From NCBI GenBank assembly GCA_002841405.1, contig PGZR01000005.1:1-64000 (forward strand): a stretch of DNA of 64,000 nucleotides, given 5' to 3'. The position numbers were made by a program, and so were the translations under genes. The notes below the pieces were generated by a model that did no database searches, had not been told where the DNA came from, and saw only the letters and a list, made by a program, of their open reading frames with translations. Every line of letters begins with the position of its first letter. Within the stretch, counting starts at the first letter, position 1. Origin of the DNA: Firmicutes bacterium HGW-Firmicutes-4 (GTDB lineage Bacteria; Bacillota; Clostridia; Eubacteriales; Eubacteriaceae). Of the stretch, positions 1 to 64,000 are shown piece after piece.

Positions 1-1408
1 TGATGCCGTTAAAGAAGGAGAAACTTTAAAAAAGGAGATTCTCTTTGATGCCAAGGAAGAATCCTTGAAATTAAAAGAATCCCTTGAAAAAGATAACCGC
101 GAACGCCGAGCCGAGCTTCAGAAACTTGAAAATCGACTTATTCAAAAAGAAGAAAATCTTGAGAAAAAACTAACCAATTTAGAACGCAACGAAGAAGCCC
201 TCACCAAAAGAGGGAAAGAAGTTGAAAAGAAAAAAGAAAAAGTTGATAGCTTATATGATGAGCAGGTAAAGGAACTTGAACGGATATCCGGTCTGACTTA
301 TGACGAAGCAAAAGAAATTCTGCTTGAAGACATCAGTAAGGATACCCGACGTGAAGCGGCTATCATGATCCGCCAAATCGAGGTTGAATCGAAGGCAGTT
401 GCTGATAAAAAAGCAAAAGAACTGATCGCTCAATCCATTCAACGTTGTGCTGCCGATCATGTGGCAGAACAAACCATTACCGTGGTCAACTTACCAAATG
501 ACGAAATGAAGGGCCGTATTATCGGTCGTGAAGGTCGTAATATCCGGACATTGGAAACATTAACGGGGATTGACCTGATCATTGATGACACCCCAGAAGC
601 AGTTATTCTTTCCGGTTTTGATCCCATCCGCCGGGAAGTCGCCAGACTATCCTTAGAAAAACTGATCATTGATGGTCGCATCCATCCGGCCAGAATTGAA
701 GAGATGGTTAAAAAATCACAAAAAGAAGTCGAAAACCATATCAAAGAAGTTGGGGAACAAGCTTGTTTTGACACTGGAATTCACGGCCTGCATCCTGAGA
801 TTGTAAGACTGTTGGGACGCCTGAAATACAGAACCAGTTATGGTCAAAATGTATTAAAGCATTCCATTGAAGTATCCCATCTGGCTGGCATCATGGCAGC
901 GGAATTAGATGGCAACATCAAGGTCGCCAAACGCGCAGGATTATTACATGATATTGGAAAAGCTATTGATCATGAGGTCGAAGGACCCCATGTTGAAATC
1001 GGAGTCAATGTACTAAAGAAATACAAAGAAAATAAAAATGTCATCCACGCCGTCGAAGCTCATCATGGTGATGTTGAAGCGCGAACAATGGAAGCCGTTC
1101 TGGTTCAGTCCGCCGATGCCATTTCAGCAGCACGACCGGGCGCCAGAAGAGAAACCCTGGTTTCTTATATTCAACGATTACAGGAACTAGAAACCATTGC
1201 CATGTCCTTTGAAGGCGTTGAGAAATCATATGCCATTCAAGCTGGACGTGAAGTAAGAATTATGGTTAAACCAAACGAAGTTGATGATGACGAAATGATT
1301 TTATTGTCACGTGATATTGCCAAGAAAATTGAAGCAGAAATGGAATATCCCGGAAACATTAAGGTTAATCTGATTCGTGAAACAAGAGCAAGCGACTACG
1401 CTAAATAG
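1..1408 (+). CDS. rny: Ribonuclease Y (5' end outside window)
   Basis: Endoribonuclease that initiates mRNA decay, normally anchored in the membrane. The reading frame is open from base 2, so the N-terminal membrane anchor (about 50 residues by family length of about 520) lies upstream. What is seen, in order: a long charged coiled coil rich in K/E, a KH RNA-binding domain around the [13 protein letters not shown] motif, and an HD phosphohydrolase domain with [10 protein letters not shown] and a later AHHGD. The next gene encodes a YmdB-type phosphodiesterase; in Bacillus YmdB is encoded beside RNase Y and linked to it, which supports both calls. Identification is secure; only the true start is missing. 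Confidence 0.97.
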
Positions 1409-1432
1409 TCTGAAGTTGTCGATAAACGACCG

Positions 1433-1528
1433 TACCGACCAATTGTTAATCTGTTGTTCGCCGCGGAATCGGACAGGCTTTGCCGTGTCCGCTCCGATGC
1501 GTACAACATGATGTAACAATTGTCGGTT
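1433..1528. repeat. Long imperfect inverted repeat after rny
   Basis: A roughly 95-nt imperfect hairpin. Outer arms ACCGACCAATTGTTA (1434 on) and TAACAATTGTCGGT (ending 1527), then ATCTGTTGT/ACAACATGAT, then CGC/GCG, and an apical CGGACAGGC-TTT-GCCGTGTCCG. It sits directly before the intrinsic terminator at 1536. It may be a 3' UTR structure of the rny mRNA or a small non-autonomous palindromic element; the sequence alone does not separate these. Confidence 0.55.
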
Positions 1529-1535
1529 CAAGAGT

Positions 1536-1561
1536 AAGGGGAGATAATCTCCCCTTTTTTT
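1536..1561 (+). terminator. Intrinsic terminator of rny
   Basis: Perfect 9-bp stem AAGGGGAGA / TCTCCCCTT with a TAA loop, followed by a T run. It lies between rny and the ymdB-like gene, so the latter is probably expressed by read-through or from its own promoter. Confidence 0.85.
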
Positions 1562-1596
1562 AAGCCGTTTTCTGAAGCCGCTAGAAGGAAAAATTT

Positions 1597-2400
1597 ATGA
1601 ATATATTAATACTGGGCGATGTCTATGGCCGACCCGGACGAAGAATCTTAAAGGACCAACTAACCCATTTAATCACCGCGCATCAAATTGATTTTACCAT
1701 CGTCAATGGCGAAAATGCTTCCGGTGGAAATGGCCTCTCAACCAAAAATGCCAAAGAATTACTACGCTTGCCAATCGATGTGATTACCATGGGCAACCAT
1801 GTCTGGCAGCAAAAGGAATTATTAGAGACGATCGCTGACTTTCCGCAAATTATCCGCCCCCTCAATTATCCAGACCCCTGTCCGGGCAAGGGCTATGATT
1901 TTTTTACCTGTACATTAAAAAATGCGGTGACTAAAAAAATCTGTGTTGTTAATTTATCTGGTCAGATCTTTATGCCCAACCTGAACTGTCCGTTTAATGC
2001 AATGGTACCGCTGATGGAAACATTGAAAGCATCTGCTGATCTGGTCATCATCGATTTTCACGCCGAAGCAACCTCTGAAAAAATTGCCTTTGGTTATTTT
2101 ATGGATGGCTGGGCCACCGCGGTGTATGGCACCCATACCCATGTTCAAACCGCCGATGAACGCATCTTAGCCGGCGGAACCGCCTATATTACCGATATCG
2201 GCATGACCGGACCCCTTGATGGGGTGATCGGCGTTGATCGCCAGATTATTCTGGATACGATGCTGACCAAAAGACCCAATCGCTTTGTGACGGCCACCGG
2301 CAACGTTCAAATCAATGGGATCATCCTGGAAGTCGATGAAATTGAAAACAAAGTGAGTAAAATCACTCGATTATATGAAACCTACGAACTGGATCAGTAA
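1597..2400 (+). CDS. YmdB-type metallophosphoesterase (TIGR00282 family)
   Basis: A 267-aa calcineurin-like phosphoesterase of the YmdB/TIGR00282 family, known in Bacillus to hydrolyse 2',3'-cyclic nucleotides and to affect motility and biofilm decisions. Metal-binding motifs are all present: GDVYGRPGR at the N-terminus, VNGEN, MGNHVW and [14 protein letters not shown]. Length matches the family (about 264). ATG 1597 is preceded by an AAGGAA ribosome site. Its position next to rny repeats the Bacillus arrangement. Physiological substrate in this organism is not shown by the sequence. Confidence 0.93.
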
Positions 2401-2468
2401 GTGTGGATTCGTTTGAATCCGGACCTTATCGAAGCAGTGATTTAATTGTGAAAGGAAGAATAAGAACT

Positions 2469-3902
2469 ATGAAAGCATATTATGAAAATCCCTTAATCGA
2501 ACGCTATTCATCAAAGGAAATGCTCCATATTTTCTCCGCGGACAACAAATTTCAAAACTGGCGGAAATTATGGGTCGCGCTGGCCGAGGCCGAGCGCGAA
2601 CTGGGGCTTAATATTACCGAGGAGCAGATTGCTGAGCTGAAAGCAAACATTACCAATATTGATTATGAGCTGGCAGCAAAAAAAGAAAAAGAGCTGCGCC
2701 ATGATGTCATGGCCCACGTTCACACCTATGGCGCCCAATGCCCAAAAGCCAAAGGCATTATTCACCTCGGCGCCACCAGTGCCTATGTCGGCGATAACAC
2801 CGATGTCATCGTTTATACCGAAGGCCTGGTGCATGTCAGAAAGCAACTGATTAATCTGATTAACCATCTTTCCGTTTTTGCCGCAAAGCATAAAGATTTA
2901 CCAACCTTGGGATTTACCCATTTTCAGCCGGCTCAATTAACCACCGTCGGCAAACGGGCCTGCTTATGGATTCAGGACTTATTAATGGATTTGTCCGATC
3001 TTGATCACGTCATCCGCAACGTTAAACTGCTGGGGGTCAAGGGAACCACCGGCACCCAGGCCAGTTTTATGGAACTTTTTGATAATGACCATCAAAAAGT
3101 TAAGCGCCTGGACGATCTGGTTGCCGAAAAAATGGGGTTCAAAAAGTCTTTTGCCGTGAGTGGACAGACCTATTCCCGAAAATTTGATGCCCAGGTTCTG
3201 AATGTCTTAAGTGGCATTGCCCAGACCCTGACAAAATTTGCCACCGACATCCGACTGCTGCAGAATTTAAAAGAGGTGGAAGAACCATTTGAAAAAAATC
3301 AGATCGGTTCCTCGGCGATGGCCTACAAGCGCAACCCGATGCGCTCGGAACGAATCTGTGCGCTGGCCCGTTATGTGATTGTCAATGCTCTTAATCCGGC
3401 CTTGACGGCTTCGGGACAGTGGTTTGAACGGACTCTGGATGATTCGGCCAACAAACGGATCAGTATTCCCGAAGGCTTTTTAGCCACCGATGCAATCCTG
3501 ATGATTGCCATGAATGTATCGGAAAACCTGGTTGTTTACCCCAAAGTGATTCTTCAGCACATCAATGCCGAGCTGCCCTTTATGGTCACCGAAAACATTA
3601 TTATGGAAGGTGTGAAAAAAGGCGGGGACCGTCAGGATCTTCATGAAAAAATCAGAGTTCTCTCCATGGAGGCCGGGCATACCGTTAAAGTTGAAGGAAA
3701 GCCCAATGATTTAATTGACAGAATCCTGAAAGATCCCTCGTTTAATCTCAAAGCCGAGGATGTGGATGCCCTCTTGGATCCGATCCTTTACGTTGGCCGA
3801 GCACCCCAGCAGGTCGAAGATTTTATTAGCGAAGAAGTGAGCCCGGTGCTGGAAGCTAACCGTGAATTGCTTGATTTAAATAAGATTGACTTAAAAGTCT
3901 AA
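2469..3902 (+). CDS. purB: Adenylosuccinate lyase
   Basis: Cleaves SAICAR and adenylosuccinate to fumarate plus AICAR or AMP in purine synthesis. The 477-aa product carries the fumarase/aspartase superfamily signature [15 protein letters not shown] and the [11 protein letters not shown] and TQPAQ-like ([12 protein letters not shown]) segments. The frame opens at GTG 2403, but ATG 2469 is preceded by AAAGGAAG at 2449-2457 and begins with the conserved [15 protein letters not shown], so I start there. At about 477 residues it belongs to the longer lyase form rather than the 430-residue Bacillus form. No other pur gene is adjacent. Confidence 0.95.
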
Positions 3903-3960
3903 GCGTTGCACCGCTGATACTGATTAAATATAATAAAAAATAAAAAACAACACATAACTA

Positions 3961-3989
3961 TTGACAAGTACCGCACCAGCAATTATAAT
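3961..3989 (+). promoter_or_regulatory. Consensus sigma-A promoter for the tRNA-like transcript
   Basis: TTGACA (3961-3966), 17-bp spacer, TATAAT (3984-3989): a perfect consensus promoter. Predicted start is near 3996, about 11 nt before the tRNA-Trp 5' end. The strength of this promoter argues that the truncated tRNA sequence is transcribed. Confidence 0.85.
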
Positions 3990-4006
3990 ATAGTAGTTGC
4001 TGTTGT

Positions 4007-4050
4007 AGGGGTATAGCTCAGTTGGTAGAGCAGTGGTCTCCAAAACCACG
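4007..4050 (+). pseudogene. 5' half of tRNA-Trp (CCA), 3' half missing
   Basis: The 5' acceptor strand AGGGGTA, the D arm (GCTC...GAGC) and a complete anticodon arm GTGGT-CTCCAAA-ACCAC (anticodon CCA, Trp) are present and intact. The expected variable loop, T arm and 3' acceptor strand (a TACCCCT-like sequence) are absent. Instead, after CG at 4050, unrelated sequence runs into a strong intrinsic terminator. It cannot fold as a full tRNA. It is either a pseudogene from a deletion or recombination event, or a short tRNA-like RNA; the consensus promoter upstream leaves the second possibility open. Confidence 0.75.
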
Positions 4051-4060
4051 TTTGATAGAC

Positions 4061-4095
4061 AAAACTTCGATTCTTATGAGTCGAAGTTTTTTTTT
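4061..4095 (+). terminator. Strong intrinsic terminator after the tRNA-Trp half
   Basis: A 13-bp stem, AAAACTTCGATTC (4061-4073) with GAGTCGAAGTTTT (4078-4090, one G-T pair), a TTAT loop and a run of T's. It follows the anticodon arm by only 10 nt, so it would release a transcript of about 100 nt. Confidence 0.9.
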
Positions 4096-4348
4096 ATCTT
4101 TACTAACCAGCGGTATCAGTGATTGTTAATTGCTCATCTAAAAATAAATTAATTCAAATAATGAAAGAACTTTAATTAAACTTTCATATTAGCAAAAATA
4201 CCTTCAGTATTTACCGGAACTGAAGATAAAAAAGGGATTATTTCTAATTGTCTTTCAAAAAAGCATAAAATTGTTATAAATTAACTTTATCTGGATCATC
4301 TTTTAAGGTATAATTAGATAAAAATAAGTGAGATAGAGGAGATTGATG
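4096..4348 (+). promoter_or_regulatory. Leader region of citrate synthase
   Basis: AT-rich gap without a gene. It holds a small hairpin (CTTCAGT 4202-4208 / ACTGAAG 4219-4225) and a consensus -10 element TATAAT at 4309-4314, with no convincing -35. AGAGGAG ending at 4341 is the ribosome site for the next gene. No riboswitch fold was recognised. Confidence 0.5.
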
Positions 4349-5713
4349 ATGAATCATATTTTTTCGGAAATTACCCCTGAAATTATAGAGTATAGCGAAT
4401 TATGTGTAAAAAATAGCTACATCGAACCAGAGTTATATAAAAAGTATCAAGTTAACCGCGGTCTGCGAGATTTAGACGGCAATGGTGTCTTAACCGGGCT
4501 AACTGAAATCTCTGAAATTCAATCTTCTAAAATGGAAGACGGTAAAAAGATTGGCATCGAAGGCAAACTATTTTATCGCGGCGTCGACGTTGAAAAGATG
4601 GTCGATGGCTTTGTCAAAGAAAAACGATTTGGCTTTGAAGAAGTTGTCTATCTGCTGTTGTTCGGTGATCAGCCCAATCAACAGGAACTTAAAAATTTTA
4701 CCAGAGTGCTTGGTAATTATCGCAGCCTACCAACCAGTTTTGTCCGGGATATCATCATGAAAGCGCCAAGTTCTGATATGATGAATACCCTGGCCAGAAG
4801 TGTATTAACACTTTTTTCGTATGATGAAAAAGCCAGTGATGTGTCCATTCCCAATGTCCTCAGACAATCCCTGGAACTGATCGCGCTGTTTCCGTTATTG
4901 GCGGTCTACGGTTATCAGACCTATAAACATTATCATGATGGTCAGAGTCTCTTTATCCATCAGCCCCAAGCGGAACTGTCAACCGCCGAGAATATCCTGT
5001 ACATCCTGAGACCCGACAGCCAGTATACCGAGCTTGAGGCACGGATTCTGGATATCGCCCTGGTTCTTCATGCTGAGCATGGCGGGGGGAATAACTCGAC
5101 CTTTACCACCCATGTGGTTTCGTCCTCCGGCACCGATACCTATTCGGTGATTGCGGCTTCGCTGGGTTCCTTAAAAGGCCCAAAACATGGCGGTGCCAAT
5201 ATCAAAGTGGTAGAAATGTTTGATGACATGAAGAAAAATCTGGACGATTGGACCGACGAAAAACAGGTGCGCCAATATCTGGTCGATCTGCTCCATAAAC
5301 GGGCCTTTGACAATGCCGGTTTGATTTACGGGATGGGCCATGCCATCTATTCCGTGTCAGATCCCCGGGCCAATGTCTTTAAAGGCTTTGTCCGCAGTCT
5401 GTCTGAAGAAAAAGGTTTGCATGATGAATTTGAACTCTATTCAATGGTCGAACGACTGGCTCCCGAAGTGATCGGCGAAGAACGAAAAATATACAAAGGC
5501 GTCAGCGCCAATGTCGATTTTTACAGTGGCTTTGTTTACAGCATGCTGGGATTACCGCTGGAACTTTTTACCCCGATCTTTGCTATCGCCCGAATTGCCG
5601 GGTGGAGCGCCCACCGGCTGGAAGAACTGATCAATGCCGGTAAAATTATCCGACCGGCCTATATGAACGTCAGTGAACGGCGTGATTATGAACCCATGGA
5701 CGAACGAAAATAG
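4349..5713 (+). CDS. Citrate synthase
   Basis: Condenses acetyl-CoA and oxaloacetate to citrate. The 454-aa protein has the Si-citrate synthase motifs: HAEHGGGNNSTF, LGSLKGPKHGGAN (active-site His region) and GMGHAIYSVSDPRA with the catalytic His. It carries about 50 extra N-terminal residues relative to the short bacterial enzymes, as seen in several clostridial citrate synthases. Start choice: three in-frame starts are stacked (TTG 4343, ATG 4346, ATG 4349); GAGGAG ending at 4341 best fits ATG 4349. It is a single-gene unit, closed by a terminator at 5774. 2-Methylcitrate synthase activity cannot be excluded by sequence. Confidence 0.92.
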   Translation: MNHIFSEITPEIIEYSELCVKNSYIEPELYKKYQVNRGLRDLDGNGVLTGLTEISEIQSSKMEDGKKIGIEGKLFYRGVDVEKMVDGFVKEKRFGFEEVVYLLLFGDQPNQQELKNFTRVLGNYRSLPTSFVRDIIMKAPSSDMMNTLARSVLTLFSYDEKASDVSIPNVLRQSLELIALFPLLAVYGYQTYKHYHDGQSLFIHQPQAELSTAENILYILRPDSQYTELEARILDIALVLHAEHGGGNNSTFTTHVVSSSGTDTYSVIAASLGSLKGPKHGGANIKVVEMFDDMKKNLDDWTDEKQVRQYLVDLLHKRAFDNAGLIYGMGHAIYSVSDPRANVFKGFVRSLSEEKGLHDEFELYSMVERLAPEVIGEERKIYKGVSANVDFYSGFVYSMLGLPLELFTPIFAIARIAGWSAHRLEELINAGKIIRPAYMNVSERRDYEPMDERK

Positions 5714-5773
5714 TTCCTTAAACGAAGCCGCTGTTTTTGGGGGCAAGTAAAAATGTCTCCCTATTTGTATAGT

Positions 5774-5817
5774 CTTCCTGATCCGTTCTGTGCTAGAATA
5801 GATCAGGAAGCTTTTTT
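5774..5817 (+). terminator. Intrinsic terminator of citrate synthase gene
   Basis: 10-bp perfect stem CTTCCTGATC (5774-5783) / GATCAGGAAG (5801-5810), 17-nt loop, followed by C and six T's. Confidence 0.8.
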
Positions 5818-5917
5818 ATCGGCATTTTATTTTATGGCATCCAGTGAACACGATGCGATGATTGTCGGTGGCGTAATTGTAACAAAATTGTTTCTTTATT
5901 ATGGGTTTCAATTAGTG

Positions 5918-5923
5918 TATAAT
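5918..5923 (+). promoter_or_regulatory. -10 element before the ptb-ior group
   Basis: TATAAT 27 bp before the next start codon; no good -35 is visible 17 bp upstream. TGTAACA (5879-5885) and TGTTACA (5923-5929) form an interrupted inverted repeat around this region and could be an operator; this is a weak inference. Confidence 0.4.
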
Positions 5924-5949
5924 GTTACATATGAAAAAATGAGGTTAAG

Positions 5950-6921
5950 ATGTTTGATAATTTTAATGACATTGGCAAAGCGGTAAGCGGTGGCAAAAAA
6001 AGAACCCTGGCTGTCGCTGCAGCTGCGGAAGGTGACTTGTTAAAAGCGCTTTCCACAGCAAACGAATTATACCTGGATCGGGTAATCCTGGTCGGCGATC
6101 GCACCAAGATTTCTGCAATCAGCCGTGACCTGGACATTGACGTCAGAAAAATGGAAATCCTCGACGTCCCGGATATGATGATGGCCTGTGAAACGGCGGT
6201 GTCCTTAGTCCGTCAGGGACAGGCGGATTTTATTATGAAGGGTCTGGTGGATACGGCTATTTTTCTAAAAGCCGTGATCAATAAGACTGATGGTCTGATG
6301 GTTGGCCGGCTGCTGAGCAGCATTATGATGGTCCGGATCGCGAGTTATCACAAATTTTTGATTTTGTCTGATGGCGGGATGATCATCGCTCCGGATCTGG
6401 AAAAAAAACAGGGCATTATTGCTAATGCTGTCGATTTTTCCCGGTTGCTGGGGATTTCTCCAATTAAGATTGGCTGCCTGGCGGCCAAAGAAAAGGTTAA
6501 TCCCAAAATGCCGGCCACCGTCGACGCAGCCGCCTTAAAGCAATTATCACAGGATCACGTTTGGGGTTCCGATGTGCTGGTTGAAGGCCCCATCGCCATG
6601 GATCTGCTGATCTCCAAAAAAGCTGCTCAGGTCAAAGGTTATGTTTCCGAAGTGGCGGGGGATGCCGACGTGATTATCATGCCCAACATTGAAACCGGTA
6701 ATGCGATCATAAAGGTAATGACTCATTTGGGTCATGCCCAATTGGGAGGGATCGTCATGGGTGCCTGTGTACCGATTATTTTAACGTCCCGCTCAGATTC
6801 TTATGAAAATAAATTAAATTCCATTATTCTCGGGGCCTTTTTAACCCAGAATAGGGATAATTGTCACCAAATACGAGAGGAGCATCAAGAAAGAAATGAA
6901 GCTATTATTAACAGGAAATGA
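5950..6921 (+). CDS. Phosphate acetyl/butyryltransferase family enzyme
   Basis: A 323-aa phosphotransacylase of the PTA_PTB family, converting an acyl-CoA and phosphate to acyl phosphate and CoA. Conserved segments include ADFIMKGLVDT, LSDGGMIIAPDLEKKQ and the C-terminal IMGACVPIILTSRSDS. It overlaps iorA by 26 nt, so the two are translationally coupled. That pairing suggests that the aryl- or acyl-CoA made by the indolepyruvate oxidoreductase is converted to an acyl phosphate for ATP formation (inference; no acyl kinase gene is next to it). Substrate may therefore be phenylacetyl- or indoleacetyl-CoA rather than butyryl-CoA. The last about 20 residues are charged and low in similarity to the family. 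Confidence 0.88.
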   Translation: MFDNFNDIGKAVSGGKKRTLAVAAAAEGDLLKALSTANELYLDRVILVGDRTKISAISRDLDIDVRKMEILDVPDMMMACETAVSLVRQGQADFIMKGLVDTAIFLKAVINKTDGLMVGRLLSSIMMVRIASYHKFLILSDGGMIIAPDLEKKQGIIANAVDFSRLLGISPIKIGCLAAKEKVNPKMPATVDAAALKQLSQDHVWGSDVLVEGPIAMDLLISKKAAQVKGYVSEVAGDADVIIMPNIETGNAIIKVMTHLGHAQLGGIVMGACVPIILTSRSDSYENKLNSIILGAFLTQNRDNCHQIREEHQERNEAIINRK

Positions 6922-8677
6922 AGCCATCGCCAGAGGGGCCTGGGAGGCTGGGGTAAAGTTTGCCACAGCCTATCCGGGAACCCCCAGTACCGAAATTTTA
7001 GAGAACGTGGCCACCTATCCGGAAATTGTCTCCGAATGGGCCCCCAATGAAAAGGTTGCCCTGGAAGCCGCCGCTGGCGCAGCAATCGGAGGCGTGCGAA
7101 GCTTATGTGCGATGAAACACGTGGGCGTCAATGTGGCCACCGATCCGCTGTTTACCTTTGCCTATCTGGGAGTTAACGCCGGGGCGGTGCTGGTCACCGC
7201 CGACGAACCCGGGATGCATTCATCGCAAAATGAACAGGACAACCGTAATTATGCCCGTCATGCCAAGGTCTGTATGTTTGAGCCTTCTGACAGTCAGGAA
7301 GCCAAGGATATGCTTAAAGAAGCCTATGCGGTCAGCGAAGCCTATGACATGCCGGTGTTGTTTCGGATGACCACCCGGGTTTGTCACTCCAAGTCAATTG
7401 TCGACTGTAGCGACCGGGTCGAGGTAACCGACAAGCCTTACGAAAAGAATATCCGCAAATATTGCCCGCTGCCGGCCTTTGCCCGAGGCATGCAGGTTAA
7501 GCTGGCCGATAATTTCAAACGCCTGGAAGACTACTCCAACAATTCGCCATTTAATTACATTGAAGATAACGGTGCAGATGTTGGCATTATCGGATCTGGG
7601 GTAGCCTATCGTTATGCCAAGGAAGTGTTTGGAAAGTCGGTTTCTTATTTAAAAATTGGCTTCTCTTATCCATTGCCAATGGAAAAAATAGCCGCCTTTG
7701 CCAAGGGGAAAAAGACCCTTTATATCTTTGAAGAAAATGATCCGATTATGGAAACCGAAATCAAAGCCGCCGGAATTGACTGCATCGGTAAAGATAAACT
7801 GCCCGCAATGGGTGAATTAACGCCCGACCGGGTCCGCAAAGCGCTTTTAAACGAGGATCCCCAAATTATTGTGCCAAATCCCGAGATGGTCTTACCACGA
7901 CCGCCAGCACTGTGTGCCGGATGTCCCCATCGGGGCGTTTTTTATGAACTGGGACGACGCAAAGATCTGATGATCTTTAGTGATATTGGCTGTTACTCGT
8001 TGGGCCTGATGCCCCCCTATAACGCCACTGATGCGATGATCTGCATGGGTGCCAGCATCAGTGCCGGTCATGGGGTGCAAAAAGCCTTTGATATTAAAGG
8101 TGATCATGCCAAAAAAGTGGTCTCGATCCTCGGTGATTCGACCTTCTTCCATTCCGGGATTACCAGTTTGTTGGATGTGACCTATAATAAAAGCAATACC
8201 TTAACGATTATCCTCGATAACCGCATTACCGGGATGACCGGTCACCAGCAGAACCCCGGCACCGGCTACGACTTAAAAGGGGAAGCCTCACCAGAAATCG
8301 ATATCGAAGCGATGGTTAAAGCTTGCGGCGTTAAAAACCTGATCTCCGTCGATCCCAATAATCTCCAGATTGTTCAGGAAGCGATTGAGTGGGGCTTAAA
8401 CGTTGATGGTCCCGCTGTTATTATTACCCGTTGGCCCTGTGTGCTTAAAAAGTTCTCTGCTCAGGATAATGAAGAGTTCCCAACGGCCTTTAAAATGGTT
8501 GCCAACGTTGATGTCGAAAAATGTATCGGCTGTAAAAAATGCCTGAAGTCCGGTTGCCCGGCCCTGGCCTTTGATCACGCCAATAAAAAATCAGGGATTC
8601 TGAAAGAGACCTGTGTTGGCTGTGGTGTTTGTGCGCAGATCTGTCCCAAACAAGCCATTACCGTGGAGGTGAGATAA
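6896..8677 (+). CDS. iorA: Indolepyruvate:ferredoxin oxidoreductase, alpha subunit
   Basis: Thiamine-diphosphate enzyme that oxidatively decarboxylates aryl pyruvates from aromatic amino-acid transamination to aryl-acetyl-CoA, reducing ferredoxin. The 593-aa protein begins with the pyrimidine-binding domain (AYPGTPSTEI), has the CAGCPHRG motif mid-protein, the TPP motif GDSTFFHSGI...ILDN, and two C-terminal 4Fe-4S clusters, CIGCKKCLKSGCP and CVGCGVCAQICP. Length and domain order match archaeal and clostridial IorA. The ribosome site GAGAGGAG precedes ATG 6896. The partner subunit gene follows after 2 nt. Confidence 0.96.
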   Translation: MKLLLTGNEAIARGAWEAGVKFATAYPGTPSTEILENVATYPEIVSEWAPNEKVALEAAAGAAIGGVRSLCAMKHVGVNVATDPLFTFAYLGVNAGAVLVTADEPGMHSSQNEQDNRNYARHAKVCMFEPSDSQEAKDMLKEAYAVSEAYDMPVLFRMTTRVCHSKSIVDCSDRVEVTDKPYEKNIRKYCPLPAFARGMQVKLADNFKRLEDYSNNSPFNYIEDNGADVGIIGSGVAYRYAKEVFGKSVSYLKIGFSYPLPMEKIAAFAKGKKTLYIFEENDPIMETEIKAAGIDCIGKDKLPAMGELTPDRVRKALLNEDPQIIVPNPEMVLPRPPALCAGCPHRGVFYELGRRKDLMIFSDIGCYSLGLMPPYNATDAMICMGASISAGHGVQKAFDIKGDHAKKVVSILGDSTFFHSGITSLLDVTYNKSNTLTIILDNRITGMTGHQQNPGTGYDLKGEASPEIDIEAMVKACGVKNLISVDPNNLQIVQEAIEWGLNVDGPAVIITRWPCVLKKFSAQDNEEFPTAFKMVANVDVEKCIGCKKCLKSGCPALAFDHANKKSGILKETCVGCGVCAQICPKQAITVEVR

Positions 8678-8679
8678 CA

Positions 8680-9252
8680 ATGGAAACAAAAAATATTGTC
8701 TTAGTAGGGGTTGGCGGTCAGGGCACCATTCTTGCCGCCAAGCTGTTAACCACGGGTTTAATGGAAGCCGGTTTTGACGTCAAAATGAGCGAAATCCATG
8801 GCATGAGTCAGCGCGGCGGTTCGGTTTCTTCGCTGGTTCGTTATGGTGATGATGTGCAGTCGCCGGTGATTGAGATCGGCAGTGCTGATATCGTCGTGGC
8901 CTTTGAAAAAATGGAAGGGCTGCGGTCTCTGGAATACCTCAAACCAAACGGCAAAATGATCGTCAATGACACGGAGATCTTTCCGCTTTCAGTGATTATC
9001 GGAGCCACCAGTTATCCTGACAACATTCTCGAGGAAATTAGCAGCAAGGTTAATCTGCGGGTGATGGCAGCCACCGAAATGGCAGCAGCTTTGGGCAATC
9101 CCAAGGTCATGAATGTGATTCTGCTGGGTTCGATTATCAAATCGATGGGCTTAACCGATATCGATTGGGAAGCCATTATTGGTGAGAATGTTAAAGCACA
9201 ATTTAAAGATCTTAATGTCAAAGCCCTGCAGGCCGGCATGGATGCAGTATAA
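8680..9252 (+). CDS. iorB: Indolepyruvate:ferredoxin oxidoreductase, beta subunit
   Basis: The 190-aa gamma-type subunit of 2-oxoacid:ferredoxin oxidoreductases, required with IorA. Features: GVGGQGTILAAKLL near the N-terminus, EIHGMSQRGGSVSS, and a NPKVMNVILLGS segment. The open frame extends upstream to 8629 inside iorA, but ATG 8680 has an ideal GGAGGTGA site (8665-8672) overlapping the iorA stop, so I start there. Two-nt spacing from iorA implies obligate co-expression. Confidence 0.95.
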   Translation: METKNIVLVGVGGQGTILAAKLLTTGLMEAGFDVKMSEIHGMSQRGGSVSSLVRYGDDVQSPVIEIGSADIVVAFEKMEGLRSLEYLKPNGKMIVNDTEIFPLSVIIGATSYPDNILEEISSKVNLRVMAATEMAAALGNPKVMNVILLGSIIKSMGLTDIDWEAIIGENVKAQFKDLNVKALQAGMDAV

Positions 9253-9254
9253 AA

Positions 9255-9530
9255 ATGAGAACAGACGGTTCGAATTATAAGTTTTTTCAACATCCCGACT
9301 GTGAGTATTTTCCCTGCCATAAGATTGATGAGCTGACAGATTTTAATTGTCTGTTCTGTTACTGTCCGCTGTATGCCCTGGGCAGTGACTGTGGTGGTCA
9401 TTTTACTTATACCGATAAGGGTATTAAAAACTGCAGTGCTTGCAGTTTTCCTCACCATCGCGAGCATTATGATGAGGTATTGGAAAAACTGGGAACGCTC
9501 ATTGAACAACTCAAGCTAACTAAAATTTAA
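9255..9530 (+). CDS. Cysteine-rich small-domain protein
   Basis: A 91-aa protein with many Cys and His residues: CEYFPCH, FNCLFCYCPLYALGSDCGG and GIKNCSACSFPHH. This pattern is that of the cysteine-rich small domain family (PF04071), elsewhere found alone or fused to cobalamin-related proteins; its function is not established. It follows iorB by 2 nt and so belongs to the same transcript. Metal binding is likely from the Cys pattern. Confidence 0.8.
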   Translation: MRTDGSNYKFFQHPDCEYFPCHKIDELTDFNCLFCYCPLYALGSDCGGHFTYTDKGIKNCSACSFPHHREHYDEVLEKLGTLIEQLKLTKI

Positions 9531-9550
9531 TGTGTTAAAGGGGTAGTGAA

Positions 9551-10165
9551 ATGTCGATTATTATAGGACTTGTTTTTGTTGTCGCGGCTTATTTAATTGG
9601 AAATTTAAATTTTGCCTATATTCTGGTAAAATTTTTAAAAAATGAAGATGTCCGCAACTACGGCAGTGGCAATGCGGGAACAACCAATGTACTGCGGGTG
9701 ATGGGCAAGAATGTGGCCATCCCCGTGTTTCTGCTGGACGCCTTCAAGGGCTGTCTGGTGATTATTATTGGTCGCTATGTTTTAAATCTGAATGAGGTCT
9801 TTCTGGTGCTCGGCGGGATTGCCGTCGTCGCCGGTCATAACTGGCCCGCCTTTTTGCAGTTTCGCGGCGGCAAGGGCACCGCAACATCATTGGGTGTCTT
9901 TCTGACCTTTGACTGGGAGGTGGCCATCATTGCCATCATGATCGGATTAATTGTACTGGCGATCTGGAAAATGGTGTCTCTGACCTCGATGGTCGGGATG
10001 ACCATGCTGCCAGTTTTCACCCTGCTTTTCAGTCGCTCGGTGGCGGAGGTTATTTTTGCTTTTGTTTTATGTTTGTTCAGTTTATACCAGCATCGCAAGA
10101 ATATCGGACGGATTATCCAGGGTAAGGAAAGTAAGCTGGGCCAAAAAGTTAAAATGAAAAATTAA
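9551..10165 (+). CDS. plsY: Acyl-phosphate:glycerol-3-phosphate acyltransferase
   Basis: Membrane enzyme for the first acylation in phospholipid synthesis, using acyl phosphate. The 204-aa protein has five or so hydrophobic segments and the three PlsY motifs: GSGNAGTTNVLRVMG, GHNWPAFLQFRGGKGTATSLG, and a C-terminal basic tail after YQHRKNIGRI. Length is typical. It is separated from the Cys-rich gene by 20 nt and followed by a terminator, so it closes this gene group. Confidence 0.95.
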   Translation: MSIIIGLVFVVAAYLIGNLNFAYILVKFLKNEDVRNYGSGNAGTTNVLRVMGKNVAIPVFLLDAFKGCLVIIIGRYVLNLNEVFLVLGGIAVVAGHNWPAFLQFRGGKGTATSLGVFLTFDWEVAIIAIMIGLIVLAIWKMVSLTSMVGMTMLPVFTLLFSRSVAEVIFAFVLCLFSLYQHRKNIGRIIQGKESKLGQKVKMKN

Positions 10166-10208
10166 CCGGTAGCATTAACAATCACAGTAAACGCAAGACT
10201 TTATTATA

Positions 10209-10236
10209 AAAGGCTCTGTTATGGGCCTTTTTATTT
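10209..10236 (+). terminator. Intrinsic terminator of plsY
   Basis: 8-bp stem AAAGGCTC (10209-10216) / GGGCCTTT (10223-10230, one G-T pair), TGTTAT loop, then a T-rich tail. Confidence 0.75.
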
Positions 10237-10270
10237 GCGTTGAGAAGCACCGTGAAATTGGCGGGTAAAT

Positions 10271-10312
10271 ACATAAAAATACATTGTGAAACACTATATA
10301 TATGACTATAAT
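10271..10312 (+). promoter_or_regulatory. nrdJ promoter with probable NrdR boxes
   Basis: TTGTGA (10284-10289), 17-bp spacer, TATAAT (10307-10312). The spacer contains ACACTATATATATGAC (10291-10306), which resembles the 16-bp NrdR box, and a weaker box-like sequence lies about two helical turns upstream (10271-10286). NrdR represses ribonucleotide reductase genes, so repression by binding between -35 and -10 is plausible. The boxes are judged by eye only. Confidence 0.5.
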
Positions 10313-10360
10313 TAGAAGTACAACCCAAGATCATGTATAAAAATAGGAGGAACAAAAGAA

Positions 10361-13306
10361 TTGAATCAAATAAATCAACTGTTTAAGCGGGTCTTTACCA
10401 CAGAACTGGAAAATTCAGATAAAACCGTTTATGATCTGTTTGCCTGGCAGACGGTCGACGTTATCTTAAAAAATTATAAAACCGGTGAGACCATTTATGA
10501 AATGAAAGACCTGGAATTCCCTGAGCATTATTCTCAGAATGCCTGTAATATTATCGCCACCAAATACTTTCGCCGCAAAGGGGTGCCTAATCAATTTGGT
10601 TATGAACACAGCATGCGCGAAATTGCTGACCGGCTGGTCGGTTTCTGGACCGACGCCATCAAAGCCGAAGGCCTGATCGACACTGATGAGGAATGGCAAA
10701 TTTATTACGATGAGCTGGTCTACGCCTTCCTGATGCAAATGTGGGCGCCCAATTCACCCCAGTGGTTTAACACCGGCCTTAAACGCAGCTATGATATCGC
10801 CGGCTCTAAAGATGATCTCTATTATTACGATGAGGCCACCGGAGCGGTGCTGGAATCCGCCGATCGCTACACCCGCACCCAGGCCAGCGCCTGCTTTATC
10901 TTATCGATTCAGGACCGGCTGCTGGGCGATCATTCCATTTCCGAACACTATGTCAGTGAAACTAAGTTATTTAAGGGCGGTTCCGGAGTCGGCACCAATT
11001 TCTCCAGCCTCCGGGCCGCCAACGAAGGCCTGACCAGCGGCGGTCAGTCGTCGGGGATGATGAGTTTTCTCCAGGGCCTGGATCGCAATGCCGGCGCCAT
11101 TAAATCCGGCGGCACGACACGGCGGGCGGCCAAAATGGTGATCGTCGATATCGATCATCCGGAAATTGATAATTTCATCAACTGGAAGGTCAAAGAAGAA
11201 CAAAAAGTCCGGGCGCTGGGCAAGATGGGCTACGACATCTCCATGGATGGCGAAGCCTACCAGACCGTCAGCGGCCAAAACAGCAACAACTCGGTCCGTC
11301 TTAACGCCGAATTTATGCAGGCCGTCTTAAACTTAAAAAACGAGCCGGATCATAAGTTAAAACTACGGGGCCGGGTTGACAATCAGGTCGATCGGGAAGT
11401 ACCAGTGCAGGAATTATGGCATCATCTTAATCAGGCCACCTGGGAATGTGCCGATCCGGGCATTCAGTTTGACGATATTTTCAACGCCTGGCATACCTGT
11501 CCCGGCGGTGAAAATGGCAACCTCAACGAAAAAATCAACCGTATCAACGCCACCAACCCCTGCTCTGAATATGCATTTTTAGATGACACCGCCTGTAATC
11601 TGGCCTCCATCAACGTCTTTAAGTTTTACAATCAGGAGGACAATAGTTTTGATCTTGATCACTACGTTCACCTGGTGGGCTTGATCCAATGCGCCCTGGA
11701 AGGCTCGATTTACCACGGCCAATTTCCCACCAAAGATGTGGCCCGGAAAAGTTATCTGTTCCGCACCACCGGGCTGGGTATTGCCAATGCCGCATCCTTG
11801 CTGCTGGCCCTGGGCTACCCCTATGATTCGGCCGAAAGCCGTAATCTGGTCGCCGGGATCACCGGTGTCATGACCGGAACATCTTACTATGTATCGGCAT
11901 TGATGGCCGGCAAAATCGGGGCTTTCCCAAAATATCAAATCAATGAACCCTATATGAAACGGGTCATCCGCAACCACGCTCGGGTAGCCGGCGCCCGCAT
12001 CGACGACTATGAAGAACTGCATTATGAACCAATTAAGATCAACCATAAGCTGCTTCAGAAAATGGGTTTTAAAGATATCAGCAGCGGATTAAAAAACGCC
12101 TGGAAACTGGCCGAAGAAGCCGGCGATGCCAATGGCTACCGCAACGCCCAGGTGTCCGTGATTGCCCCGACAGGCACGATTTCCTTTGCAATGGACTGCG
12201 GTGCTACTTCGGTGGAACCTTTTTATAATCACGTTGTCTTTAAAAAACTGATCGGTGGCGGATCGATGGAGATCGTCAATCCGGTGATGGAAATGGCCCT
12301 TAACAACCTCGGTTACAGCGAAAAAGAAATCGGCGAGATCCTGACTTACTTACTGGAAAAAGACAGTCAGGGCTATTTTCTCCATGAAGGCGTGACTGGC
12401 GCGCCCCATATTAAAGCCGAACATTTACCGATTTTTGATACCGCCAACACCATTTCACCAATGGGCCATGTCTTGATGGTTTCGGCGATAACCCCAATGA
12501 TTTCCGGCTCGGTTTCCAAAACCGTTAATCTGCCCAACGATGCCTCGGTGGAAGATGTCGAAAACATCCATTTACTGGCCTATCGCACCGGAACCAAGGC
12601 GATTGCCATTTATCGCGATGGCTGCAAGGCATCGCAACCGTTAAGCTCAGGTATGGCCGAAGACCAGGATAAGGTACTGGACGATTACTCCTATGCCGAA
12701 TTACTGGCGCTGGTAAAAGGCGGAACCGCCAAAGCGCTAAACCGGGTCCGGCCCGAAGGGATGCGGCTCAGTCGCACCCACGCCGCCAAAATCGGGGATA
12801 TTGAACTCTATATTACAATTGGCTTTTATGAAGATGGCGGCATCGCCGAGATCTTTGTCTCCACCGACAAAGAGGGAACCGTGGTCAAGGGGCTGCTGGC
12901 GTCCTTATCCAAATCGATTTCCAACATGCTCCAATACCATATCCCGCCTGATCAGATTTCGAAGATGTTAAGAGGTCAGAAATATGAACCCTCCGGTTTT
13001 GTCTCGCGACACCCCTATATTAAATTTGCCTCGTCCATTTCTGATCTGATCAGCAAGGTCATTGATATCGAACATGGCGATTTTTCCAATTGTCAGGTGA
13101 AACCCAAAAATTTCACCCTGATGCATAAACAAAACATGGTTAAAAGTATCAGCAGCGCCGACAAACCGCCCCAGGACTACAATACCGAGGTATCGGGCGA
13201 AGTCTTATACGGCGAAACCTGCAGTCATTGCGGCAGTGACCGGATGATGCGCAACGGTACCTGCAAATTGTGTCTGGACTGCGGCACCACCACCGGCTGC
13301 AGCTAA
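10361..13306 (+). CDS. nrdJ: Adenosylcobalamin-dependent ribonucleotide reductase (class II)
   Basis: Reduces ribonucleotides to deoxyribonucleotides using coenzyme B12, so it works with or without oxygen. The 981-aa protein shows WAPNSPQWFNTG, GGSGVGTNFSSLR, the active-site NPCSEY...CNLASIN, APTGTISFAMDCGATSVEP and a Cys-rich C-terminal tail (CSHCGSDRMMRNGTCKLCLDCG...GCS) that shuttles electrons. The start is TTG 10361 with TAGGAGG at 10344-10350; no in-frame ATG fits. No nrdAB or nrdDG is in the window. Likely controlled by the NrdR-like boxes upstream. Confidence 0.96.
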   Translation: MNQINQLFKRVFTTELENSDKTVYDLFAWQTVDVILKNYKTGETIYEMKDLEFPEHYSQNACNIIATKYFRRKGVPNQFGYEHSMREIADRLVGFWTDAIKAEGLIDTDEEWQIYYDELVYAFLMQMWAPNSPQWFNTGLKRSYDIAGSKDDLYYYDEATGAVLESADRYTRTQASACFILSIQDRLLGDHSISEHYVSETKLFKGGSGVGTNFSSLRAANEGLTSGGQSSGMMSFLQGLDRNAGAIKSGGTTRRAAKMVIVDIDHPEIDNFINWKVKEEQKVRALGKMGYDISMDGEAYQTVSGQNSNNSVRLNAEFMQAVLNLKNEPDHKLKLRGRVDNQVDREVPVQELWHHLNQATWECADPGIQFDDIFNAWHTCPGGENGNLNEKINRINATNPCSEYAFLDDTACNLASINVFKFYNQEDNSFDLDHYVHLVGLIQCALEGSIYHGQFPTKDVARKSYLFRTTGLGIANAASLLLALGYPYDSAESRNLVAGITGVMTGTSYYVSALMAGKIGAFPKYQINEPYMKRVIRNHARVAGARIDDYEELHYEPIKINHKLLQKMGFKDISSGLKNAWKLAEEAGDANGYRNAQVSVIAPTGTISFAMDCGATSVEPFYNHVVFKKLIGGGSMEIVNPVMEMALNNLGYSEKEIGEILTYLLEKDSQGYFLHEGVTGAPHIKAEHLPIFDTANTISPMGHVLMVSAITPMISGSVSKTVNLPNDASVEDVENIHLLAYRTGTKAIAIYRDGCKASQPLSSGMAEDQDKVLDDYSYAELLALVKGGTAKALNRVRPEGMRLSRTHAAKIGDIELYITIGFYEDGGIAEIFVSTDKEGTVVKGLLASLSKSISNMLQYHIPPDQISKMLRGQKYEPSGFVSRHPYIKFASSISDLISKVIDIEHGDFSNCQVKPKNFTLMHKQNMVKSISSADKPPQDYNTEVSGEVLYGETCSHCGSDRMMRNGTCKLCLDCGTTTGCS

Positions 13307-13313
13307 AAAACCG

Positions 13314-13341
13314 TTGATGTTTTCTCATTGTTTGATATAAT
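13314..13341 (+). promoter_or_regulatory. proB promoter
   Basis: TTGATG (13314-13319), 16-bp spacer, TATAAT (13336-13341), beginning 8 bp after the nrdJ stop codon. No nrdJ terminator hairpin is visible before it. Confidence 0.7.
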
Positions 13342-13374
13342 AATTAACTAGGATACACAACTTAGGAGATTAAG

Positions 13375-14214
13375 ATGCGAGATAAGATAAAAAACGCCAG
13401 CACCATTGTTGTTAAAATGGGCACCACCTCGGTGACCCATGCCAATGGCACCCTGGATCTGCGAAAACTGGAGATCCTGGCCCGGGTGCTGACGGATCTG
13501 GAAAATAGCGGCAAAAAAATGGTGCTGGTCTCATCCGGGGCCATCGGTGCCGGGATGAACCGGATGAAGCTCAAGGAGCGGCCGAAAACCCTCAAACAAA
13601 AACAGGCCGCCGCTTCAGTGGGACAGGGCTTGCTGATGCGGGTTTATCATAAATTTTTTGATGAGTACCACCAGACCGTGGGGCAGATTCTGCTGACCAA
13701 GGATGTTTTTAAACACGCGATCAAGCGCAATAATGCCATGAATACCTTCAACGCCCTGATTGAAGCCGGCATCATCCCGATTGTCAATGAAAATGACTGT
13801 ATTGCCACCGATGAAATCCAGGAAGAATGTTTTGGTGATAATGATATCCTTTCAGCCATGACCGCCGACCTGGTCGATGCCGATCTGCTGATTATTCTTT
13901 CCGATGTTGATGGGCTTTATAATGATAATCCGGTGCTGAATAAAGAAGCCCGGCTGATCCAAACCGTTCGCCACGTTGATAAAGAGCTGATGAAAAGTGC
14001 CGGCAACTCCGCCTCCTGTCTGGGCACCGGCGGGATGATCACCAAACTGGGGGCCGCCAAATATGCTACCGACTGTGGCATCGACATGATCATCGCCTCC
14101 GGGGAGGATGTTAAGGTGCTCTATAAAATTCTTGACGGCGAAGAAATCGGCACCGTTTTTTTAAGCGATTCACAGGAAGTATCAAGGATAAAGACGAGCA
14201 ATTTAGAAGATTAA
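13375..14214 (+). CDS. proB: Glutamate 5-kinase
   Basis: First step of proline synthesis: phosphorylates glutamate to gamma-glutamyl phosphate. The 279-aa protein has the amino-acid-kinase motifs VVKMGTTSVT, VSSGAIGAGM, PIVNENDCIATDE and CLGTGGMITKLGAAKYA. It ends after the kinase domain and lacks the C-terminal PUA domain of the about 370-aa enzymes, like other short clostridial forms. ATG 13375 follows TTAGGAG. proA is not adjacent in the window. Confidence 0.94.
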   Translation: MRDKIKNASTIVVKMGTTSVTHANGTLDLRKLEILARVLTDLENSGKKMVLVSSGAIGAGMNRMKLKERPKTLKQKQAAASVGQGLLMRVYHKFFDEYHQTVGQILLTKDVFKHAIKRNNAMNTFNALIEAGIIPIVNENDCIATDEIQEECFGDNDILSAMTADLVDADLLIILSDVDGLYNDNPVLNKEARLIQTVRHVDKELMKSAGNSASCLGTGGMITKLGAAKYATDCGIDMIIASGEDVKVLYKILDGEEIGTVFLSDSQEVSRIKTSNLED

Positions 14215-14271
14215 CCGCGAAGCACACGTCACGTTCGCAGTTTCGAAAAATCAAATATATGGAGGTTTCTT

Positions 14272-14427
14272 ATGTTAAAGAAAATATTAGTCGGATTTTC
14301 TGCCGTTGCCGCAGGAATGTTAATGGTTTTTGGTGGCATCTACTTTGTCGAAAAAAGAAAAGAAGAAGCCATGGGTGGTAAACTGATGCGGGTAAATTAC
14401 AAGTTCACTAAAGAATTCGAAGATTAA
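14272..14427 (+). CDS. 51-aa single-span membrane protein
   Basis: A short gene with a clear GGAGG site (14261-14265). The product starts MLKKILVGFSAVAAGM, has one hydrophobic helix over about residues 4-25 (ending FGGIYFV), then a charged KRKEEAMGG segment and a polar tail. No family was recognised. It lies 8 nt before the glycosyltransferase gene, so the two are probably co-transcribed, and it could assist that membrane-lipid enzyme (inference). Confidence 0.6.
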   Translation: MLKKILVGFSAVAAGMLMVFGGIYFVEKRKEEAMGGKLMRVNYKFTKEFED

Positions 14428-14435
14428 GGTTTACC

Positions 14436-15617
14436 ATGTCAAAGGTATTTATTTTTACAGCGTCAACCGGTGCCGGTCATAATTTAGCGGCCCAGTCGTT
14501 AAAAGAATCGCTGGACGAAACCGGTTATCAAACTGAAGTATATGATGCGTTTAAAGAAACGAATATCACCCTGGACCGGCTGATTACCAAAGGCTATCAG
14601 CAAATGGTGGTGAATGTACCCAAGCTCTATGAGCAAATGTACAATCAATTCAATAATATGAATCATTTTCAGCAGGGTATTTTTCAGGTTCTGACCAAGG
14701 TCATGAATCCTGATATTGTGCCCCTGATCAATTCCGGAAAGCCCGATTTAATCATTACCACCCACCCGTTTGTTACCAATGTATTAGGTACGCTTAAAGA
14801 ACATAGTGCTTTTGATGTCCCGGTTTTGTCGATTGTCACCGACTATAAAATTCATACCCTTTATCTCAAAAAAATGATCGACGCCTATGTGGTCGGCAGT
14901 GATTACACCAAACAAACCATGGTTGAAAAGGGCGTTGCCGCGGAGATTATTTATCCCTATGGCATTCCGATCCGCCAGACCTTTTTAACCAACAACCATT
15001 TAGAACGCAAAGAGCCCACCGATGTGGCCGGGACGATTCTGCTGATGGCCGGCAGCCTGGGCACCAAACAGATGGAAAAAGCCTTCTCGTCATTGCTGAA
15101 GGTTAAGGAGAAAATCCGCATTATTGTGGTCTGCGGGAACAATGCTAAAATTGAACGCGATATCAAAAACCTCTATGCCTGGGAAAAACCGGCCGATAAA
15201 ATCGTCGAAATCCACGGTTTTGTCAACAATGTCTCCGAGCTGATGGACGAGTCCGATGCCATTATTTCCAAGCCCGGGGGACTGACCACCACCGAAGCGA
15301 TTGTCAAAAATATTCCGATGATCATTCCCTTTTATTATCCCGGCCAGGAAGAAGAAAATGCCGATTATCTGGTCGATGGGGGCATGGCCATCAAAGTTGA
15401 TAAGATCAAAGATTTGACCTCGATGGTTGATTTTTTGTTTGAAAATAAATACATTATTAAGCGGATGTCTGAAAATATGTCAGAGGAAGCGCAGAAACGC
15501 TCAATGAGTAAAACCATCGAACTCTGCAAGAACCTGATCGCCGCGTATACGACCCGAAAAGCACTCCCGGAACCGCAAGCGGATCCCTATAAAATCAAAG
15601 AAATAAAAGACCATTAA
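14436..15617 (+). CDS. Diacylglycerol glycosyltransferase-like protein (MGDG synthase family)
   Basis: A 393-aa GT28-family glycosyltransferase of the MGDG synthase/UgtP type, expected to transfer a sugar from a UDP-sugar to diacylglycerol at the membrane to form glycolipid. Motifs: [16 protein letters not shown] at the N-terminus (MGDG_synth domain), [13 protein letters not shown], and the donor-binding [11 protein letters not shown] near residue 290. Length matches UgtP. The sugar and acceptor cannot be read from sequence. valS follows after 17 nt, so no T-box or other leader separates them. Confidence 0.85.
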
Positions 15618-15634
15618 GAAGAGCAGGTGCAAAC

Positions 15635-18283
15635 ATGAAAAAAGAAATGTCAAAAACCTATGATCCCAAAGCCGTAGAAGATAAAACCTATGCCAGTTGG
15701 CAAGCCAAGGGTTATTTCAAGCCCGAAGTCAATCCTGACGGCCAACCGTTTACGATTGTGATGCCGCCCCCCAATATCACCGGACAGCTGCATATGGGCC
15801 ATGCCTTTGATGGCACCCTGCAGGATGTCCTGACCCGTTATAAACGGATGGACGGCTATGCCGCACTGTGGCTGCCGGGTACCGACCATGCCAGTATTGC
15901 CACCGAGGTTAAGGTGGTTGATAAACTCCGCGAAGAAGAAGGCAAAACCAAACAGGAGATCGGCCGGGAAGCCTATCTGGAACGGGCCTGGGACTGGGCC
16001 CTGACCTACAAAACCCGGATCACCGACCAGCTCAAAAAGCTGGGGGCCTCCTGTGACTGGAGCCGGGAACGCTTTACCATGGATGAAGGCTGCAGCCAGG
16101 CCGTTAACGAAGCCTTTGTCAACCTTTATCAAAAAGGCCTGATCTACAAGGGCAGCCGCATCATCAACTGGTGTACCACCTGTAAAACGGCGCTCTCCGA
16201 AGCCGAGGTGGAATATGCTGAACAGCAGGGCAATCTCTGGCACATCCGTTACCCGCTCACTGAAGGGGAGGGCTATCTGGTGGTGGCCACCACCCGCCCC
16301 GAAACCATGCTGGGGGACAGTGGCGTCGCCGTTCATCCCGACGATGAGCGCTATGCCCATCTGATTGGTAAAACTGTGATGCTACCCTTGCTTGACAAAG
16401 AAATCATCATCGTCGCCGATGACTATGTCGATATGAGCTTTGGTACCGGGGTGGTTAAAATGACCCCCGCCCATGATCCCAATGACTACGAGGTCGGACT
16501 GCGCCATAATCTGGAACAGATTCGGGTCCTCAATGATGACGGCACCATGAACGAGCTGGCCGGAAAATATGCCGGTATGGATCGCTATGACTGCCGTAAA
16601 GCGGTTGTTGCCGATCTGGAAGCGCTGGGGCTGCTGGAAAAAATTGAAGAACATCAGCATAATGTTGGCGGATGCTACCGCTGCGCCACCACCGTGGAAA
16701 CCATGACCTCCGAACAATGGTTTGTCAAAATGGAACCCCTGGCCGGTCCGGCTTTGGATGCAGTACGCAACCACGACACTGATTTCATTCCTGAGCGGTT
16801 TAACAAAATCTACTACAATTGGTTGGAAAACATCCGTGACTGGTGTATTTCCCGGCAATTGTGGTGGGGACATCGCATTCCTGCCTATTATTGTGATGAT
16901 TGTGGGGAGATGGTGGTTGCCAAGGAAGCTCCCGCCAACTGTCCCAAATGTGGCAGCACCCACATCAGCCAGGATGAAGACGTCCTCGATACCTGGTTCA
17001 GTTCCGGACTATGGCCGTTCTCGACGCTGGGTTGGCCGGAGCAAACTGAAGATCTGAAAAAGTTTTATCCGACCACAGTGCTGGTCACCGGTTATGATAT
17101 TATCTTCTTCTGGGTCGCCCGGATGATTTTTATGGGCCTCTTCGAAATGGGCGAAACCCCTTTTAAAGATGTCTATATCCACGGTCTGGTCCGGGATTCC
17201 CAGGGCCGCAAAATGAGCAAGTCCCTGGGTAACGGCATCGATCCGCTGGAACTGATCGAAACCTACAGTGCTGATGCCCTGCGCTTTACCATCATCACCG
17301 GGAATTCCGCCGGCAACGATATCCGCTGGCAGGATGAAAAGGTGGAATCCAGCCGTAATTTCTTAAACAAGATCTGGAATGCCGCCCGCTTTGTGCTGAT
17401 GAATCTGGATGAAGACATTATGGACAAAAAGGATCAGGCTTTGGCCAATCTGGAGAATACCGACAAGTGGATTCTGTCCCGAATGAACACCATCGTGGCG
17501 GAAGTTAACCATAATATGACCAAATATGAACTGGGCATCGCCGCGTCAAAGATCTATGATTTCGCCTGGAACGAATACTGTGACTGGTATATCGAACTGG
17601 TGAAGCCCCGCTTATACGGTGAGGAAGAGCAAACCAAGATCTCCGCCCAGTACACCCTGCGGGTGGTGCTGGATACGATTTTGCGGTTACTCCATCCCTT
17701 TACCCCCTTTATTACCGAAGAGATCAACGGCTACCTGCCGGGCACCAGCGGGGATATCATGGTGGCCCAATGGCCGCACTTTGATGAAGCCCTGGTCTTC
17801 CCGGAAGATGAAAAACAGGTGGAGTTTTTAATGGCCGCGATCCGCAGCATCCGGAATATCCGGGCGGAAATGGATGTGCCCAATTCCAAAAAGACCCAGT
17901 TATTCCTGATTTGTGATAATCAGGCCCACCTGACCTTGATGGCCGACTCCCTCCATTATTTCCAGAAGCTGGCCTCGGTCTCGACGATCCGGCCGATTAC
18001 CAAAGCCGAGATTCAGGAAAACTATGTCTCTGCCGTGGTGGAAGATCTGGAAATCTATATTAATCTGGACGAACTGGTCGACAAGGAAAAAGAAATTGCC
18101 CGACTGGAAGCCGAGAAAAAGAAGCTCCAGCAGGAAATTGACCGGGTCACCCAGAAACTGTCAAACAAAGGCTTTACCGACAAGGCCCCGGAAAAGGTGG
18201 TCGAAATTGAACGGGACAAACAGAAAAAATTCATGGAAACCATGGAAAAAGTAGTCGAACGGTTGGATTATTTTAAAAAATAG
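15635..18283 (+). CDS. valS: Valyl-tRNA synthetase
   Basis: Charges tRNA-Val. The 882-aa class I synthetase has the HIGH-type motif [14 protein letters not shown], the KMSKS motif [11 protein letters not shown], a CP1 editing domain between them ([12 protein letters not shown]), Cys pairs CTTC and CPKC mid-protein, and the C-terminal coiled-coil tRNA-binding arm. Length is typical. GTG/ATG alternatives 12 nt downstream exist, but ATG 15635 is well placed. The gene is closed by a long terminator. Confidence 0.97.
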
Positions 18284-18342
18284 TCCAACCGCCGCCTGAT
18301 CTTAGCGTCAATTTATAAACACTAATTTATTAGCATCAACCG

Positions 18343-18390
18343 AAACCCGGAACCGCTGAAATGATTTCAGTGTGGTTCCGGGTTTTTAAG
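18343..18390 (+). terminator. Intrinsic terminator of valS
   Basis: 12-bp perfect stem AAACCCGGAACC (18343-18354) / GGTTCCGGGTTT (18374-18385), with an inner CTGAAA/TTTCAG stem, then T's. A degraded copy is found at 20988. Confidence 0.9.
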
Positions 18391-18520
18391 TTTCTCTTTT
18401 GTATCATCGCAAAGATAAAACTGACCGGGGAAGCATGGGGATTAGGAACTGAGCCCTGGTGGGGCTGGTGTGGTTTAGGCCGAATAGCGATTGTTTTGAT
18501 AATTGGAATTGCGTTAAATA
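18343..18520. repeat. Left copy of an imperfect direct repeat (terminator plus about 130 bp)
   Basis: This segment recurs at 20988-21175. Shared pieces, in the same order: the CCGGAACC...GGTTCCGG hairpin with T run, ATCGCAAAGATAAAACTGACC versus ATCGTAAAGATCAGCTGACC followed by GGGGA, AGCCCTGG, and GCGTTAAATAA. No gene is seen between the terminator and 18538. Confidence 0.6.
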
Positions 18521-18537
18521 ACTTCTATAGGAGATAA

Positions 18538-18807
18538 ATGGAATATCAAAACCAGTTGAAAAAAGCACGGATTTCTGGTCAAAAAGTTGAGTATGTTACA
18601 ATATATATGCGAAAGACTTGGGCATTATTTGTTGAGATGAACAGAATGAGACAAAGAGGCGAAATCGTTATCTTGAAATCACTCAAAACGAAGGGGTTTC
18701 GAAGCCTTTCGAAGGGGTTGCGAAGGGTTCAAACGGCTTTAATAAGGGATTCGAAGGGGTCGAAGGGGTTTAACTCAGTTTTTGAACGTAAGGAAAAAAT
18801 AAATTAA
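18538..18807 (+). CDS. Hypothetical 89-aa basic protein (doubtful)
   Basis: ATG preceded by ATAGGAGATAA. The product is basic, and its C-terminal half is simply the translation of the GAAGGGGT repeats, so coding capacity is uncertain. No family recognised. The frame could be a chance opening in a repeat element. Confidence 0.25.
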   Translation: MEYQNQLKKARISGQKVEYVTIYMRKTWALFVEMNRMRQRGEIVILKSLKTKGFRSLSKGLRRVQTALIRDSKGSKGFNSVFERKEKIN

Positions 18808-18854
18808 AAATAACAAATGATTATTTTTAACCCCCAACCCCTTCGACCCCTTCG
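18689..18854. repeat. CGAAGGGGT repeat cluster with 19-bp perfect inverted repeat
   Basis: Units CGAAGGGGT occur at 18689, 18710, 18752 and 18761, with a variant at 18721. The last pair (18752-18770) is matched by a perfect 19-bp reverse complement at 18836-18854, enclosing 65 nt that contain a smaller AAAAATAA/TTATTTTT hairpin. The whole could fold as a large stem-loop. Confidence 0.75.
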
Positions 18855-18890
18855 GAAAGACTAAAACAGGGTGATCAAAAGGAAACTACA

Positions 18891-18956
18891 ATGTGGCTCA
18901 TAGGGTGTTTATGTAGCTTTATAATAATTCATGTGGTTAGTTTTAAAAAGCGGTAA
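18891..18956 (+). CDS. Possible 21-aa hydrophobic peptide
   Basis: ATG 18891 with AAAGGAA 8 nt upstream encodes a 21-residue peptide: MWLIGCLCSFIIIHVVSF then KKR. A hydrophobic core with a basic end resembles type I toxin peptides, but no antisense RNA is evident. The same frame stays open after the stop to 19115, so it may instead be a scrap of a decayed gene. Confidence 0.25.
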   Translation: MWLIGCLCSFIIIHVVSFKKR

Positions 18957-19115
18957 ATAATCCAAATCACTGCCTGTGACCAGGCCGATTTATGTGACTA
19001 TATTTTGACCGATCCCACATTTGGACGGATGGATGTGTTAATCTCAAATCAGGGCGATTGTGGCGGCAGGGAGGCTCATCGATTAAGTGAATTAAAAGTA
19101 ACACCATCATTATAA
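18957..19115 (+). pseudogene. Decayed reading frame, about 52 codons, unrecognised
   Basis: An open stretch without a usable start except ATG inside (TFGRMDVLISNQGDCGGRE). The composition looks protein-like, but I do not recognise the family. It lies in a gene-poor stretch between the valS terminator and the 19435 gene. Confidence 0.25.
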
Positions 19116-19178
19116 AGTGAAATATGCTCTAGTCAGTGGCGGAGAAAAAGCGTATAATCAAATTATTGGTAGGAATAA

Positions 19179-19448
19179 CAATCAAAATGTTTAATAATAG
19201 CCAAAACGACGTTCAGCGTTTATAAGGATCTCATAATTAGTACAATTGATTTAGATGTCACGCGAAATTTACAAGCTCTTATTAGAAGAAGTTCAAGACT
19301 TCACTTTATAAAAATAGAAAGTAATGAAAAGGTGGTTAAAATGGACAGAGGTAATGTATTAGTTATTGGTAATCCAGAAGTGGGGCGAATAATAACAATT
19401 AATACGAATTATGAAACTGAAAGGGGAACAAAAAATGGAGGTAATTAA
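19179..19448 (+). pseudogene. Reading-frame fragment upstream of the 19435 gene
   Basis: 89 open codons ending at 19448, overlapping the next gene's start. Only one ATG (19341) fits, giving a 35-aa product beginning MDRGNVLVIGNPEVGR. The upstream part (STIDLDVTRNLQALIRRSS) looks coding, which suggests a gene that has lost its 5' end. Family not recognised. Confidence 0.3.
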
Positions 19449-20652
19449 TAAGAAGAACGAGATCGTTAAAACAATGATGAATGTCGAATACTATCCGGCT
19501 TTGCTAAATGAGGAAGTCGCATTAGAAAAAACCACGAAAGTACCTTTACTCAGCATTGCCGCTTTGGGTACGGCTTTTGCTACCTTGCCTGAAGCTTTTA
19601 GAACCATAACGCAAACGATTGAAACCGGCGGAACGGCGGGTTATTACAAAGCGATCTTCCCGGACGGTGTTGTGGGCGAGCTTGTGAAAGCCAAAGATGG
19701 TACTGGATTTCGAGGTCTCATTCAGGGAGCAAATGGTCAATTTGTTGGACAACCGGTATTTATGCCTGCAGTTGGTAGTAAAGTTACGATGTCCACAGTC
19801 ATTCCTTTTGATCCATTGACACTGGTAATCGCCGTCGCATTGATAAGCATCGAAAAAAAACTGGATGACATCCTTGAAACACAGCAAGAAATCCTTGAGT
19901 TTTTGAAGCAAAAGGAAAAATCAAAACTAAGGGGAAATCTCAATGTGTTGGAAGATGTTCTGAATAACTATAAATACAATTGGGACAATGAAAAATACAA
20001 GATCAACAAACATATCCATGTTCAGGAAATCAAACGGGATGCAGAGCAAAGCATTGTTTTTTATCGGGAACGGATTGTTAAGAAAATAAATAAAAAAATA
20101 AATAATCTACTTTTCATTCATCATGACCAGGACGTTAAGGGCAAGCTGGAAGAAGTACAGGCTGAGCTCAAAGAATATCAACTGGCCTTGTATTTATTCG
20201 CCTTTTCAACCTTCCTTGAATTAATGTTACTGGAAAATTTTGACTCGGCCTACCTTGATAGTGCCGCTCATAAAATAGAGGATTATTCCTATCAGTATCG
20301 TGAATTATATACAAAATGTTATAACCAAATTGAAGACTATGCCAAGTCCTCGATCAATTCTTCTTTATTAGGTGGTTTGGCAACCATTAACAAATTTGCC
20401 GGAGATGCCGTAGCAAAGATTCCCTTTGTCAGTGATTCTCAGATTGATGAAGCCTTGATTGAAGCAAGCAACCAATTAGGAAAGCAATGCTCAAAAAAAA
20501 CAGAACTGACCATGGAGAAATTTCAGAGCAACCAAAGTAGCTGTGTCAGTCCATTCGTCGAAAATATTAATACCGTAAATCGGCTGTATAATCAACCAAT
20601 GGAGCTTCTTTTTGATCAAGAAAACATATATTTAAGTCTTTCAGTAAGCTAA
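19435..20652 (+). CDS. Unrecognised 405-aa membrane-associated coiled-coil protein
   Basis: No known family was recognised. The frame opens at 19411, but ATG 19435 has AAAGGGG upstream. N-terminal 35 residues are polar, followed by a hydrophobic VPLLSIAALGTAFATLP segment and a Gly-rich block (FPDGVVGELVKAKDGTGF). A second hydrophobic stretch (DPLTLVIAVALISIEKK) leads into a coiled coil (KLDDILETQQEILEFLKQKEK). The C-terminal half is helical and charged. A truncated paralog lies at 45006-45533 on the far side of the BREX island. The two hydrophobic helices plus a coiled coil recall membrane-acting defence effectors, but this is only an analogy. Confidence 0.75.
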   Translation: MEVINKKNEIVKTMMNVEYYPALLNEEVALEKTTKVPLLSIAALGTAFATLPEAFRTITQTIETGGTAGYYKAIFPDGVVGELVKAKDGTGFRGLIQGANGQFVGQPVFMPAVGSKVTMSTVIPFDPLTLVIAVALISIEKKLDDILETQQEILEFLKQKEKSKLRGNLNVLEDVLNNYKYNWDNEKYKINKHIHVQEIKRDAEQSIVFYRERIVKKINKKINNLLFIHHDQDVKGKLEEVQAELKEYQLALYLFAFSTFLELMLLENFDSAYLDSAAHKIEDYSYQYRELYTKCYNQIEDYAKSSINSSLLGGLATINKFAGDAVAKIPFVSDSQIDEALIEASNQLGKQCSKKTELTMEKFQSNQSSCVSPFVENINTVNRLYNQPMELLFDQENIYLSLSVS

Positions 20653-20763
20653 TAAGTTTCTAATGAGAACTCTGGTCTTTTTGAATTAGATCCGGTTTCT
20701 GTTCAAGTGAGATAACCCTTCACTGATAATCCTATCAGTGGGATCACAGCTTATATTTATTAA

Positions 20764-20898
20764 AGGCATGCAAAGCTGATATTAATACCCAATCGTGCCC
20801 TTGACGAAAGTCGCGCCGCCATCAAAGCCGGAAAAAAACGGCCATTGACTGATGTCATGAAGGACTTACGACAAGAGATAGCCGATGATAATTTATAA
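20764..20898 (+). pseudogene. Antitoxin C-terminal remnant (RelB/ParD-like)
   Basis: Open from a stop at 20761 to TAA 20896-20898, with no start codon. It encodes ALDESRAAIKAGKKRPLTDV... ending IADDNL, like the C-terminus of small type II antitoxins. It overlaps the toxin start by 14 nt, the usual arrangement. Confidence 0.45.
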
Positions 20899-21052
20899 CA
20901 TTGAAATCTCAGAGCCGGCTGAAAACGACCTTCGTGATATTATTCACTACATAACGGATGATCTTATCCGTGGGATCAAGCTTATGCAAAACCCGGAACC
21001 CCAGAAAGATTCAGGCGGTTCCGGTTTTTTTTGTGGTGGACCGGCATCGTAA
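20885..21052 (+). pseudogene. RelE/ParE-type toxin, truncated
   Basis: ATG 20885 encodes MIIYNIEISEPAENDLRDII and HYITDDL, the typical start of RelE/ParE toxins. After about residue 28 the frame runs into the terminator-bearing direct repeat (20988 on), and family similarity stops. The catalytic C-terminal part is gone, so the toxin should be dead. Confidence 0.6.
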
Positions 21053-21175
21053 AGATCAGCTGACCGGGGAGGTCATAGCGATTTTCCACTAGCCCTGGGG
21101 GAGCCGACAGGCCCTGGGAAAAGCGCCTATTGCTTAATCGAATCCTCCTGCAGCTATAAAAGCTTCTAAATAGCG
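20988..21175. repeat. Right copy of the terminator-plus-leader direct repeat
   Basis: Degraded copy of 18343-18520, beginning with the hairpin CCGGAACC (20993-21000) / GGTTCCGG (21017-21024) and a T run. Short palindromes precede it: CACTGATA/TATCAGTG near 20725-20745 and ACGGAT/ATCCGT near 20954-20970, each followed by GGGATCA and AGCTT. Confidence 0.6.
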
Positions 21176-21475
21176 TTAAATAATATATTTTTAAAGGACA
21201 AAAAAAGTAAGGAAAAAGTCACCCATCGAACCATTTATGTTGGTATTGGACTTGAAAATTTTAGTGATTTAATACCAAGATGCATATATTGATACAATCG
21301 ATGGCAGCCCAGGTCAAAACTAGAAAAGCAGATTGCTGCGCTTGACAAGCAAGTTATTTTTAAGTTCATTTTAAATCTACTGAAACAATATGTTTGTTTT
21401 ATCAAATATATTATTTTCTTCTGAGCACAAAAAGTGATACAATATTTTTAATAAAATGTGAAACGAGGTGTCACA
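21176..21475 (+). promoter_or_regulatory. Leader of the BREX operon
   Basis: AT-rich gap with no gene. TACAAT at 21438-21443 is a usable -10 element, without a good -35. GAGGTG (21465-21470) is the ribosome site of the following small regulator. No operator palindrome stood out. Confidence 0.35.
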
Positions 21476-21688
21476 GTGCCCGTGAGTTATAACAAACTTT
21501 GGAAAATACTCATTGATAAGAAATTAAAAAGAACAGATTTGATTACCATGGCCGACCTGAGCAGTGCAACCCTTGCTAAAATGGGGAAGGACCAGCAGGT
21601 GAGCATGGATGTCATCACGCGGATTTGCAACGCGCTTGGGTGCAATGTCGGTGATATTATGGACATTGTGCCCAGTGATGACAAATAA
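21476..21688 (+). CDS. Small Cro/CI-type HTH regulator
   Basis: A 70-aa single-domain helix-turn-helix protein of the YozG/Cro-CI type: SYNKLWKILIDKKLKRTDLI..., recognition-helix region SSATLAKMGKDQQVSMDVI, and ICNALGCNVGDIMDIV. Two GTG starts fit (21476 and 21482); GAGGTG at 21465-21470 favours 21476. It is the first gene of the BREX region, 77 nt before brxA, and likely regulates the operon (inference; it is not the WYL-domain BrxR seen in other BREX loci). Confidence 0.85.
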   Translation: MPVSYNKLWKILIDKKLKRTDLITMADLSSATLAKMGKDQQVSMDVITRICNALGCNVGDIMDIVPSDDK

Positions 21689-21765
21689 AACAAAGAATAA
21701 GCATTAAAAATTCAACCTGTCCCATTTTTGGAATAGGATAAAAGATATCATAATGGAGGTAGACC

Positions 21766-22359
21766 ATGAAATACAGCGCCGGTATTGTTACCAATGCATT
21801 TTGGCTAAGTGAAACCCGAAAAACAGCGGAGCTTTTAATAGCCGGAAAAGACTTGAAACAGATCCGCTTACTTGCTCAGTCAGAAAACATCTACCAGGTG
21901 AAAAATGAAACTCGGGCGCTTCGTATTGCCAATGCAATCGTCCAACGGCTTGAAAGCTTGCCAAATGTACTGATGGAAAAAATTGCAAACAGTGATATTG
22001 GCACGGCAAAGCTTCTTATTCTGGTCAGCTTTATGAAAACAGACCTGCTTTTTTTTGAGTTTATGCATGAAGTCTATCGTCCCGCCATCCTTTTGGGTGA
22101 ATATATTATCACCGATCGAGCTATTAACACCTTCTTTGATGAAAAGAAGGCGCAAAGTGAAACAGTGGCAAAGTGGATTGATACCACCATTAATAAATTA
22201 GAACGATGTTATCTGGGGATCCTTCGTGAAGCCGGGCTAGTAAAGATTGAAAATGATAAACGAAAAATCATCATCCCCCATATTGACTACAACCTGAGAA
22301 AACAGCTGACCGAAAACGAATTAACCCCCTACCTTAATGCAGTAACCGGAGAGGCGTAA
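21766..22359 (+). CDS. brxA: BREX protein BrxA (DUF1819)
   Basis: A 197-aa member of the DUF1819/BrxA family, a small helical DNA-binding protein of type 1 BREX. Recognised from MKYSAGIVTNAFWLSETRKTA at the N-terminus, the internal KIANSDIGTAKLLILVSFMK segment, and its place as first structural gene. ATG 21766 follows ATGGAGG. The stop is 1 nt before the brxB start. Family length is about 200 aa, so it is intact. Confidence 0.93.
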   Translation: MKYSAGIVTNAFWLSETRKTAELLIAGKDLKQIRLLAQSENIYQVKNETRALRIANAIVQRLESLPNVLMEKIANSDIGTAKLLILVSFMKTDLLFFEFMHEVYRPAILLGEYIITDRAINTFFDEKKAQSETVAKWIDTTINKLERCYLGILREAGLVKIENDKRKIIIPHIDYNLRKQLTENELTPYLNAVTGEA

Positions 22360-22360
22360 A

Positions 22361-22936
22361 ATGACAAACATCGAATCACGATTGGATAAAATCGAAGAAA
22401 AAATCACCAATGACGATTTTCTAAAGAATAAGGGTCTCGGGAATGAAGTGGGGTATTACATCTTTGACTACGCCCCCAGGAACGAACTGATCGTCAGAGG
22501 ACACATCGCTTATTTAAAAAAGAAAATCAATCAATCATCCAGCGGTCTGAAAATTGTCGAGTTTGATCTCTACAAGATGGTCATTGATGTTTTAAAAGAC
22601 AAGGGCTACCTGGAAAAATGCTTTGATTTTGAAAAAACAAAAGGTTTTGATTTTACCAGCGAAGCGATCATCAAAATGCTGCGGCTGTCCAGTAAATCAA
22701 ACCTGTTAGTGAATCATATTGTGGAAAATACCCCGTCCAATTCCGTAGTTTTCATCACCGGCGTGGGAAAATGTTTCCCCCTGGTGCGATCCCACAACGT
22801 CCTGAATAATCTTCATCAGGTGCTCGACCGTGTTCCGGTGGTGATGTTTTTTCCGGGCATTTATTCAGGCCAGGATTTGCAGCTGTTCGGAACCATTAAA
22901 GACGATAACTATTATCGGGCCTTCAAGCTCATTTAA
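22361..22936 (+). CDS. brxB: BREX protein BrxB (DUF1788)
   Basis: 191-aa DUF1788 protein, the second conserved BREX-1 gene, with unknown biochemical role but needed for defence in studied systems. Seen: IFDYAPRNELIVRGHIAYLK, a DLYKMVIDVLKDKGYLE segment, and the C-terminal VVMFFPGIYSGQDLQLF. It begins 1 nt after the brxA stop, with GGAGAGG inside brxA as ribosome site. Length is normal for the family. Confidence 0.93.
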   Translation: MTNIESRLDKIEEKITNDDFLKNKGLGNEVGYYIFDYAPRNELIVRGHIAYLKKKINQSSSGLKIVEFDLYKMVIDVLKDKGYLEKCFDFEKTKGFDFTSEAIIKMLRLSSKSNLLVNHIVENTPSNSVVFITGVGKCFPLVRSHNVLNNLHQVLDRVPVVMFFPGIYSGQDLQLFGTIKDDNYYRAFKLI

Positions 22937-23011
22937 TTCACATATATTAAGATAGATACATTTAATTCATGATCATTAAATTAAAATAATCATATTTTGG
23001 AGGGAAAAAAG

Positions 23012-26000
23012 ATGCGCATTGCAGAGATGTTTGTAAAACCAATCGACCGCGACATAAAAGGCGTCATAAAAGTGGGGCAGGACGACGATGCCAATATTTA
23101 TCAGGAACTGGATGAATATGTGGTTACCAAAGAGTTACAAAAACACTTCCGCAGCTTTTTTGAAAGCTATAAAAACGGCATTAATGGCCATACCGATAAA
23201 ATGGGGGTCTGGATTTCAGGCTTCTTTGGTTCCGGTAAATCCCACTTTCTAAAAATCCTCTCCTATCTCCTTGAAAACAAAGACGTTAACGGAAAAAAAG
23301 CGATTGAATTTTTCACCGACGGCAGCAAGCTAAATGATCCGATGATCATTGCCAACATCCGCCTGGCCGAAAACATTTCTTCCGATGTGATCCTCTTCAA
23401 TATCGACTCCAAAAGCGAATCCAATTCAAAATCCACTAAAGATGCCATTATCGATGTCTTCATGAAAGTATTCAATGAAATGCAGGGCTTCTGCGGCTCC
23501 CTGCCTTTTCTAGCCGACCTGGAACGCAAGCTTTCCGATGACGGCGCCTATGAAGGCTTTAAAACAAAATTTTCAGAAGTGTCCGGCAATCGCTGGGAAG
23601 ATGCCCGGGAAGATTTCTACTTTATTCAGGATGAACTGGTCCAGGTGCTCTCAGCCCAGGGGATCATGAGTGAAGAGGCAGCCCGAACCTGGTGTGAAAA
23701 AGCAGCGGATACCTATACCTTATCGATTGATAAATTTGCCAGCCTGATTGGGCAATACTGTGAAAGCAAAGGGAAAAACCATCACGTCGTCTTTATGGTG
23801 GATGAAATCGGCCAGTACATTGCCGATGATGCCCGGCTGATGCTTAATCTCCAAACTGTCACCGAAGATCTGGGCACCGCCTGCGGTGGGAAAGCCTGGG
23901 TGGTGGTGACCAGTCAGCAGGATATTGATTCGGTTGTCACGGTTAAAGGCAGCGATTTCTCCAAGATCCAGGGCCGCTTTGATACCCGGTTATCCCTGTC
24001 CAGCTCCAATGTGGATGAGGTCATCCGGAAACGAATTTTAGGGAAAAATGATACCGGCAGTCTAACCCTGCAATTATATTATGATCACAAAGAATCGGTC
24101 ATTAAAAATCTGATTACCTTTTCCGGTGAAGTCGAAAAGAAATTATACCGGGACCGGGACGAGTTTGCCGAAGTCTATCCTTTTATTCCCTATCAATTCA
24201 ATCTGCTGGGACAGGTTTTAACAGCCGTCCGCACTCACAGTTCCTCAGGTAAGCATCTGGCCGAAGGGGAACGCTCAATGATCGCCTTATTCAAAGAATC
24301 CGCGATGACCTTAAAGACAGAATCCGAAGGGGCTATTGTGCCGTTTTATGTCTTTTACAACGCCCTGGATCAATTTATCGATCATACCCATCGCATTGTC
24401 ATTAAGCAGGCCGAAGAAAACACCAAACTGCAGCCAATCGATGTGGAATTGCTTAAAATCCTTTTTATGATTAAACACGTCAAAGAGATTAAGGCCAACA
24501 CCGAAAATTTAACCACCCTGATGGTTTCGAACATCGATGATGATCGTATCAACCTCCGTAAAAAAGTGGAAGCCTCCCTGAGCCGTTTAATCGCCCAGAC
24601 ACTAGTACAGAAAAATGGCGAAGTCTATCTGTTCCTGACCAACGAAGAACAGGACATTAACCGGGCGATCCAGAATGAAACCGTGGAAATGGGCGAAATC
24701 ATCAACGAAGCTGCCACCATTATTTTCCAGGAGATCATTAAAGAAAACAAGTTTCGGTATAACAACCGCTATCATTTTGCCTACAACCAGATTGTCGATG
24801 GCCGCTTTTTCAAAAACAGCCAATCCGCAGATATGGGTGTCCATATCATCACCCCCTATAACGATCAGGATTATCCCACCGAATCCCTGCGGATGCTTTC
24901 CGCCCAGAATCCCGAAGTGCTGGTTCATTTACCCAGTGATGCCACCTTCCTGGATGAAATCATGGAGAGCCTGAAAATCAGTAAGTTCATGACCAAACAG
25001 GGGGTGGCACTGGACAAAAACTTCGGCAGCATCAAACGGGCCAAGCAGGATGAACTCATCGAAAAGAAACAGCGGATTCGCATTTTCATTGAAGAAGCCA
25101 TTAAAAATGCCGACCTCTACACCTGTGGGGCGCAGACAAGTATTGCCACCAAAGATCCGGAAACCCGGATCAACGATGCCCTGGGCAAGCTGGTCAACAC
25201 CCGTTACAACAAACTCTATTACATGGAAACCCAGCCCTCAGCCGCGGACATTGAGGCGATTTTTAAACTGTCAAATATCATCAATGCCAATAATCCCGCC
25301 ACTCAGGCCGCCAATAGTCTGGCCTTAAGTGACATGTTAAACGCCATCGAGCTCCTTTCCCGTAAATATAAACTGTCGCTGAAATCCCTATTGAAGCATT
25401 TTGCCGATGCCCCTTATGGCTTTATTGACTGGGATGTCCGGTGGCTGGTGGCGATGCTCTTTAAACAGGGGAAGCTGAGTTTGATTTTAAACAGCGAAAC
25501 CCTATCGCCTCTGGATGCCGACCCCAAAGAACTGCTGAAGATCCTCTCTAAAAATGACTATGCGGAAAAACTCCTGATTGAAAAGCGGGAACACCCAACC
25601 GAGGCACAAATCAAATCGGTTAAAGAAGTGATGAAAAAACTCTTTTCGATGACTGCCGTCAGCGATGAAGAAGATACCATCATCAAAACGTTTAAAACAA
25701 AGCTGGCTAACAAAAGCAGCGAAATTAAAAACCTCCTGGTCGAATACCGGATTGAAAGCCGTTTTCCGGGAAAACACGTCTTATTAAGTGCCCAGGAGCT
25801 GTTTAATGAAATTGATATGATCACCAACGCGCTGCTATTTTTTAAGTTTGTCCATGAGCAGCGGGATGATTTGCTGGAAACCGCCGACGAGATTGAACCG
25901 GTGATTAGTTTCTTTGGCAGCGAACAAAAAGAAATCCTCAAAAAAGCCTTTAAAGATATCGACCTCTTTGAAAAAAGCAAAAATTTTATCGTCGACCAGG

Positions 26001-26581
26001 AATTAAAAGATACTATTGCTGAGATCCGAACCATTGCCATAAAACCTTACCCCTACAATGAAATCTTCAAACTGCCGGATCTATTGATGAAATACGCCAA
26101 ACGACATATCATCCTGATTGAAAATGAAGCAAAACCCATTCATGATCTTATTCTCAGTGACGAGAAAGCGGTATTGGTGCAACTGACTTCGGCAACGGTT
26201 AGAGAGAAATTTGAAACCCGTTATGTTCGAGTATTCAGAGAATTGATGGATAAGCTGGAACACGCTAATGACATTGCCAGCGTGAAGAGCATCCGTAATG
26301 AAAGTGCCATCATCAGAGAACGTTTTTTAGACGAGATTGTTGCTTATCAAAATCAAATTGAAGTGGTTTATCCACCGCCAGAGCCAGGTAATGATGGCGG
26401 TACTGTAGCCGAACCACCTCCTAAAAAAACAAAAACCGTTCGCTTTAAGTCAATGGCCATCGCCAGTAATGTCACCATCGAAAAGGAAAGTGATGTGGAC
26501 GCCTTTATCCAGACCATTAAGAGCGAGCTGTTAAAAGAACTGAAAGCGAACGATAACACCATCATCAATTTAACCATTTAA
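23012..26581 (+). CDS. brxC: BREX ATPase BrxC
   Basis: 1189-aa P-loop ATPase (DUF499-like/BrxC), the largest core component of BREX-1. Walker A GFFGSGKSHFLK near residue 70; Walker B-like HHVVFMVDEIGQYI around residue 260. The frame opens at TTG 22997, but TTGGAGGG precedes ATG 23012, which starts MRIAEMFVKPIDRDIKG as in the family. A Pro-rich linker (YPPPEPGNDGG...EPPPKK) precedes the last 60 residues. There is a 75-nt AT-rich gap before it; pglX follows after 14 nt. Confidence 0.95.
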   Translation: MRIAEMFVKPIDRDIKGVIKVGQDDDANIYQELDEYVVTKELQKHFRSFFESYKNGINGHTDKMGVWISGFFGSGKSHFLKILSYLLENKDVNGKKAIEFFTDGSKLNDPMIIANIRLAENISSDVILFNIDSKSESNSKSTKDAIIDVFMKVFNEMQGFCGSLPFLADLERKLSDDGAYEGFKTKFSEVSGNRWEDAREDFYFIQDELVQVLSAQGIMSEEAARTWCEKAADTYTLSIDKFASLIGQYCESKGKNHHVVFMVDEIGQYIADDARLMLNLQTVTEDLGTACGGKAWVVVTSQQDIDSVVTVKGSDFSKIQGRFDTRLSLSSSNVDEVIRKRILGKNDTGSLTLQLYYDHKESVIKNLITFSGEVEKKLYRDRDEFAEVYPFIPYQFNLLGQVLTAVRTHSSSGKHLAEGERSMIALFKESAMTLKTESEGAIVPFYVFYNALDQFIDHTHRIVIKQAEENTKLQPIDVELLKILFMIKHVKEIKANTENLTTLMVSNIDDDRINLRKKVEASLSRLIAQTLVQKNGEVYLFLTNEEQDINRAIQNETVEMGEIINEAATIIFQEIIKENKFRYNNRYHFAYNQIVDGRFFKNSQSADMGVHIITPYNDQDYPTESLRMLSAQNPEVLVHLPSDATFLDEIMESLKISKFMTKQGVALDKNFGSIKRAKQDELIEKKQRIRIFIEEAIKNADLYTCGAQTSIATKDPETRINDALGKLVNTRYNKLYYMETQPSAADIEAIFKLSNIINANNPATQAANSLALSDMLNAIELLSRKYKLSLKSLLKHFADAPYGFIDWDVRWLVAMLFKQGKLSLILNSETLSPLDADPKELLKILSKNDYAEKLLIEKREHPTEAQIKSVKEVMKKLFSMTAVSDEEDTIIKTFKTKLANKSSEIKNLLVEYRIESRFPGKHVLLSAQELFNEIDMITNALLFFKFVHEQRDDLLETADEIEPVISFFGSEQKEILKKAFKDIDLFEKSKNFIVDQELKDTIAEIRTIAIKPYPYNEIFKLPDLLMKYAKRHIILIENEAKPIHDLILSDEKAVLVQLTSATVREKFETRYVRVFRELMDKLEHANDIASVKSIRNESAIIRERFLDEIVAYQNQIEVVYPPPEPGNDGGTVAEPPPKKTKTVRFKSMAIASNVTIEKESDVDAFIQTIKSELLKELKANDNTIINLTI

Positions 26582-26595
26582 GAGGAGAACAGCCA

Positions 26596-29500
26596 GTGAA
26601 TAAGACAGCCATTAAAGAATTTGCCATCGAAGCCCGAAAAAAGCTGATTGCATCGGTAAAAGACAAGGCCGGAAAAATCGGGATTACCGCCGACACCATC
26701 ACCCCAGCCATTACCACCGGCAATGGCTTTGCCGTCTTTCCCACCCATTTCGGAACCGAAACAACCCTCACCGGAAAAGAACTGCTGCAACGGGATAATC
26801 TTATAAGTCATATCAAAGAAAAAGGCTACGATGCCGTTATGGAAGAAGTCGCCTATACCTGGTTTAACCGGATTATTGCGGTGCGTTTTATGGAAGTGAA
26901 TGACTACCTGCCATCCCGGATCCGGGTTCTTTCCTCAGAAAAAAAAGATCAGCTAGAGCCGGATCTGGTGACCCAGGCGCCGAATATTGAGCTCGATCTG
27001 ACTGAAGCGGAAAAAGATGCGATCTACGATTTGAAGCTAAAAAATGAAATGGACAGCCTGTTTCAGATGCTCTTTATTAAGCAATGCAACGCTCTGGGAG
27101 AAATTCTGCCTGAGCTTTTTGAGAACACTTCAAAGAATAATAAAGACTATACTGAAATTCTATTGGATATTTCATACACCAATGAAGACAGCGTGATTCG
27201 GGATCTGTTGAAAATTGATGAAGCGGATTTTTTGGATGCGGTGGAAATTATCGGCTGGATGTATCAGTATTACAATACCGAACCAAAAGACGAAACCTTC
27301 GCGCTTTTAAAAAAGAACGTTAAAATAACCAAAGAGCGGATTCCCTCAGTTACCCAGCTCTTCACTCCGGATTGGATTGTCCGTTATATGGTGGAGAATT
27401 CTCTGGGTAGACTGTGGCTGGAGGGTCATGACAATGCTGATTTAAAAGCAAACTGGAAATACTATCTGGATGAGGCTGAACAGGAACCGGAAGTATTGGC
27501 ACAGCTTGAAGAATTAAGAGCAGATGCTAAAAACCTGAACCCGGAAGACATTAAAGTCATCGACGCCTGTATGGGCAGTGGCCATATTTTGGTTTATGCT
27601 TTTGAAGTGCTGATGCAGATTTATAAAAGCTGTGGTTATACCGAAAAAGATGCCGCCAGACTGATTATTGAAAAGAACCTTTACGGCCTGGACATTGATG
27701 ACCGGGCTTTTCAGCTGGCTTATTTTGCGGTGATGATGAAAGGGAGAAAATACAACCGCCGGATTTTAACCAGTGGGATAAAAACCAACCTCTGTGGGAT
27801 TCAGGAAAGCAATACCATCAAACCGGAGATTGCCGACTTTATCGCACATGGCGATACGGCACTTCAAAAAGATGTGGCAGCCATTCTTGATGTGTTTATG
27901 GATGCCAAAGAATATGGCAGTATTTTGGAAGTGCAACCCCTTGTTTTTAAGGTGTTGAATAACCGAGTGAAAGAAATCGCTGAGACGGTTTATGACAATA
28001 TTATGGAGCGCATTCATCAGGATGATGTGGTTAATCAATTTTTACCCTTATTAAAACAGGCAGAGATCATGGCTCGAAAATATGATGCGGTGATTACCAA
28101 TCCTCCTTATATGGGCAGCAGTGGCATGGGGCCGAAGCTGGGGGATTATGTAAAGAAGCATTATCCTGATAGCAAAAGTGATACGAGTACCGTTTTTATG
28201 CAGAAAACATTGGATATGTGTAATTCAAAAGGAATAATGTCAATGATTAATATTCCAGTTTGGATGTTTTTAACCAGCTATGAAAAGCTACGCAAAAATA
28301 TTCTTGAAAAGAATAGTTATATTAATATGCTCCACTTTGGTCGTGGAGTGTTTGGTTCTGATTTTGGAACAACAGCGTTTGTAATAGCTAAAAAAAATAT
28401 GCCATACTACAAAGCAATTTATCAAAAACTATTTATGAAACAAGGAGCCGTTGATAACGTAGATCAAAAGGAAAAGTGGTTTTTTGAAGGGATTGGTAAA
28501 CACATAACACTGCAAGAAAACTTTGCCAAAATTCCTGGAATGCCAATTGCTTATTGGGTGAGTGAAAACGTGCAAAAAGCATTTGAGGGTGAAAGAATTA
28601 GTAATTATGGGCAAGCTTGTATTGGTATGCGAACTGGTGAAAATGCAAAATTCTTGCGTACATGGTTTGAGATTTCTTTTGATAAATTAGGTTTAAACCT
28701 TGATAATGCAAAAGAAACAATAGAAAAATCAATAAAGTGGATACCGTATAATAAAGGCGGAAATTTCAGAAAATGGTACGGAAATAACGAGATTGTAGTG
28801 AATTGGGGAAATAATGGAGAAGAAATAAAGGAAGAAACACGAAGAAAATACCCATATCTGGGAGATGATTTAGGTTGGAAAATAAGTAACGAGCAATTTT
28901 ATTTTAAAGAATCGATAACATGGTCATTTATTAGTGCATCCAAATTCGGGGTTAGATACTCACCTTCTGGTTTCATTTTTGATGTTGCGGGTTCATCTTT
29001 GTTTACGAATGAAAATTTTGAATATATGTTAGCATTTTTATCTACGAAAATTGCATTTGATTTTTTAAAAATCCTTAATCCAACATTAAATTATCAGATA
29101 AAGGATATAAAATCATTACCGTATATATTTTCTGAAAAATATAAATTTGCAATAGCTGAATTGGTTAACTTTAATATTTCAATTTCACAGAATGACTGGG
29201 ACTCCTTCGAAACCTCCTGGGATTTTAAAACCCATCCCTTAGTTACACTCAGAATGGCCGGTGCTTCGGCATGGGGCGATGAAAAGCCAAAGTGTCGCCT
29301 TTCTTCGGCCTTTAAAGCCTGGGAGTTACAAACAGAAGGTCAATTCACCCAGCTCAAAGCTAACGAAGAAGAACTCAACCGGATCTTCATCGAAATCTAC
29401 GGCCTGGAAGATGAGCTCACCCCTGAGGTGGAAGATAAAGACGTAACCATCCGCAAGGCTGATCTTGGCCGGGATATCCGTTCCCTCATTTCCTATGCGG

Positions 29501-30219
29501 TGGGCTGTATGCTGGGACGTTATTCCCTGGATGTGGAAGGCCTTGCTTATGCCGGCGGAGAGTGGGAAGCAGGCAAATACAATACCATTATTCCTGATCA
29601 GGACAATATCATTCCCATTACTGATGAGGAATACTTTGATGATGATATGGTAGCGCGATTGGTCAACTTTGTCAAAGTGGTTTATGGTGAAGACACCCTG
29701 GAAGAGAATCTGGATTTTATCGCCAATGCTTTGGGGAATAAAGGCAACACCTCCCGAGAAATCATCCGGAATTACTTGCTGAAAGACTTCTATAAAGAAC
29801 ACGTGAAAATCTATCAGAAACGGCCGATTTACTGGCTCTTTGACAGCGGCAAGGAAAACGGCTTTAAAGCCCTGATCTATATGCACCGTTACGATGAAGA
29901 CACCGTCGGCCGGGTCCGGACCGATTACCTCCATAAAATCCAGGCCAAACTGGAAGATGGCATCAACCACGCCAATATGGTCTTAAACAGCGATGCCCCA
30001 GCCAGTGATAAAGCCAGTGCGGTTAAGAAAAAAGAAAAACTGATCAAGCAATTAGCCGAAACCCAGCTCTATGACCAGGCCATCGCCCACATCGCGCTGC
30101 AACGCATCCCCATCGATCTGGATGACGGAGTCAAGATCAATTACGCCAAATTCCAGGATGTGGAAGTATCCAGCGAAGGGAAAAAAGCGGTAAAGGTTAA
30201 TTTGCTGGCCAAGATTTAG
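26596..30219 (+). CDS. pglX: BREX adenine methyltransferase PglX, copy 1
   Basis: 1207-aa N6-adenine methyltransferase that marks host DNA in BREX-1 and is needed for defence. Motif I is DACMGSGHILVYAF at residue 323, and motif IV is NPPY at residue 502. Starts at GTG 26596 with AGAGGAG. Residues 1 to about 229 differ from copy 2 at only nine positions by eye, and the last about 270 residues are also nearly identical. The part after NPPY (about 28,110-29,190) is unrelated to copy 2 and clearly more AT-rich. That middle part is where target recognition is expected. Motif I has Ala where copy 2 has Pro (DPCMGSGH). No frameshift. Confidence 0.95.
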   Translation: MNKTAIKEFAIEARKKLIASVKDKAGKIGITADTITPAITTGNGFAVFPTHFGTETTLTGKELLQRDNLISHIKEKGYDAVMEEVAYTWFNRIIAVRFMEVNDYLPSRIRVLSSEKKDQLEPDLVTQAPNIELDLTEAEKDAIYDLKLKNEMDSLFQMLFIKQCNALGEILPELFENTSKNNKDYTEILLDISYTNEDSVIRDLLKIDEADFLDAVEIIGWMYQYYNTEPKDETFALLKKNVKITKERIPSVTQLFTPDWIVRYMVENSLGRLWLEGHDNADLKANWKYYLDEAEQEPEVLAQLEELRADAKNLNPEDIKVIDACMGSGHILVYAFEVLMQIYKSCGYTEKDAARLIIEKNLYGLDIDDRAFQLAYFAVMMKGRKYNRRILTSGIKTNLCGIQESNTIKPEIADFIAHGDTALQKDVAAILDVFMDAKEYGSILEVQPLVFKVLNNRVKEIAETVYDNIMERIHQDDVVNQFLPLLKQAEIMARKYDAVITNPPYMGSSGMGPKLGDYVKKHYPDSKSDTSTVFMQKTLDMCNSKGIMSMINIPVWMFLTSYEKLRKNILEKNSYINMLHFGRGVFGSDFGTTAFVIAKKNMPYYKAIYQKLFMKQGAVDNVDQKEKWFFEGIGKHITLQENFAKIPGMPIAYWVSENVQKAFEGERISNYGQACIGMRTGENAKFLRTWFEISFDKLGLNLDNAKETIEKSIKWIPYNKGGNFRKWYGNNEIVVNWGNNGEEIKEETRRKYPYLGDDLGWKISNEQFYFKESITWSFISASKFGVRYSPSGFIFDVAGSSLFTNENFEYMLAFLSTKIAFDFLKILNPTLNYQIKDIKSLPYIFSEKYKFAIAELVNFNISISQNDWDSFETSWDFKTHPLVTLRMAGASAWGDEKPKCRLSSAFKAWELQTEGQFTQLKANEEELNRIFIEIYGLEDELTPEVEDKDVTIRKADLGRDIRSLISYAVGCMLGRYSLDVEGLAYAGGEWEAGKYNTIIPDQDNIIPITDEEYFDDDMVARLVNFVKVVYGEDTLEENLDFIANALGNKGNTSREIIRNYLLKDFYKEHVKIYQKRPIYWLFDSGKENGFKALIYMHRYDEDTVGRVRTDYLHKIQAKLEDGINHANMVLNSDAPASDKASAVKKKEKLIKQLAETQLYDQAIAHIALQRIPIDLDDGVKINYAKFQDVEVSSEGKKAVKVNLLAKI

Positions 30220-30240
30220 TTTTTTAAAAAGGAGGGCATA

Positions 30241-30993
30241 GTGAATAAAGACATTTTATATTTTGTCAAATTTGGTGAACGAAAACATCTTGAGAGTTTA
30301 TCAAATGGTGATTTATTCTTCTCCCACGCAGGTGCATTTATTAAGCAAGAACGTGAACAACAAAAAAAGGGGCAAGGTGATGCCTATGAAGGTCGAATGA
30401 ATTTCATAGCTTGCAACGGGAAAATGTACGATTTTTACACAAATGAGCTTATAGCATCAATGACTAATGCAAGTATAAATCTAGGATTTGAATATGTTGA
30501 GAATATGCCAATATTTTGCTTGACAGCAGGTTATTTGGCGGATTGCGAATATGTAAATAATAGAAGATATTTTTTAAAATTTAGACAAGAGAAGAAGAAA
30601 ATTATAGAAAAACATTTTGAAAAAGCTGATACTGCTTTGATAATAAATAAACCTGAACATTTTATTCAAGATGTTAAAAAATCATTCAAAGCGCAATGTC
30701 ATGCTGATACAGTAAAATATTTTAATATGACACAGATAACAATTGATAGATTGACTTATTTAGAGACAGGTTCTATTGAAAAAAAAGAATTGGAAAACTT
30801 TGATATGACAGTAGATAAAGCTTTTCGGCACCTTTATTGTAAGGATACATTTTTTAAAGAACAGTCAGAATTTAGATTTGCAATTCCAAAACTGCAAATT
30901 TTCGAACCACAGACTTTTAACATTAAAATGAGAAATTATGTTAAGTTATATGATATCAATACATTTTTTGATGGAATTGAAATAATGTTATAA
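30241..30993 (+). CDS. Unrecognised 250-aa protein between the pglX copies
   Basis: GTG 30241 with GGAGGG upstream. The product starts MNKDILYFVKFGERKHLESL, with SNGDLFFSHAGAF and KKGQGDAYEGRMNF. This layout recalls the DUF2971-like proteins sometimes found in defence loci, but the match is by memory of motif style only. The rest is charged, with no membrane segment. The gene is very AT-rich compared with pglX flanks and uses AT-ending codons, so it was likely acquired. It lies 21 nt after pglX1 and 16 nt before pglX2, in one transcript. Confidence 0.8.
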   Translation: MNKDILYFVKFGERKHLESLSNGDLFFSHAGAFIKQEREQQKKGQGDAYEGRMNFIACNGKMYDFYTNELIASMTNASINLGFEYVENMPIFCLTAGYLADCEYVNNRRYFLKFRQEKKKIIEKHFEKADTALIINKPEHFIQDVKKSFKAQCHADTVKYFNMTQITIDRLTYLETGSIEKKELENFDMTVDKAFRHLYCKDTFFKEQSEFRFAIPKLQIFEPQTFNIKMRNYVKLYDINTFFDGIEIML

Positions 30994-31009
30994 ATTTGGA
31001 GGACAGCCA

Positions 31010-34000
31010 GTGAATAAGACAGCCATTAAAGAGTTTGCCATCGGAGCCCGAAAAAAGCTGATTGCATCGGTTAAAGACAAGGCCGGAAAAATCGGGATTA
31101 CCGCTGACACCATCACCGCAGCTATTACCACCGGAAATGGTTTTGCCGTTTTTCCCACCCATTTTGGCACTGAAACAACCCTTACCGGAAAAGAACTGCT
31201 GCAACGGGACAACCTGATCAGTCAGATCAAAGAAAAAGGCTATGATGCCGTCATGGAAGAAGTCGCCTACACCTGGTTTAACCGGATTATTGCGGTGCGT
31301 TTTATGGAAGTGAATGACTACCTGCCATCCCGGATCCGGGTGCTGACCTCTGAAAAAAAAGAACAGCTGGAGCCGGATCTGGTGACCCAAGCGCCGAATG
31401 TTGAGCTGGATCTCACCGATGCTGAAAAAGATACGATCTACGATTTAAAACTAAAGAATGAAATGGACAGCTTGTTTCAGATGCTCTTTATTAAGCAGTG
31501 CAACGAATTGGGAGAAATCCTCCCGGAGCTTTTTGAAAATACCTCAAAGAATAATAAAGACTATACTGAAATCCTGCTGGATATTTCCTATACCAATGAA
31601 GACAGCGTCATTAGGGATCTGCTAAAAATTGATGAAGCGGATTTCCTGGATGCCGTGGAGATTATTGGCTGGATGTACCAGTATTATATCTCTGATATTA
31701 ATGAAATAGTTTATGATGGTAACATGTCCAAAGAAAGAATACCAAAAGAATTATTACCTGCAGCGACACAGCTTTTTACACCAGATTGGGCTGTAAAGTA
31801 TATGGTAGAAAACTCAATCGGTAAACTGTGGCTGGAAGGCCATGAGAATGCTGATTTAAAAGCAGACTGGAAATATTATCTGGATGAAACTGATCAAGAA
31901 CCGGAGGCATTGGTACAGCTTAATGATTTAAAAGCGGAAGCCAAAAACCTAAACCTGGAAGAAATCAAGGTCATCGACCCCTGTATGGGCAGTGGCCATA
32001 TTTTGGTTTATGCCTTTGAAGTGCTGATGCAGATTTATAAAAGCTGCGGTTATACCGAAAAAGATGCCGCTAAGTTGATCATTGAAAAGAATTTGTATGG
32101 CCTGGATATTGACGATCGGGCTTTCCAGCTTGCTTATTTTGCAGTATTGATGAAGGGCCGAAAATACAACTGTCGAATTTTATCACTGGATATTAAAACC
32201 AACATCTGTGGTATTCAAGAGAGCAATACCCTAAAACAAGTGATCATAGGTTTTATTGCAAATGGAGATAAGACACTTCAAAAGGATGTGGAAGCGATTC
32301 TTGACGTGTTTACTGATGCCAAAGAATATGGCAGTATTTTGGATGTGCAACCCCTTGCTTTTGATGCCCTCAATAACCGAGTCAAAGAAATTGATGAAAT
32401 GGTTTATGACAATATCATGGATCGCATACATCAGGATGATGTGATTAATCAATTTGCTCCACTTTTAAAACAGGCAGCCATTATGGCACAAAAATATGAT
32501 GTGGTTATTACCAACCCTCCTTATTTAAGTAGTTCAAGGATGAGTTTTAAATTAGTTGAGTATAATGCAAAGACTTATCCAGAAGTGAAATCTGATTTTT
32601 CAATGATTTTTTATAAAAAAGCAATTGACAGTTTTGTAAAAGAAAAGGGTTTTATTTCCTTTATTACAACAAATTCATGGATGTTTTTAAAAAGTTTTGA
32701 GATGATTAGAACACAAACCATAGATGAATTGCAGTTTGAATCAATTGTAGATTTTGGTACAGAACTTTTTGATGGAAAAGTTGGTCATAATCCCATCGTT
32801 TCATGGGTTAGCAGGAAGTCTAAACCACTTAAGAAGTTCATCGGAGTAAGATTAGTGGATTATTGCTATAGTAGAAGAGATGAAAAAGAACCAGAGTTTT
32901 TTAATCTAACAAACAGACATATAACAAATCAAAAAAACTTTGAAAAAATCCCTGGCACGCCAATTGCCTATTGGGTGAGTGAAAAAATAATAGAAGCTTT
33001 TAAAATAGCAAAATCACTAGATTCCATTGCTAAACCTAGGAAGGGTTTGACAACAGCTAACGATGCTGTTTATTTAAGATTTTGGTACGAAGTATCTTTG
33101 AGGAAATTAGCTCATAATTTTAGCAACAAAAAACAAGAGGTAGATGGTAATGAAAAATGGTTCCCAATTAACAAAGGCGGTGAATATCGCAAATGGTATG
33201 GTAATAATGAATATATTATAAACTGGGAAAATGATGGGTTTGAACTTAAAAATTACAAGAATGCAGTTATACGAAATATAGATTATTATTTTAAAAATTC
33301 CATTACATGGAACGATATAACTTCAAAAAAAGTATCCTTTAGATATAAAGAATCAGGGCAAATTTTCAATGATGCTGGACCAAGTATTTTCGGAAATTCA
33401 GATGACTTAAAATACTTACTTGGTTTTGGTAACAGCATTGTTTCAGAGGAGATCTGTAAAATTGTAGCACCAACTATACATTATGGTGTGGGTCAAATTG
33501 CAAAGTTACCAGTGAAAAATAATGAAAAATTTAAAATTAGAGTGCTGAAATTAACAAATGAAAATGTTGAACTTGCAAAAAACGACTGGGACTCTTTCGA
33601 AACCTCCTGGGATTTCAAAAGGCACCCACTACTTACTTTTGCATCAATTGAATGTCTTGGTGAGCTTCGAACGTACTATCAAGATGAAAATGGTCATTTG
33701 GTAGATAAATGGACAACTCTGAATATGAACACACTGGAAGATGCTTTTATGATGTGTCAGAATTTCACCGAACTGTACTTCTCTCAGCTCAAAAAAAACG
33801 AAGAAGAACTCAACCGCATTTTCATTGAAATCTATGGTCTGGAAGACGAACTCACGCCCGAAGTGGAAGATAAAGACATCACCATCCGCAAAGCTGATCT
33901 GGGCCGGGACATCCGCTCCCTCATTTCTTATGCGGTGGGCTGTATGCTGGGACGTTATTCTCTGGATGTGGAAGGACTAGCCTATGCCGGCGGTGAGTGG

Positions 34001-34654
34001 GAAGCAGACAAGTACACCACCATTATTCCAGATAAAGACAATATCATTCCCATTACCGATGAGGAATACTTTGACGACGATATGGTGGCTCGGCTGGTCA
34101 ACTCTGTTAAAGTGGTTTATGGTGAAGAAACCCTGGAAGAGAATCTGGATTTTATTGCCGGTGCTTTAGGTAATAAAGGCAATACCTCCAGAGACGTTAT
34201 CCGCAATTACTTCCTGAAAGATTTCTACAAAGACCACCTGAAAATCTATCAGAAACGCCCGATCTACTGGCTCTTTGACAGCGGCAAGGAAAACGGCTTT
34301 AAAGCCCTGATCTATATGCACCGCTACGATGAAGACACCGTCGGCCGTGTCCGGACAGATTATCTTCACAAAATCCAGGCCAAACTGGAAGATGGCATCA
34401 ACCATGCCAATCTGGTCTTAACCAGTGAGGCCCCGGCCAGTGACAAAGCCAGCGCGGTTAAGAAAAAAGAAAAACTGATCAAGCAATTAGCCGAAACCCA
34501 GCTCTATGATCAGGCCATCGCCCACATCGCCCTGCAACGTATCCCCATCGATCTGGATGACGGGGTCAAGGTGAATTACGCCAAGTTCCAGGATGTGGAA
34601 GTGTCCAGCGAAGGCAAAAAAGCGGTCAAGGTTAATTTGCTGGCCAAGATTTAA
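31010..34654 (+). CDS. pglX: BREX adenine methyltransferase PglX, copy 2
   Basis: 1214-aa second PglX in the same orientation. Motif I is DPCMGSGHILVYAF at residue 323 and NPPY at residue 502, both at the same positions as in copy 1. The GTG start and the preceding ACAGCCA match copy 1, so the shared sequence begins just before the start codon. Residues about 230-260 differ (ISDINEIVYDGNMSKERIP), the methyltransferase core is similar but diverged, and the region after NPPY to about 33,580 is unrelated and AT-rich. From NDWDSFETSWDFK on, similarity returns, except for an alternative 40-residue block (LGELRTYYQDENGHL). It is probably a functional methyltransferase with another target. Confidence 0.95.
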   Translation: MNKTAIKEFAIGARKKLIASVKDKAGKIGITADTITAAITTGNGFAVFPTHFGTETTLTGKELLQRDNLISQIKEKGYDAVMEEVAYTWFNRIIAVRFMEVNDYLPSRIRVLTSEKKEQLEPDLVTQAPNVELDLTDAEKDTIYDLKLKNEMDSLFQMLFIKQCNELGEILPELFENTSKNNKDYTEILLDISYTNEDSVIRDLLKIDEADFLDAVEIIGWMYQYYISDINEIVYDGNMSKERIPKELLPAATQLFTPDWAVKYMVENSIGKLWLEGHENADLKADWKYYLDETDQEPEALVQLNDLKAEAKNLNLEEIKVIDPCMGSGHILVYAFEVLMQIYKSCGYTEKDAAKLIIEKNLYGLDIDDRAFQLAYFAVLMKGRKYNCRILSLDIKTNICGIQESNTLKQVIIGFIANGDKTLQKDVEAILDVFTDAKEYGSILDVQPLAFDALNNRVKEIDEMVYDNIMDRIHQDDVINQFAPLLKQAAIMAQKYDVVITNPPYLSSSRMSFKLVEYNAKTYPEVKSDFSMIFYKKAIDSFVKEKGFISFITTNSWMFLKSFEMIRTQTIDELQFESIVDFGTELFDGKVGHNPIVSWVSRKSKPLKKFIGVRLVDYCYSRRDEKEPEFFNLTNRHITNQKNFEKIPGTPIAYWVSEKIIEAFKIAKSLDSIAKPRKGLTTANDAVYLRFWYEVSLRKLAHNFSNKKQEVDGNEKWFPINKGGEYRKWYGNNEYIINWENDGFELKNYKNAVIRNIDYYFKNSITWNDITSKKVSFRYKESGQIFNDAGPSIFGNSDDLKYLLGFGNSIVSEEICKIVAPTIHYGVGQIAKLPVKNNEKFKIRVLKLTNENVELAKNDWDSFETSWDFKRHPLLTFASIECLGELRTYYQDENGHLVDKWTTLNMNTLEDAFMMCQNFTELYFSQLKKNEEELNRIFIEIYGLEDELTPEVEDKDITIRKADLGRDIRSLISYAVGCMLGRYSLDVEGLAYAGGEWEADKYTTIIPDKDNIIPITDEEYFDDDMVARLVNSVKVVYGEETLEENLDFIAGALGNKGNTSRDVIRNYFLKDFYKDHLKIYQKRPIYWLFDSGKENGFKALIYMHRYDEDTVGRVRTDYLHKIQAKLEDGINHANLVLTSEAPASDKASAVKKKEKLIKQLAETQLYDQAIAHIALQRIPIDLDDGVKVNYAKFQDVEVSSEGKKAVKVNLLAKI

Positions 34655-34752
34655 AGACGAGTCGATCGATTTATTTATTATGAAACAGTTCAAAAAGAGG
34701 GCTAACCCAGACTTTGAAAGAATCCATTATAAAGGGGGTTATTCTCAACCAT

Positions 34753-34984
34753 GAGCGGAAACGAGCGGATAATGAGCGGATAACGAGCGATTGATGAGCG
34801 ATAATGAGCGAATTAAACCCCAATGAAAAATTGATTGTGAGTTGCCTGATCGAAAACCACAGAATAGTCAGCAGGGCTGTGGTAATTTTAACTGTTTTAT
34901 CATCTGTCCAGGTAAGACGAATTTTTATGTCATTATTATTGATGAAAAAAATAATTGCTATGTTTATTGGAAAAGGGGTGACGT
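34753..34984 (+). pseudogene. Remnant of an HTH tail with GAGCGGATAA repeats (AlbA_2/RecG-like ATPase C-terminus)
   Basis: Six repeats of about 10 bp (GAGCGGAAAC, GAGCGGATAAT, GAGCGGATAAC, GAGCGATTGAT, GAGCGATAAT, GAGCGAATT) lie at 34753-34812, then a 71-codon frame from ATG 34804: ELNPNEKLIVSCLIENHRIV and SSVQVRRIFMSL. In one family of AlbA_2-domain ATP-binding proteins, NERI-type repeats precede a C-terminal winged helix of this type. Here the reading frames are broken, so it is a decayed tail of such a gene. The 330-bp gap between pglX2 and pglZ holds nothing else. Confidence 0.5.
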
Positions 34985-37507
34985 ATGAACCTACAAACCA
35001 TACAAGATCTATTAAATAAAGAATTCCTCGGGGAGCATCGCCGACTGGTCTTCTGGTATGATGACAATGGCGAGTTTGATGAAGACATTGAGACGCTGGG
35101 GCTTAGTAACGCCAAGGTGTATCGTTTAACCGGGGATAACACCTTATATACCAAATACTTTCTGGAGTGCGTGGATCAGGAAACGAATTATCTGGTGTAT
35201 GCCCCCTTTGCGAAGCCTGGAGATAAAGACAACCATTTGGCGGATATGTTTTACTATTCCCGACAATTCTTTACCGATCGGGTCTCACTTCTTTGCAGCA
35301 CCTATGCTATTCCCGACAAATATAAGGATCAGTTATCCCGTTATGGCAAGTTCTGGAAGTCTAATGAACGGATTGATAAGTTTGTGGCCCTGGGCATTGA
35401 GGAGTATAATCCGGAAATCATTGAAGTTGGTCTTCTTGCGGTTATGGCAGGGGTTAAAAGTCCCAGCTTTGATGAGGTTTTAAAGAAGCTGATCACCAGT
35501 GGCGGCTTAACCAATAATAAAGTTCTGGCGGAGTTTCAGAAAATGGATCTGCTGGCGATCTTTTGGGATTTATGCGCCCGGTATCATGGCTATGAAGAGG
35601 CGCACCCCAGCTTTGAAAAACTGGTGGCCACACTGCTGCTCACCTATACCGCTACCTGTTATCAGGGGGAATTACCTAAAGGCTGGCAGCCGTTTATCTC
35701 GCATAAGAAAAACGATGTCTCGATTTTTGTTTCCAATCTCATGAACAACATGCTCTATAAAGACCAGTATGATGGAATTGCCAGCGAAATCGGGGTTAAG
35801 CTCAGGGTTGGGGAATTCCTGGAAAATGTTCCATCCGAAAACTATTTTGAGTGTGATACCTTTGAAGGCTTTGATCGAAACATCATTAAGGCCATGGCAG
35901 CGGGTCTGATGACCAGCGAAGAACCTTTTTCGGTGGAATACCGGGAAATTATCCGCAACCGCAGCAGCAAAAAACATTTTTCAGCAAAATACCAGCATTA
36001 CTACAAAGCGCTTGATAAGGCGGATCAACTCATTGCCCACATTCAAAGCTTTGGCAAAGATGTGCCCAAGGATGCCGATGCGTTCATGTTGCTTTATACC
36101 AGCAAATGGGCCAATATCGATCGGTACTATCGGGGCTTCTATACGGCTTATGACCGGATTGATGGAGATGATGCCCTGCATGAGCTCAGAAACTGGGTTG
36201 AGAACCGCTACACCAATGCCTATCTGTTGAAATTGTCGATTGGCTGGGCGGATGCCCTAGAAAAGGTCAATTGTTGGGACGGTTTAACCGGCGACAAGCA
36301 GTCTGATTTTTACCAAAAACAGGTGGCCCCGGCGGTAAAAAAAGAAGCCACGGTGGTGATTATCTCGGATGCCCTGCGGTATGAATGCGGGTTGGAGCTC
36401 AACAAACGCTTAAATGAACGGGCAAATACCAAATCAGAAATATCCCCGATGATTTCGGTGCTGCCGTCCTTTACCCGTTTGGGCATGGCGGCGTTATTAC
36501 CCCATGAATCGATCACCATCACCTCGGCCTGTGACGTCCTGGTTGACGGCATGCCCTGTATCTCTAGCGATCAGCGGGAAAAAATACTTAAAACCCATAA
36601 TCCCTTATCGATAGTGACTTCATGCAAAGAGATCATGGCAATGAATCGGGATTCTGTTCGTAAACTGATGACCGGCCAGGAACTGTTCTATATTTATCAT
36701 AATCAGATTGATGCCCGTGGGGACCATATGGCCACTGAGAATGAAGTTTTTTCAGCCGCGGACGAAGCGGTGAATGAAATCATCAATCTGATCCAAAAGC
36801 TTACCGTCGATAAATCCTTTACTAATTACATCATTACGGCGGATCATGGTTTTATTTATAAGCGGGATAAGCTGGACGAAAGCGATAAGGTGAATTTACC
36901 CAAGCAGTCCGGGGCCTTTATCAATAAGCGGTTTATTTTAACCAATGAACCGGTGGCTATTAATGGCACCCTGACCTATGCCCTTGATTATCTGGGGGCT
37001 CAAAATAAGGATGTGTTTGTCACGGTCCCCCGGGGTGCGGATATCTTTAAAACACCGGGCGGCGGCCAGAACTATGTCCATGGCGGCGCCAGTCTCCAGG
37101 AAATCGTGGTACCACTGATAAAGGTGAAAACCGAAACCCGGAAAAAAGAAGTGGAAAATGTTGCGGTGGAATTAATCACCTTAAAACGCAAAATTACCAA
37201 CCTGATTGAATATCTGGACTTTATGCAAACGGAGATGGTGTCGGATCGGTTACGGCCGGTTAAGGTCTCGGTTCAATTTGAAAGCGAGACTGGCGAAAAG
37301 ATATCCGATCGGGAAATCATTGTCGCTGATCGCAAAGACGCAGCGGTTGACAAGCGCCAGTTTAAAGAGAAATTTATTTTCCGAAATCAGAAATATTCAA
37401 AAGATGAAAAATATTATCTGGTCATAAAAGATATGAAAACCGATATGGAAGTCGCACGGCATGAATTTATCATCGACATTGCCTTTGCCAATGACTTTGG
37501 ATTTTAG
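34985..37507 (+). CDS. pglZ: BREX protein PglZ
   Basis: 840-aa BREX-1 PglZ with an alkaline-phosphatase-superfamily core; the enzymatic role is not fully settled. Metal-site motifs: VVIISDALRYECGLELN near residue 455 and YIITADHGFIYKRDKL near residue 615. A later block, DVFVTVPRGADIFKTPGG with YVHGGASLQE, is typical of the family. ATG 34985 follows GGGGTG. Adjacent to brxL (18 nt). Complete by length and both ends. Confidence 0.94.
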   Translation: MNLQTIQDLLNKEFLGEHRRLVFWYDDNGEFDEDIETLGLSNAKVYRLTGDNTLYTKYFLECVDQETNYLVYAPFAKPGDKDNHLADMFYYSRQFFTDRVSLLCSTYAIPDKYKDQLSRYGKFWKSNERIDKFVALGIEEYNPEIIEVGLLAVMAGVKSPSFDEVLKKLITSGGLTNNKVLAEFQKMDLLAIFWDLCARYHGYEEAHPSFEKLVATLLLTYTATCYQGELPKGWQPFISHKKNDVSIFVSNLMNNMLYKDQYDGIASEIGVKLRVGEFLENVPSENYFECDTFEGFDRNIIKAMAAGLMTSEEPFSVEYREIIRNRSSKKHFSAKYQHYYKALDKADQLIAHIQSFGKDVPKDADAFMLLYTSKWANIDRYYRGFYTAYDRIDGDDALHELRNWVENRYTNAYLLKLSIGWADALEKVNCWDGLTGDKQSDFYQKQVAPAVKKEATVVIISDALRYECGLELNKRLNERANTKSEISPMISVLPSFTRLGMAALLPHESITITSACDVLVDGMPCISSDQREKILKTHNPLSIVTSCKEIMAMNRDSVRKLMTGQELFYIYHNQIDARGDHMATENEVFSAADEAVNEIINLIQKLTVDKSFTNYIITADHGFIYKRDKLDESDKVNLPKQSGAFINKRFILTNEPVAINGTLTYALDYLGAQNKDVFVTVPRGADIFKTPGGGQNYVHGGASLQEIVVPLIKVKTETRKKEVENVAVELITLKRKITNLIEYLDFMQTEMVSDRLRPVKVSVQFESETGEKISDREIIVADRKDAAVDKRQFKEKFIFRNQKYSKDEKYYLVIKDMKTDMEVARHEFIIDIAFANDFGF

Positions 37508-37525
37508 GAAGTAAGGGGTGATGGA

Positions 37526-39556
37526 ATGAATGAATTATCAGTCAAGCTGATTGATGTTTTTGCCGGAAAGATTGTCCGGAAAGATCTGACCAAAAAGATT
37601 AAAGAAGGCGCCAATGTTCCCATTTATGTGCTGGAGTACCTGCTGGGCATGTACTGCTCCACGACCGATGAAGAGTTGATTGACCAGGGGGTTGCCACGG
37701 TTAAAAATATCCTTTCTGACAACTTTGTCCGGCCGGATGAAGCCCAGAAAATTATTTCCAAACTGCGGGAACGTGGCAGTTATACGGTGATTGATAATGT
37801 TTCGGTAAAACTGAATTTTCGCAATGATGTCTATGAAGCCGAGTTTTCAAACCTGGGAATTAAAAATGTGCCGGTTCCGGAACAATACGCCTCCGAGTAT
37901 GAACGGTTATTGTGCGGGGGGATCTGGTGTATTATTCAACTGGAATATTTTTATGATGAAGGTGATAAAAGCCGTTGTCCCTTTATTATTCAGAAGCTGA
38001 CCCCGATTCAAATGCCCAACCTTGATTTAAATGAAGTGTTAAGTGGTCGTGAACACTTTACCAAAGACGAGTGGATTGACGTGCTGCTGCGTTCCATCGG
38101 GATGGAACCCTCGAAATTTAATAATCGGGTCAAATGGCTGCTGTTAACCCGGATGATTCCGCTGGTTGAAAATAACTTTAATCTCTGTGAACTGGGTCCC
38201 CGGGGTACCGGTAAATCCCATGTGTATAAAGAAATTTCCCCCAATAGTATTCTCGTTTCTGGGGGGCAAACCACGGTTGCCAATCTGTTTTATAATATGT
38301 CCAACCGCACTGTGGGATTGGTGGGCATGTGGGACTGTGTGGCCTTTGATGAGGTGGCCGGGATTACCTTTAAGGATAAAGACGGAATTCAGATCATGAA
38401 GGATTACATGGCTTCGGGTTCGTTTTCCCGGGGTAAGGAAGAAAAGAACGCTTCGGCGTCGATGGTGTTTGTGGGGAATATTAATCAGAGTGTCGATGTG
38501 CTGTTAAAAACCTCCCATCTCTTTGAACCTTTCCCTGAGGCGATGGCTTGTGACAGTGCTTTTTTTGACCGTATGCATTGTTATCTCCCAGGCTGGGAGA
38601 TCCCCAAATATCGACCGGAATTTTTTACCAATGATTACGGCCTGATCACCGATTATCTGTCGGAGTTTTTACGGGAGCTTCGCAAAACCTCGTATTCGGA
38701 TGTATTTGATCCCTATTTCAAACTGGGGAATAATCTTAACCAGCGGGATGTCATTGCCGTCAGGAAGATGGCTTCCGGGCTGATGAAACTGGTTTATCCC
38801 CACTGGAAGTGCGACAAGGCTGGGGTTGAAGAAATTTTGCGACTGGCGCTTGAAAGCCGTCGCCGGGTCAAAGAACAGCTCAAGAAGATTGGCGGGATGG
38901 AGTTTTACGATGTGAATTTTTCCTACATCGACAATGACAGCTTTGTCGAAGAGTTCGTTCCGGTACCGGAGCATGGCGGCGGGAAGCTGATCCCTGAGGG
39001 TTTGCATAAGCCCGGACAGGTTTATACCGTCAGTCGGGGGAAATCCGGAATGATCGGGGTCTTTAAGCTGGAAACCGAGATGGTGGCCGGTTCCGGCAAA
39101 TTTGAACGCACCGGTTTCGGTTCCGATCGGGAAGCCAAAGAAGCCATCGAAACGGCCTACCGCTACTTAAAAGCCAACAGTAAAAATATCAGCGGCACCA
39201 TCAGCACCGCCACCAAGGATTACCTGATGCACTTACAGGATCTCAACGGCATTGGCATTACCCATCAGCTGACGCTGGCAGCCCTGGTGGCCTTGTGCTC
39301 GTCGGCCATGAAAAAACCGGTCATCAGCAGTCTGGCGGTACTTGGCAATCTGAGCATCGGCGGCACCATTATCAAGGTCGAAGAACTGGCCAATGTGCTT
39401 CAGGTCTGCCTGGACAGCGGGGCAAAAAAAGTATTGCTGCCGATTACCTCAACTGTGGATATGATCGCGGTACCACCCGAGCTGATGGGTAAGTTTAATC
39501 TGATCTTTTACCAGAGCCCGGAGGATGCGGTGTTCAAGGCGTTGGGGGTTGAGTAA
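37526..39556 (+). CDS. brxL: BREX Lon-like ATPase BrxL
   Basis: 676-aa last core gene of BREX-1. AAA+ domain with Walker A GPRGTGKSH and Walker B-like DCVAFDEVAGI; a C-terminal Lon-protease-like domain around SAMKKPVISSLAVLGNLSIG and the ELANVLQVCLDSGAKKVLLP segment. In studied systems BrxL binds DNA as a ring and is needed for phage exclusion. ATG 37526 follows AAGGGGTG. After its stop, dispersed repeats begin, marking the edge of the operon. Confidence 0.95.
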   Translation: MNELSVKLIDVFAGKIVRKDLTKKIKEGANVPIYVLEYLLGMYCSTTDEELIDQGVATVKNILSDNFVRPDEAQKIISKLRERGSYTVIDNVSVKLNFRNDVYEAEFSNLGIKNVPVPEQYASEYERLLCGGIWCIIQLEYFYDEGDKSRCPFIIQKLTPIQMPNLDLNEVLSGREHFTKDEWIDVLLRSIGMEPSKFNNRVKWLLLTRMIPLVENNFNLCELGPRGTGKSHVYKEISPNSILVSGGQTTVANLFYNMSNRTVGLVGMWDCVAFDEVAGITFKDKDGIQIMKDYMASGSFSRGKEEKNASASMVFVGNINQSVDVLLKTSHLFEPFPEAMACDSAFFDRMHCYLPGWEIPKYRPEFFTNDYGLITDYLSEFLRELRKTSYSDVFDPYFKLGNNLNQRDVIAVRKMASGLMKLVYPHWKCDKAGVEEILRLALESRRRVKEQLKKIGGMEFYDVNFSYIDNDSFVEEFVPVPEHGGGKLIPEGLHKPGQVYTVSRGKSGMIGVFKLETEMVAGSGKFERTGFGSDREAKEAIETAYRYLKANSKNISGTISTATKDYLMHLQDLNGIGITHQLTLAALVALCSSAMKKPVISSLAVLGNLSIGGTIIKVEELANVLQVCLDSGAKKVLLPITSTVDMIAVPPELMGKFNLIFYQSPEDAVFKALGVE

Positions 39557-39558
39557 TT

Positions 39559-39650
39559 AAGGGTGGCGGTATCTGTCACTTAACATATTCAATTTAACTT
39601 ATTGGTCTTGTGCAACACAAGGGGACGGAGGTTTTGTGCACTTTAAAACA
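39559..39650. repeat. Dispersed repeat element, left of phd-doc
   Basis: GGGTGGCGGTATCTGTC followed by ACTTAACATATTCAATTTAAC, then the short hairpin CTTGTG-CAA-CACAAG (39607-39621) and GGGGACGGAGGTTTTGTGCA. The first part recurs at 40424-40470, so direct repeats flank the toxin-antitoxin pair. The GGGGACGG...GTGCA style resembles REP-type repeats found in many Firmicutes. Confidence 0.65.
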
Positions 39651-39666
39651 AGTTCCATGGATGGTG

Positions 39667-40041
39667 TCAGACATGATCAATAATCCAGTCAAGCAGTTGC
39701 CGATCATCCATCTGACCAGCCGCCAGACCGATACCCAACTGGATCAGTTCATCATCTGTACAATCAGGCAGAAAGCCGTTCATTTCCAGAAATGTCAGCA
39801 TAACCAGAATGCCGATTCGTTTATTGCCATCGATAGATGCATGGTTATTAATCAGCGAAAACCCCAGTCGTGCGGCTTTGGCGGGAACCGTTTTGTACAA
39901 ATCTTCGCCCCCGAAACTCTGAAAGGGTGCATTTAGCGCAGAATCCAGTAACCCTTCATCCCGGAGGCCATCACTGCCCCCGGTTTCGTTAATCAGCATG
40001 GTGTGAAGGCGCAGCACCTGCTGACAGGACAACCGTTTCAT
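39667..40041 (-). CDS. doc: Doc-family toxin (death on curing)
   Basis: 124-aa Fic-fold toxin that in known systems phosphorylates elongation factor Tu and stops translation. The catalytic motif is SLINNHASIDGNKRIGI, matching the Fic consensus H-x-F-x-D/G-N-K-R with Ala at the Phe position; His and the GNKR stretch are intact. Its start overlaps the phd stop by 4 nt. Length matches Doc (about 126). Confidence 0.92.
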   Translation of the reverse strand: MKRLSCQQVLRLHTMLINETGGSDGLRDEGLLDSALNAPFQSFGGEDLYKTVPAKAARLGFSLINNHASIDGNKRIGILVMLTFLEMNGFLPDCTDDELIQLGIGLAAGQMDDRQLLDWIIDHV

Positions 40042-40280
40042 TTGGCCAATTCCTCAAAGGCGGCCTGATGTTTTTTTAGAATTCGTTTGGCAATGGCGTC
40101 AACGGCGTCATCGTCAAGTGCGGATTCTTCCTGAAACTGGCTGAACTCAATCAGAACATAGCGGGGGGTATTGTTTTTTAAAATGATGGCAGCACCGTTT
40201 TCATCCACAAGACGGGCAACCTTCGAAAAATTCTGGTTGGCTTCGGTAATGGAAACCAAATTTTTGGTATTAATTTGCAT
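40038..40280 (-). CDS. phd: Phd/YefM-family antitoxin
   Basis: 80-aa antitoxin and autorepressor paired with Doc. N-terminal fold MQINTKNLVSITEANQNFSKV with IILKNNTPRYVLIEF is typical of Phd/YefM; the C-terminal acidic, helical half neutralises the toxin. An excellent AGGAGGTGAT ribosome site precedes it. The pair lies between two copies of a direct repeat. Confidence 0.9.
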   Translation of the reverse strand: MQINTKNLVSITEANQNFSKVARLVDENGAAIILKNNTPRYVLIEFSQFQEESALDDDAVDAIAKRILKKHQAAFEELAK

Positions 40281-40507
40281 ATTATCACCTCCTGGTTCGT
40301 TTCCATTGTACTACAATTCTAGGATAAATTAAACCTAAAAATAAATCTATAAAGGCACACTTAATTCACCTTATGTACCTGACACCAGTTTATAAACTTA
40401 TTCGGATTAAATCAGACGCGATAAGGGTGGCGGTACCTGTCTACTTAACATATTCAACTTAACTTGGTCTTATTGGACTGGGTTTTGAAGTCATAGGGTC
40501 GCTGTTA
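40281..40507. repeat. Gap with two dispersed repeat copies
   Basis: Contains CCTGACACCAGTTTATAAAC then TTATTCGGATTAAATCAG (about 40378-40415), which matches 45613-45650, and GGGTGGCGGTACCTGTC with ACTTAACATATTCAACTTAAC (40426-40470), which matches 39561. No gene beyond the phd promoter region. Confidence 0.6.
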
Positions 40508-40600
40508 TTGTCTACAAAAGTTATCAAAGTGGGTAACGCCAAGGGATTTAGAAATGATCGACGAATTGACAGAAAATTAGAAAGGAGCCAAAATGGATAA
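40508..40600 (+). pseudogene. Possible N-terminal scrap of a MazE/AbrB-type antitoxin
   Basis: 31 codons starting at TTG 40508: LSTKVIKVGNAKGFR resembles the beginning of MazE/AbrB-type proteins, then unrelated sequence to a stop overlapping the rhuM start. Too short to be functional. The similarity is by eye. Confidence 0.3.
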
Positions 40601-41609
40601 AACGAATAATATCATCCGCAGTTCTGCCGCTGAATATCTGACCTTCATTACCGCCACCGGCGAAAGTGACGTTAATGCGATCTATGCCGATGAAGATGTT
40701 TGGTTATCGCAAAAAATGATGGGTGTGCTGTATGATGTAGAAACGCAGACAATTAATTATCACCTGAAAAAGATATTTGCTGATAATGAATTGATTGAAA
40801 ATTCAGTTATTCGAAATTTTCGAATAACTGGATCAGATGGTAAAAACTACAATACCAAGCATTATAACTTATCGGCGATTATTGCGGTTGGTTATAAAGT
40901 GAATTCAGAAAAAGCCGTTCAATTTCGGAAATGGGCGACTGAAATCGTCAGGGAATTTACAATCAAAGCTTATGTGATGGACGATGAACGGTTAAAAAAC
41001 AATGGGACGATTCTAACAAAGGATTACTTCGAAGAACAATTAGAGCGGATTCGTGAAATTCGTTTGAGTGAAAGACGTTTTTATCAAAAAATTACCGATA
41101 TTTACGTGACCAGCCTTGATTATGACAGAAATGCTGCCACGACTAAACGCTTTTTCGCCACCGTTCAAAATAAACTTCATTGGGCGATACATCAGGAAAC
41201 AGCGGCTGAGACGATTTATAACCGCGCGGACAGCGAAAAAGAAAATATGGGCTTGATGTCCTGGAAAGATGCGCCAGTTGGCAAGATTCAAAAATTTGAT
41301 GTGGTGGTGGCTAAAAATTATCTGTCCGAAAAAGAAATGTCGCAGCTGGCGCGCTTAGTAAATAGTTATTTGGATCTGGCAGAAGATTTTGCCCTCCGGG
41401 AAATTCCGATGACAATGAGCGATTGGGAAGAACGACTGAATGCATTTTTAAAACTTACTGATCGTGACGTGTTAAATGATGCTGGAAAAATATCGGCTGC
41501 CATTGCTAAAAATAAAGCACTCGCAGAATTTGAGAAATATCGGGTAAAACAGGACTTAACTTACCAGTCGGATTTTGATCGCTTGATTGAAGGCATAGAA
41601 AAAGTCTAA
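40593..41609 (+). CDS. RhuM family protein
   Basis: 338-aa RhuM-family protein (first named in a Salmonella pathogenicity island; function unknown). Such genes are very often part of type I restriction-modification loci, between hsdM/hsdS and hsdR, which fits the hsdR fragment that follows. Seen: a Bro-N-like N-terminal half with [32 protein letters not shown] and a C-terminal half with the conserved [23 protein letters not shown] 40593 follows AAAGGAG. Full length. A 27-nt palindrome sits inside the gene at 40804. Confidence 0.9.
40804..40830. repeat. 27-nt palindrome inside rhuM
   Basis: CAGTTATTCGAAA, a central T, then TTTCGAATAACTG: a perfect 13-bp inverted repeat, coding for SVIRNFRIT. 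It could act as a binding site or hairpin, or it may reflect codon choice at a conserved protein motif. Confidence 0.75.
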
Positions 41610-41670
41610 CCAAAAGAACCAAATACCTGTCCAAACGAGACCAAGATATATAAAAAATAAATGGGGAAAT

Positions 41671-43680
41671 GTGCCCCGACACCAACTTATACTGACCGAT
41701 CGCAAAAACGTCATCATCATTGCCGATGAGGCCCACCGCAGTCAGTACGGCCTGGAGGCCAAAACCGATCTCAAGTCCGGGGTGGTCAAATACGGCTATG
41801 CCAAGTATTTACGGGACGCTCTGCCCAATGCCTCGTTTATCGGCTTTACCGGAACCCCCATCGATTTGGATGACCGTTCCACCACCTCGGTGTTTGGCGA
41901 GTGCATTGATACCTACGACATGACCCAGGCGGTGGAGGATGAAGCCACGGTGCGGATTTATTATGAAAACCGGATTATCAAACTGGATACGGTGGAAACC
42001 GAGCTGCTTAAAATTGATGAATCCTTCGAGGATATTACCGAGGGCCAGGAAGACACCGAGCGGGACAAGAATAAAGCCACCTGGTCGCGGCTGGAAGCCG
42101 TGGTGGGGTCGCCTAATCGGATTAAAAAACTGGCCGAGGACATCATCGCTCACTATGAAGAAAAATCAAAGGCCATTGCCGGAAAAGCGATGGTGGTGTG
42201 CATGAGCCGGCGGATCTGTGCCGAACTCTACGATGCCATGGTGGCCTTACGGCCGGACTGGCACAGCGCGGATGTCAACCAGGGCAAAATCAAAGTAGTG
42301 ATGACCGGCAGCGCTGCTGACAGTCAAAAACTTCAGCAACATATCGGCGGCAAACAGCGTCGCGATACTCTGGCGAAACGGATGAAAGACAACAACGATG
42401 AACTTTCGATTGTGCTGGTCCGGGATATGTGGCTGACCGGCTTTGATGTGCCATCCCTGCATACGATGTACATCGACAAGCCGATGCAGGGGCATGGGCT
42501 GATGCAGGCAATTGCCCGGGTGAACCGGGTCTTTAAGGAAAAATCCGGCGGGGTGGTGGTGGATTATCTGGGGATTTTGGAAAGTCTGAAAAAAGCCCTG
42601 AATCAATATACCAACAGCGACCGCAACAATACCGGAATCGATGTGAATGTGGCCATTGCCATCATGACCGAAAAACTGGAAGTCCTCAAGGATATGCTGC
42701 ACGGCTATGATTATTCCGGCTATTTTGGGGATTCCAAGGTCCAGCGGCTCCGGGCCATTACCGGCGGCATGGATTTTGTCCTGGGTAAGTCGGTGGCGGA
42801 TCAGAAGGAATTCAAGAAAATCACCATTGAACTGGCCAAGTCCCATTCGCTCTGTGCAGCCACCGAGGTCGGCAAAGCCCGGGCGTTTGAAGTCAGTTAT
42901 TTTAAAGCAGTGAAAGCCAGTCTGGTCAAGCTCAGTGACAGCGAAGGCGTTGCTCCGCCGCTATCGAAACGGGAGGTCGAAGCACGACTGCATCAACTCC
43001 TGGAGAGGTCCATTATTTCTGAAGACGTCATCGATGTATTTGACGCCATGGGGATTAAACGACCGGATATTTCCATTCTTTCCGAGGAATTTTTAGAGGA
43101 AGTCCGGGCGATGAAGGAACGCAATCTGGCGGTCGAAATGCTGAAAAAACTATTAGAAGGCAATATCAAGGGAATGGAGCGCAGCAATCTGGTAAAATCT
43201 GAGAAGTTTTCGGATAAACTCCAGAAGGCCCTGAACAAATATCGGAATCAGGCCATTACCAATGCGGAAGTGATTGAAGAACTGATCCGCATGGCCCATG
43301 AGATTCGCCAGATGAAAGCGGCAGAAGCTAAGCTGGGCCTCAGCGAGGATGAGATCGCCTTCTATGATGCCTTAACCGCCGACGAAATTGTCCGGGAGTT
43401 TATGGAAGATGAAACCCTGAAGACCATTGCCCAGGAGCTGACCATTGCCATTCGCAACAACATCACCATCGACTGGAGCGTCCGCAAAAGTGCCCAGGCC
43501 AGTATGCGAAAAATCATCAAACGGCTGCTTCGGTATTATAAATATCCCCCGGAACAGGCCGATCAGGCCCTGAAAATCGTCATGCGCCAGGCCGAGAAAA
43601 TGTGCGGCAATGTGGTGGCCGAAGGGTTCTGGTATGATAAGGTGGCCGAGGAGAAAGCAGTGTACCGGGTGGAGAGCTGA
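41671..43680 (+). CDS. hsdR: Type I restriction endonuclease subunit R, N-terminally truncated
   Basis: 669 codons of HsdR, starting in the middle of the helicase. Present: Walker B/DEAH motif [13 protein letters not shown], motif [11 protein letters not shown], and motif VI-like [11 protein letters not shown]. The N-terminal nuclease domain and the Walker A loop (about 400 residues) are missing. The first codons (GTG CCC CGA CAC CAA CTT ATA) are not HsdR but the dispersed repeat GTGCCCCGACACCAACTTAT, which marks the break. The protein should lack nuclease activity. No hsdM or hsdS is left in the window. Confidence 0.88.
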
Positions 43681-43809
43681 TTGTGGCAGTGACCCGGGTT
43701 ATGGCACTATGGCACGGCCTGGAACCTTTTGAACGCAAGAATCTGATTTAGAATATATTAAAACTGAACGAGGGATACTTTCCTTCATCCATCGATTTGA
43801 GGTGAAAAC

Positions 43810-44852
43810 ATGCTTAACTGCCATTATATTCCACAATTGATACTAAGACATTTTTGTACAGATAATAAAATAACATACTGTGATATCGAGAATAGCAAAA
43901 CTGAACAACGGAATACAAAATCAGTGTTCTCTGAAAAGGCTACTATCCTAATGAACTGGAAAAAGACTTTTGCCAAAAGATTGAAGTACAGTTTGCTAAT
44001 CTACTAAATAAAAAAATTTTATTCAATAAGAAACGATTCATCCTTACAGCTGATGAGATACTGATATTGAAAAAGTTTCTTATTATTACAGTTTTAAGGA
44101 TAAAAATAGCTGAAGAAGACAAGGTGAAAATACCTGGAATGACCGAAGAAGAACTAAATAGTCTGGAAGGCGACTTCTATGATAATATAAACAAAATTCT
44201 GGACTGTAAAACAAAAGAGGAAGCATTCAAATATATTGATATATATAATGAAACAACAAATATGAACTTACATGCTTATGTTAAAGATATTCTGTGTTCA
44301 TATACCGTTTTTGTCAGAACGAATTATTGTAAAGAAGACTTTATCATTCCGGACAAAGGATATGCGAGCTATGAAGGACCAATTCATGTCAAGAAGCTCA
44401 CAGGTACGCTGGATCTTTATAAAAAATCAAACGATCCGTTTTTGATTAATCTCGCACGGATGCTAACACCACACGATTATTCGGTGTTTCCAATCGCTCA
44501 TGATATGGCTATAATCAAGATGAGCCCATTTTTTAAATTGATAGTCGATGGATCACGTTATAATATAATTTTACCACCAGAAGCACCAACTATATCTAAA
44601 CTCTTGGGGTTCGGAAACGTTCAGACATTTACATCACCAAAGGTAAAAGAAAACTTTGGCAAAACCAATGAATATAAATGTGAGGTAAAGCAGTTATCTG
44701 TTGATGATGTTTGCTTTTTAAATTCATTACTGCTACTGAATGCCAGACAATACTTAGCTTTTGCAGATCGTGAAAATATAAAAAGAAGTCTTGAGTATGT
44801 GACCCATTGTAATACTGAAAAAGATTACTCTTTTATTAAGCAGAAGCCATGA
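43810..44852 (+). pseudogene. DUF4238-like gene with one frameshift
   Basis: Two frames join into one about 347-aa protein. The first (43810 on) starts MLNCHYIPQLILRHFCTDNK, the DUF4238 start. After EK at the A-run 43934-43937, the frame must shift: adding one A restores KGYYPNELEKDFCQKIEVQF, which continues into the long second frame (from 44067 as annotated by first start) ending at 44852. So a single-base loss in AAAA(A) separates them. DUF4238 genes are common near defence loci; function unknown. It may also be a sequencing error or a phase-variable tract. Confidence 0.7.
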
Positions 44853-45005
44853 TGGGGATGACTGCTTTTGCAAGCGACCAGCCCCGAACGACTGATGCCC
44901 GTGGAACATAAGACGTCTGCGGTTTTGTGTTCCTAGATAAATTTCTACTGGCTACATTATTTTTTTAATGCCAGTAAAAAAGCAAATCAAGAGGAAACGA
45001 GCGGA

Positions 45006-45533
45006 ATGGATGGCTACTATAAGGCCGTTTTTCCAGAAGGGGTTGTTGGTGAACTTGTAAAATCAAAAGATGGCACAGGTTTTCGCGGAATTATTAAGGA
45101 TTCAGCGGGTCAATTTGTCGGCCAACCAGTATTTACACCGGCAACGGGGAACATCGAAACAATGAAAACCGTCATTCCTGTTGATCCAATGACGCTGGTG
45201 ATTGCTGTCGCATTGATAAACATCGAAAAAAAACTGGATGACATCCTTGAAACGCAAAAAGAGATCCTTGAATTTTTAAAGCAGCAGGAAAAAGCAAAAC
45301 TGAGAGGGAACCTCAATGTATTGGAAGATGTTCTGAATAATTATAAATACAATTGGGACAATGAGAAATACAAAACCAACAAACATATCACTGTTCAGGA
45401 AATTACGGGAACACATGGGGACGGTGGTGTTGCACCATGCAAACGAGTGACCAGGCTGCACCCCAAGCACCCCTCAAGCTACCCCCTCAAGCCCTCCCGG
45501 GCTAGTGACCAAGCTACCATGCAAGCAGATTAA
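45006..45533 (+). pseudogene. Truncated paralog of the 19435-20652 gene
   Basis: Codons from about residue 60 to about 200 of the 19435 protein are preserved with high similarity (GYYKAVFPEGVVGELVKSKD, DPMTLVIAVALINIEKKLDD, LRGNLNVLEDVLNNYKYNWD). The N-terminal 60 residues are lost. After VQEI the frame enters a repeat (GGGAACACATGGGGACGGTG) and then unrelated Pro/His-rich codons. So the copy has lost both ends and is inactive, unless the hydrophobic-coiled-coil core acts alone. Confidence 0.75.
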
Positions 45534-45702
45534 GAAATTTCTAGTTTGTAGGAATATTGCAAAACACCCCGAACACGATGTGAAATACAAAAAATATTTT
45601 AGGGAAAAATGCCCGACACCATCTTATAAATTTATTCGGAATAATTCAGCCATAAACTCTGGTGCTAGGCAAAATTAACTTACTTTGTCGAGCACCACTT
45701 TC
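45534..45702. repeat. Repeat-rich gap
   Basis: No gene. Contains GGGAAAAATGCCCGACACC with ATCTTATAAATTTATTCGG (about 45602-45640), a member of the dispersed repeat, and a hairpin GGTGCT (45661 on) / AGCACC (near 45691). Confidence 0.55.
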
Positions 45703-45864
45703 CTAGGGGATGGCGATACTTCGGCGTATTTCCCGGACAACCCCAAGAATGGTTACCCGCTCATCCTTTGGGCTAAAGCTTTTGGGCGGGTACTCGGGAT
45801 TATAAGCTTGGAGGGTGAGTCCCAGTTCGCGTCGTCTTATTTTAATGAGTTCATTTAATTCCAT
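45703..45864 (-). pseudogene. Internally deleted LexA/S24-type repressor remnant
   Basis: A 53-codon frame on the minus strand. It starts MELNELIKIRRRELGLTL, a helix-turn-helix beginning, and then jumps to YNPEYPPKSFSPKDERVTIL and GVVREIRRS, which looks like the C-terminal end of a LexA-like S24 peptidase repressor. The whole middle (rest of the HTH, linker, catalytic Ser) is missing. Confidence 0.5.
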
Positions 45865-46052
45865 ATCAATGTGCTCCTGAAATCCTGTGATTTATTATGA
45901 TCATACCAGCGATTTTACAGTTTTGCAATCGCTTAGTGGCCGGTGCCAGGCTCAACTTAACGTCTAAAATAGACGGTACGTTAGGATAAATGGCTGGATG
46001 CCATCAAGCCAAAAGAATACCGAAGGAATCAAAAAAGATCGGAGGTAGAACA

Positions 46053-46490
46053 ATGAGAAAAAAAGTGCAGATACTGTTGCTATTGGTATTAATAGCGTTG
46101 ATCAGTAGCGGATGTTTTCCCCAAAAGAAAGACATCCTGGTGGGAAAATGGCAGCGTGTAGAACCGGATAACATGTTCAATGGTCTGGTGGTCAATGTGG
46201 AAGCCCTGGATGATGGCTATCGTGGATTGATTATTGAAATGGGTCCCGAATTGGAAAGTATCGGTTATCAGATTGGCGATACCAAATGGAAAAATGTGAA
46301 AAAATTGAAATCAGGTTTGTATGTCTTTGATGATCTTGGGAAAAATACGAAAACAAAGGAAACCCTATGGTATGAAATGAATATCAACATCACTCTGGAA
46401 GATCCTGACACCATCACGATTACCAGCGTGGCAAATACCGGTGAGCTGGGTTCAGTGCAGACCTGGAAACGGGTGCAGCCATCGGTATAG
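46053..46490 (+). CDS. Small lipoprotein
   Basis: 145-aa predicted lipoprotein. The signal peptide MRKKVQILLLLVLIALISSGC has a lipobox ISSGC, with acylated Cys at residue 21. The mature part is a small mostly beta-rich domain (LVGKWQRVEP...) ending VQTWKRVQPSV, with the GKW opening seen in lipocalin-like or META-like small domains; family not recognised. The frame extends upstream to 45990, but ATG 46053 has a GGAGG site (46041-46045). Confidence 0.8.
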   Translation: MRKKVQILLLLVLIALISSGCFPQKKDILVGKWQRVEPDNMFNGLVVNVEALDDGYRGLIIEMGPELESIGYQIGDTKWKNVKKLKSGLYVFDDLGKNTKTKETLWYEMNINITLEDPDTITITSVANTGELGSVQTWKRVQPSV

Positions 46491-46555
46491 AATGAGGGAC
46501 AGTGCCCGGCACAAACTTATATAAGCATCATTTAATCATAATCCCAGGAGGACAT

Positions 46556-47038
46556 ATGACCTTATTTAGGAAAAGAATTGAAGAACTGATTAGCGAGAGC
46601 TGGGAAACCGTTGCATCCCTGGCCGAAATTGGCAGCATCAATCGCACCACCCTGCAACGGATCAAATCCGGCGAGCGTCTGCCAACCCCGGAGTTTTTCC
46701 GCAATCTGAGCCGGGCTTTGCGGCTTTCGCCGGTTGAGCAGGATGAACTCACCCAACTGCTGGAAATCGCCCGGGTCGGGGAAACCGTCAGTTACAGCCG
46801 ACGGCAGATCTTTGATCTGATTGAAATGATTTCTGAACTCACCGAATATAAGATTCCCTTCTCAAAAGAAGTTGACTTAAAAATGGGCGACCGGGAAAAT
46901 CAGCCGGCCACCGAGTCCATCGGCATCTGCACCAATCCAATGGCGGTTCTGAATCTGATTGAAAACAGTATCGATCAGGAACTTTTTTCTGCCGCCCAAC
47001 CGGTCCTGAAACTGTGCATTCCCCATACCGAAAGCTAG
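46556..47038 (+). CDS. HTH protein, probably C-terminally truncated
   Basis: 160-aa product. N-terminal Cro/CI-type helix-turn-helix (ETVASLAEIGSINRTTLQRIKSGERLPTPEFFRNL) followed by about 90 residues. Proteins with this opening are commonly longer (several hundred residues), and the sequence after the stop leads directly into a dispersed repeat (near 47090), so it is probably a cut gene. ATG 46556 has CAGGAGG. A repeat copy (GGGACAGTGCCCGGCACA) lies just upstream at 46497. Confidence 0.65.
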   Translation: MTLFRKRIEELISESWETVASLAEIGSINRTTLQRIKSGERLPTPEFFRNLSRALRLSPVEQDELTQLLEIARVGETVSYSRRQIFDLIEMISELTEYKIPFSKEVDLKMGDRENQPATESIGICTNPMAVLNLIENSIDQELFSAAQPVLKLCIPHTES

Positions 47039-47190
47039 CTGAACTGGATCGCCTCATGCAGCTGTATGAAGTGTAGCAGCCTGTGCGTGCACCATAACTT
47101 ATTGAACTTTACTTATCGCAAGAAACGCTGCCCAATCAATCCAACTGTTTTTCCAGGTGGCGGTAATCCGATCTAAAAGTTGAAAATGCT

Positions 47191-47310
47191 TTCCCGGTGC
47201 CAGGCTCAACTTAGCTTTTAAACCGATCTGAGCCTGATCGAGAAAGATTTCATCGACAGTCTCAACGATACCCATAAAAAAATTGAAAGTAAGAAAAGGA
47301 ATAAACCATG
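47191..47310 (+). pseudogene. C-terminal gene scrap behind a repeat copy
   Basis: The repeat GGTGCCAGGCTCAACTTA (47196-47213) is followed by 29 in-frame codons (TDLSLIEKDFIDSLNDTHKK...) ending in TGA that overlaps the next ATG (ATGA). It looks like the end of a lost upstream gene that was once translationally coupled to the exonuclease gene. Family not recognised. Confidence 0.35.
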
Positions 47311-47865
47311 AGTAAATTCGCTGTCATTGATACAGAAACAACTTGGGGTGATGAAGTGATGTCGGTGGGGATAGTCATTGCCGATGCGGCCACTTTCGAA
47401 TTGATTGACCAACGTTATTACATTCTCACGCCGTTTAAAAATCACGGTGGGATGTATTCCTCTGCCCTCTATGCCAACGGCATCAAGCCGGATCGTGAGT
47501 GTTCCCGGGAAAGGGCCATAGCCGAATTGCGGCATTTTCTGTCTGATCATGGAGCCACATCAATGTTTGCCTACAACGCCACCTTTGACTACCGTCATCT
47601 GCCAGAACTGAACCATCTGGCCTGGTATGACATTATGAAAGTGGCGGCCTATCGGCAGCACAATCCCAGCATCCCGCCTTGCGCCGATTGCTACGGCACG
47701 GGCAGATTAAAACGCGGCTACGGCGTCGAGAGCATCTACCGGATGTTAAGCAAGAAGTTGGCTTACTGCGAGTTGCACAACGCCCTGACTGACGCCATCG
47801 ACGAGTTGAAAATTATGAAGTTGCTTAATCATGAAATTGCGAAATATGCTTTGGCAAAAATTTGA
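47308..47865 (+). CDS. DEDDh-type 3'-5' exonuclease family protein
   Basis: 185-aa RNase H-fold nuclease. Exo I motif FAVIDTETTWGDEV (D, E), Exo II AYNATFDYRHL (Asn/Asp), and Exo III HNALTDAIDEL (His and Asp) give a full DEDDh set. A CADC...CYGTGRLKRGYG insertion may bind a metal. It resembles stand-alone DnaQ-like exonucleases of unknown biological role. ATG 47308 follows AAAAGGAAT. A weak terminator follows. Confidence 0.85.
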   Translation: MSKFAVIDTETTWGDEVMSVGIVIADAATFELIDQRYYILTPFKNHGGMYSSALYANGIKPDRECSRERAIAELRHFLSDHGATSMFAYNATFDYRHLPELNHLAWYDIMKVAAYRQHNPSIPPCADCYGTGRLKRGYGVESIYRMLSKKLAYCELHNALTDAIDELKIMKLLNHEIAKYALAKI

Positions 47866-47935
47866 ATTAAAGAGCGCCTCAGTTATCGGATATTTTCGGA
47901 TAACCGCATCATTTTTATCCTATCTTCGGAAAACC

Positions 47936-47965
47936 CGAGCTGATTCCGGCGCCGAGCTCGTTTTT
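47936..47965 (+). terminator. Weak intrinsic terminator
   Basis: CGAGCT (47936-47941) / AGCTCG (47955-47960) with a GC-rich loop, followed by five T's. Confidence 0.5.
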
Positions 47966-48032
47966 ACCGAAGGAGATGCGTTTCGGGCAATCGTTAATTA
48001 ATATTTTTCACTTAAATTAGGAGGGTAAGAAG

Positions 48033-49193
48033 ATGAGCAAGGTTGTTGTGAATGAATGTCAAAACTATAATATCGAAAATGTCACTGAAAAAATAAATAG
48101 TGGTATTGAATTGCTCGGTGGCTGGGATGCTTTTGTTAAGCCGGGCATGAAGGTGCTGCTTAAAGTAAATTTAATTGGACCTAAACCACCAGAATCGGCA
48201 GCAATCACCCATTGCGAATTTGTTAGAGCGCTCACTCGAATATTAACACAAAAAGGCTGTCTGGTATGGATCGGAGACAGTGCCGGCGGCGCCATTGCAG
48301 GCATCGCACCAACAACTCAGAGTCTGGAAATATCCGGCTTGAAAAAAGTTGCCGAGGAAGAGAACGCCGAAATAAAAAACTTTGACAAGGAAGGCACCGT
48401 GGATATGGGCGACAATCACAATGTTATTGATCGCCTATATTTAGCAAAACCACTTTTTGATGCCGATTTTATCATCAATCTCCCCAAACTAAAAACACAC
48501 TCAGCCTGCATTTATACGGGGGCAGTCAAAAATGTTTTCGGGTGCATTCAGGGATTAAGAAAAGCGGAGTATCATAAAGTAGCGCCAAATCCCAAGGATT
48601 TTGGCAAGATGTTAGTTGATATCCACGAAGCGACCAAAATAGGACTTCATATTATGGATGGTATTACGGCAATGGAAGGTGAAGGCCCGACTGCCGGAAG
48701 TGTCTATTCGGCGAATAAAATACTGATGAGTACCGATCCATTGGCACTGGATGCGACGGCAATAAAAATGATTGGTTTAGATATTAATGAGATCCCCATC
48801 CTTCAAGCTGCCATCGAAAGAAAACTTGGTGAATCCGATCAGGATGAAATTGAAATTTGCGGAGACTATGTTGAAGTACCACAGCTTCAAAATTTTGTAA
48901 TACCCAAACGATTTACTTCAAAAAAGAAAAACAATGATGATGCCGTGATTAAAGTGATCGATTTTTTAAAGACGAAACCTAAAATTAACTTGAAAAAATG
49001 CCAGCAGTGCAATACTTGTGTCGATAGTTGTCCGATGCACGCAATTGATCGAACCACTAAAAAAATAAACTATTCTAAGTGTATCGAATGTATGTGCTGC
49101 CACGAGCTCTGCCGTTACCAGGCGGTTGATCTTAAACGCGTCAATCCTGTTGCCGGCATCATGACAAAATTTTATCGCGGCAATTATAAATAA
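48033..49193 (+). CDS. DUF362 protein with C-terminal 2x[4Fe-4S] ferredoxin domain
   Basis: 386-aa protein. N-terminal DUF362 domain (KVLLKVNLIGPKPPESAAITH, a DADFIINLPKLKTH segment, GITAMEGEGPTAG) and a C-terminal bacterial ferredoxin domain with CQQCNTCVDSCP and CIECMCCHELCRYQAV. An iron-sulphur electron-transfer role is expected; members are widespread in anaerobes with no settled function. ATG 48033 has GGAGGG. It stands alone between remnants, intact at both ends. Confidence 0.88.
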   Translation: MSKVVVNECQNYNIENVTEKINSGIELLGGWDAFVKPGMKVLLKVNLIGPKPPESAAITHCEFVRALTRILTQKGCLVWIGDSAGGAIAGIAPTTQSLEISGLKKVAEEENAEIKNFDKEGTVDMGDNHNVIDRLYLAKPLFDADFIINLPKLKTHSACIYTGAVKNVFGCIQGLRKAEYHKVAPNPKDFGKMLVDIHEATKIGLHIMDGITAMEGEGPTAGSVYSANKILMSTDPLALDATAIKMIGLDINEIPILQAAIERKLGESDQDEIEICGDYVEVPQLQNFVIPKRFTSKKKNNDDAVIKVIDFLKTKPKINLKKCQQCNTCVDSCPMHAIDRTTKKINYSKCIECMCCHELCRYQAVDLKRVNPVAGIMTKFYRGNYK

Positions 49194-49357
49194 GATTTAA
49201 AGAGGTGAGGCTAATCCGATCTTATCATTCTGAAAACACGGATTTATTATGGACGACCGACACCAATAGGGACAAGCTAAAAAACAAAAGAACCCTGTCA
49301 CAAACGATAGTGATTAAAAGGGCCAACTCGCTTATTAACTACCGTTTGCTGGGATAA

Positions 49358-49531
49358 CAGATCGCCCAAGCGAATATTCTGGACTGGTCAATGGGCTCTT
49401 ATATTGCTCCGGAACTAGCGCTGAGATATCCTGAAAAAGTGAATACGTTGATCCAATACGCGAGCCTCTGCAATCCGGAAATGTATCCACCAGCCGCTGA
49501 GGTGATGGATACATTAAGTGATCCGAATTGA
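49358..49531 (+). pseudogene. Alpha/beta-hydrolase fragment
   Basis: 57 open codons: ILDWSMGSYIAPELALRYPE, then KVNTLIQYASLCNPEMYPPA, which is the nucleophile-elbow region of an alpha/beta hydrolase (G/D-x-S-x-G with Ser). The N- and C-terminal parts are gone. The 49194-49357 stretch before it holds a dispersed repeat copy (GGACGACCGACACCAATAGG near 49252) and nothing else. Confidence 0.6.
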
Positions 49532-49565
49532 AAAATAATCTTGCCCGGATATCTTTTAATTTTCA

Positions 49566-49605
49566 AAAGAATCGCCATGATGATTTAGCATCATGGCGAT
49601 TCTTT
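49566..49605. terminator. Bidirectional intrinsic terminator
   Basis: About 17-bp perfect stem: AAAGAATCGCCATGATG (49566-49582), ATTTAG loop, CATCATGGCGATTCTTT (49589-49605). A/T flanks allow use on both strands; it closes the secreted-protein gene on the minus strand. Confidence 0.85.
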
Positions 49606-49653
49606 ATATAAAAGCCTAACTTAAGGATTCCTAAATCCATGAATCATTCTTCA

Positions 49654-52518
49654 TCATTCCTTCAGGGTTCCGTCGGGATTCCACCAGGTCCAGGTTCCGC
49701 TTCGTTGGCCATTCACATAGTTTCCTTCGGATTCTTTTACGCCATTTTCATACCATGTTGTCGAGGGACCATTCCACTGATCATTGACATAGGTGTAGAC
49801 AGTTGATTTATTGCCATTACCGTACCAGAAAGTCCAGATCCCTTCTTTTTTGCCATTAATATAAGAACCTTCAGCCAACTGCGTGCCATCTTTCCACCAA
49901 TATTTGTAGTCGCCATTGAACTGATCATTGGCATAACTGCACTCATATTTAAGCTGCCCGTTTTCCCACCATTCTTTCCAGGAACCATGTTTTTCGCCAT
50001 GCTGATACTCGGTTCGTTCTTGCATGTTCCCATTATCATACCAGATTGTCTGAATTCCATGCACCTTACCTTCGTAGAATGGTGTGGCGTAATGAGCTTG
50101 TGTCTGCGCCGCATCATAGTAAGAGCGAGATAAACCATGACGCCGTCCGCTTGAGTCATAGTATGAAAAACCGTATTTATATAAATCATTTGCTCCATAG
50201 GTCTTTTTAATCAGATTGGTATAATCCGGCTGCCAACCACAGTCATAACCAACTGGTGCTTTATTATCAAAAACAATCTCAACATCCAAGACACATTTTT
50301 TTGTCTCATTGAATCCCATCGCTGTCGGCTGCCATTTTGTGGCGGTCACCAGGCTTAAGGACTGTTTACCTTGTTTGGCTAAATCCTTCAGGAAATAAGG
50401 GGTGTCGGTATCGATGGTGGCGATCAGTTCAGCTCCGCCATCCGTTTTTTGTCGATACAGGTAGGCAATCACATCCGCACTATTCTGATTGGTAATTTTT
50501 AGATCGGCTGTTTCACCGGCATTAAAATCTTTGGTCCCATAACGGAGGTTGATCAGATGACTTTGCGCCGACAGCGCATAAACATCCGAACTGAACTGGT
50601 ATTTTGTTTCGGTGTAGGGATCATCAACCTTATACATTTTACCGGTGTCATAGATGGCGTTGTTATGAATCGACCAGGTGGTACCCGGCATCGCCTTGGT
50701 ATAGTCGCCAGAAAACAGTTTTTTGACAAAGTCCGGCCAGCTGGTATACCAGTTGGGATCGTCAAACCCGTCGGCGATTGCCTTATAGAGTTCATCATTG
50801 GTTTTAACTGATTGCCACAGCTTGCCCATCGCCGGGGTACCCTTTTTATCACTCATGTATTGCAGAAACAGCGATGCCGCATAGGCGTGAGCATCGGGAT
50901 TATGACATCGGGTATTACTGACCCGCAATAAACCTTTCATCGGGAACCATGCGACATTTTCAGCATCAATTACTTTTGGCCAAAAGTCGGGGTATTTTTT
51001 GTTGATTTGAAATTCCATCCAGACCGCTGATGCTTCCTGAAGCAAACCTTGTGAAGCACCATCATTGGGCAAATACAATTGCTGATAATAATGGAACAGC
51101 TCATGGGCAACGGTTGCCCGTACTTGCTGCGTTGCGTTGGCGTCTTTTAATTTATTGGAATTGATGGCAAGCCAGGCATTAGATAACGCCGTGGCGCGTG
51201 AATACTTGGAATACCCCGGTATTTCCAGATAGCCCCAGGCATCAGCAGCACGATTACTGAGCGCCCGTTCAATCAGCGTGCTGAAATCAAAGATTTCCAC
51301 CGGGAAGGGATTTCTGCCACCAGCATAGGGCAGGTTAACGCCAGCAGTATCCTCAATAAAAGCGCTAGACTCAGTCAGGGCATTTTTAATTTCTGTCATC
51401 AGCGCCGGATTAGCATTAGCGACTGACGTTGGGACCCTTAATCGAAACCGACCGAAGTTTTCGGTAGTCCAGCCAGCCGTTTGATAAATCATTTCCTCAG
51501 CCACTGAAATATAGATTTTGTATTTCAGAAAGATGTCTTCGCTCTGAAGATTACCCTCATCTGCTAAAATCGGAACCACATCGGGATTAAGGTTCGGTAA
51601 TAAAATGGTGGCCTTACCATCAGCGACTGTCGCTTTAAAAAGCTGTCGGTTGAGGCTCATTGCATCGCTTGAGGGACGGTAACTATTATCATGATAAACG
51701 GCCAGATAGATATCAGCGCCATTGGCCACGCTCTCATTAAGCGGCACTGTAATCTCCATCGGTGTCATCCAGTAAGCGGGGAGACCGTCCAGTTCATAAA
51801 AAGACTCCGTTCCACCGGCTTCAACCATGCGGCTAAAATCAAAGGTGGTATTTTCACTAAGGGCACCAGCCGGAACAAGCACACTGGCGCCATCGCTTAA
51901 ATCAACACTACCACCAGCAGCTGAAATATCCGACTGGCCGGTCAGATCTGTCACCACTTCGGTATTGTTTTTAACTAAGCGAATCTCAATCCCCTCCAGT
52001 CGCAACCCCTGTCCCTGGCTGCCGGCGATCTCGCCGTCTTTGGCCCAGGTCGTTTCCCAGCCAACATTTTGGACGTGGGTGCGGTATTCAATCGAATAAC
52101 CGGGAAGATCAACCAGCTGTATCTGGATCCCTTCAAGCCTTAACCCCAGGCCTTCGGTGCCCGAGGGGGTGCCGTCAAATGACCAAAAATCCTCCCAGCC
52201 GATATTTTGAATATGGGTTCGATACTCAATGGTCGCGCCGGCTGGCACATTGCCGGTCAGTTCGATTTCGATCCCTTCCAGCCGCAGGCCCTGACCCTGG
52301 CTGCCAGCGGTCTGACCATCTTTGGCCCAGGTCGTCTCCCAGCCAATGTTCTGAACATGGGTATGGTAGCGCACCCCCAGGGCTTCGTTTGTTTCAAGGA
52401 CCATATCTTCATCCTCGCTATTGGTTAACCCACTTGATGTTTGGGCACTGACACTACTACACAGCAAGATGGTTAGAAAAAGCAGGATGACCATCATTCG
52501 AGATACCAAGTTTTTCAT
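49654..52518 (-). CDS. Secreted ChW-repeat / putative metallopeptidase / MORN-repeat protein
   Basis: 954-aa exported protein. Signal peptide (MKNLVSRMMVILLFLTILLC...VSAQ), then three ChW repeats (each with HVQNIGWE or HVQNVGWE and GLRLEGI). A beta-rich region of about 150 residues follows, then a helical domain with a zinc-protease motif AHELFHYYQQ (His about residue 472) and a downstream Glu in LLQEASAVWMEF, i.e. a gluzincin-like arrangement. The C-terminal 170 residues are six or so MORN-type repeats (GxWxxWxxNG style). The start is ATG 52518 (GTGAGG upstream), not GTG 52530. The architecture suggests a surface protein; the protease activity is inferred. Confidence 0.85.
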   Translation of the reverse strand: MKNLVSRMMVILLFLTILLCSSVSAQTSSGLTNSEDEDMVLETNEALGVRYHTHVQNIGWETTWAKDGQTAGSQGQGLRLEGIEIELTGNVPAGATIEYRTHIQNIGWEDFWSFDGTPSGTEGLGLRLEGIQIQLVDLPGYSIEYRTHVQNVGWETTWAKDGEIAGSQGQGLRLEGIEIRLVKNNTEVVTDLTGQSDISAAGGSVDLSDGASVLVPAGALSENTTFDFSRMVEAGGTESFYELDGLPAYWMTPMEITVPLNESVANGADIYLAVYHDNSYRPSSDAMSLNRQLFKATVADGKATILLPNLNPDVVPILADEGNLQSEDIFLKYKIYISVAEEMIYQTAGWTTENFGRFRLRVPTSVANANPALMTEIKNALTESSAFIEDTAGVNLPYAGGRNPFPVEIFDFSTLIERALSNRAADAWGYLEIPGYSKYSRATALSNAWLAINSNKLKDANATQQVRATVAHELFHYYQQLYLPNDGASQGLLQEASAVWMEFQINKKYPDFWPKVIDAENVAWFPMKGLLRVSNTRCHNPDAHAYAASLFLQYMSDKKGTPAMGKLWQSVKTNDELYKAIADGFDDPNWYTSWPDFVKKLFSGDYTKAMPGTTWSIHNNAIYDTGKMYKVDDPYTETKYQFSSDVYALSAQSHLINLRYGTKDFNAGETADLKITNQNSADVIAYLYRQKTDGGAELIATIDTDTPYFLKDLAKQGKQSLSLVTATKWQPTAMGFNETKKCVLDVEIVFDNKAPVGYDCGWQPDYTNLIKKTYGANDLYKYGFSYYDSSGRRHGLSRSYYDAAQTQAHYATPFYEGKVHGIQTIWYDNGNMQERTEYQHGEKHGSWKEWWENGQLKYECSYANDQFNGDYKYWWKDGTQLAEGSYINGKKEGIWTFWYGNGNKSTVYTYVNDQWNGPSTTWYENGVKESEGNYVNGQRSGTWTWWNPDGTLKE

Positions 52519-52856
52519 TTCAAACCTCACTTTCTAATTATTTATATCACTGTATATTTTACCCATAAATACAGCATTTAATTGCGTTCCAAGGAGAAAC
52601 TGTTAATGCCGGGACAAAAGTATAGAACAGGCTGATTGATTGTGCGTAAAATGAAAAACGGTGGCAAGTAATATCCAAAATCAAATCAGCTTGTAGTATA
52701 ATGAACAAAGGGACTGTGCCCAACACCAACTTATAACAACGGATCGAAACATCATTTTAATCAAAACTGTCACCTGATTGGAAGCCGCCTAAACTTAAAA
52801 AGTAAAATAGAAACGATCATAAATCATCTTTATTAGAATGGAAAAGGAGAATCGCC
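52519..52856. promoter_or_regulatory. Divergent intergenic region
   Basis: Separates the minus-strand secreted gene and the MBL hydrolase. No gene. Contains another dispersed repeat copy, GGGACTGTGCCCAACACC with AACTTATAAC (52710-52737), and GAAAAGGAGA before the next ATG. No consensus promoter pair was found. Confidence 0.5.
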
Positions 52857-53504
52857 ATGAACATCATCACCATCCCAGCCGGTTCCAATTGTTATTTGGT
52901 CTCCCAGGGGGAAGAACACCTGATGATTGACGCCGGAGCCCCGGGCATGGGGGCTAAAATTGAAAGAACCCTGGTCCAACATCAGATTGCCATGGAGCAA
53001 ATCCGTTATCTGGTGCTGACCCATGGCCATAGCGATCATATTGGCAATGCAGCTTTATTTCAGAAAAAATACGGCATCCCCATTGTCGTTCATGAAAATG
53101 ACGTCGCTCTGATTAACAATCCCTTTTCTCAGGAGATGCAGGCCACCCATCCCATCGGTAAGACGATCATCTGGGTGGGGAAGGGTTCCATGAAACGGAA
53201 TCCACCCCAACCCTTCACACCGGATCTCATCATCACCGAGCCGGCAACTAACCGGTTGGGTTTTGGTGAAACCATCCATCCCCTGCCAGGTCATACCCGG
53301 GGCTCCATGGCGATTTCGTTTCCCACTGGCGAATTATTTGTAGGGGATATCTTCATGAATATGATCAACCCCCATCCGGCTTATCTCTGGGAAGATCAGG
53401 CGACCTTGCAAAAGAGTATTCGGGCGGTGCGACAGCTGCACACAAAAACCATTTACTATGGTCATGGACGACCGACACCATCCAGAACCCGATCTGACTT
53501 TTAA
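52857..53504 (+). CDS. MBL-fold metallo-hydrolase
   Basis: 215-aa metallo-beta-lactamase-fold hydrolase. Zinc ligands are visible: THGHSDHIGN (HxHxDH), HPLPGHTRGSM, the bridging Asp in FVGDIF, and a final His in YYGHGRP. Resembles glyoxalase-II-like hydrolases; substrate unknown. ATG 52857 follows AAAGGAGAATCGCC. It ends just before the next gene's -35 element, so it is a single-gene unit. Confidence 0.9.
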   Translation: MNIITIPAGSNCYLVSQGEEHLMIDAGAPGMGAKIERTLVQHQIAMEQIRYLVLTHGHSDHIGNAALFQKKYGIPIVVHENDVALINNPFSQEMQATHPIGKTIIWVGKGSMKRNPPQPFTPDLIITEPATNRLGFGETIHPLPGHTRGSMAISFPTGELFVGDIFMNMINPHPAYLWEDQATLQKSIRAVRQLHTKTIYYGHGRPTPSRTRSDF

Positions 53505-53507
53505 GAA

Positions 53508-53576
53508 TTGACAGCATGTCAGAATCAAGGTATAATAAGTGAATATTCAACTGTTGAACATTCATCTGTTGAATAT
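53508..53576 (+). promoter_or_regulatory. Consensus promoter and probable MarR operator
   Basis: TTGACA (53508-53513), exactly 17 bp, TATAAT (53531-53536). Immediately after the predicted start point (about 53543) lies TATTCAACTGTTGAA (53544 on), then CATTCATCTGTTGAATA (ending 53575). Together they form nested inverted repeats TATTCAAC/GTTGAATA and TTCAAC/GTTGAA. The placement suggests autorepression by the MarR protein encoded next. Confidence 0.75.
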
Positions 53577-53601
53577 ACTACAGTATCACGAGGAGGTCTG
53601 A

Positions 53602-54039
53602 TTGAATTATAACAAAATAAGTATGTTTATGAAACTGGGACGGGAATACGGACATCAAAAGATTAAAGCTTTGGGGTTGACAGAAACCGAATATACCATT
53701 TGCACCTTCTTATATTATCACAATGAGGTGTCCCAGGAGACCATTGCCGAGACATTATTATTGGATAAGACAACCGTTGCAAAAGCAATTGCTACCATTA
53801 TAAAAAAAGGCTATATACTCCGAGAACAAAATCCGGAGAATCGAAGAAAAAATATTATTAAGATAACGGAACCGGGTATCCAGACAGTTCATAATAGTGT
53901 TGATATTTATGATGAATGGTTAAATAGAGTCAGTGCGGCGTTTACAGAAAATGAAATAGAACAGCTGGATGCTTTTTTCGAAAAATTGTTGAGCAATGCG
54001 TTAAAAATCCGTGATGAAGATGAAATATCAAATAATTGA
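53602..54039 (+). CDS. MarR-family transcriptional regulator
   Basis: 145-aa winged-helix protein. Conserved winged-helix core: LTETEYTICTFLYYHNEVSQE, ETLLLDKTTVAKAIATIIKKGYI (recognition helix), and the wing REQNPENRRKNIIKITEPG. It starts at TTG 53602 with an AGGAGG site at 53591-53596. It lies directly downstream of a perfect promoter with palindromes and heads a group of four genes. Confidence 0.9.
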   Translation: MNYNKISMFMKLGREYGHQKIKALGLTETEYTICTFLYYHNEVSQETIAETLLLDKTTVAKAIATIIKKGYILREQNPENRRKNIIKITEPGIQTVHNSVDIYDEWLNRVSAAFTENEIEQLDAFFEKLLSNALKIRDEDEISNN

Positions 54040-54052
54040 GTAGGAGAATGAA

Positions 54053-54301
54053 ATGATGAATGATGAAAAAAATAATCGGGATATTGAAACAGATTTGGTT
54101 ATAAAAAAATCGGCTGTCGTAAAAGCTGCTTCTGGACTCAAAGCATATTTAAGCGACTGGCGCAATTGGCTAAGCCACGGTTTGATTGGCGTGTTATTTT
54201 TAGTTCTGGCAATATGGGCTCCCATTAATATCTGGATAAAGTTAATCGTAATTGCATGTCTGATTACTTTCAATATATTCAGAATGCGTCAAAAATCCTA
54301 A
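54053..54301 (+). CDS. 82-aa small membrane protein
   Basis: ATG 54053 follows TAGGAGAATGAA. About 45 charged residues, then one or two hydrophobic helices (SHGLIGVLFLVLAIWAP and WIKLIVIACLITFNIF) and a basic end. No family recognised. Coupled with the MarR gene (13 nt) and the following gene (6 nt). Confidence 0.8.
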   Translation: MMNDEKNNRDIETDLVIKKSAVVKAASGLKAYLSDWRNWLSHGLIGVLFLVLAIWAPINIWIKLIVIACLITFNIFRMRQKS

Positions 54302-54307
54302 AGCAAA

Positions 54308-55948
54308 ATGAAAGATTCAAATATTTTTAAACGACGGCTGAGCTTGGGCCTTGGCGCCATGCTGATAATGTTGATTTTCCCCTTTCAGGCAAGCGCCGCA
54401 AACAATTGGGTCGCACCGTTTGATGCCTATGATTCGGATATAAATTATCTTGATGTGGCGATGGACAATGATCAGCCGACAGAAATTCTGTTGCGGCCAT
54501 ATTATTTTACCGACGTCCCCGGCTCGGTTTATCAGGTGAACGACGATATCGGTGATGTCATCCTCAAAGCCGGCGAATCTGCGGATATCGCCTTTACAGT
54601 TGACTACGACGGCGGTAGAATCGAATCCACTATCACACTGACATATCATGATAAAAGTGTAGCGCAATCATCTTTGGTTGAAATGTTTACCTTTACCCAT
54701 GACACCAATCGATACTATTATGACAGTATTTCTCAAGATTTTGATGGTGAAGGTGTTTATCATGATTCCGGCTCGTCTGTGGCCTTGTACCGGCCCCAGG
54801 ACGGCATTCCTTGCCTGATGGTAAATGTTGGCGGTTTTAGTAGCTTGTATCTGGAGATCGTCGGCGTCCGCGGTCTCGCCGGTGGTGATCCGGGCAATGG
54901 TGCCGCAAGTGATGATGACGGCAGTGGTCGCGAAGGATTTCCGGTTGCGGTCGTGATCGCCGTTGTTGCTGGGGCGGTGGTGGTCATAGGCTTAGTTATC
55001 GGCATCAAAGCGGGGATGAAAAAGCCCAAACCGGCCCCCCTGCCAACGCCCAAAGATGTGGTCATCAGCGATCCGGCCACCGGGGCCCAAACCCGCTATG
55101 TCCAGGATCCGGTCAGCGGTGAATGGGTCGACCCGGAACGCGGCGGGGTCCTGAATCCCGAGCGGCTGCCCGAAGCGCTGAAACAGCGGCAAGAAGCCCG
55201 GAAATGGGTTGATCAACAGAATCAAAAACTGCAGACCGGCGACAATCCATTTGACAAAGAATTAGCCGCCGAACAAGCCAGGCAACACGCGAAGGACCGT
55301 CAGATTGATGAATTGCTCCGAGTCTCGCAACGGGCCGGCGCCCTGCCACAGAGTGAACTGACGATTAATATTCGCAAAAACGCTCAAAAGCTTGTCGGCA
55401 AACTGATCGATGGCTCCCAGCCGGTTTCGCCCGAGGCCATCGAACGGGTGCGCGGGGCCTTCATCAAAACGGCCACCGGCAGGATCATTTCAGCTGCGGA
55501 TCTGCCGCCGGTACCGTCCAAATCGATGCTTTTCGCCGAGGCATTTAACAACGAATTGGAAGAAGTCTCGCGGAACCAGACGGTTTCCGCCGTATTTTTC
55601 CGAACCGTCTTTGGCCTCGCCACGGTGGGGGGATCCGAGCTGTTTTTTCAAAGCCACAAAGGTTATCTGCGGATGCGCGACTACGTCGAAGACGGCGGCA
55701 ACAGTGCATGGGGCGGCTTCTTTACCGCCTCCTGGGGTGCGGTCAAAGATTATGCCGTCAGCAAAACGGCTGACAAGATCATCGGCAAGGTGAGTCCCTC
55801 ATTCAAAAACTTGGGGAATTCAAAAAGTGGCAAAATCGGTTACGATCAAGTCAAGCGATTGGTCAAGGCTGATATTAATACCACGGATAAAGTTACCCTC
55901 GATATCGACGGAAAAGTCCGCCGAGCGATTAAGAGAAAATTTAATTAA
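54308..55948 (+). CDS. Unrecognised 546-aa exported protein with one internal TM segment
   Basis: Signal peptide (residues about 1-31, LGAMLIMLIFPFQASA), an extracellular beta-rich domain of about 180 residues, an acidic Gly/Asp linker (GGDPGNGAASDDDGSGREG), a TM helix (FPVAVVIAVVAGAVVVIGLVIGI), then about 300 intracellular residues. These begin with a Pro-rich stretch and include a helical, charged part. The type I topology with a long cytoplasmic tail suggests a sensor or scaffold (inference). Nothing enzymatic was recognised. It is followed at 12 nt by the zinc-ribbon gene. Confidence 0.8.
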   Translation: MKDSNIFKRRLSLGLGAMLIMLIFPFQASAANNWVAPFDAYDSDINYLDVAMDNDQPTEILLRPYYFTDVPGSVYQVNDDIGDVILKAGESADIAFTVDYDGGRIESTITLTYHDKSVAQSSLVEMFTFTHDTNRYYYDSISQDFDGEGVYHDSGSSVALYRPQDGIPCLMVNVGGFSSLYLEIVGVRGLAGGDPGNGAASDDDGSGREGFPVAVVIAVVAGAVVVIGLVIGIKAGMKKPKPAPLPTPKDVVISDPATGAQTRYVQDPVSGEWVDPERGGVLNPERLPEALKQRQEARKWVDQQNQKLQTGDNPFDKELAAEQARQHAKDRQIDELLRVSQRAGALPQSELTINIRKNAQKLVGKLIDGSQPVSPEAIERVRGAFIKTATGRIISAADLPPVPSKSMLFAEAFNNELEEVSRNQTVSAVFFRTVFGLATVGGSELFFQSHKGYLRMRDYVEDGGNSAWGGFFTASWGAVKDYAVSKTADKIIGKVSPSFKNLGNSKSGKIGYDQVKRLVKADINTTDKVTLDIDGKVRRAIKRKFN

Positions 55949-55960
55949 GCAGGAGGTTTC

Positions 55961-57088
55961 ATGAACGCAAAGACGATCACTTTAACGGATGCTCAGATCA
56001 AAGCGGTATCCCTAAACAGTCACATCACACCAAATCGACTGTCCATCTTGCCAGATCTTAACCAGACGGAAAGCGTTTCGCCACCGGTATTGGATCCCGC
56101 CCAGATGGCGGTGCTAACGGCCGCCCTGCGGCCAATGAACACGGCCGATATCGCGGTTCTGCTGGCCAACGACGGCTTAATGCTGCTGCAGCTGAGCCTG
56201 CGCGGAGAAACCGGCGTGTTGCTGGGACGCTCAGACGACAGCAATCAGTTGCTGACCAGTAGCGAGGGTGACCTTGCCACGATGGTGATGGCTTATCTGG
56301 CCCAAGGTGGCGAACCGCGTAAGCGCGCCGTCGCACTGAACCTTTCACAGAATGCGTTTTGGCTGCTGCTGGCGGCGGCTGATGCGTACAAGAGGGGCTA
56401 TCTTGAAGGTCTTCTCAATCATACGGTAGCGGATCCTATCCTGACGGTCAGTTGCCTTGAACGGTCCATCACGGATGCTTATGAAAATACTGATCTGCGG
56501 TGGCTTTTGCCGTTTGCCCTGTTTCGCGCTGAGAACGTACCGCAGCTTGATATAAAATCAGCCTTGTCCGAATTGGCTGAACTCGGCCTGATCGAGGCCG
56601 GTGGGGTGGTCTTAACAGAAGAAGGCGCAATGTTTATCGATGACCTGATGTATCGAAGGGTCATCGTCGATGTCCACTCACTTTATGAACAGGATGCGGC
56701 CCTGGCCCATTCACAGGTGCTGTTCATCCGCACTGAAGCGACACTGTGGGCAGTCCAATATGGTGATCAGGATGTGGCGCTGGTATCGATGACGATCGAC
56801 GAGGCTTGCGAGCTGATGGTGGCGCTGCTGATCCAGAAAGACGAACCTGCGGATCGCCGCGAACCGTCAGCTGCGAAAAAAGAAGACCCCGCTACGGCAA
56901 AACCCGATGTCCTAAAATGTTCCACATGCGCGCAGCAGCTGGCGCCCGGTACGAAGTTCTGCGTCCGTTGCGGCACCCCGGTTGCGCCGCCGGCGGCACC
57001 AAAAGCGGCCGAGTACTGCCAAAGCTGCGGTGCCAAACTGGCGCCAGGCCAGCATTTCTGCTCAAAATGCGGCAAACCCCGGGCGTGA
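55961..57088 (+). CDS. 375-aa protein with two C-terminal zinc ribbons
   Basis: The first 290 residues show no known domain; they contain repeated Leu-rich helices (LTDAQIKAVSLNSHITPN..., ALSELAELGLIEAGGVVLTEEG resembling a winged helix). Two zinc ribbons follow: CSTCAQQLAPGTKFCVRCG and CQSCGAKLAPGQHFCSKCG. ATG 55961 follows GCAGGAGG. GC content is higher than in neighbouring genes. Likely partner of the exported protein encoded before it (same operon), possibly a cytoplasmic reader of its tail; this is inference. Confidence 0.8.
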   Translation: MNAKTITLTDAQIKAVSLNSHITPNRLSILPDLNQTESVSPPVLDPAQMAVLTAALRPMNTADIAVLLANDGLMLLQLSLRGETGVLLGRSDDSNQLLTSSEGDLATMVMAYLAQGGEPRKRAVALNLSQNAFWLLLAAADAYKRGYLEGLLNHTVADPILTVSCLERSITDAYENTDLRWLLPFALFRAENVPQLDIKSALSELAELGLIEAGGVVLTEEGAMFIDDLMYRRVIVDVHSLYEQDAALAHSQVLFIRTEATLWAVQYGDQDVALVSMTIDEACELMVALLIQKDEPADRREPSAAKKEDPATAKPDVLKCSTCAQQLAPGTKFCVRCGTPVAPPAAPKAAEYCQSCGAKLAPGQHFCSKCGKPRA

Positions 57089-57185
57089 GCTGTTCGCTTT
57101 TTTACTGTCTGCACGCGGTTTTAAGTAGCCAAATCGCCGCGGAATAAAATATCCCGCTAGCTAAGCTGAATTTTCAACAAATAAA

Positions 57186-57230
57186 AAACAAAGTCATGGA
57201 CTAATATGAATCCATGGCTTTGTTTATTTT
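57186..57230. terminator. Bidirectional intrinsic terminator between convergent genes
   Basis: 15-bp stem AAACAAAGTCATGGA (57186-57200) / TCCATGGCTTTGTTT (57211-57225; one G-T pair), A-run before and T-run after, usable by both the zinc-ribbon gene and the minus-strand ABC operon. Confidence 0.85.
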
Positions 57231-57257
57231 TCACGTCGAGATAATTTTGATCACGTT

Positions 57258-57917
57258 TCATCTGGCGATCTGGGTTCTTTTCTGATAGCTGCGCACCACA
57301 CAAGACAGGCTGAAACAAATCACAAAATAACCAACTGCCAGCACCGAAAAGATCATAAAAACTTCCGGGGTGGTGGTATAGCGTCCCATTACTACAAATC
57401 CGCTACGGGTATACTCGGGTATTGCCACAACCTGTAAGAACGAGGTATCTTTAACGGTCGTAATGACCTGGGACAACAGGGAAGGCACAATACTTTTAAA
57501 ACACTGAGGCAGAACAATATAGATCAATGTCTGGATCAGCGTAAACCCCTGGGATTTAGCGGCTTCAAATTGGCCTTCGGCGATGGAGTTTAAACCACCC
57601 CGGACAATTTCTGCAATAACCGCTGAAGTATATAAGGTCAGGGCCAAACCGCCACGGATAACAATGGTACCGTATGGAATCATAAAGCAACATACCAGGA
57701 TCCAGAGCAGTAGGGGGGTATTTCGAAACATTTCTATATAGAACCCGGCCAGTTTGCCCAAAAACCGTTTTTCATAGGTTCGCAGCAAGGCCAGAATGGT
57801 TCCGAAAAAAATCGAGATCAAGACAACCGATACCGAAAGTGACAGGGTTAACGCCATGCCCTTGGCTAAAAATTCCACGTTTGAAGGCGTAAATACATTT
57901 TTAAAAACTTCTAGCAT
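57258..57917 (-). CDS. Polar amino-acid ABC transporter permease (second)
   Basis: 219-aa His/Glu/Gln/Arg/opine-family permease with about five membrane helices. EAA loop: GLNSIAEGQFEAAKSQGFTL...IVLPQ. Its start overlaps the other permease gene's end by 7 nt. Last gene of a four-gene operon reading leftwards. Confidence 0.92.
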   Translation of the reverse strand: MLEVFKNVFTPSNVEFLAKGMALTLSLSVSVVLISIFFGTILALLRTYEKRFLGKLAGFYIEMFRNTPLLLWILVCCFMIPYGTIVIRGGLALTLYTSAVIAEIVRGGLNSIAEGQFEAAKSQGFTLIQTLIYIVLPQCFKSIVPSLLSQVITTVKDTSFLQVVAIPEYTRSGFVVMGRYTTTPEVFMIFSVLAVGYFVICFSLSCVVRSYQKRTQIAR

Positions 57918-58633
57918 GTTACGGCCTCCTCAGCTGGTTGATAGGGAATACGCGTCGTATCGTTTCGTTTGAGGCGTTCTTCGTATTTTCTTGCCCAGGT
58001 TGCCAAGGGGAAACAGAGCATGAAATATAAGAAACCGGCGAAAACATAGGATGGCCCATAATCGAGACTCGATGATGCCCAGGAATCGGCCATGTACATC
58101 AGATCAAAACCGGAAATCATGGCCAGGACTGAGGTGTTTTTGATCAGATTGACGGCCTGATTGGTCAGCGGTGGGAGTACAATTTTAACGGTTTGGGGTA
58201 AAATAATATAACGCATGTATTGAATATAAGTAAAACCCTGGGACTTAGCTGCTTCGACTTGTCCTTCTGGAATCGAAGTGATTCCCGTTTTAACAACTTC
58301 GGAAACATAAGCACCATGGTAAATCCCCACGCCTAAAACTCCAATTAAAAAAACGCTTAACCGTAGTCCCGCAATGGCTAAACCATTATACATAAAGAAA
58401 ACCTGTATAACCAGGGGAGTGTTTTGAAAGAACTCAACATAAACCCTTGCGATTCCACGCATTACCTTATTGTTTGAGGTTGAGATAACGCCAAAGATAA
58501 TACCCAGAACAAGAGCAAGAATTAAGGCGAGGGCTGCGACCTCAATGGTACGCAGAAACCCTTCGCCAAACATTTGCCATTCTCCAAACATCTTCTCCCA
58601 ACGCCATAAGGCAAAAGGATTAGAACTTTTCAT
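57911..58633 (-). CDS. Polar amino-acid ABC transporter permease (first)
   Basis: 240-aa HEQRO-type permease. EAA loop: GITSIPEGQVEAAKSQGFTY...IILPQ; about five membrane helices. Heterodimer partner of the downstream permease. It lies 6 nt after the binding-protein gene. Confidence 0.92.
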   Translation of the reverse strand: MKSSNPFALWRWEKMFGEWQMFGEGFLRTIEVAALALILALVLGIIFGVISTSNNKVMRGIARVYVEFFQNTPLVIQVFFMYNGLAIAGLRLSVFLIGVLGVGIYHGAYVSEVVKTGITSIPEGQVEAAKSQGFTYIQYMRYIILPQTVKIVLPPLTNQAVNLIKNTSVLAMISGFDLMYMADSWASSSLDYGPSYVFAGFLYFMLCFPLATWARKYEERLKRNDTTRIPYQPAEEAVTC

Positions 58634-58639
58634 TAATAA

Positions 58640-59413
58640 TTAAGTCCCCATTTCGTGATTACATCCGTTGATATAGCCGTCAACTGCTTCAGTCAGGGCG
58701 ATGCTATCAAGTTTTGATGTAACACCATATTGTTGTGGTGAGAAGCGATCTGGTAAAATCATGGTTGAATCGTCTACATATCCACCAAGAATTGAACCGT
58801 CAACACAGAAAGCATCAACGCGACCGGAGTCCAATGCAGCTTTGATTTCCGGGTAGGTTGCATATTCTGAGAATGATACGGTAATACCTTTTTCATCGGC
58901 GACTTTTTGAACTGCGTCTTTGGAAGTCGCACTTTGAGCCACACCGATTACTTTGCCATTCATGTCAGCTAAACCTTTGAAACCGGCATCTTTTTTAACC
59001 AGCAGGCCAACCGCATCTTCATAATAAGGAGTCGAGAAATTATAGGTTAATTTTCGTTCGTCCGTAATGGTAAAGGTTGCGATGACAAGATCAACTTCAC
59101 CGTTATCAAGTAATGGACCACGGGTTTTCGCGGTTACTGGTGTTAATTCATAAGCTTTTTCATCGCCCAGAATTTCTTTGGCCAGTAGCTTGACAATATC
59201 AATTTCAAAACCTTCGATTTCACCAGTGGCCGTGTTGCGCAGGCCGAAGTTGGGAACGTCTTCTTTAACACCGACTCTTAAAACACCGGCTTTAACAACG
59301 GCATCCAGACTACCATCCGTGGTAGTAGTATCCTTTGAACCAGTTGAAGACGAACAGGCTGCCAGGGTAAACACCAGGCATAAAACAAGCAGAGCAGAGA
59401 GTACCTTTTTCAT
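58640..59413 (-). CDS. Amino-acid ABC transporter substrate-binding lipoprotein
   Basis: 257-aa family 3 solute-binding protein. Lipobox LAACSSS anchors it outside the membrane. Signature: GFEIDIVKLLAKEILGD after the N-terminal VGVKEDVPNFGL. The frame opens at ATG 59419, but AGGAGG is only 3 nt from it and 9 nt from ATG 59413, which I choose. The ligand is probably a polar or acidic amino acid such as glutamate or aspartate; exact specificity cannot be read. Confidence 0.93.
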   Translation of the reverse strand: MKKVLSALLVLCLVFTLAACSSSTGSKDTTTTDGSLDAVVKAGVLRVGVKEDVPNFGLRNTATGEIEGFEIDIVKLLAKEILGDEKAYELTPVTAKTRGPLLDNGEVDLVIATFTITDERKLTYNFSTPYYEDAVGLLVKKDAGFKGLADMNGKVIGVAQSATSKDAVQKVADEKGITVSFSEYATYPEIKAALDSGRVDAFCVDGSILGGYVDDSTMILPDRFSPQQYGVTSKLDSIALTEAVDGYINGCNHEMGT

Positions 59414-59471
59414 AATCATTTTCCTCCTAAATATAAATTATAATACCTAACATCGCATGCGATATTAGAAA

Positions 59472-60194
59472 TTAACGCAGAATCTTACTGAGAAAGAGTT
59501 TTGTTCGTTCCTCGGTTGGATTTTCAAAGAAATGTTCCGGTTTTCCTTCTTCCACAATCCGGCCGTCATCCATAAAGATGACCCGATCGGCAACCACCCG
59601 GGCAAAACCCATTTCATGGGTCACTACCACCATGGTGATATTCTCTTTCGACAATTTGATCATGACATCCAGCACTTCCTGAACCGTTTCCGGGTCCAGC
59701 GCTGATGTCGGTTCATCAAAAAGGATGATCTTTTTCTCAGTTGCCAGGGCTCTGGCAATGGCGACCCGCTGTTGTTGGCCCCCGGACAAGGTTGACGGAT
59801 AAGCATTTTCCTTTTCACTCAGACCGACCGTTGCCAGGTATTTTCGCGCGCGTTTGATGGCTTCATCTTTTGGCACTTTTTGCAGTTTGATCGGTGCCAG
59901 GGTTAGATTTTCCAAGACGGTTTTATGGGGGTATAAGTTAAAGCTCTGAAATACCATGGCTGAAGTGCGCCGGACCAGCTGAATTTTATTTTTTTGCGTG
60001 AGTTCTTCACCATCGATGAAAACATGGCCGGAAGTGGGTGCTTCCAGAAAATTCATGCAACGAACAGTGGTACTCTTACCAGAGCCAGAAGGTCCGATAA
60101 TGACCAATTTTTCACCTTCTGCGACGGTAAGATTAATATCTTTGAGCACATGGTTTTCACCAAAAAATTTATTTACATCTTGAAGTTTTATCAA
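59472..60194 (-). CDS. Amino-acid ABC transporter ATP-binding protein
   Basis: 240-aa GlnQ-type ATPase, first gene of the operon. Walker [10 protein letters not shown], signature [15 protein letters not shown], Walker [14 protein letters not shown] and the switch His in VVTHEMGFA. Start is TTG 60194 with a GGAGGAAG site 8 nt away. Powers import through the two permeases encoded downstream. Confidence 0.95.
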
Positions 60195-60264
60195 CTATTC
60201 TTCCTCCAAATCTAGTGTCAATAGCAAAAAAAAGAACTTCCATAAAATATACGCCTTGTGTTAT

Positions 60265-60294
60265 AGTATATCTGAAGCTCCATTGCTACATCAA
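60265..60294 (-). promoter_or_regulatory. Promoter of the ABC transporter operon
   Basis: Minus strand: TTGATG (60294-60289), 18-bp spacer, TATACT (60270-60265). It is about 70 nt from the ATPase start. The rest of the 60195-60469 gap contains a -10-like TATAAT (60424-60429) for the rightward gene and no other feature. Confidence 0.55.
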
Positions 60295-60469
60295 GTATTT
60301 TAAAATATAAAATACCCTTTTACAATAATATTATGAAGAAGAACTTTTGTCAAGGTTTTTCAAAATGAGCACCATTAAAAACGCCAATGTTGAAAAGAAC
60401 TGAATAAGTGATTCTATTTGGGGTATAATTAACCATAACTTAAATTTAGAGTGGAAAGAGGGCAGGAAA

Positions 60470-60835
60470 ATGGGCGAAAAAATAACAACCGTTCAGTACA
60501 AAGGCAATTTAAATGAGGTTTATCGGGTCGCTGACAAGGGCGTCGGCAATGCTTATAACGAGTATGTCATTCGAACTAAAGATGATGAACCAGTTGAACT
60601 GGCACGAATTAAGTTTCAAAAAGGGGCCAGACACGAACCGGTATCGGAAGTGGGTGTCATCGATTCTGATTTGCTCGAAATTGTCAGAGATCGCTTAAAG
60701 CTATTCCAGGAAGGTGAGTTTGAATGTACTGAGAATGCGATGGCCTTAGTTCATATTGAAACAGCGATTATGTGGTTAAACCGCCGGGTCGAAGATCGGA
60801 TCAAGCGCGATGTCATCGGAACCCACAAGAAATAG
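60470..60835 (+). CDS. Acb2/Tad1-hairpin-like protein
   Basis: 121-aa protein. Its C-terminal half, ECTENAMALVHIETAIMWLN then RRVEDRIKRDVIGTHKK, matches the helical hairpin of the family now linked with phage proteins Acb2 and Tad1, which sequester cyclic nucleotide signals. The N-terminal half includes FQKGARHEPVSEVGVIDSDL and LLEIVRDRLKLFQEGEFECT, as in phage members. There is no phage neighbourhood here. The role in this host is unknown; nucleotide binding is inferred. ATG 60470 follows GGGCAGG, and a terminator follows the stop. Confidence 0.75.
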   Translation: MGEKITTVQYKGNLNEVYRVADKGVGNAYNEYVIRTKDDEPVELARIKFQKGARHEPVSEVGVIDSDLLEIVRDRLKLFQEGEFECTENAMALVHIETAIMWLNRRVEDRIKRDVIGTHKK

Positions 60836-60850
60836 AATCCATGACGAAAA

Positions 60851-60897
60851 AAAAGGTTTTACCATCGCGTTTGAATAAACCCGATGGTAAACCTTTT
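60851..60897. terminator. Intrinsic terminator between convergent genes
   Basis: 16-bp stem AAAAGGTTTTACCATCG (one bulged T, 60851-60867) / CGATGGTAAACCTTTT (60882-60897), with A's before and T's after; serves both strands. Confidence 0.85.
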
Positions 60898-60932
60898 TAA
60901 TGTCCTGGCATTGGGACGAATAGTGAAATTTA

Positions 60933-61454
60933 TCAGGTTAACAGATTCAGTACCGAGGCATAAAGATCCTGGGTATTTTCTTTCCAACGATTACAAATGT
61001 CGAGAGCCAATTTCAACGTCGGCGCATTTAATGAAATTTCCATTAGGACAACGTTATTCTCGTGTAGTTTTAATTCTACCAGATAATCGCTTTCTCCTAA
61101 TTTCTGGTAGTTTGCGGTAATTTTTACTTCCTTGAAGATCTTTTCACGGTTTTCCTGAAGGTACAGATCTATCATATCGGTAATATAAGCGGGGATTTTC
61201 TGTTGAAAAACCTTCAGTGTTTCCTTGCCCATGGCTGACAAGGTGAGCACTGACTTTCCGTCATAATCTAACACTGAAACAAATTCATCTTTGATCAGAT
61301 CATCAATGTATAATTGAATATCAAAATAACCAATCTGTAAATTCTCAATAATGATCAGGGCGACCTGTTCCCGGGTTAAGGAGGTTTTGATTTTTTTTAA
61401 TGCATAGAGGATGATCAGTTTATCCTCAGCCTGCTGTTCAGAATTAAAGAGCAT
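60933..61454 (-). CDS. DUF4364 family protein
   Basis: 173-aa protein of the Firmicutes DUF4364 family. Its N-terminal part resembles a winged helix (SEQQAEDKLIILYALKKIK, SLTREQVALIIIENLQIGYF and SVLTLSAMGKETL). Function unknown; a transcriptional role has been suggested by the fold. The open frame starts at 61562, but MLFNSEQQAEDKL at ATG 61454 fits the family start and has AAAGGTGG upstream. Confidence 0.85.
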   Translation of the reverse strand: MLFNSEQQAEDKLIILYALKKIKTSLTREQVALIIIENLQIGYFDIQLYIDDLIKDEFVSVLDYDGKSVLTLSAMGKETLKVFQQKIPAYITDMIDLYLQENREKIFKEVKITANYQKLGESDYLVELKLHENNVVLMEISLNAPTLKLALDICNRWKENTQDLYASVLNLLT

Positions 61455-61539
61455 GAATACCACCACCTTTGTTTTGCTATGAATATTGTAACATATCAAT
61501 GGATCAATTTCGCTATTTCTATGTAAAAAAGAGGAAAAA

Positions 61540-62253
61540 ATGAAAAAAGAAGTCAACCACAATCACGACCGGCCGCAGAATCAGTGTAACCAGACCATTA
61601 TCAATCTGGGTCACTCATTGGGTGCGACCGAAATCGGATTTTCTGATTTATCGGGTTTGCCGGCTCCAAAACGAATGCACTTTGCGTATGGCATCACCGT
61701 GCTGATTAAGCTCTCTGACGGTATTTTAAATCAGATCGGGACGGAGCCGACCCAAACCTATTTCAGCCACTATCGCAGTGTTAACCGCCTGATTGATGAT
61801 ATCTGCCTGCGGATTTCATTAACGCTGGAAGCCCAGGGTTACCCCAGTGTGGCCATTCCGGCATCACAGTCTGTTACCGATCCGGAAGATCAGTTTACCG
61901 GCGCATTTCAACATAAAACCGCCGCGGTGCTGGCAGGGTTGGGGTGGATCGGGCGCAGCGCCTTGTTCATTCATCAAACCCACGGACCCCGGGTTCGCCT
62001 TGGGACCATTTTAACCAATGCCCCTGTAAACGCCGCTGCGCCGGTCACGGAAAGCGGCTGCGGGTCCTGCCGGGCTTGCGTCAGTGCCTGCCCGGCTCTG
62101 GCCATTGAAGGAGCGCTCTGGAAACCAGGCATGCCGCGTAATCAGCTTTATGATGCCTATGCCTGCAGCCGGCACATGAAGGAAGCCTTCCAACATATCG
62201 GCCGGGGCGCTGTCTGCGGTTTATGTGTCGTTGCCTGTCCAATCGGCCAATAA
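61540..62253 (+). CDS. Double 4Fe-4S cluster protein, QueG-like C-terminus
   Basis: 237-aa protein. C-terminal two-cluster domain with CGSCRACVSACPALAI and CGLCVVACPIG, as in epoxyqueuosine reductase QueG, but much shorter than QueG (about 380) and without its cobalamin-domain context. The N-terminal half is specific (SHYRSVNRLIDDICLRISLT, GLGWIGRSALFIHQTHGPRV). It is probably a small-molecule or electron-transfer protein of anaerobes. ATG 61540 with GAGGAAAAA. Confidence 0.8.
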   Translation: MKKEVNHNHDRPQNQCNQTIINLGHSLGATEIGFSDLSGLPAPKRMHFAYGITVLIKLSDGILNQIGTEPTQTYFSHYRSVNRLIDDICLRISLTLEAQGYPSVAIPASQSVTDPEDQFTGAFQHKTAAVLAGLGWIGRSALFIHQTHGPRVRLGTILTNAPVNAAAPVTESGCGSCRACVSACPALAIEGALWKPGMPRNQLYDAYACSRHMKEAFQHIGRGAVCGLCVVACPIGQ

Positions 62254-62348
62254 ACCCATTCGCAAGAGATTATTTCCATATTATCGTCAAAAGACTGCTT
62301 TAATTGGGAAAAATTCTTAAATAGGTTTTTTTTTCTGTGAAAATATTA

Positions 62349-62395
62349 TATAATAGATCAGGAGAACTGCCGGCTGGTTTTGCCAGGCAGTTTTT
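62349..62395 (+). promoter_or_regulatory. Promoter -10 and terminator-like hairpin before the DUF512 gene
   Basis: TATAAT (62349-62354) is followed within 11 nt by AACTGCC (62365-62371) / GGCAGTT (62386-62392) and a T run. The hairpin lies at the very 5' end of the expected RNA, so it may be an upstream gene's terminator or a 5' stabiliser rather than an attenuator. Confidence 0.45.
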
Positions 62396-62421
62396 AAATT
62401 GTAAAGAAACAGAGAGAAGAG

Positions 62422-63756
62422 TTGAAGAAATTTATAATAAACGGCGTTGAGGATGATAGCATCTTCAGTGAAATGGAAGTCGAAGCGGGGGATATCCTGT
62501 TGTCGATCAATGGCATGCCGGTGACTGATATATTGGATTATCGCTATCTGATTGCTGATGACACCCTGGCGGTCGAGATTGAAAAGCCAGATGGCGAAAT
62601 CTGGGAGCTGGATATTGAAAAAGAATATGAAGAAGATCTTGGCGTGGTTTTTCCTGAAGCGATGATTGGCACAAAAACCTGTAAGAACAACTGTGTCTTT
62701 TGTTTTATCGATCAGCTGCCGGCAGGCATGCGCGAAAGTCTTTATGTCAAAGATGACGACGAACGATTGTCATTTTTAACTGGCAATTATATTACCATGA
62801 CCAATCTCACCCCTGACGAACTGAATCGGATTATTCGCTACCGGATCATGCCGATGAACTTATCAATTCATACCACCAATCCCAGTTTAAGAATCAAGAT
62901 GCTTAAAAACCGTTTTGCCGGGGACGTGATGTCCTATCTAAATACCTTTTATGATAATAGTATTCAGATGAACGGTCAAATTGTGCTGGTCCCGGATTTT
63001 AATGATGGCCTTGAACTGGAAAAGACCCTCCATGATTTAAAAGCCTTTTACCCGGTGCTGCAATCCGTATCGGTGGTGCCGGTGGGCCTGTCCAACCATC
63101 GCCAGGGTTTGGAAAAACTGCGGCTATTTAATCAGGATGATGCCTTAAAAACGCTGGCCATTATTAATGCCGTCCATGACGAAATGGAAGCCGCACACGG
63201 CGATGGCTTTGTCTATCCCAGTGACGAGTTTTTTTTACTGGCTGGTCTGCCAATACCAGAGAGTGATTATTATAGCGGCTTTCCCCAAATTGAAAATGGG
63301 GTAGGGATGATGGCTGATTTTACTGACTCGGTCCAGGAAACCCTACAGATGATCAAAAAAAAGAATGCGGTTTCACCAATTACAGCCACTACCAAAAGAA
63401 TCGGCATCCTGACCGGAACGGCTGCATATGATTATCTCAACAATCTGGTTGCTGTGATAAAAGAAGCCTATCCATTGGTTAATCTCACGGTTTTTCCGAT
63501 CACCAACCATTTCTTTGGCGAAGCCATTACCGTATCCGGGCTGCTCACCGGTGCGGACATCCTGGCTCAAATGAAACCCCAGCTCGAAATGAATCCCTGC
63601 GATTTGCTGCTGCTGCCGGAAAATGCGCTGCGTAGCGGTACTGACACCTTATTGGACGACTGGACCCTGGAAACCCTGGGTGAGGCGCTTAATGTGCCGA
63701 TTCAAGGCATTCCCGTTCAAGGTGAAGACCTGCTAGCGACCTTATTAGACAAATAA
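62422..63756 (+). CDS. DUF512 family radical-SAM-like protein
   Basis: 444-aa protein, PDZ-like N-terminal domain (residues about 1-60) followed by a radical-SAM-like domain with CKNNCVFCFIDQLPAGMRES (CxxxCxFC-type cluster motif), then the DUF512 C-terminus. Members sit next to der in many Clostridia, as here. TTG 62422 start; length is typical (about 440). Biochemical role unknown. Confidence 0.92.
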   Translation: MKKFIINGVEDDSIFSEMEVEAGDILLSINGMPVTDILDYRYLIADDTLAVEIEKPDGEIWELDIEKEYEEDLGVVFPEAMIGTKTCKNNCVFCFIDQLPAGMRESLYVKDDDERLSFLTGNYITMTNLTPDELNRIIRYRIMPMNLSIHTTNPSLRIKMLKNRFAGDVMSYLNTFYDNSIQMNGQIVLVPDFNDGLELEKTLHDLKAFYPVLQSVSVVPVGLSNHRQGLEKLRLFNQDDALKTLAIINAVHDEMEAAHGDGFVYPSDEFFLLAGLPIPESDYYSGFPQIENGVGMMADFTDSVQETLQMIKKKNAVSPITATTKRIGILTGTAAYDYLNNLVAVIKEAYPLVNLTVFPITNHFFGEAITVSGLLTGADILAQMKPQLEMNPCDLLLLPENALRSGTDTLLDDWTLETLGEALNVPIQGIPVQGEDLLATLLDK

Positions 63757-63807
63757 AATTCAATAAAAAAATCAAAAATAATGATATAGATTAAGTGAGG
63801 AAATGAA

Positions 63808-64000
63808 ATGCCAAAGCCTATCGTAGCAGTGGTTGGCCGCCCCAATGTGGGCAAGTCAACGCTGTTTAATAAATTAGTTGGAGAACGGATTGCCATCGTC
63901 GAAGATACCCCCGGGGTGACCCGTGACCGGATTATTGCCGACGCCGAATGGCAAAACCACCATTTTACCCTGATTGACACCGGCGGGATCGAACCCCATA
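63808..64000 (+). CDS. der: Ribosome-assembly GTPase Der (3' end outside window)
   Basis: First 64 residues of the double-GTPase Der/EngA. G1 [14 protein letters not shown], the G2 region [10 protein letters not shown] and the G3 start LIDTGG are seen. ATG 63808 follows GTGAGGAA. The rest runs off the right edge. Confidence 0.96.

Follow-up and report, generated by a model that had tools for sequence, protein, structure and literature searches.

The window analysed here, a stretch of 64,000 nucleotides, lies on a 76-kb contig of an Acetobacterium draft genome bin (225 contigs, 86% complete), the nearest named relatives of the source genome being Acetobacterium. A complete BREX type 1 operon was found at positions 21766-39556, with all genes on the forward strand and every type 1 component present in the order brxA-brxB-brxC-pglX-A-250-aa gene-pglX-B-pglZ (type A)-brxL. 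Profile searches identified brxA (21766-22359; Pfam BrxA, 2e-55), brxB (22361-22936; Pfam BrxB, 4e-44), brxC (22997-26581; PADLOC BrxC, 1397 bits), pglZ (34985-37507; TIGR02687, 628 bits) and brxL (37526-39556; Pfam BrxL_ATPase, 3e-147). The gene order, and a BREX-1 PglX with NPPY, are shared with the type 1 systems of E. coli HS, S. Typhimurium StySA, B. cereus and L. casei Zhang; this operon differs in carrying two full-length pglX genes with an extra gene between them.

Both pglX genes are intact open reading frames on the same strand, pglX-A at 26596-30219 (1207 aa) and pglX-B at 31010-34654 (1214 aa), and both match the BREX-1 PglX family model (NCBIfam BREX_1_MTaseX, NF033452; 1427 and 1339 bits, cut-off 500). 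Each contains the SAM-binding motif I, with its D at residue 323, and NPPY starting at residue 502, in agreement with an earlier sequence-only reading of this DNA. The genome bin, at 86% completeness, yielded one match each for brxC and pglZ and two for pglX, that is, two pglX genes with one BREX gene set. The accessory gene (30241-30993, 250 aa) has a GC content of 0.29 and is weakly DUF2971-like. Gaps of ~15-22 nt separate brxC, pglX-A, the accessory gene and pglX-B, and the same ribosome-binding stretch precedes each pglX (26584-26595 for A, 30998-31009 for B), the repeat starting there, 12 nt 5' of the start codons. Given the single brxC and pglZ, the short gaps and the separate ribosome-binding stretches, pglX-A and pglX-B probably share both an operon and their partner proteins. 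Predicted promoters and terminators at the locus did not exceed the counts obtained in shuffled sequences.

Alignment of the two genes at the base and codon level revealed a sharp mosaic with defined borders rather than uniform divergence. Residues 1-226 are 86-92% identical in DNA and differ at exactly nine amino-acid positions, the number previously counted by eye. Residues 227-252 (variable block 1; 27274-27351 in A, 31688-31765 in B) are unrelated in sequence, which locates precisely a second variable block that had been placed near residues 230-260. A middle core of residues ~253-505, with 77-90% DNA identity, adds to the shared parts, and beyond it residues 506-918 fall to 27-51% protein identity with short better-conserved islands. 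This divergent region comprises variable block 2, the second half of the methyltransferase domain (A, residues 506-640, 28111-28515; B, from residue 506, 32525-32938), followed by the target recognition domain (TRD) with its spacer (A, residues 641-918, 28516-29349; B, 32939-33784; domain limits from PMC11341690 and PMC11842806). As had been noted, the variable parts after NPPY are also AT-rich, with a GC content of 0.29-0.35 against 0.44-0.48 in the ends. The last ~290 residues (~919 to the end) are 87-99% identical in protein and 86-95% in DNA, and the shared parts overall reach 77-95% DNA identity. The earlier description of nearly identical C-terminal ends thus held for the proteins but not for the DNA, where synonymous divergence is about 0.5 and no exact shared tract exceeds 71 nt.

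The shared ends showed a dS of 0.46-0.50 and a dN/dS of ~0.04-0.06, so that neither copy looks decayed; the purifying selection recorded there could largely predate the coming together of the two genes. The longest exact tracts shared by A and B measured 71, 59 and 56 nt. Recent gene conversion between the copies was sought as near-identical tracts or low dS, and neither was found; with dS near 0.5 and the longest tract at 71 nt, there is no sign of recent homogenisation of the ends. The proposal that the copies recombine with each other accordingly gained no positive evidence, since their dS resembles that between genomes: the pglX ends of different Acetobacterium genomes diverge synonymously by 0.24-0.44. 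Taken with the short exact tracts, these between-genome values favour a coming together of two alleles over a fresh duplication or ongoing conversion.

Phylogenetic analysis of the separate regions gave conflicting trees. pglX-A and pglX-B were sisters in the trees of the N-terminal part (support 99/98) and of the core (99/99); for both regions, a grouping of A and its Acetobacterium relatives that leaves B outside was rejected (p-AU 1e-128 and 1e-8, respectively). For residues 505-640, A grouped with A. dehalogenans and Acetobacterium sp. E21 (support 92/94); a clade uniting A and B was rejected (p-AU 1.5e-9). In the C-terminal part the sister pairing of A and B received low support (56/19), and a clade of A without B was again rejected. 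Because the trees of the N-terminal part and core conflict with that of residues 505-640, the mosaic is real. Two alleles from different strains joined within the metagenome bin would produce a similar picture, and the draft state of the genome, with its 225 contigs and 86% completeness, would permit such an artefact, as would the fact that related Acetobacterium alleles differ in the same manner. We consider this explanation very improbable: the exact tracts do not exceed 71 nt, both genes lie within one 76-kb contig with different sequence on the inner side of each, and similar direct pairs occur elsewhere, one of them (G249) in a single-contig genome.

The mosaic pattern extends well beyond this pair, which qualifies the earlier reading: the mosaic stands and is not special to A and B. 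Single-copy pglX genes of three other Acetobacterium genomes have ends with dN 0.02-0.04 and TRDs with dN 0.5-0.7. In three plasmid alleles of L. salivarius, identity is 91-97% across the N-terminal part, core and C-terminal part and 35-42% in the TRD; across residues 505-640, two of them are 85% identical and the third is 35-37% identical to these. This pattern indicates that residues 505-640 and the TRD can be exchanged separately, and on these sequence comparisons a sharp mosaic is what the pglX family normally shows. A foreign origin of the variable parts, considered on the basis of their low GC, is weakened because low TRD GC is family-wide: third-position GC falls below that of the ends in 124 of 135 PglX homologs, with a median drop of 0.16. 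Across the 135 sequences, third-position GC in residues 505-640 is lower by a median of 0.09.

Comparison of ~130 PglX sequences separated variable blocks 1 and 2 into module classes. Block 1 of pglX-A belongs to the common class, and that of pglX-B to a rare class (VYDGNMSK..LLPAAT) found in six of the ~130, namely B, a Lachnospiraceae sequence (L043), Paenibacillus elgii (L069), L010, L021 and L112. The same six have a different stretch after NPPY (NPPYLSSSRMS in B) and share a loop of the GTELFDGKVGHN type in block 2. They form one clade, requiring one change, in trees of residues 227-262, 505-640, 505-575 and 576-640, and are scattered, requiring 5-6 changes, in trees of the N-terminal part, both core halves, the C-terminal part and the TRD; a single clade of the six was rejected on the end parts (p-AU 7e-74). 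The core between blocks 227-252 and 505-640 follows the frame, not the module. The rare class was set by clade membership in the 505-640 tree, as the strict signature pattern misses the P. elgii sequence, and the classes were defined after the data had been seen. A sign test on six independent pairs found the classes coupled in 5/5 informative pairs with the strict pattern (p 0.06). Given this weak test and the post hoc classes, more rare-class members are needed; none were found in the class and family of genome G089, and the L. salivarius and Mesobacillus plasmid PglX considered as candidates turned out to be common-class.

Exchange of TRDs within a conserved frame is familiar from the specificity proteins HsdS, Type IIG and Type IIL (MmeI). 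PglX differs from these in that block 227-252 travels with the methyltransferase half at residues 505-640, far from it in the sequence, and separately from the TRD; this joint exchange, as judged from the sequences compared, seems to be new here. In the solved structure of E. coli BrxX, the TRD (residues 651-837) reads bases 1-4, the loop 587-601 reads base 6, and T243, L245, V557, F592 and I595 surround the flipped adenine (PMC11842806). On our alignment, in BrxX numbering, T243 and L245 fall just after block 1, and V557, F592, I595 and the loop 587-601 fall in block 2, which in pglX-A contains the equivalent of this base-6 loop (PMC11842806). The parts that differ between A and B coincide with the BrxX TRD and base-6 loop. 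These positions on solved PglX structures, together with the incongruent trees, bear out the view of one scaffold with exchanged recognition modules. Blocks 1 and 2 are thus spatial neighbours at the flipped-adenine pocket of E. coli BrxX, which may be the reason for their joint exchange, and we predict that sequence class is linked to the base read at position 6.

A possible and still somewhat doubtful general model is that PglX evolves its specificity through the swapping of a methyltransferase module in two pieces (residues 227-252 and ~505-640, with ~250 conserved residues between) and, independently, of the TRD; structural coupling of the pieces would centre on the flipped adenine and the final base of the site, and two such alleles could be stacked on a single BREX machine to give a two-motif BREX. 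Loop-only swaps in E. coli BrxX lost defence, as seen in three failed hybrids (PMC11842806). A coupled two-piece module might help to explain the failure of these loop-only swaps, and suggests where to cut for functional PglX swaps.

BREX type 1 systems characteristically methylate a non-palindromic 6-bp motif (6mA) and exclude phages. BREX specificity is determined by PglX (PMC11341690). The TRDs of A and B are 33-51% identical and their base-6 loops differ, so two motifs are predicted. We think it probable that the two pglX alleles of the operon have different target sequences and share a single BrxABC/PglZ/BrxL set, two specificities on one BREX being the likeliest consequence of the exchanged modules, and we infer that A and B would both be expressed and active, reading different motifs. 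The conserved N-terminal and C-terminal parts would bring each PglX into the shared BREX complex, which that PglX would then guide to a 6-bp site of its own; two motifs would carry methylation in the host, and phage DNA that lacks either of the marks would be excluded. Should both be active, a single complex would serve two recognition sequences and widen defence without a second system.

Alternatively, only one pglX could be active, the other being a reserve, silent or weak, that can supply modules for recombination into the active copy. Motif I of pglX-A reads DACMGSG, with an alanine (P324A) where the other homologs read have proline, and pglX-A might therefore be weaker; the exact tracts of 71, 59 and 56 nt in the shared ends could also serve recombination. 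Such a reserve nevertheless seems unlikely to us, as both frames are open, NPPY and a ribosome-binding site are present in both genes, dN/dS is low at both ends and no recent conversion tracts were seen. In beta-class methylases, moreover, the positions that follow the D of motif I can hold other residues.

According to PMC11341690, pglX is commonly phase-variable, and a phase-variable switch of expression or specificity, as in some BREX loci, would find homologous direct copies here that could delete or fuse. The arrangement expected of a phase-variable locus, an inverted partial pglX with a recombinase, is not the one observed: the copies are direct and complete, and Pfam scans, which covered the BREX genes and ten other ORFs (19.4-56 kb), matched no recombinase, as the sequence-only reading had anticipated. 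Neither inverted repeats of ≥30 nt nor an inverted pglX piece in the 80 related loci were detected, and we hold a switch to be extremely improbable.

Four other Acetobacterium loci have the same operon with one pglX and varying accessory genes between pglX and pglZ, an interval that behaves as a site of insertion within the operon; by eye, these genes resemble an ATPase with TOPRIM and AbiE-like pairs (L026, L027, L028, L109). By eye, too, the sequence 5' of pglX-A resembles the brxC-pglX junction of the relatives, and that 3' of pglX-B resembles what follows pglX in some of them. From this anatomy, the piece gained would amount to the length of one pglX and the 250-aa gene (29% GC): a second pglX allele from a relative may have entered the pglX-pglZ interval together with the low-GC accessory gene. 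A BLAST search with the spacer gave no match. Searches of Pfam, NCBIfam and PADLOC placed the accessory gene in no family at standard thresholds (best, a weak DUF2971, E 0.11), and it matched nothing among plasmids, phages and viral contigs; its relatives lie in unrelated contexts. Structure prediction gave a pLDDT of 28.5 from the single sequence and 51.4 from five sequences, with no PDB match.

Multiple pglX genes recur elsewhere. Further copies were found in 3 of 80 related loci, taken with flanks of up to 10 kb; all were direct and none inverted. A sample of 393 genomes added two more loci (G249 and G400), giving at least five other direct multi-pglX loci: Fournierella An912 (G1027), G249, Pseudobutyrivibrio OR37 (L073), L077/G1029 and G400. 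These resemble the present locus in having direct copies in or beside one BREX locus, and their full-length pairs likewise combine conserved ends with a divergent TRD; they differ in the other genes or larger distances between the copies, and the second copy in Pseudobutyrivibrio OR37 is cut short. The full-length Fournierella copies, 12.3 kb apart, have ends with 77-94% DNA identity and 38-51% across 505-918, and the full-length direct pair of G249 shows the same profile as A/B. Other defence genes lie near both pairs. Goldfarb et al. 2015 (cited in PMC11842806) recorded duplications and phase variation of pglX, so that doubled pglX as such is already known; to the extent that this citation describes them, those clusters also hold more than one pglX, whereas the copies here are direct and full length, with no recombinase found.

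Several side observations concern the surroundings of these loci. In Fournierella (L062, 7225-9517), the space from brxC to the first pglX holds CBASS-like genes, namely a SAVED gene with an HNH-like part and a DncV-like nucleotidyltransferase. G249 has a third pglX (L164; contig C1, 257805-261506) far from BREX, with shared ends and a divergent middle relative to the other two. At 40593-43680 in the present window, a RhuM-family gene precedes an ORF of 669 aa for a type I restriction R subunit; this ORF aligns to the PADLOC model only from ~position 389, so its N-terminal part seems to be missing, and the two genes are probably a decayed type I system beside BREX. The BREX and restriction genes are flanked by ORFs at 19411-20652 and 45006-45533, which have no Pfam family and are 83% identical in protein over 131 residues and 80% in DNA over 410 nt, possibly representing copies of one gene at the two ends of the defence island.
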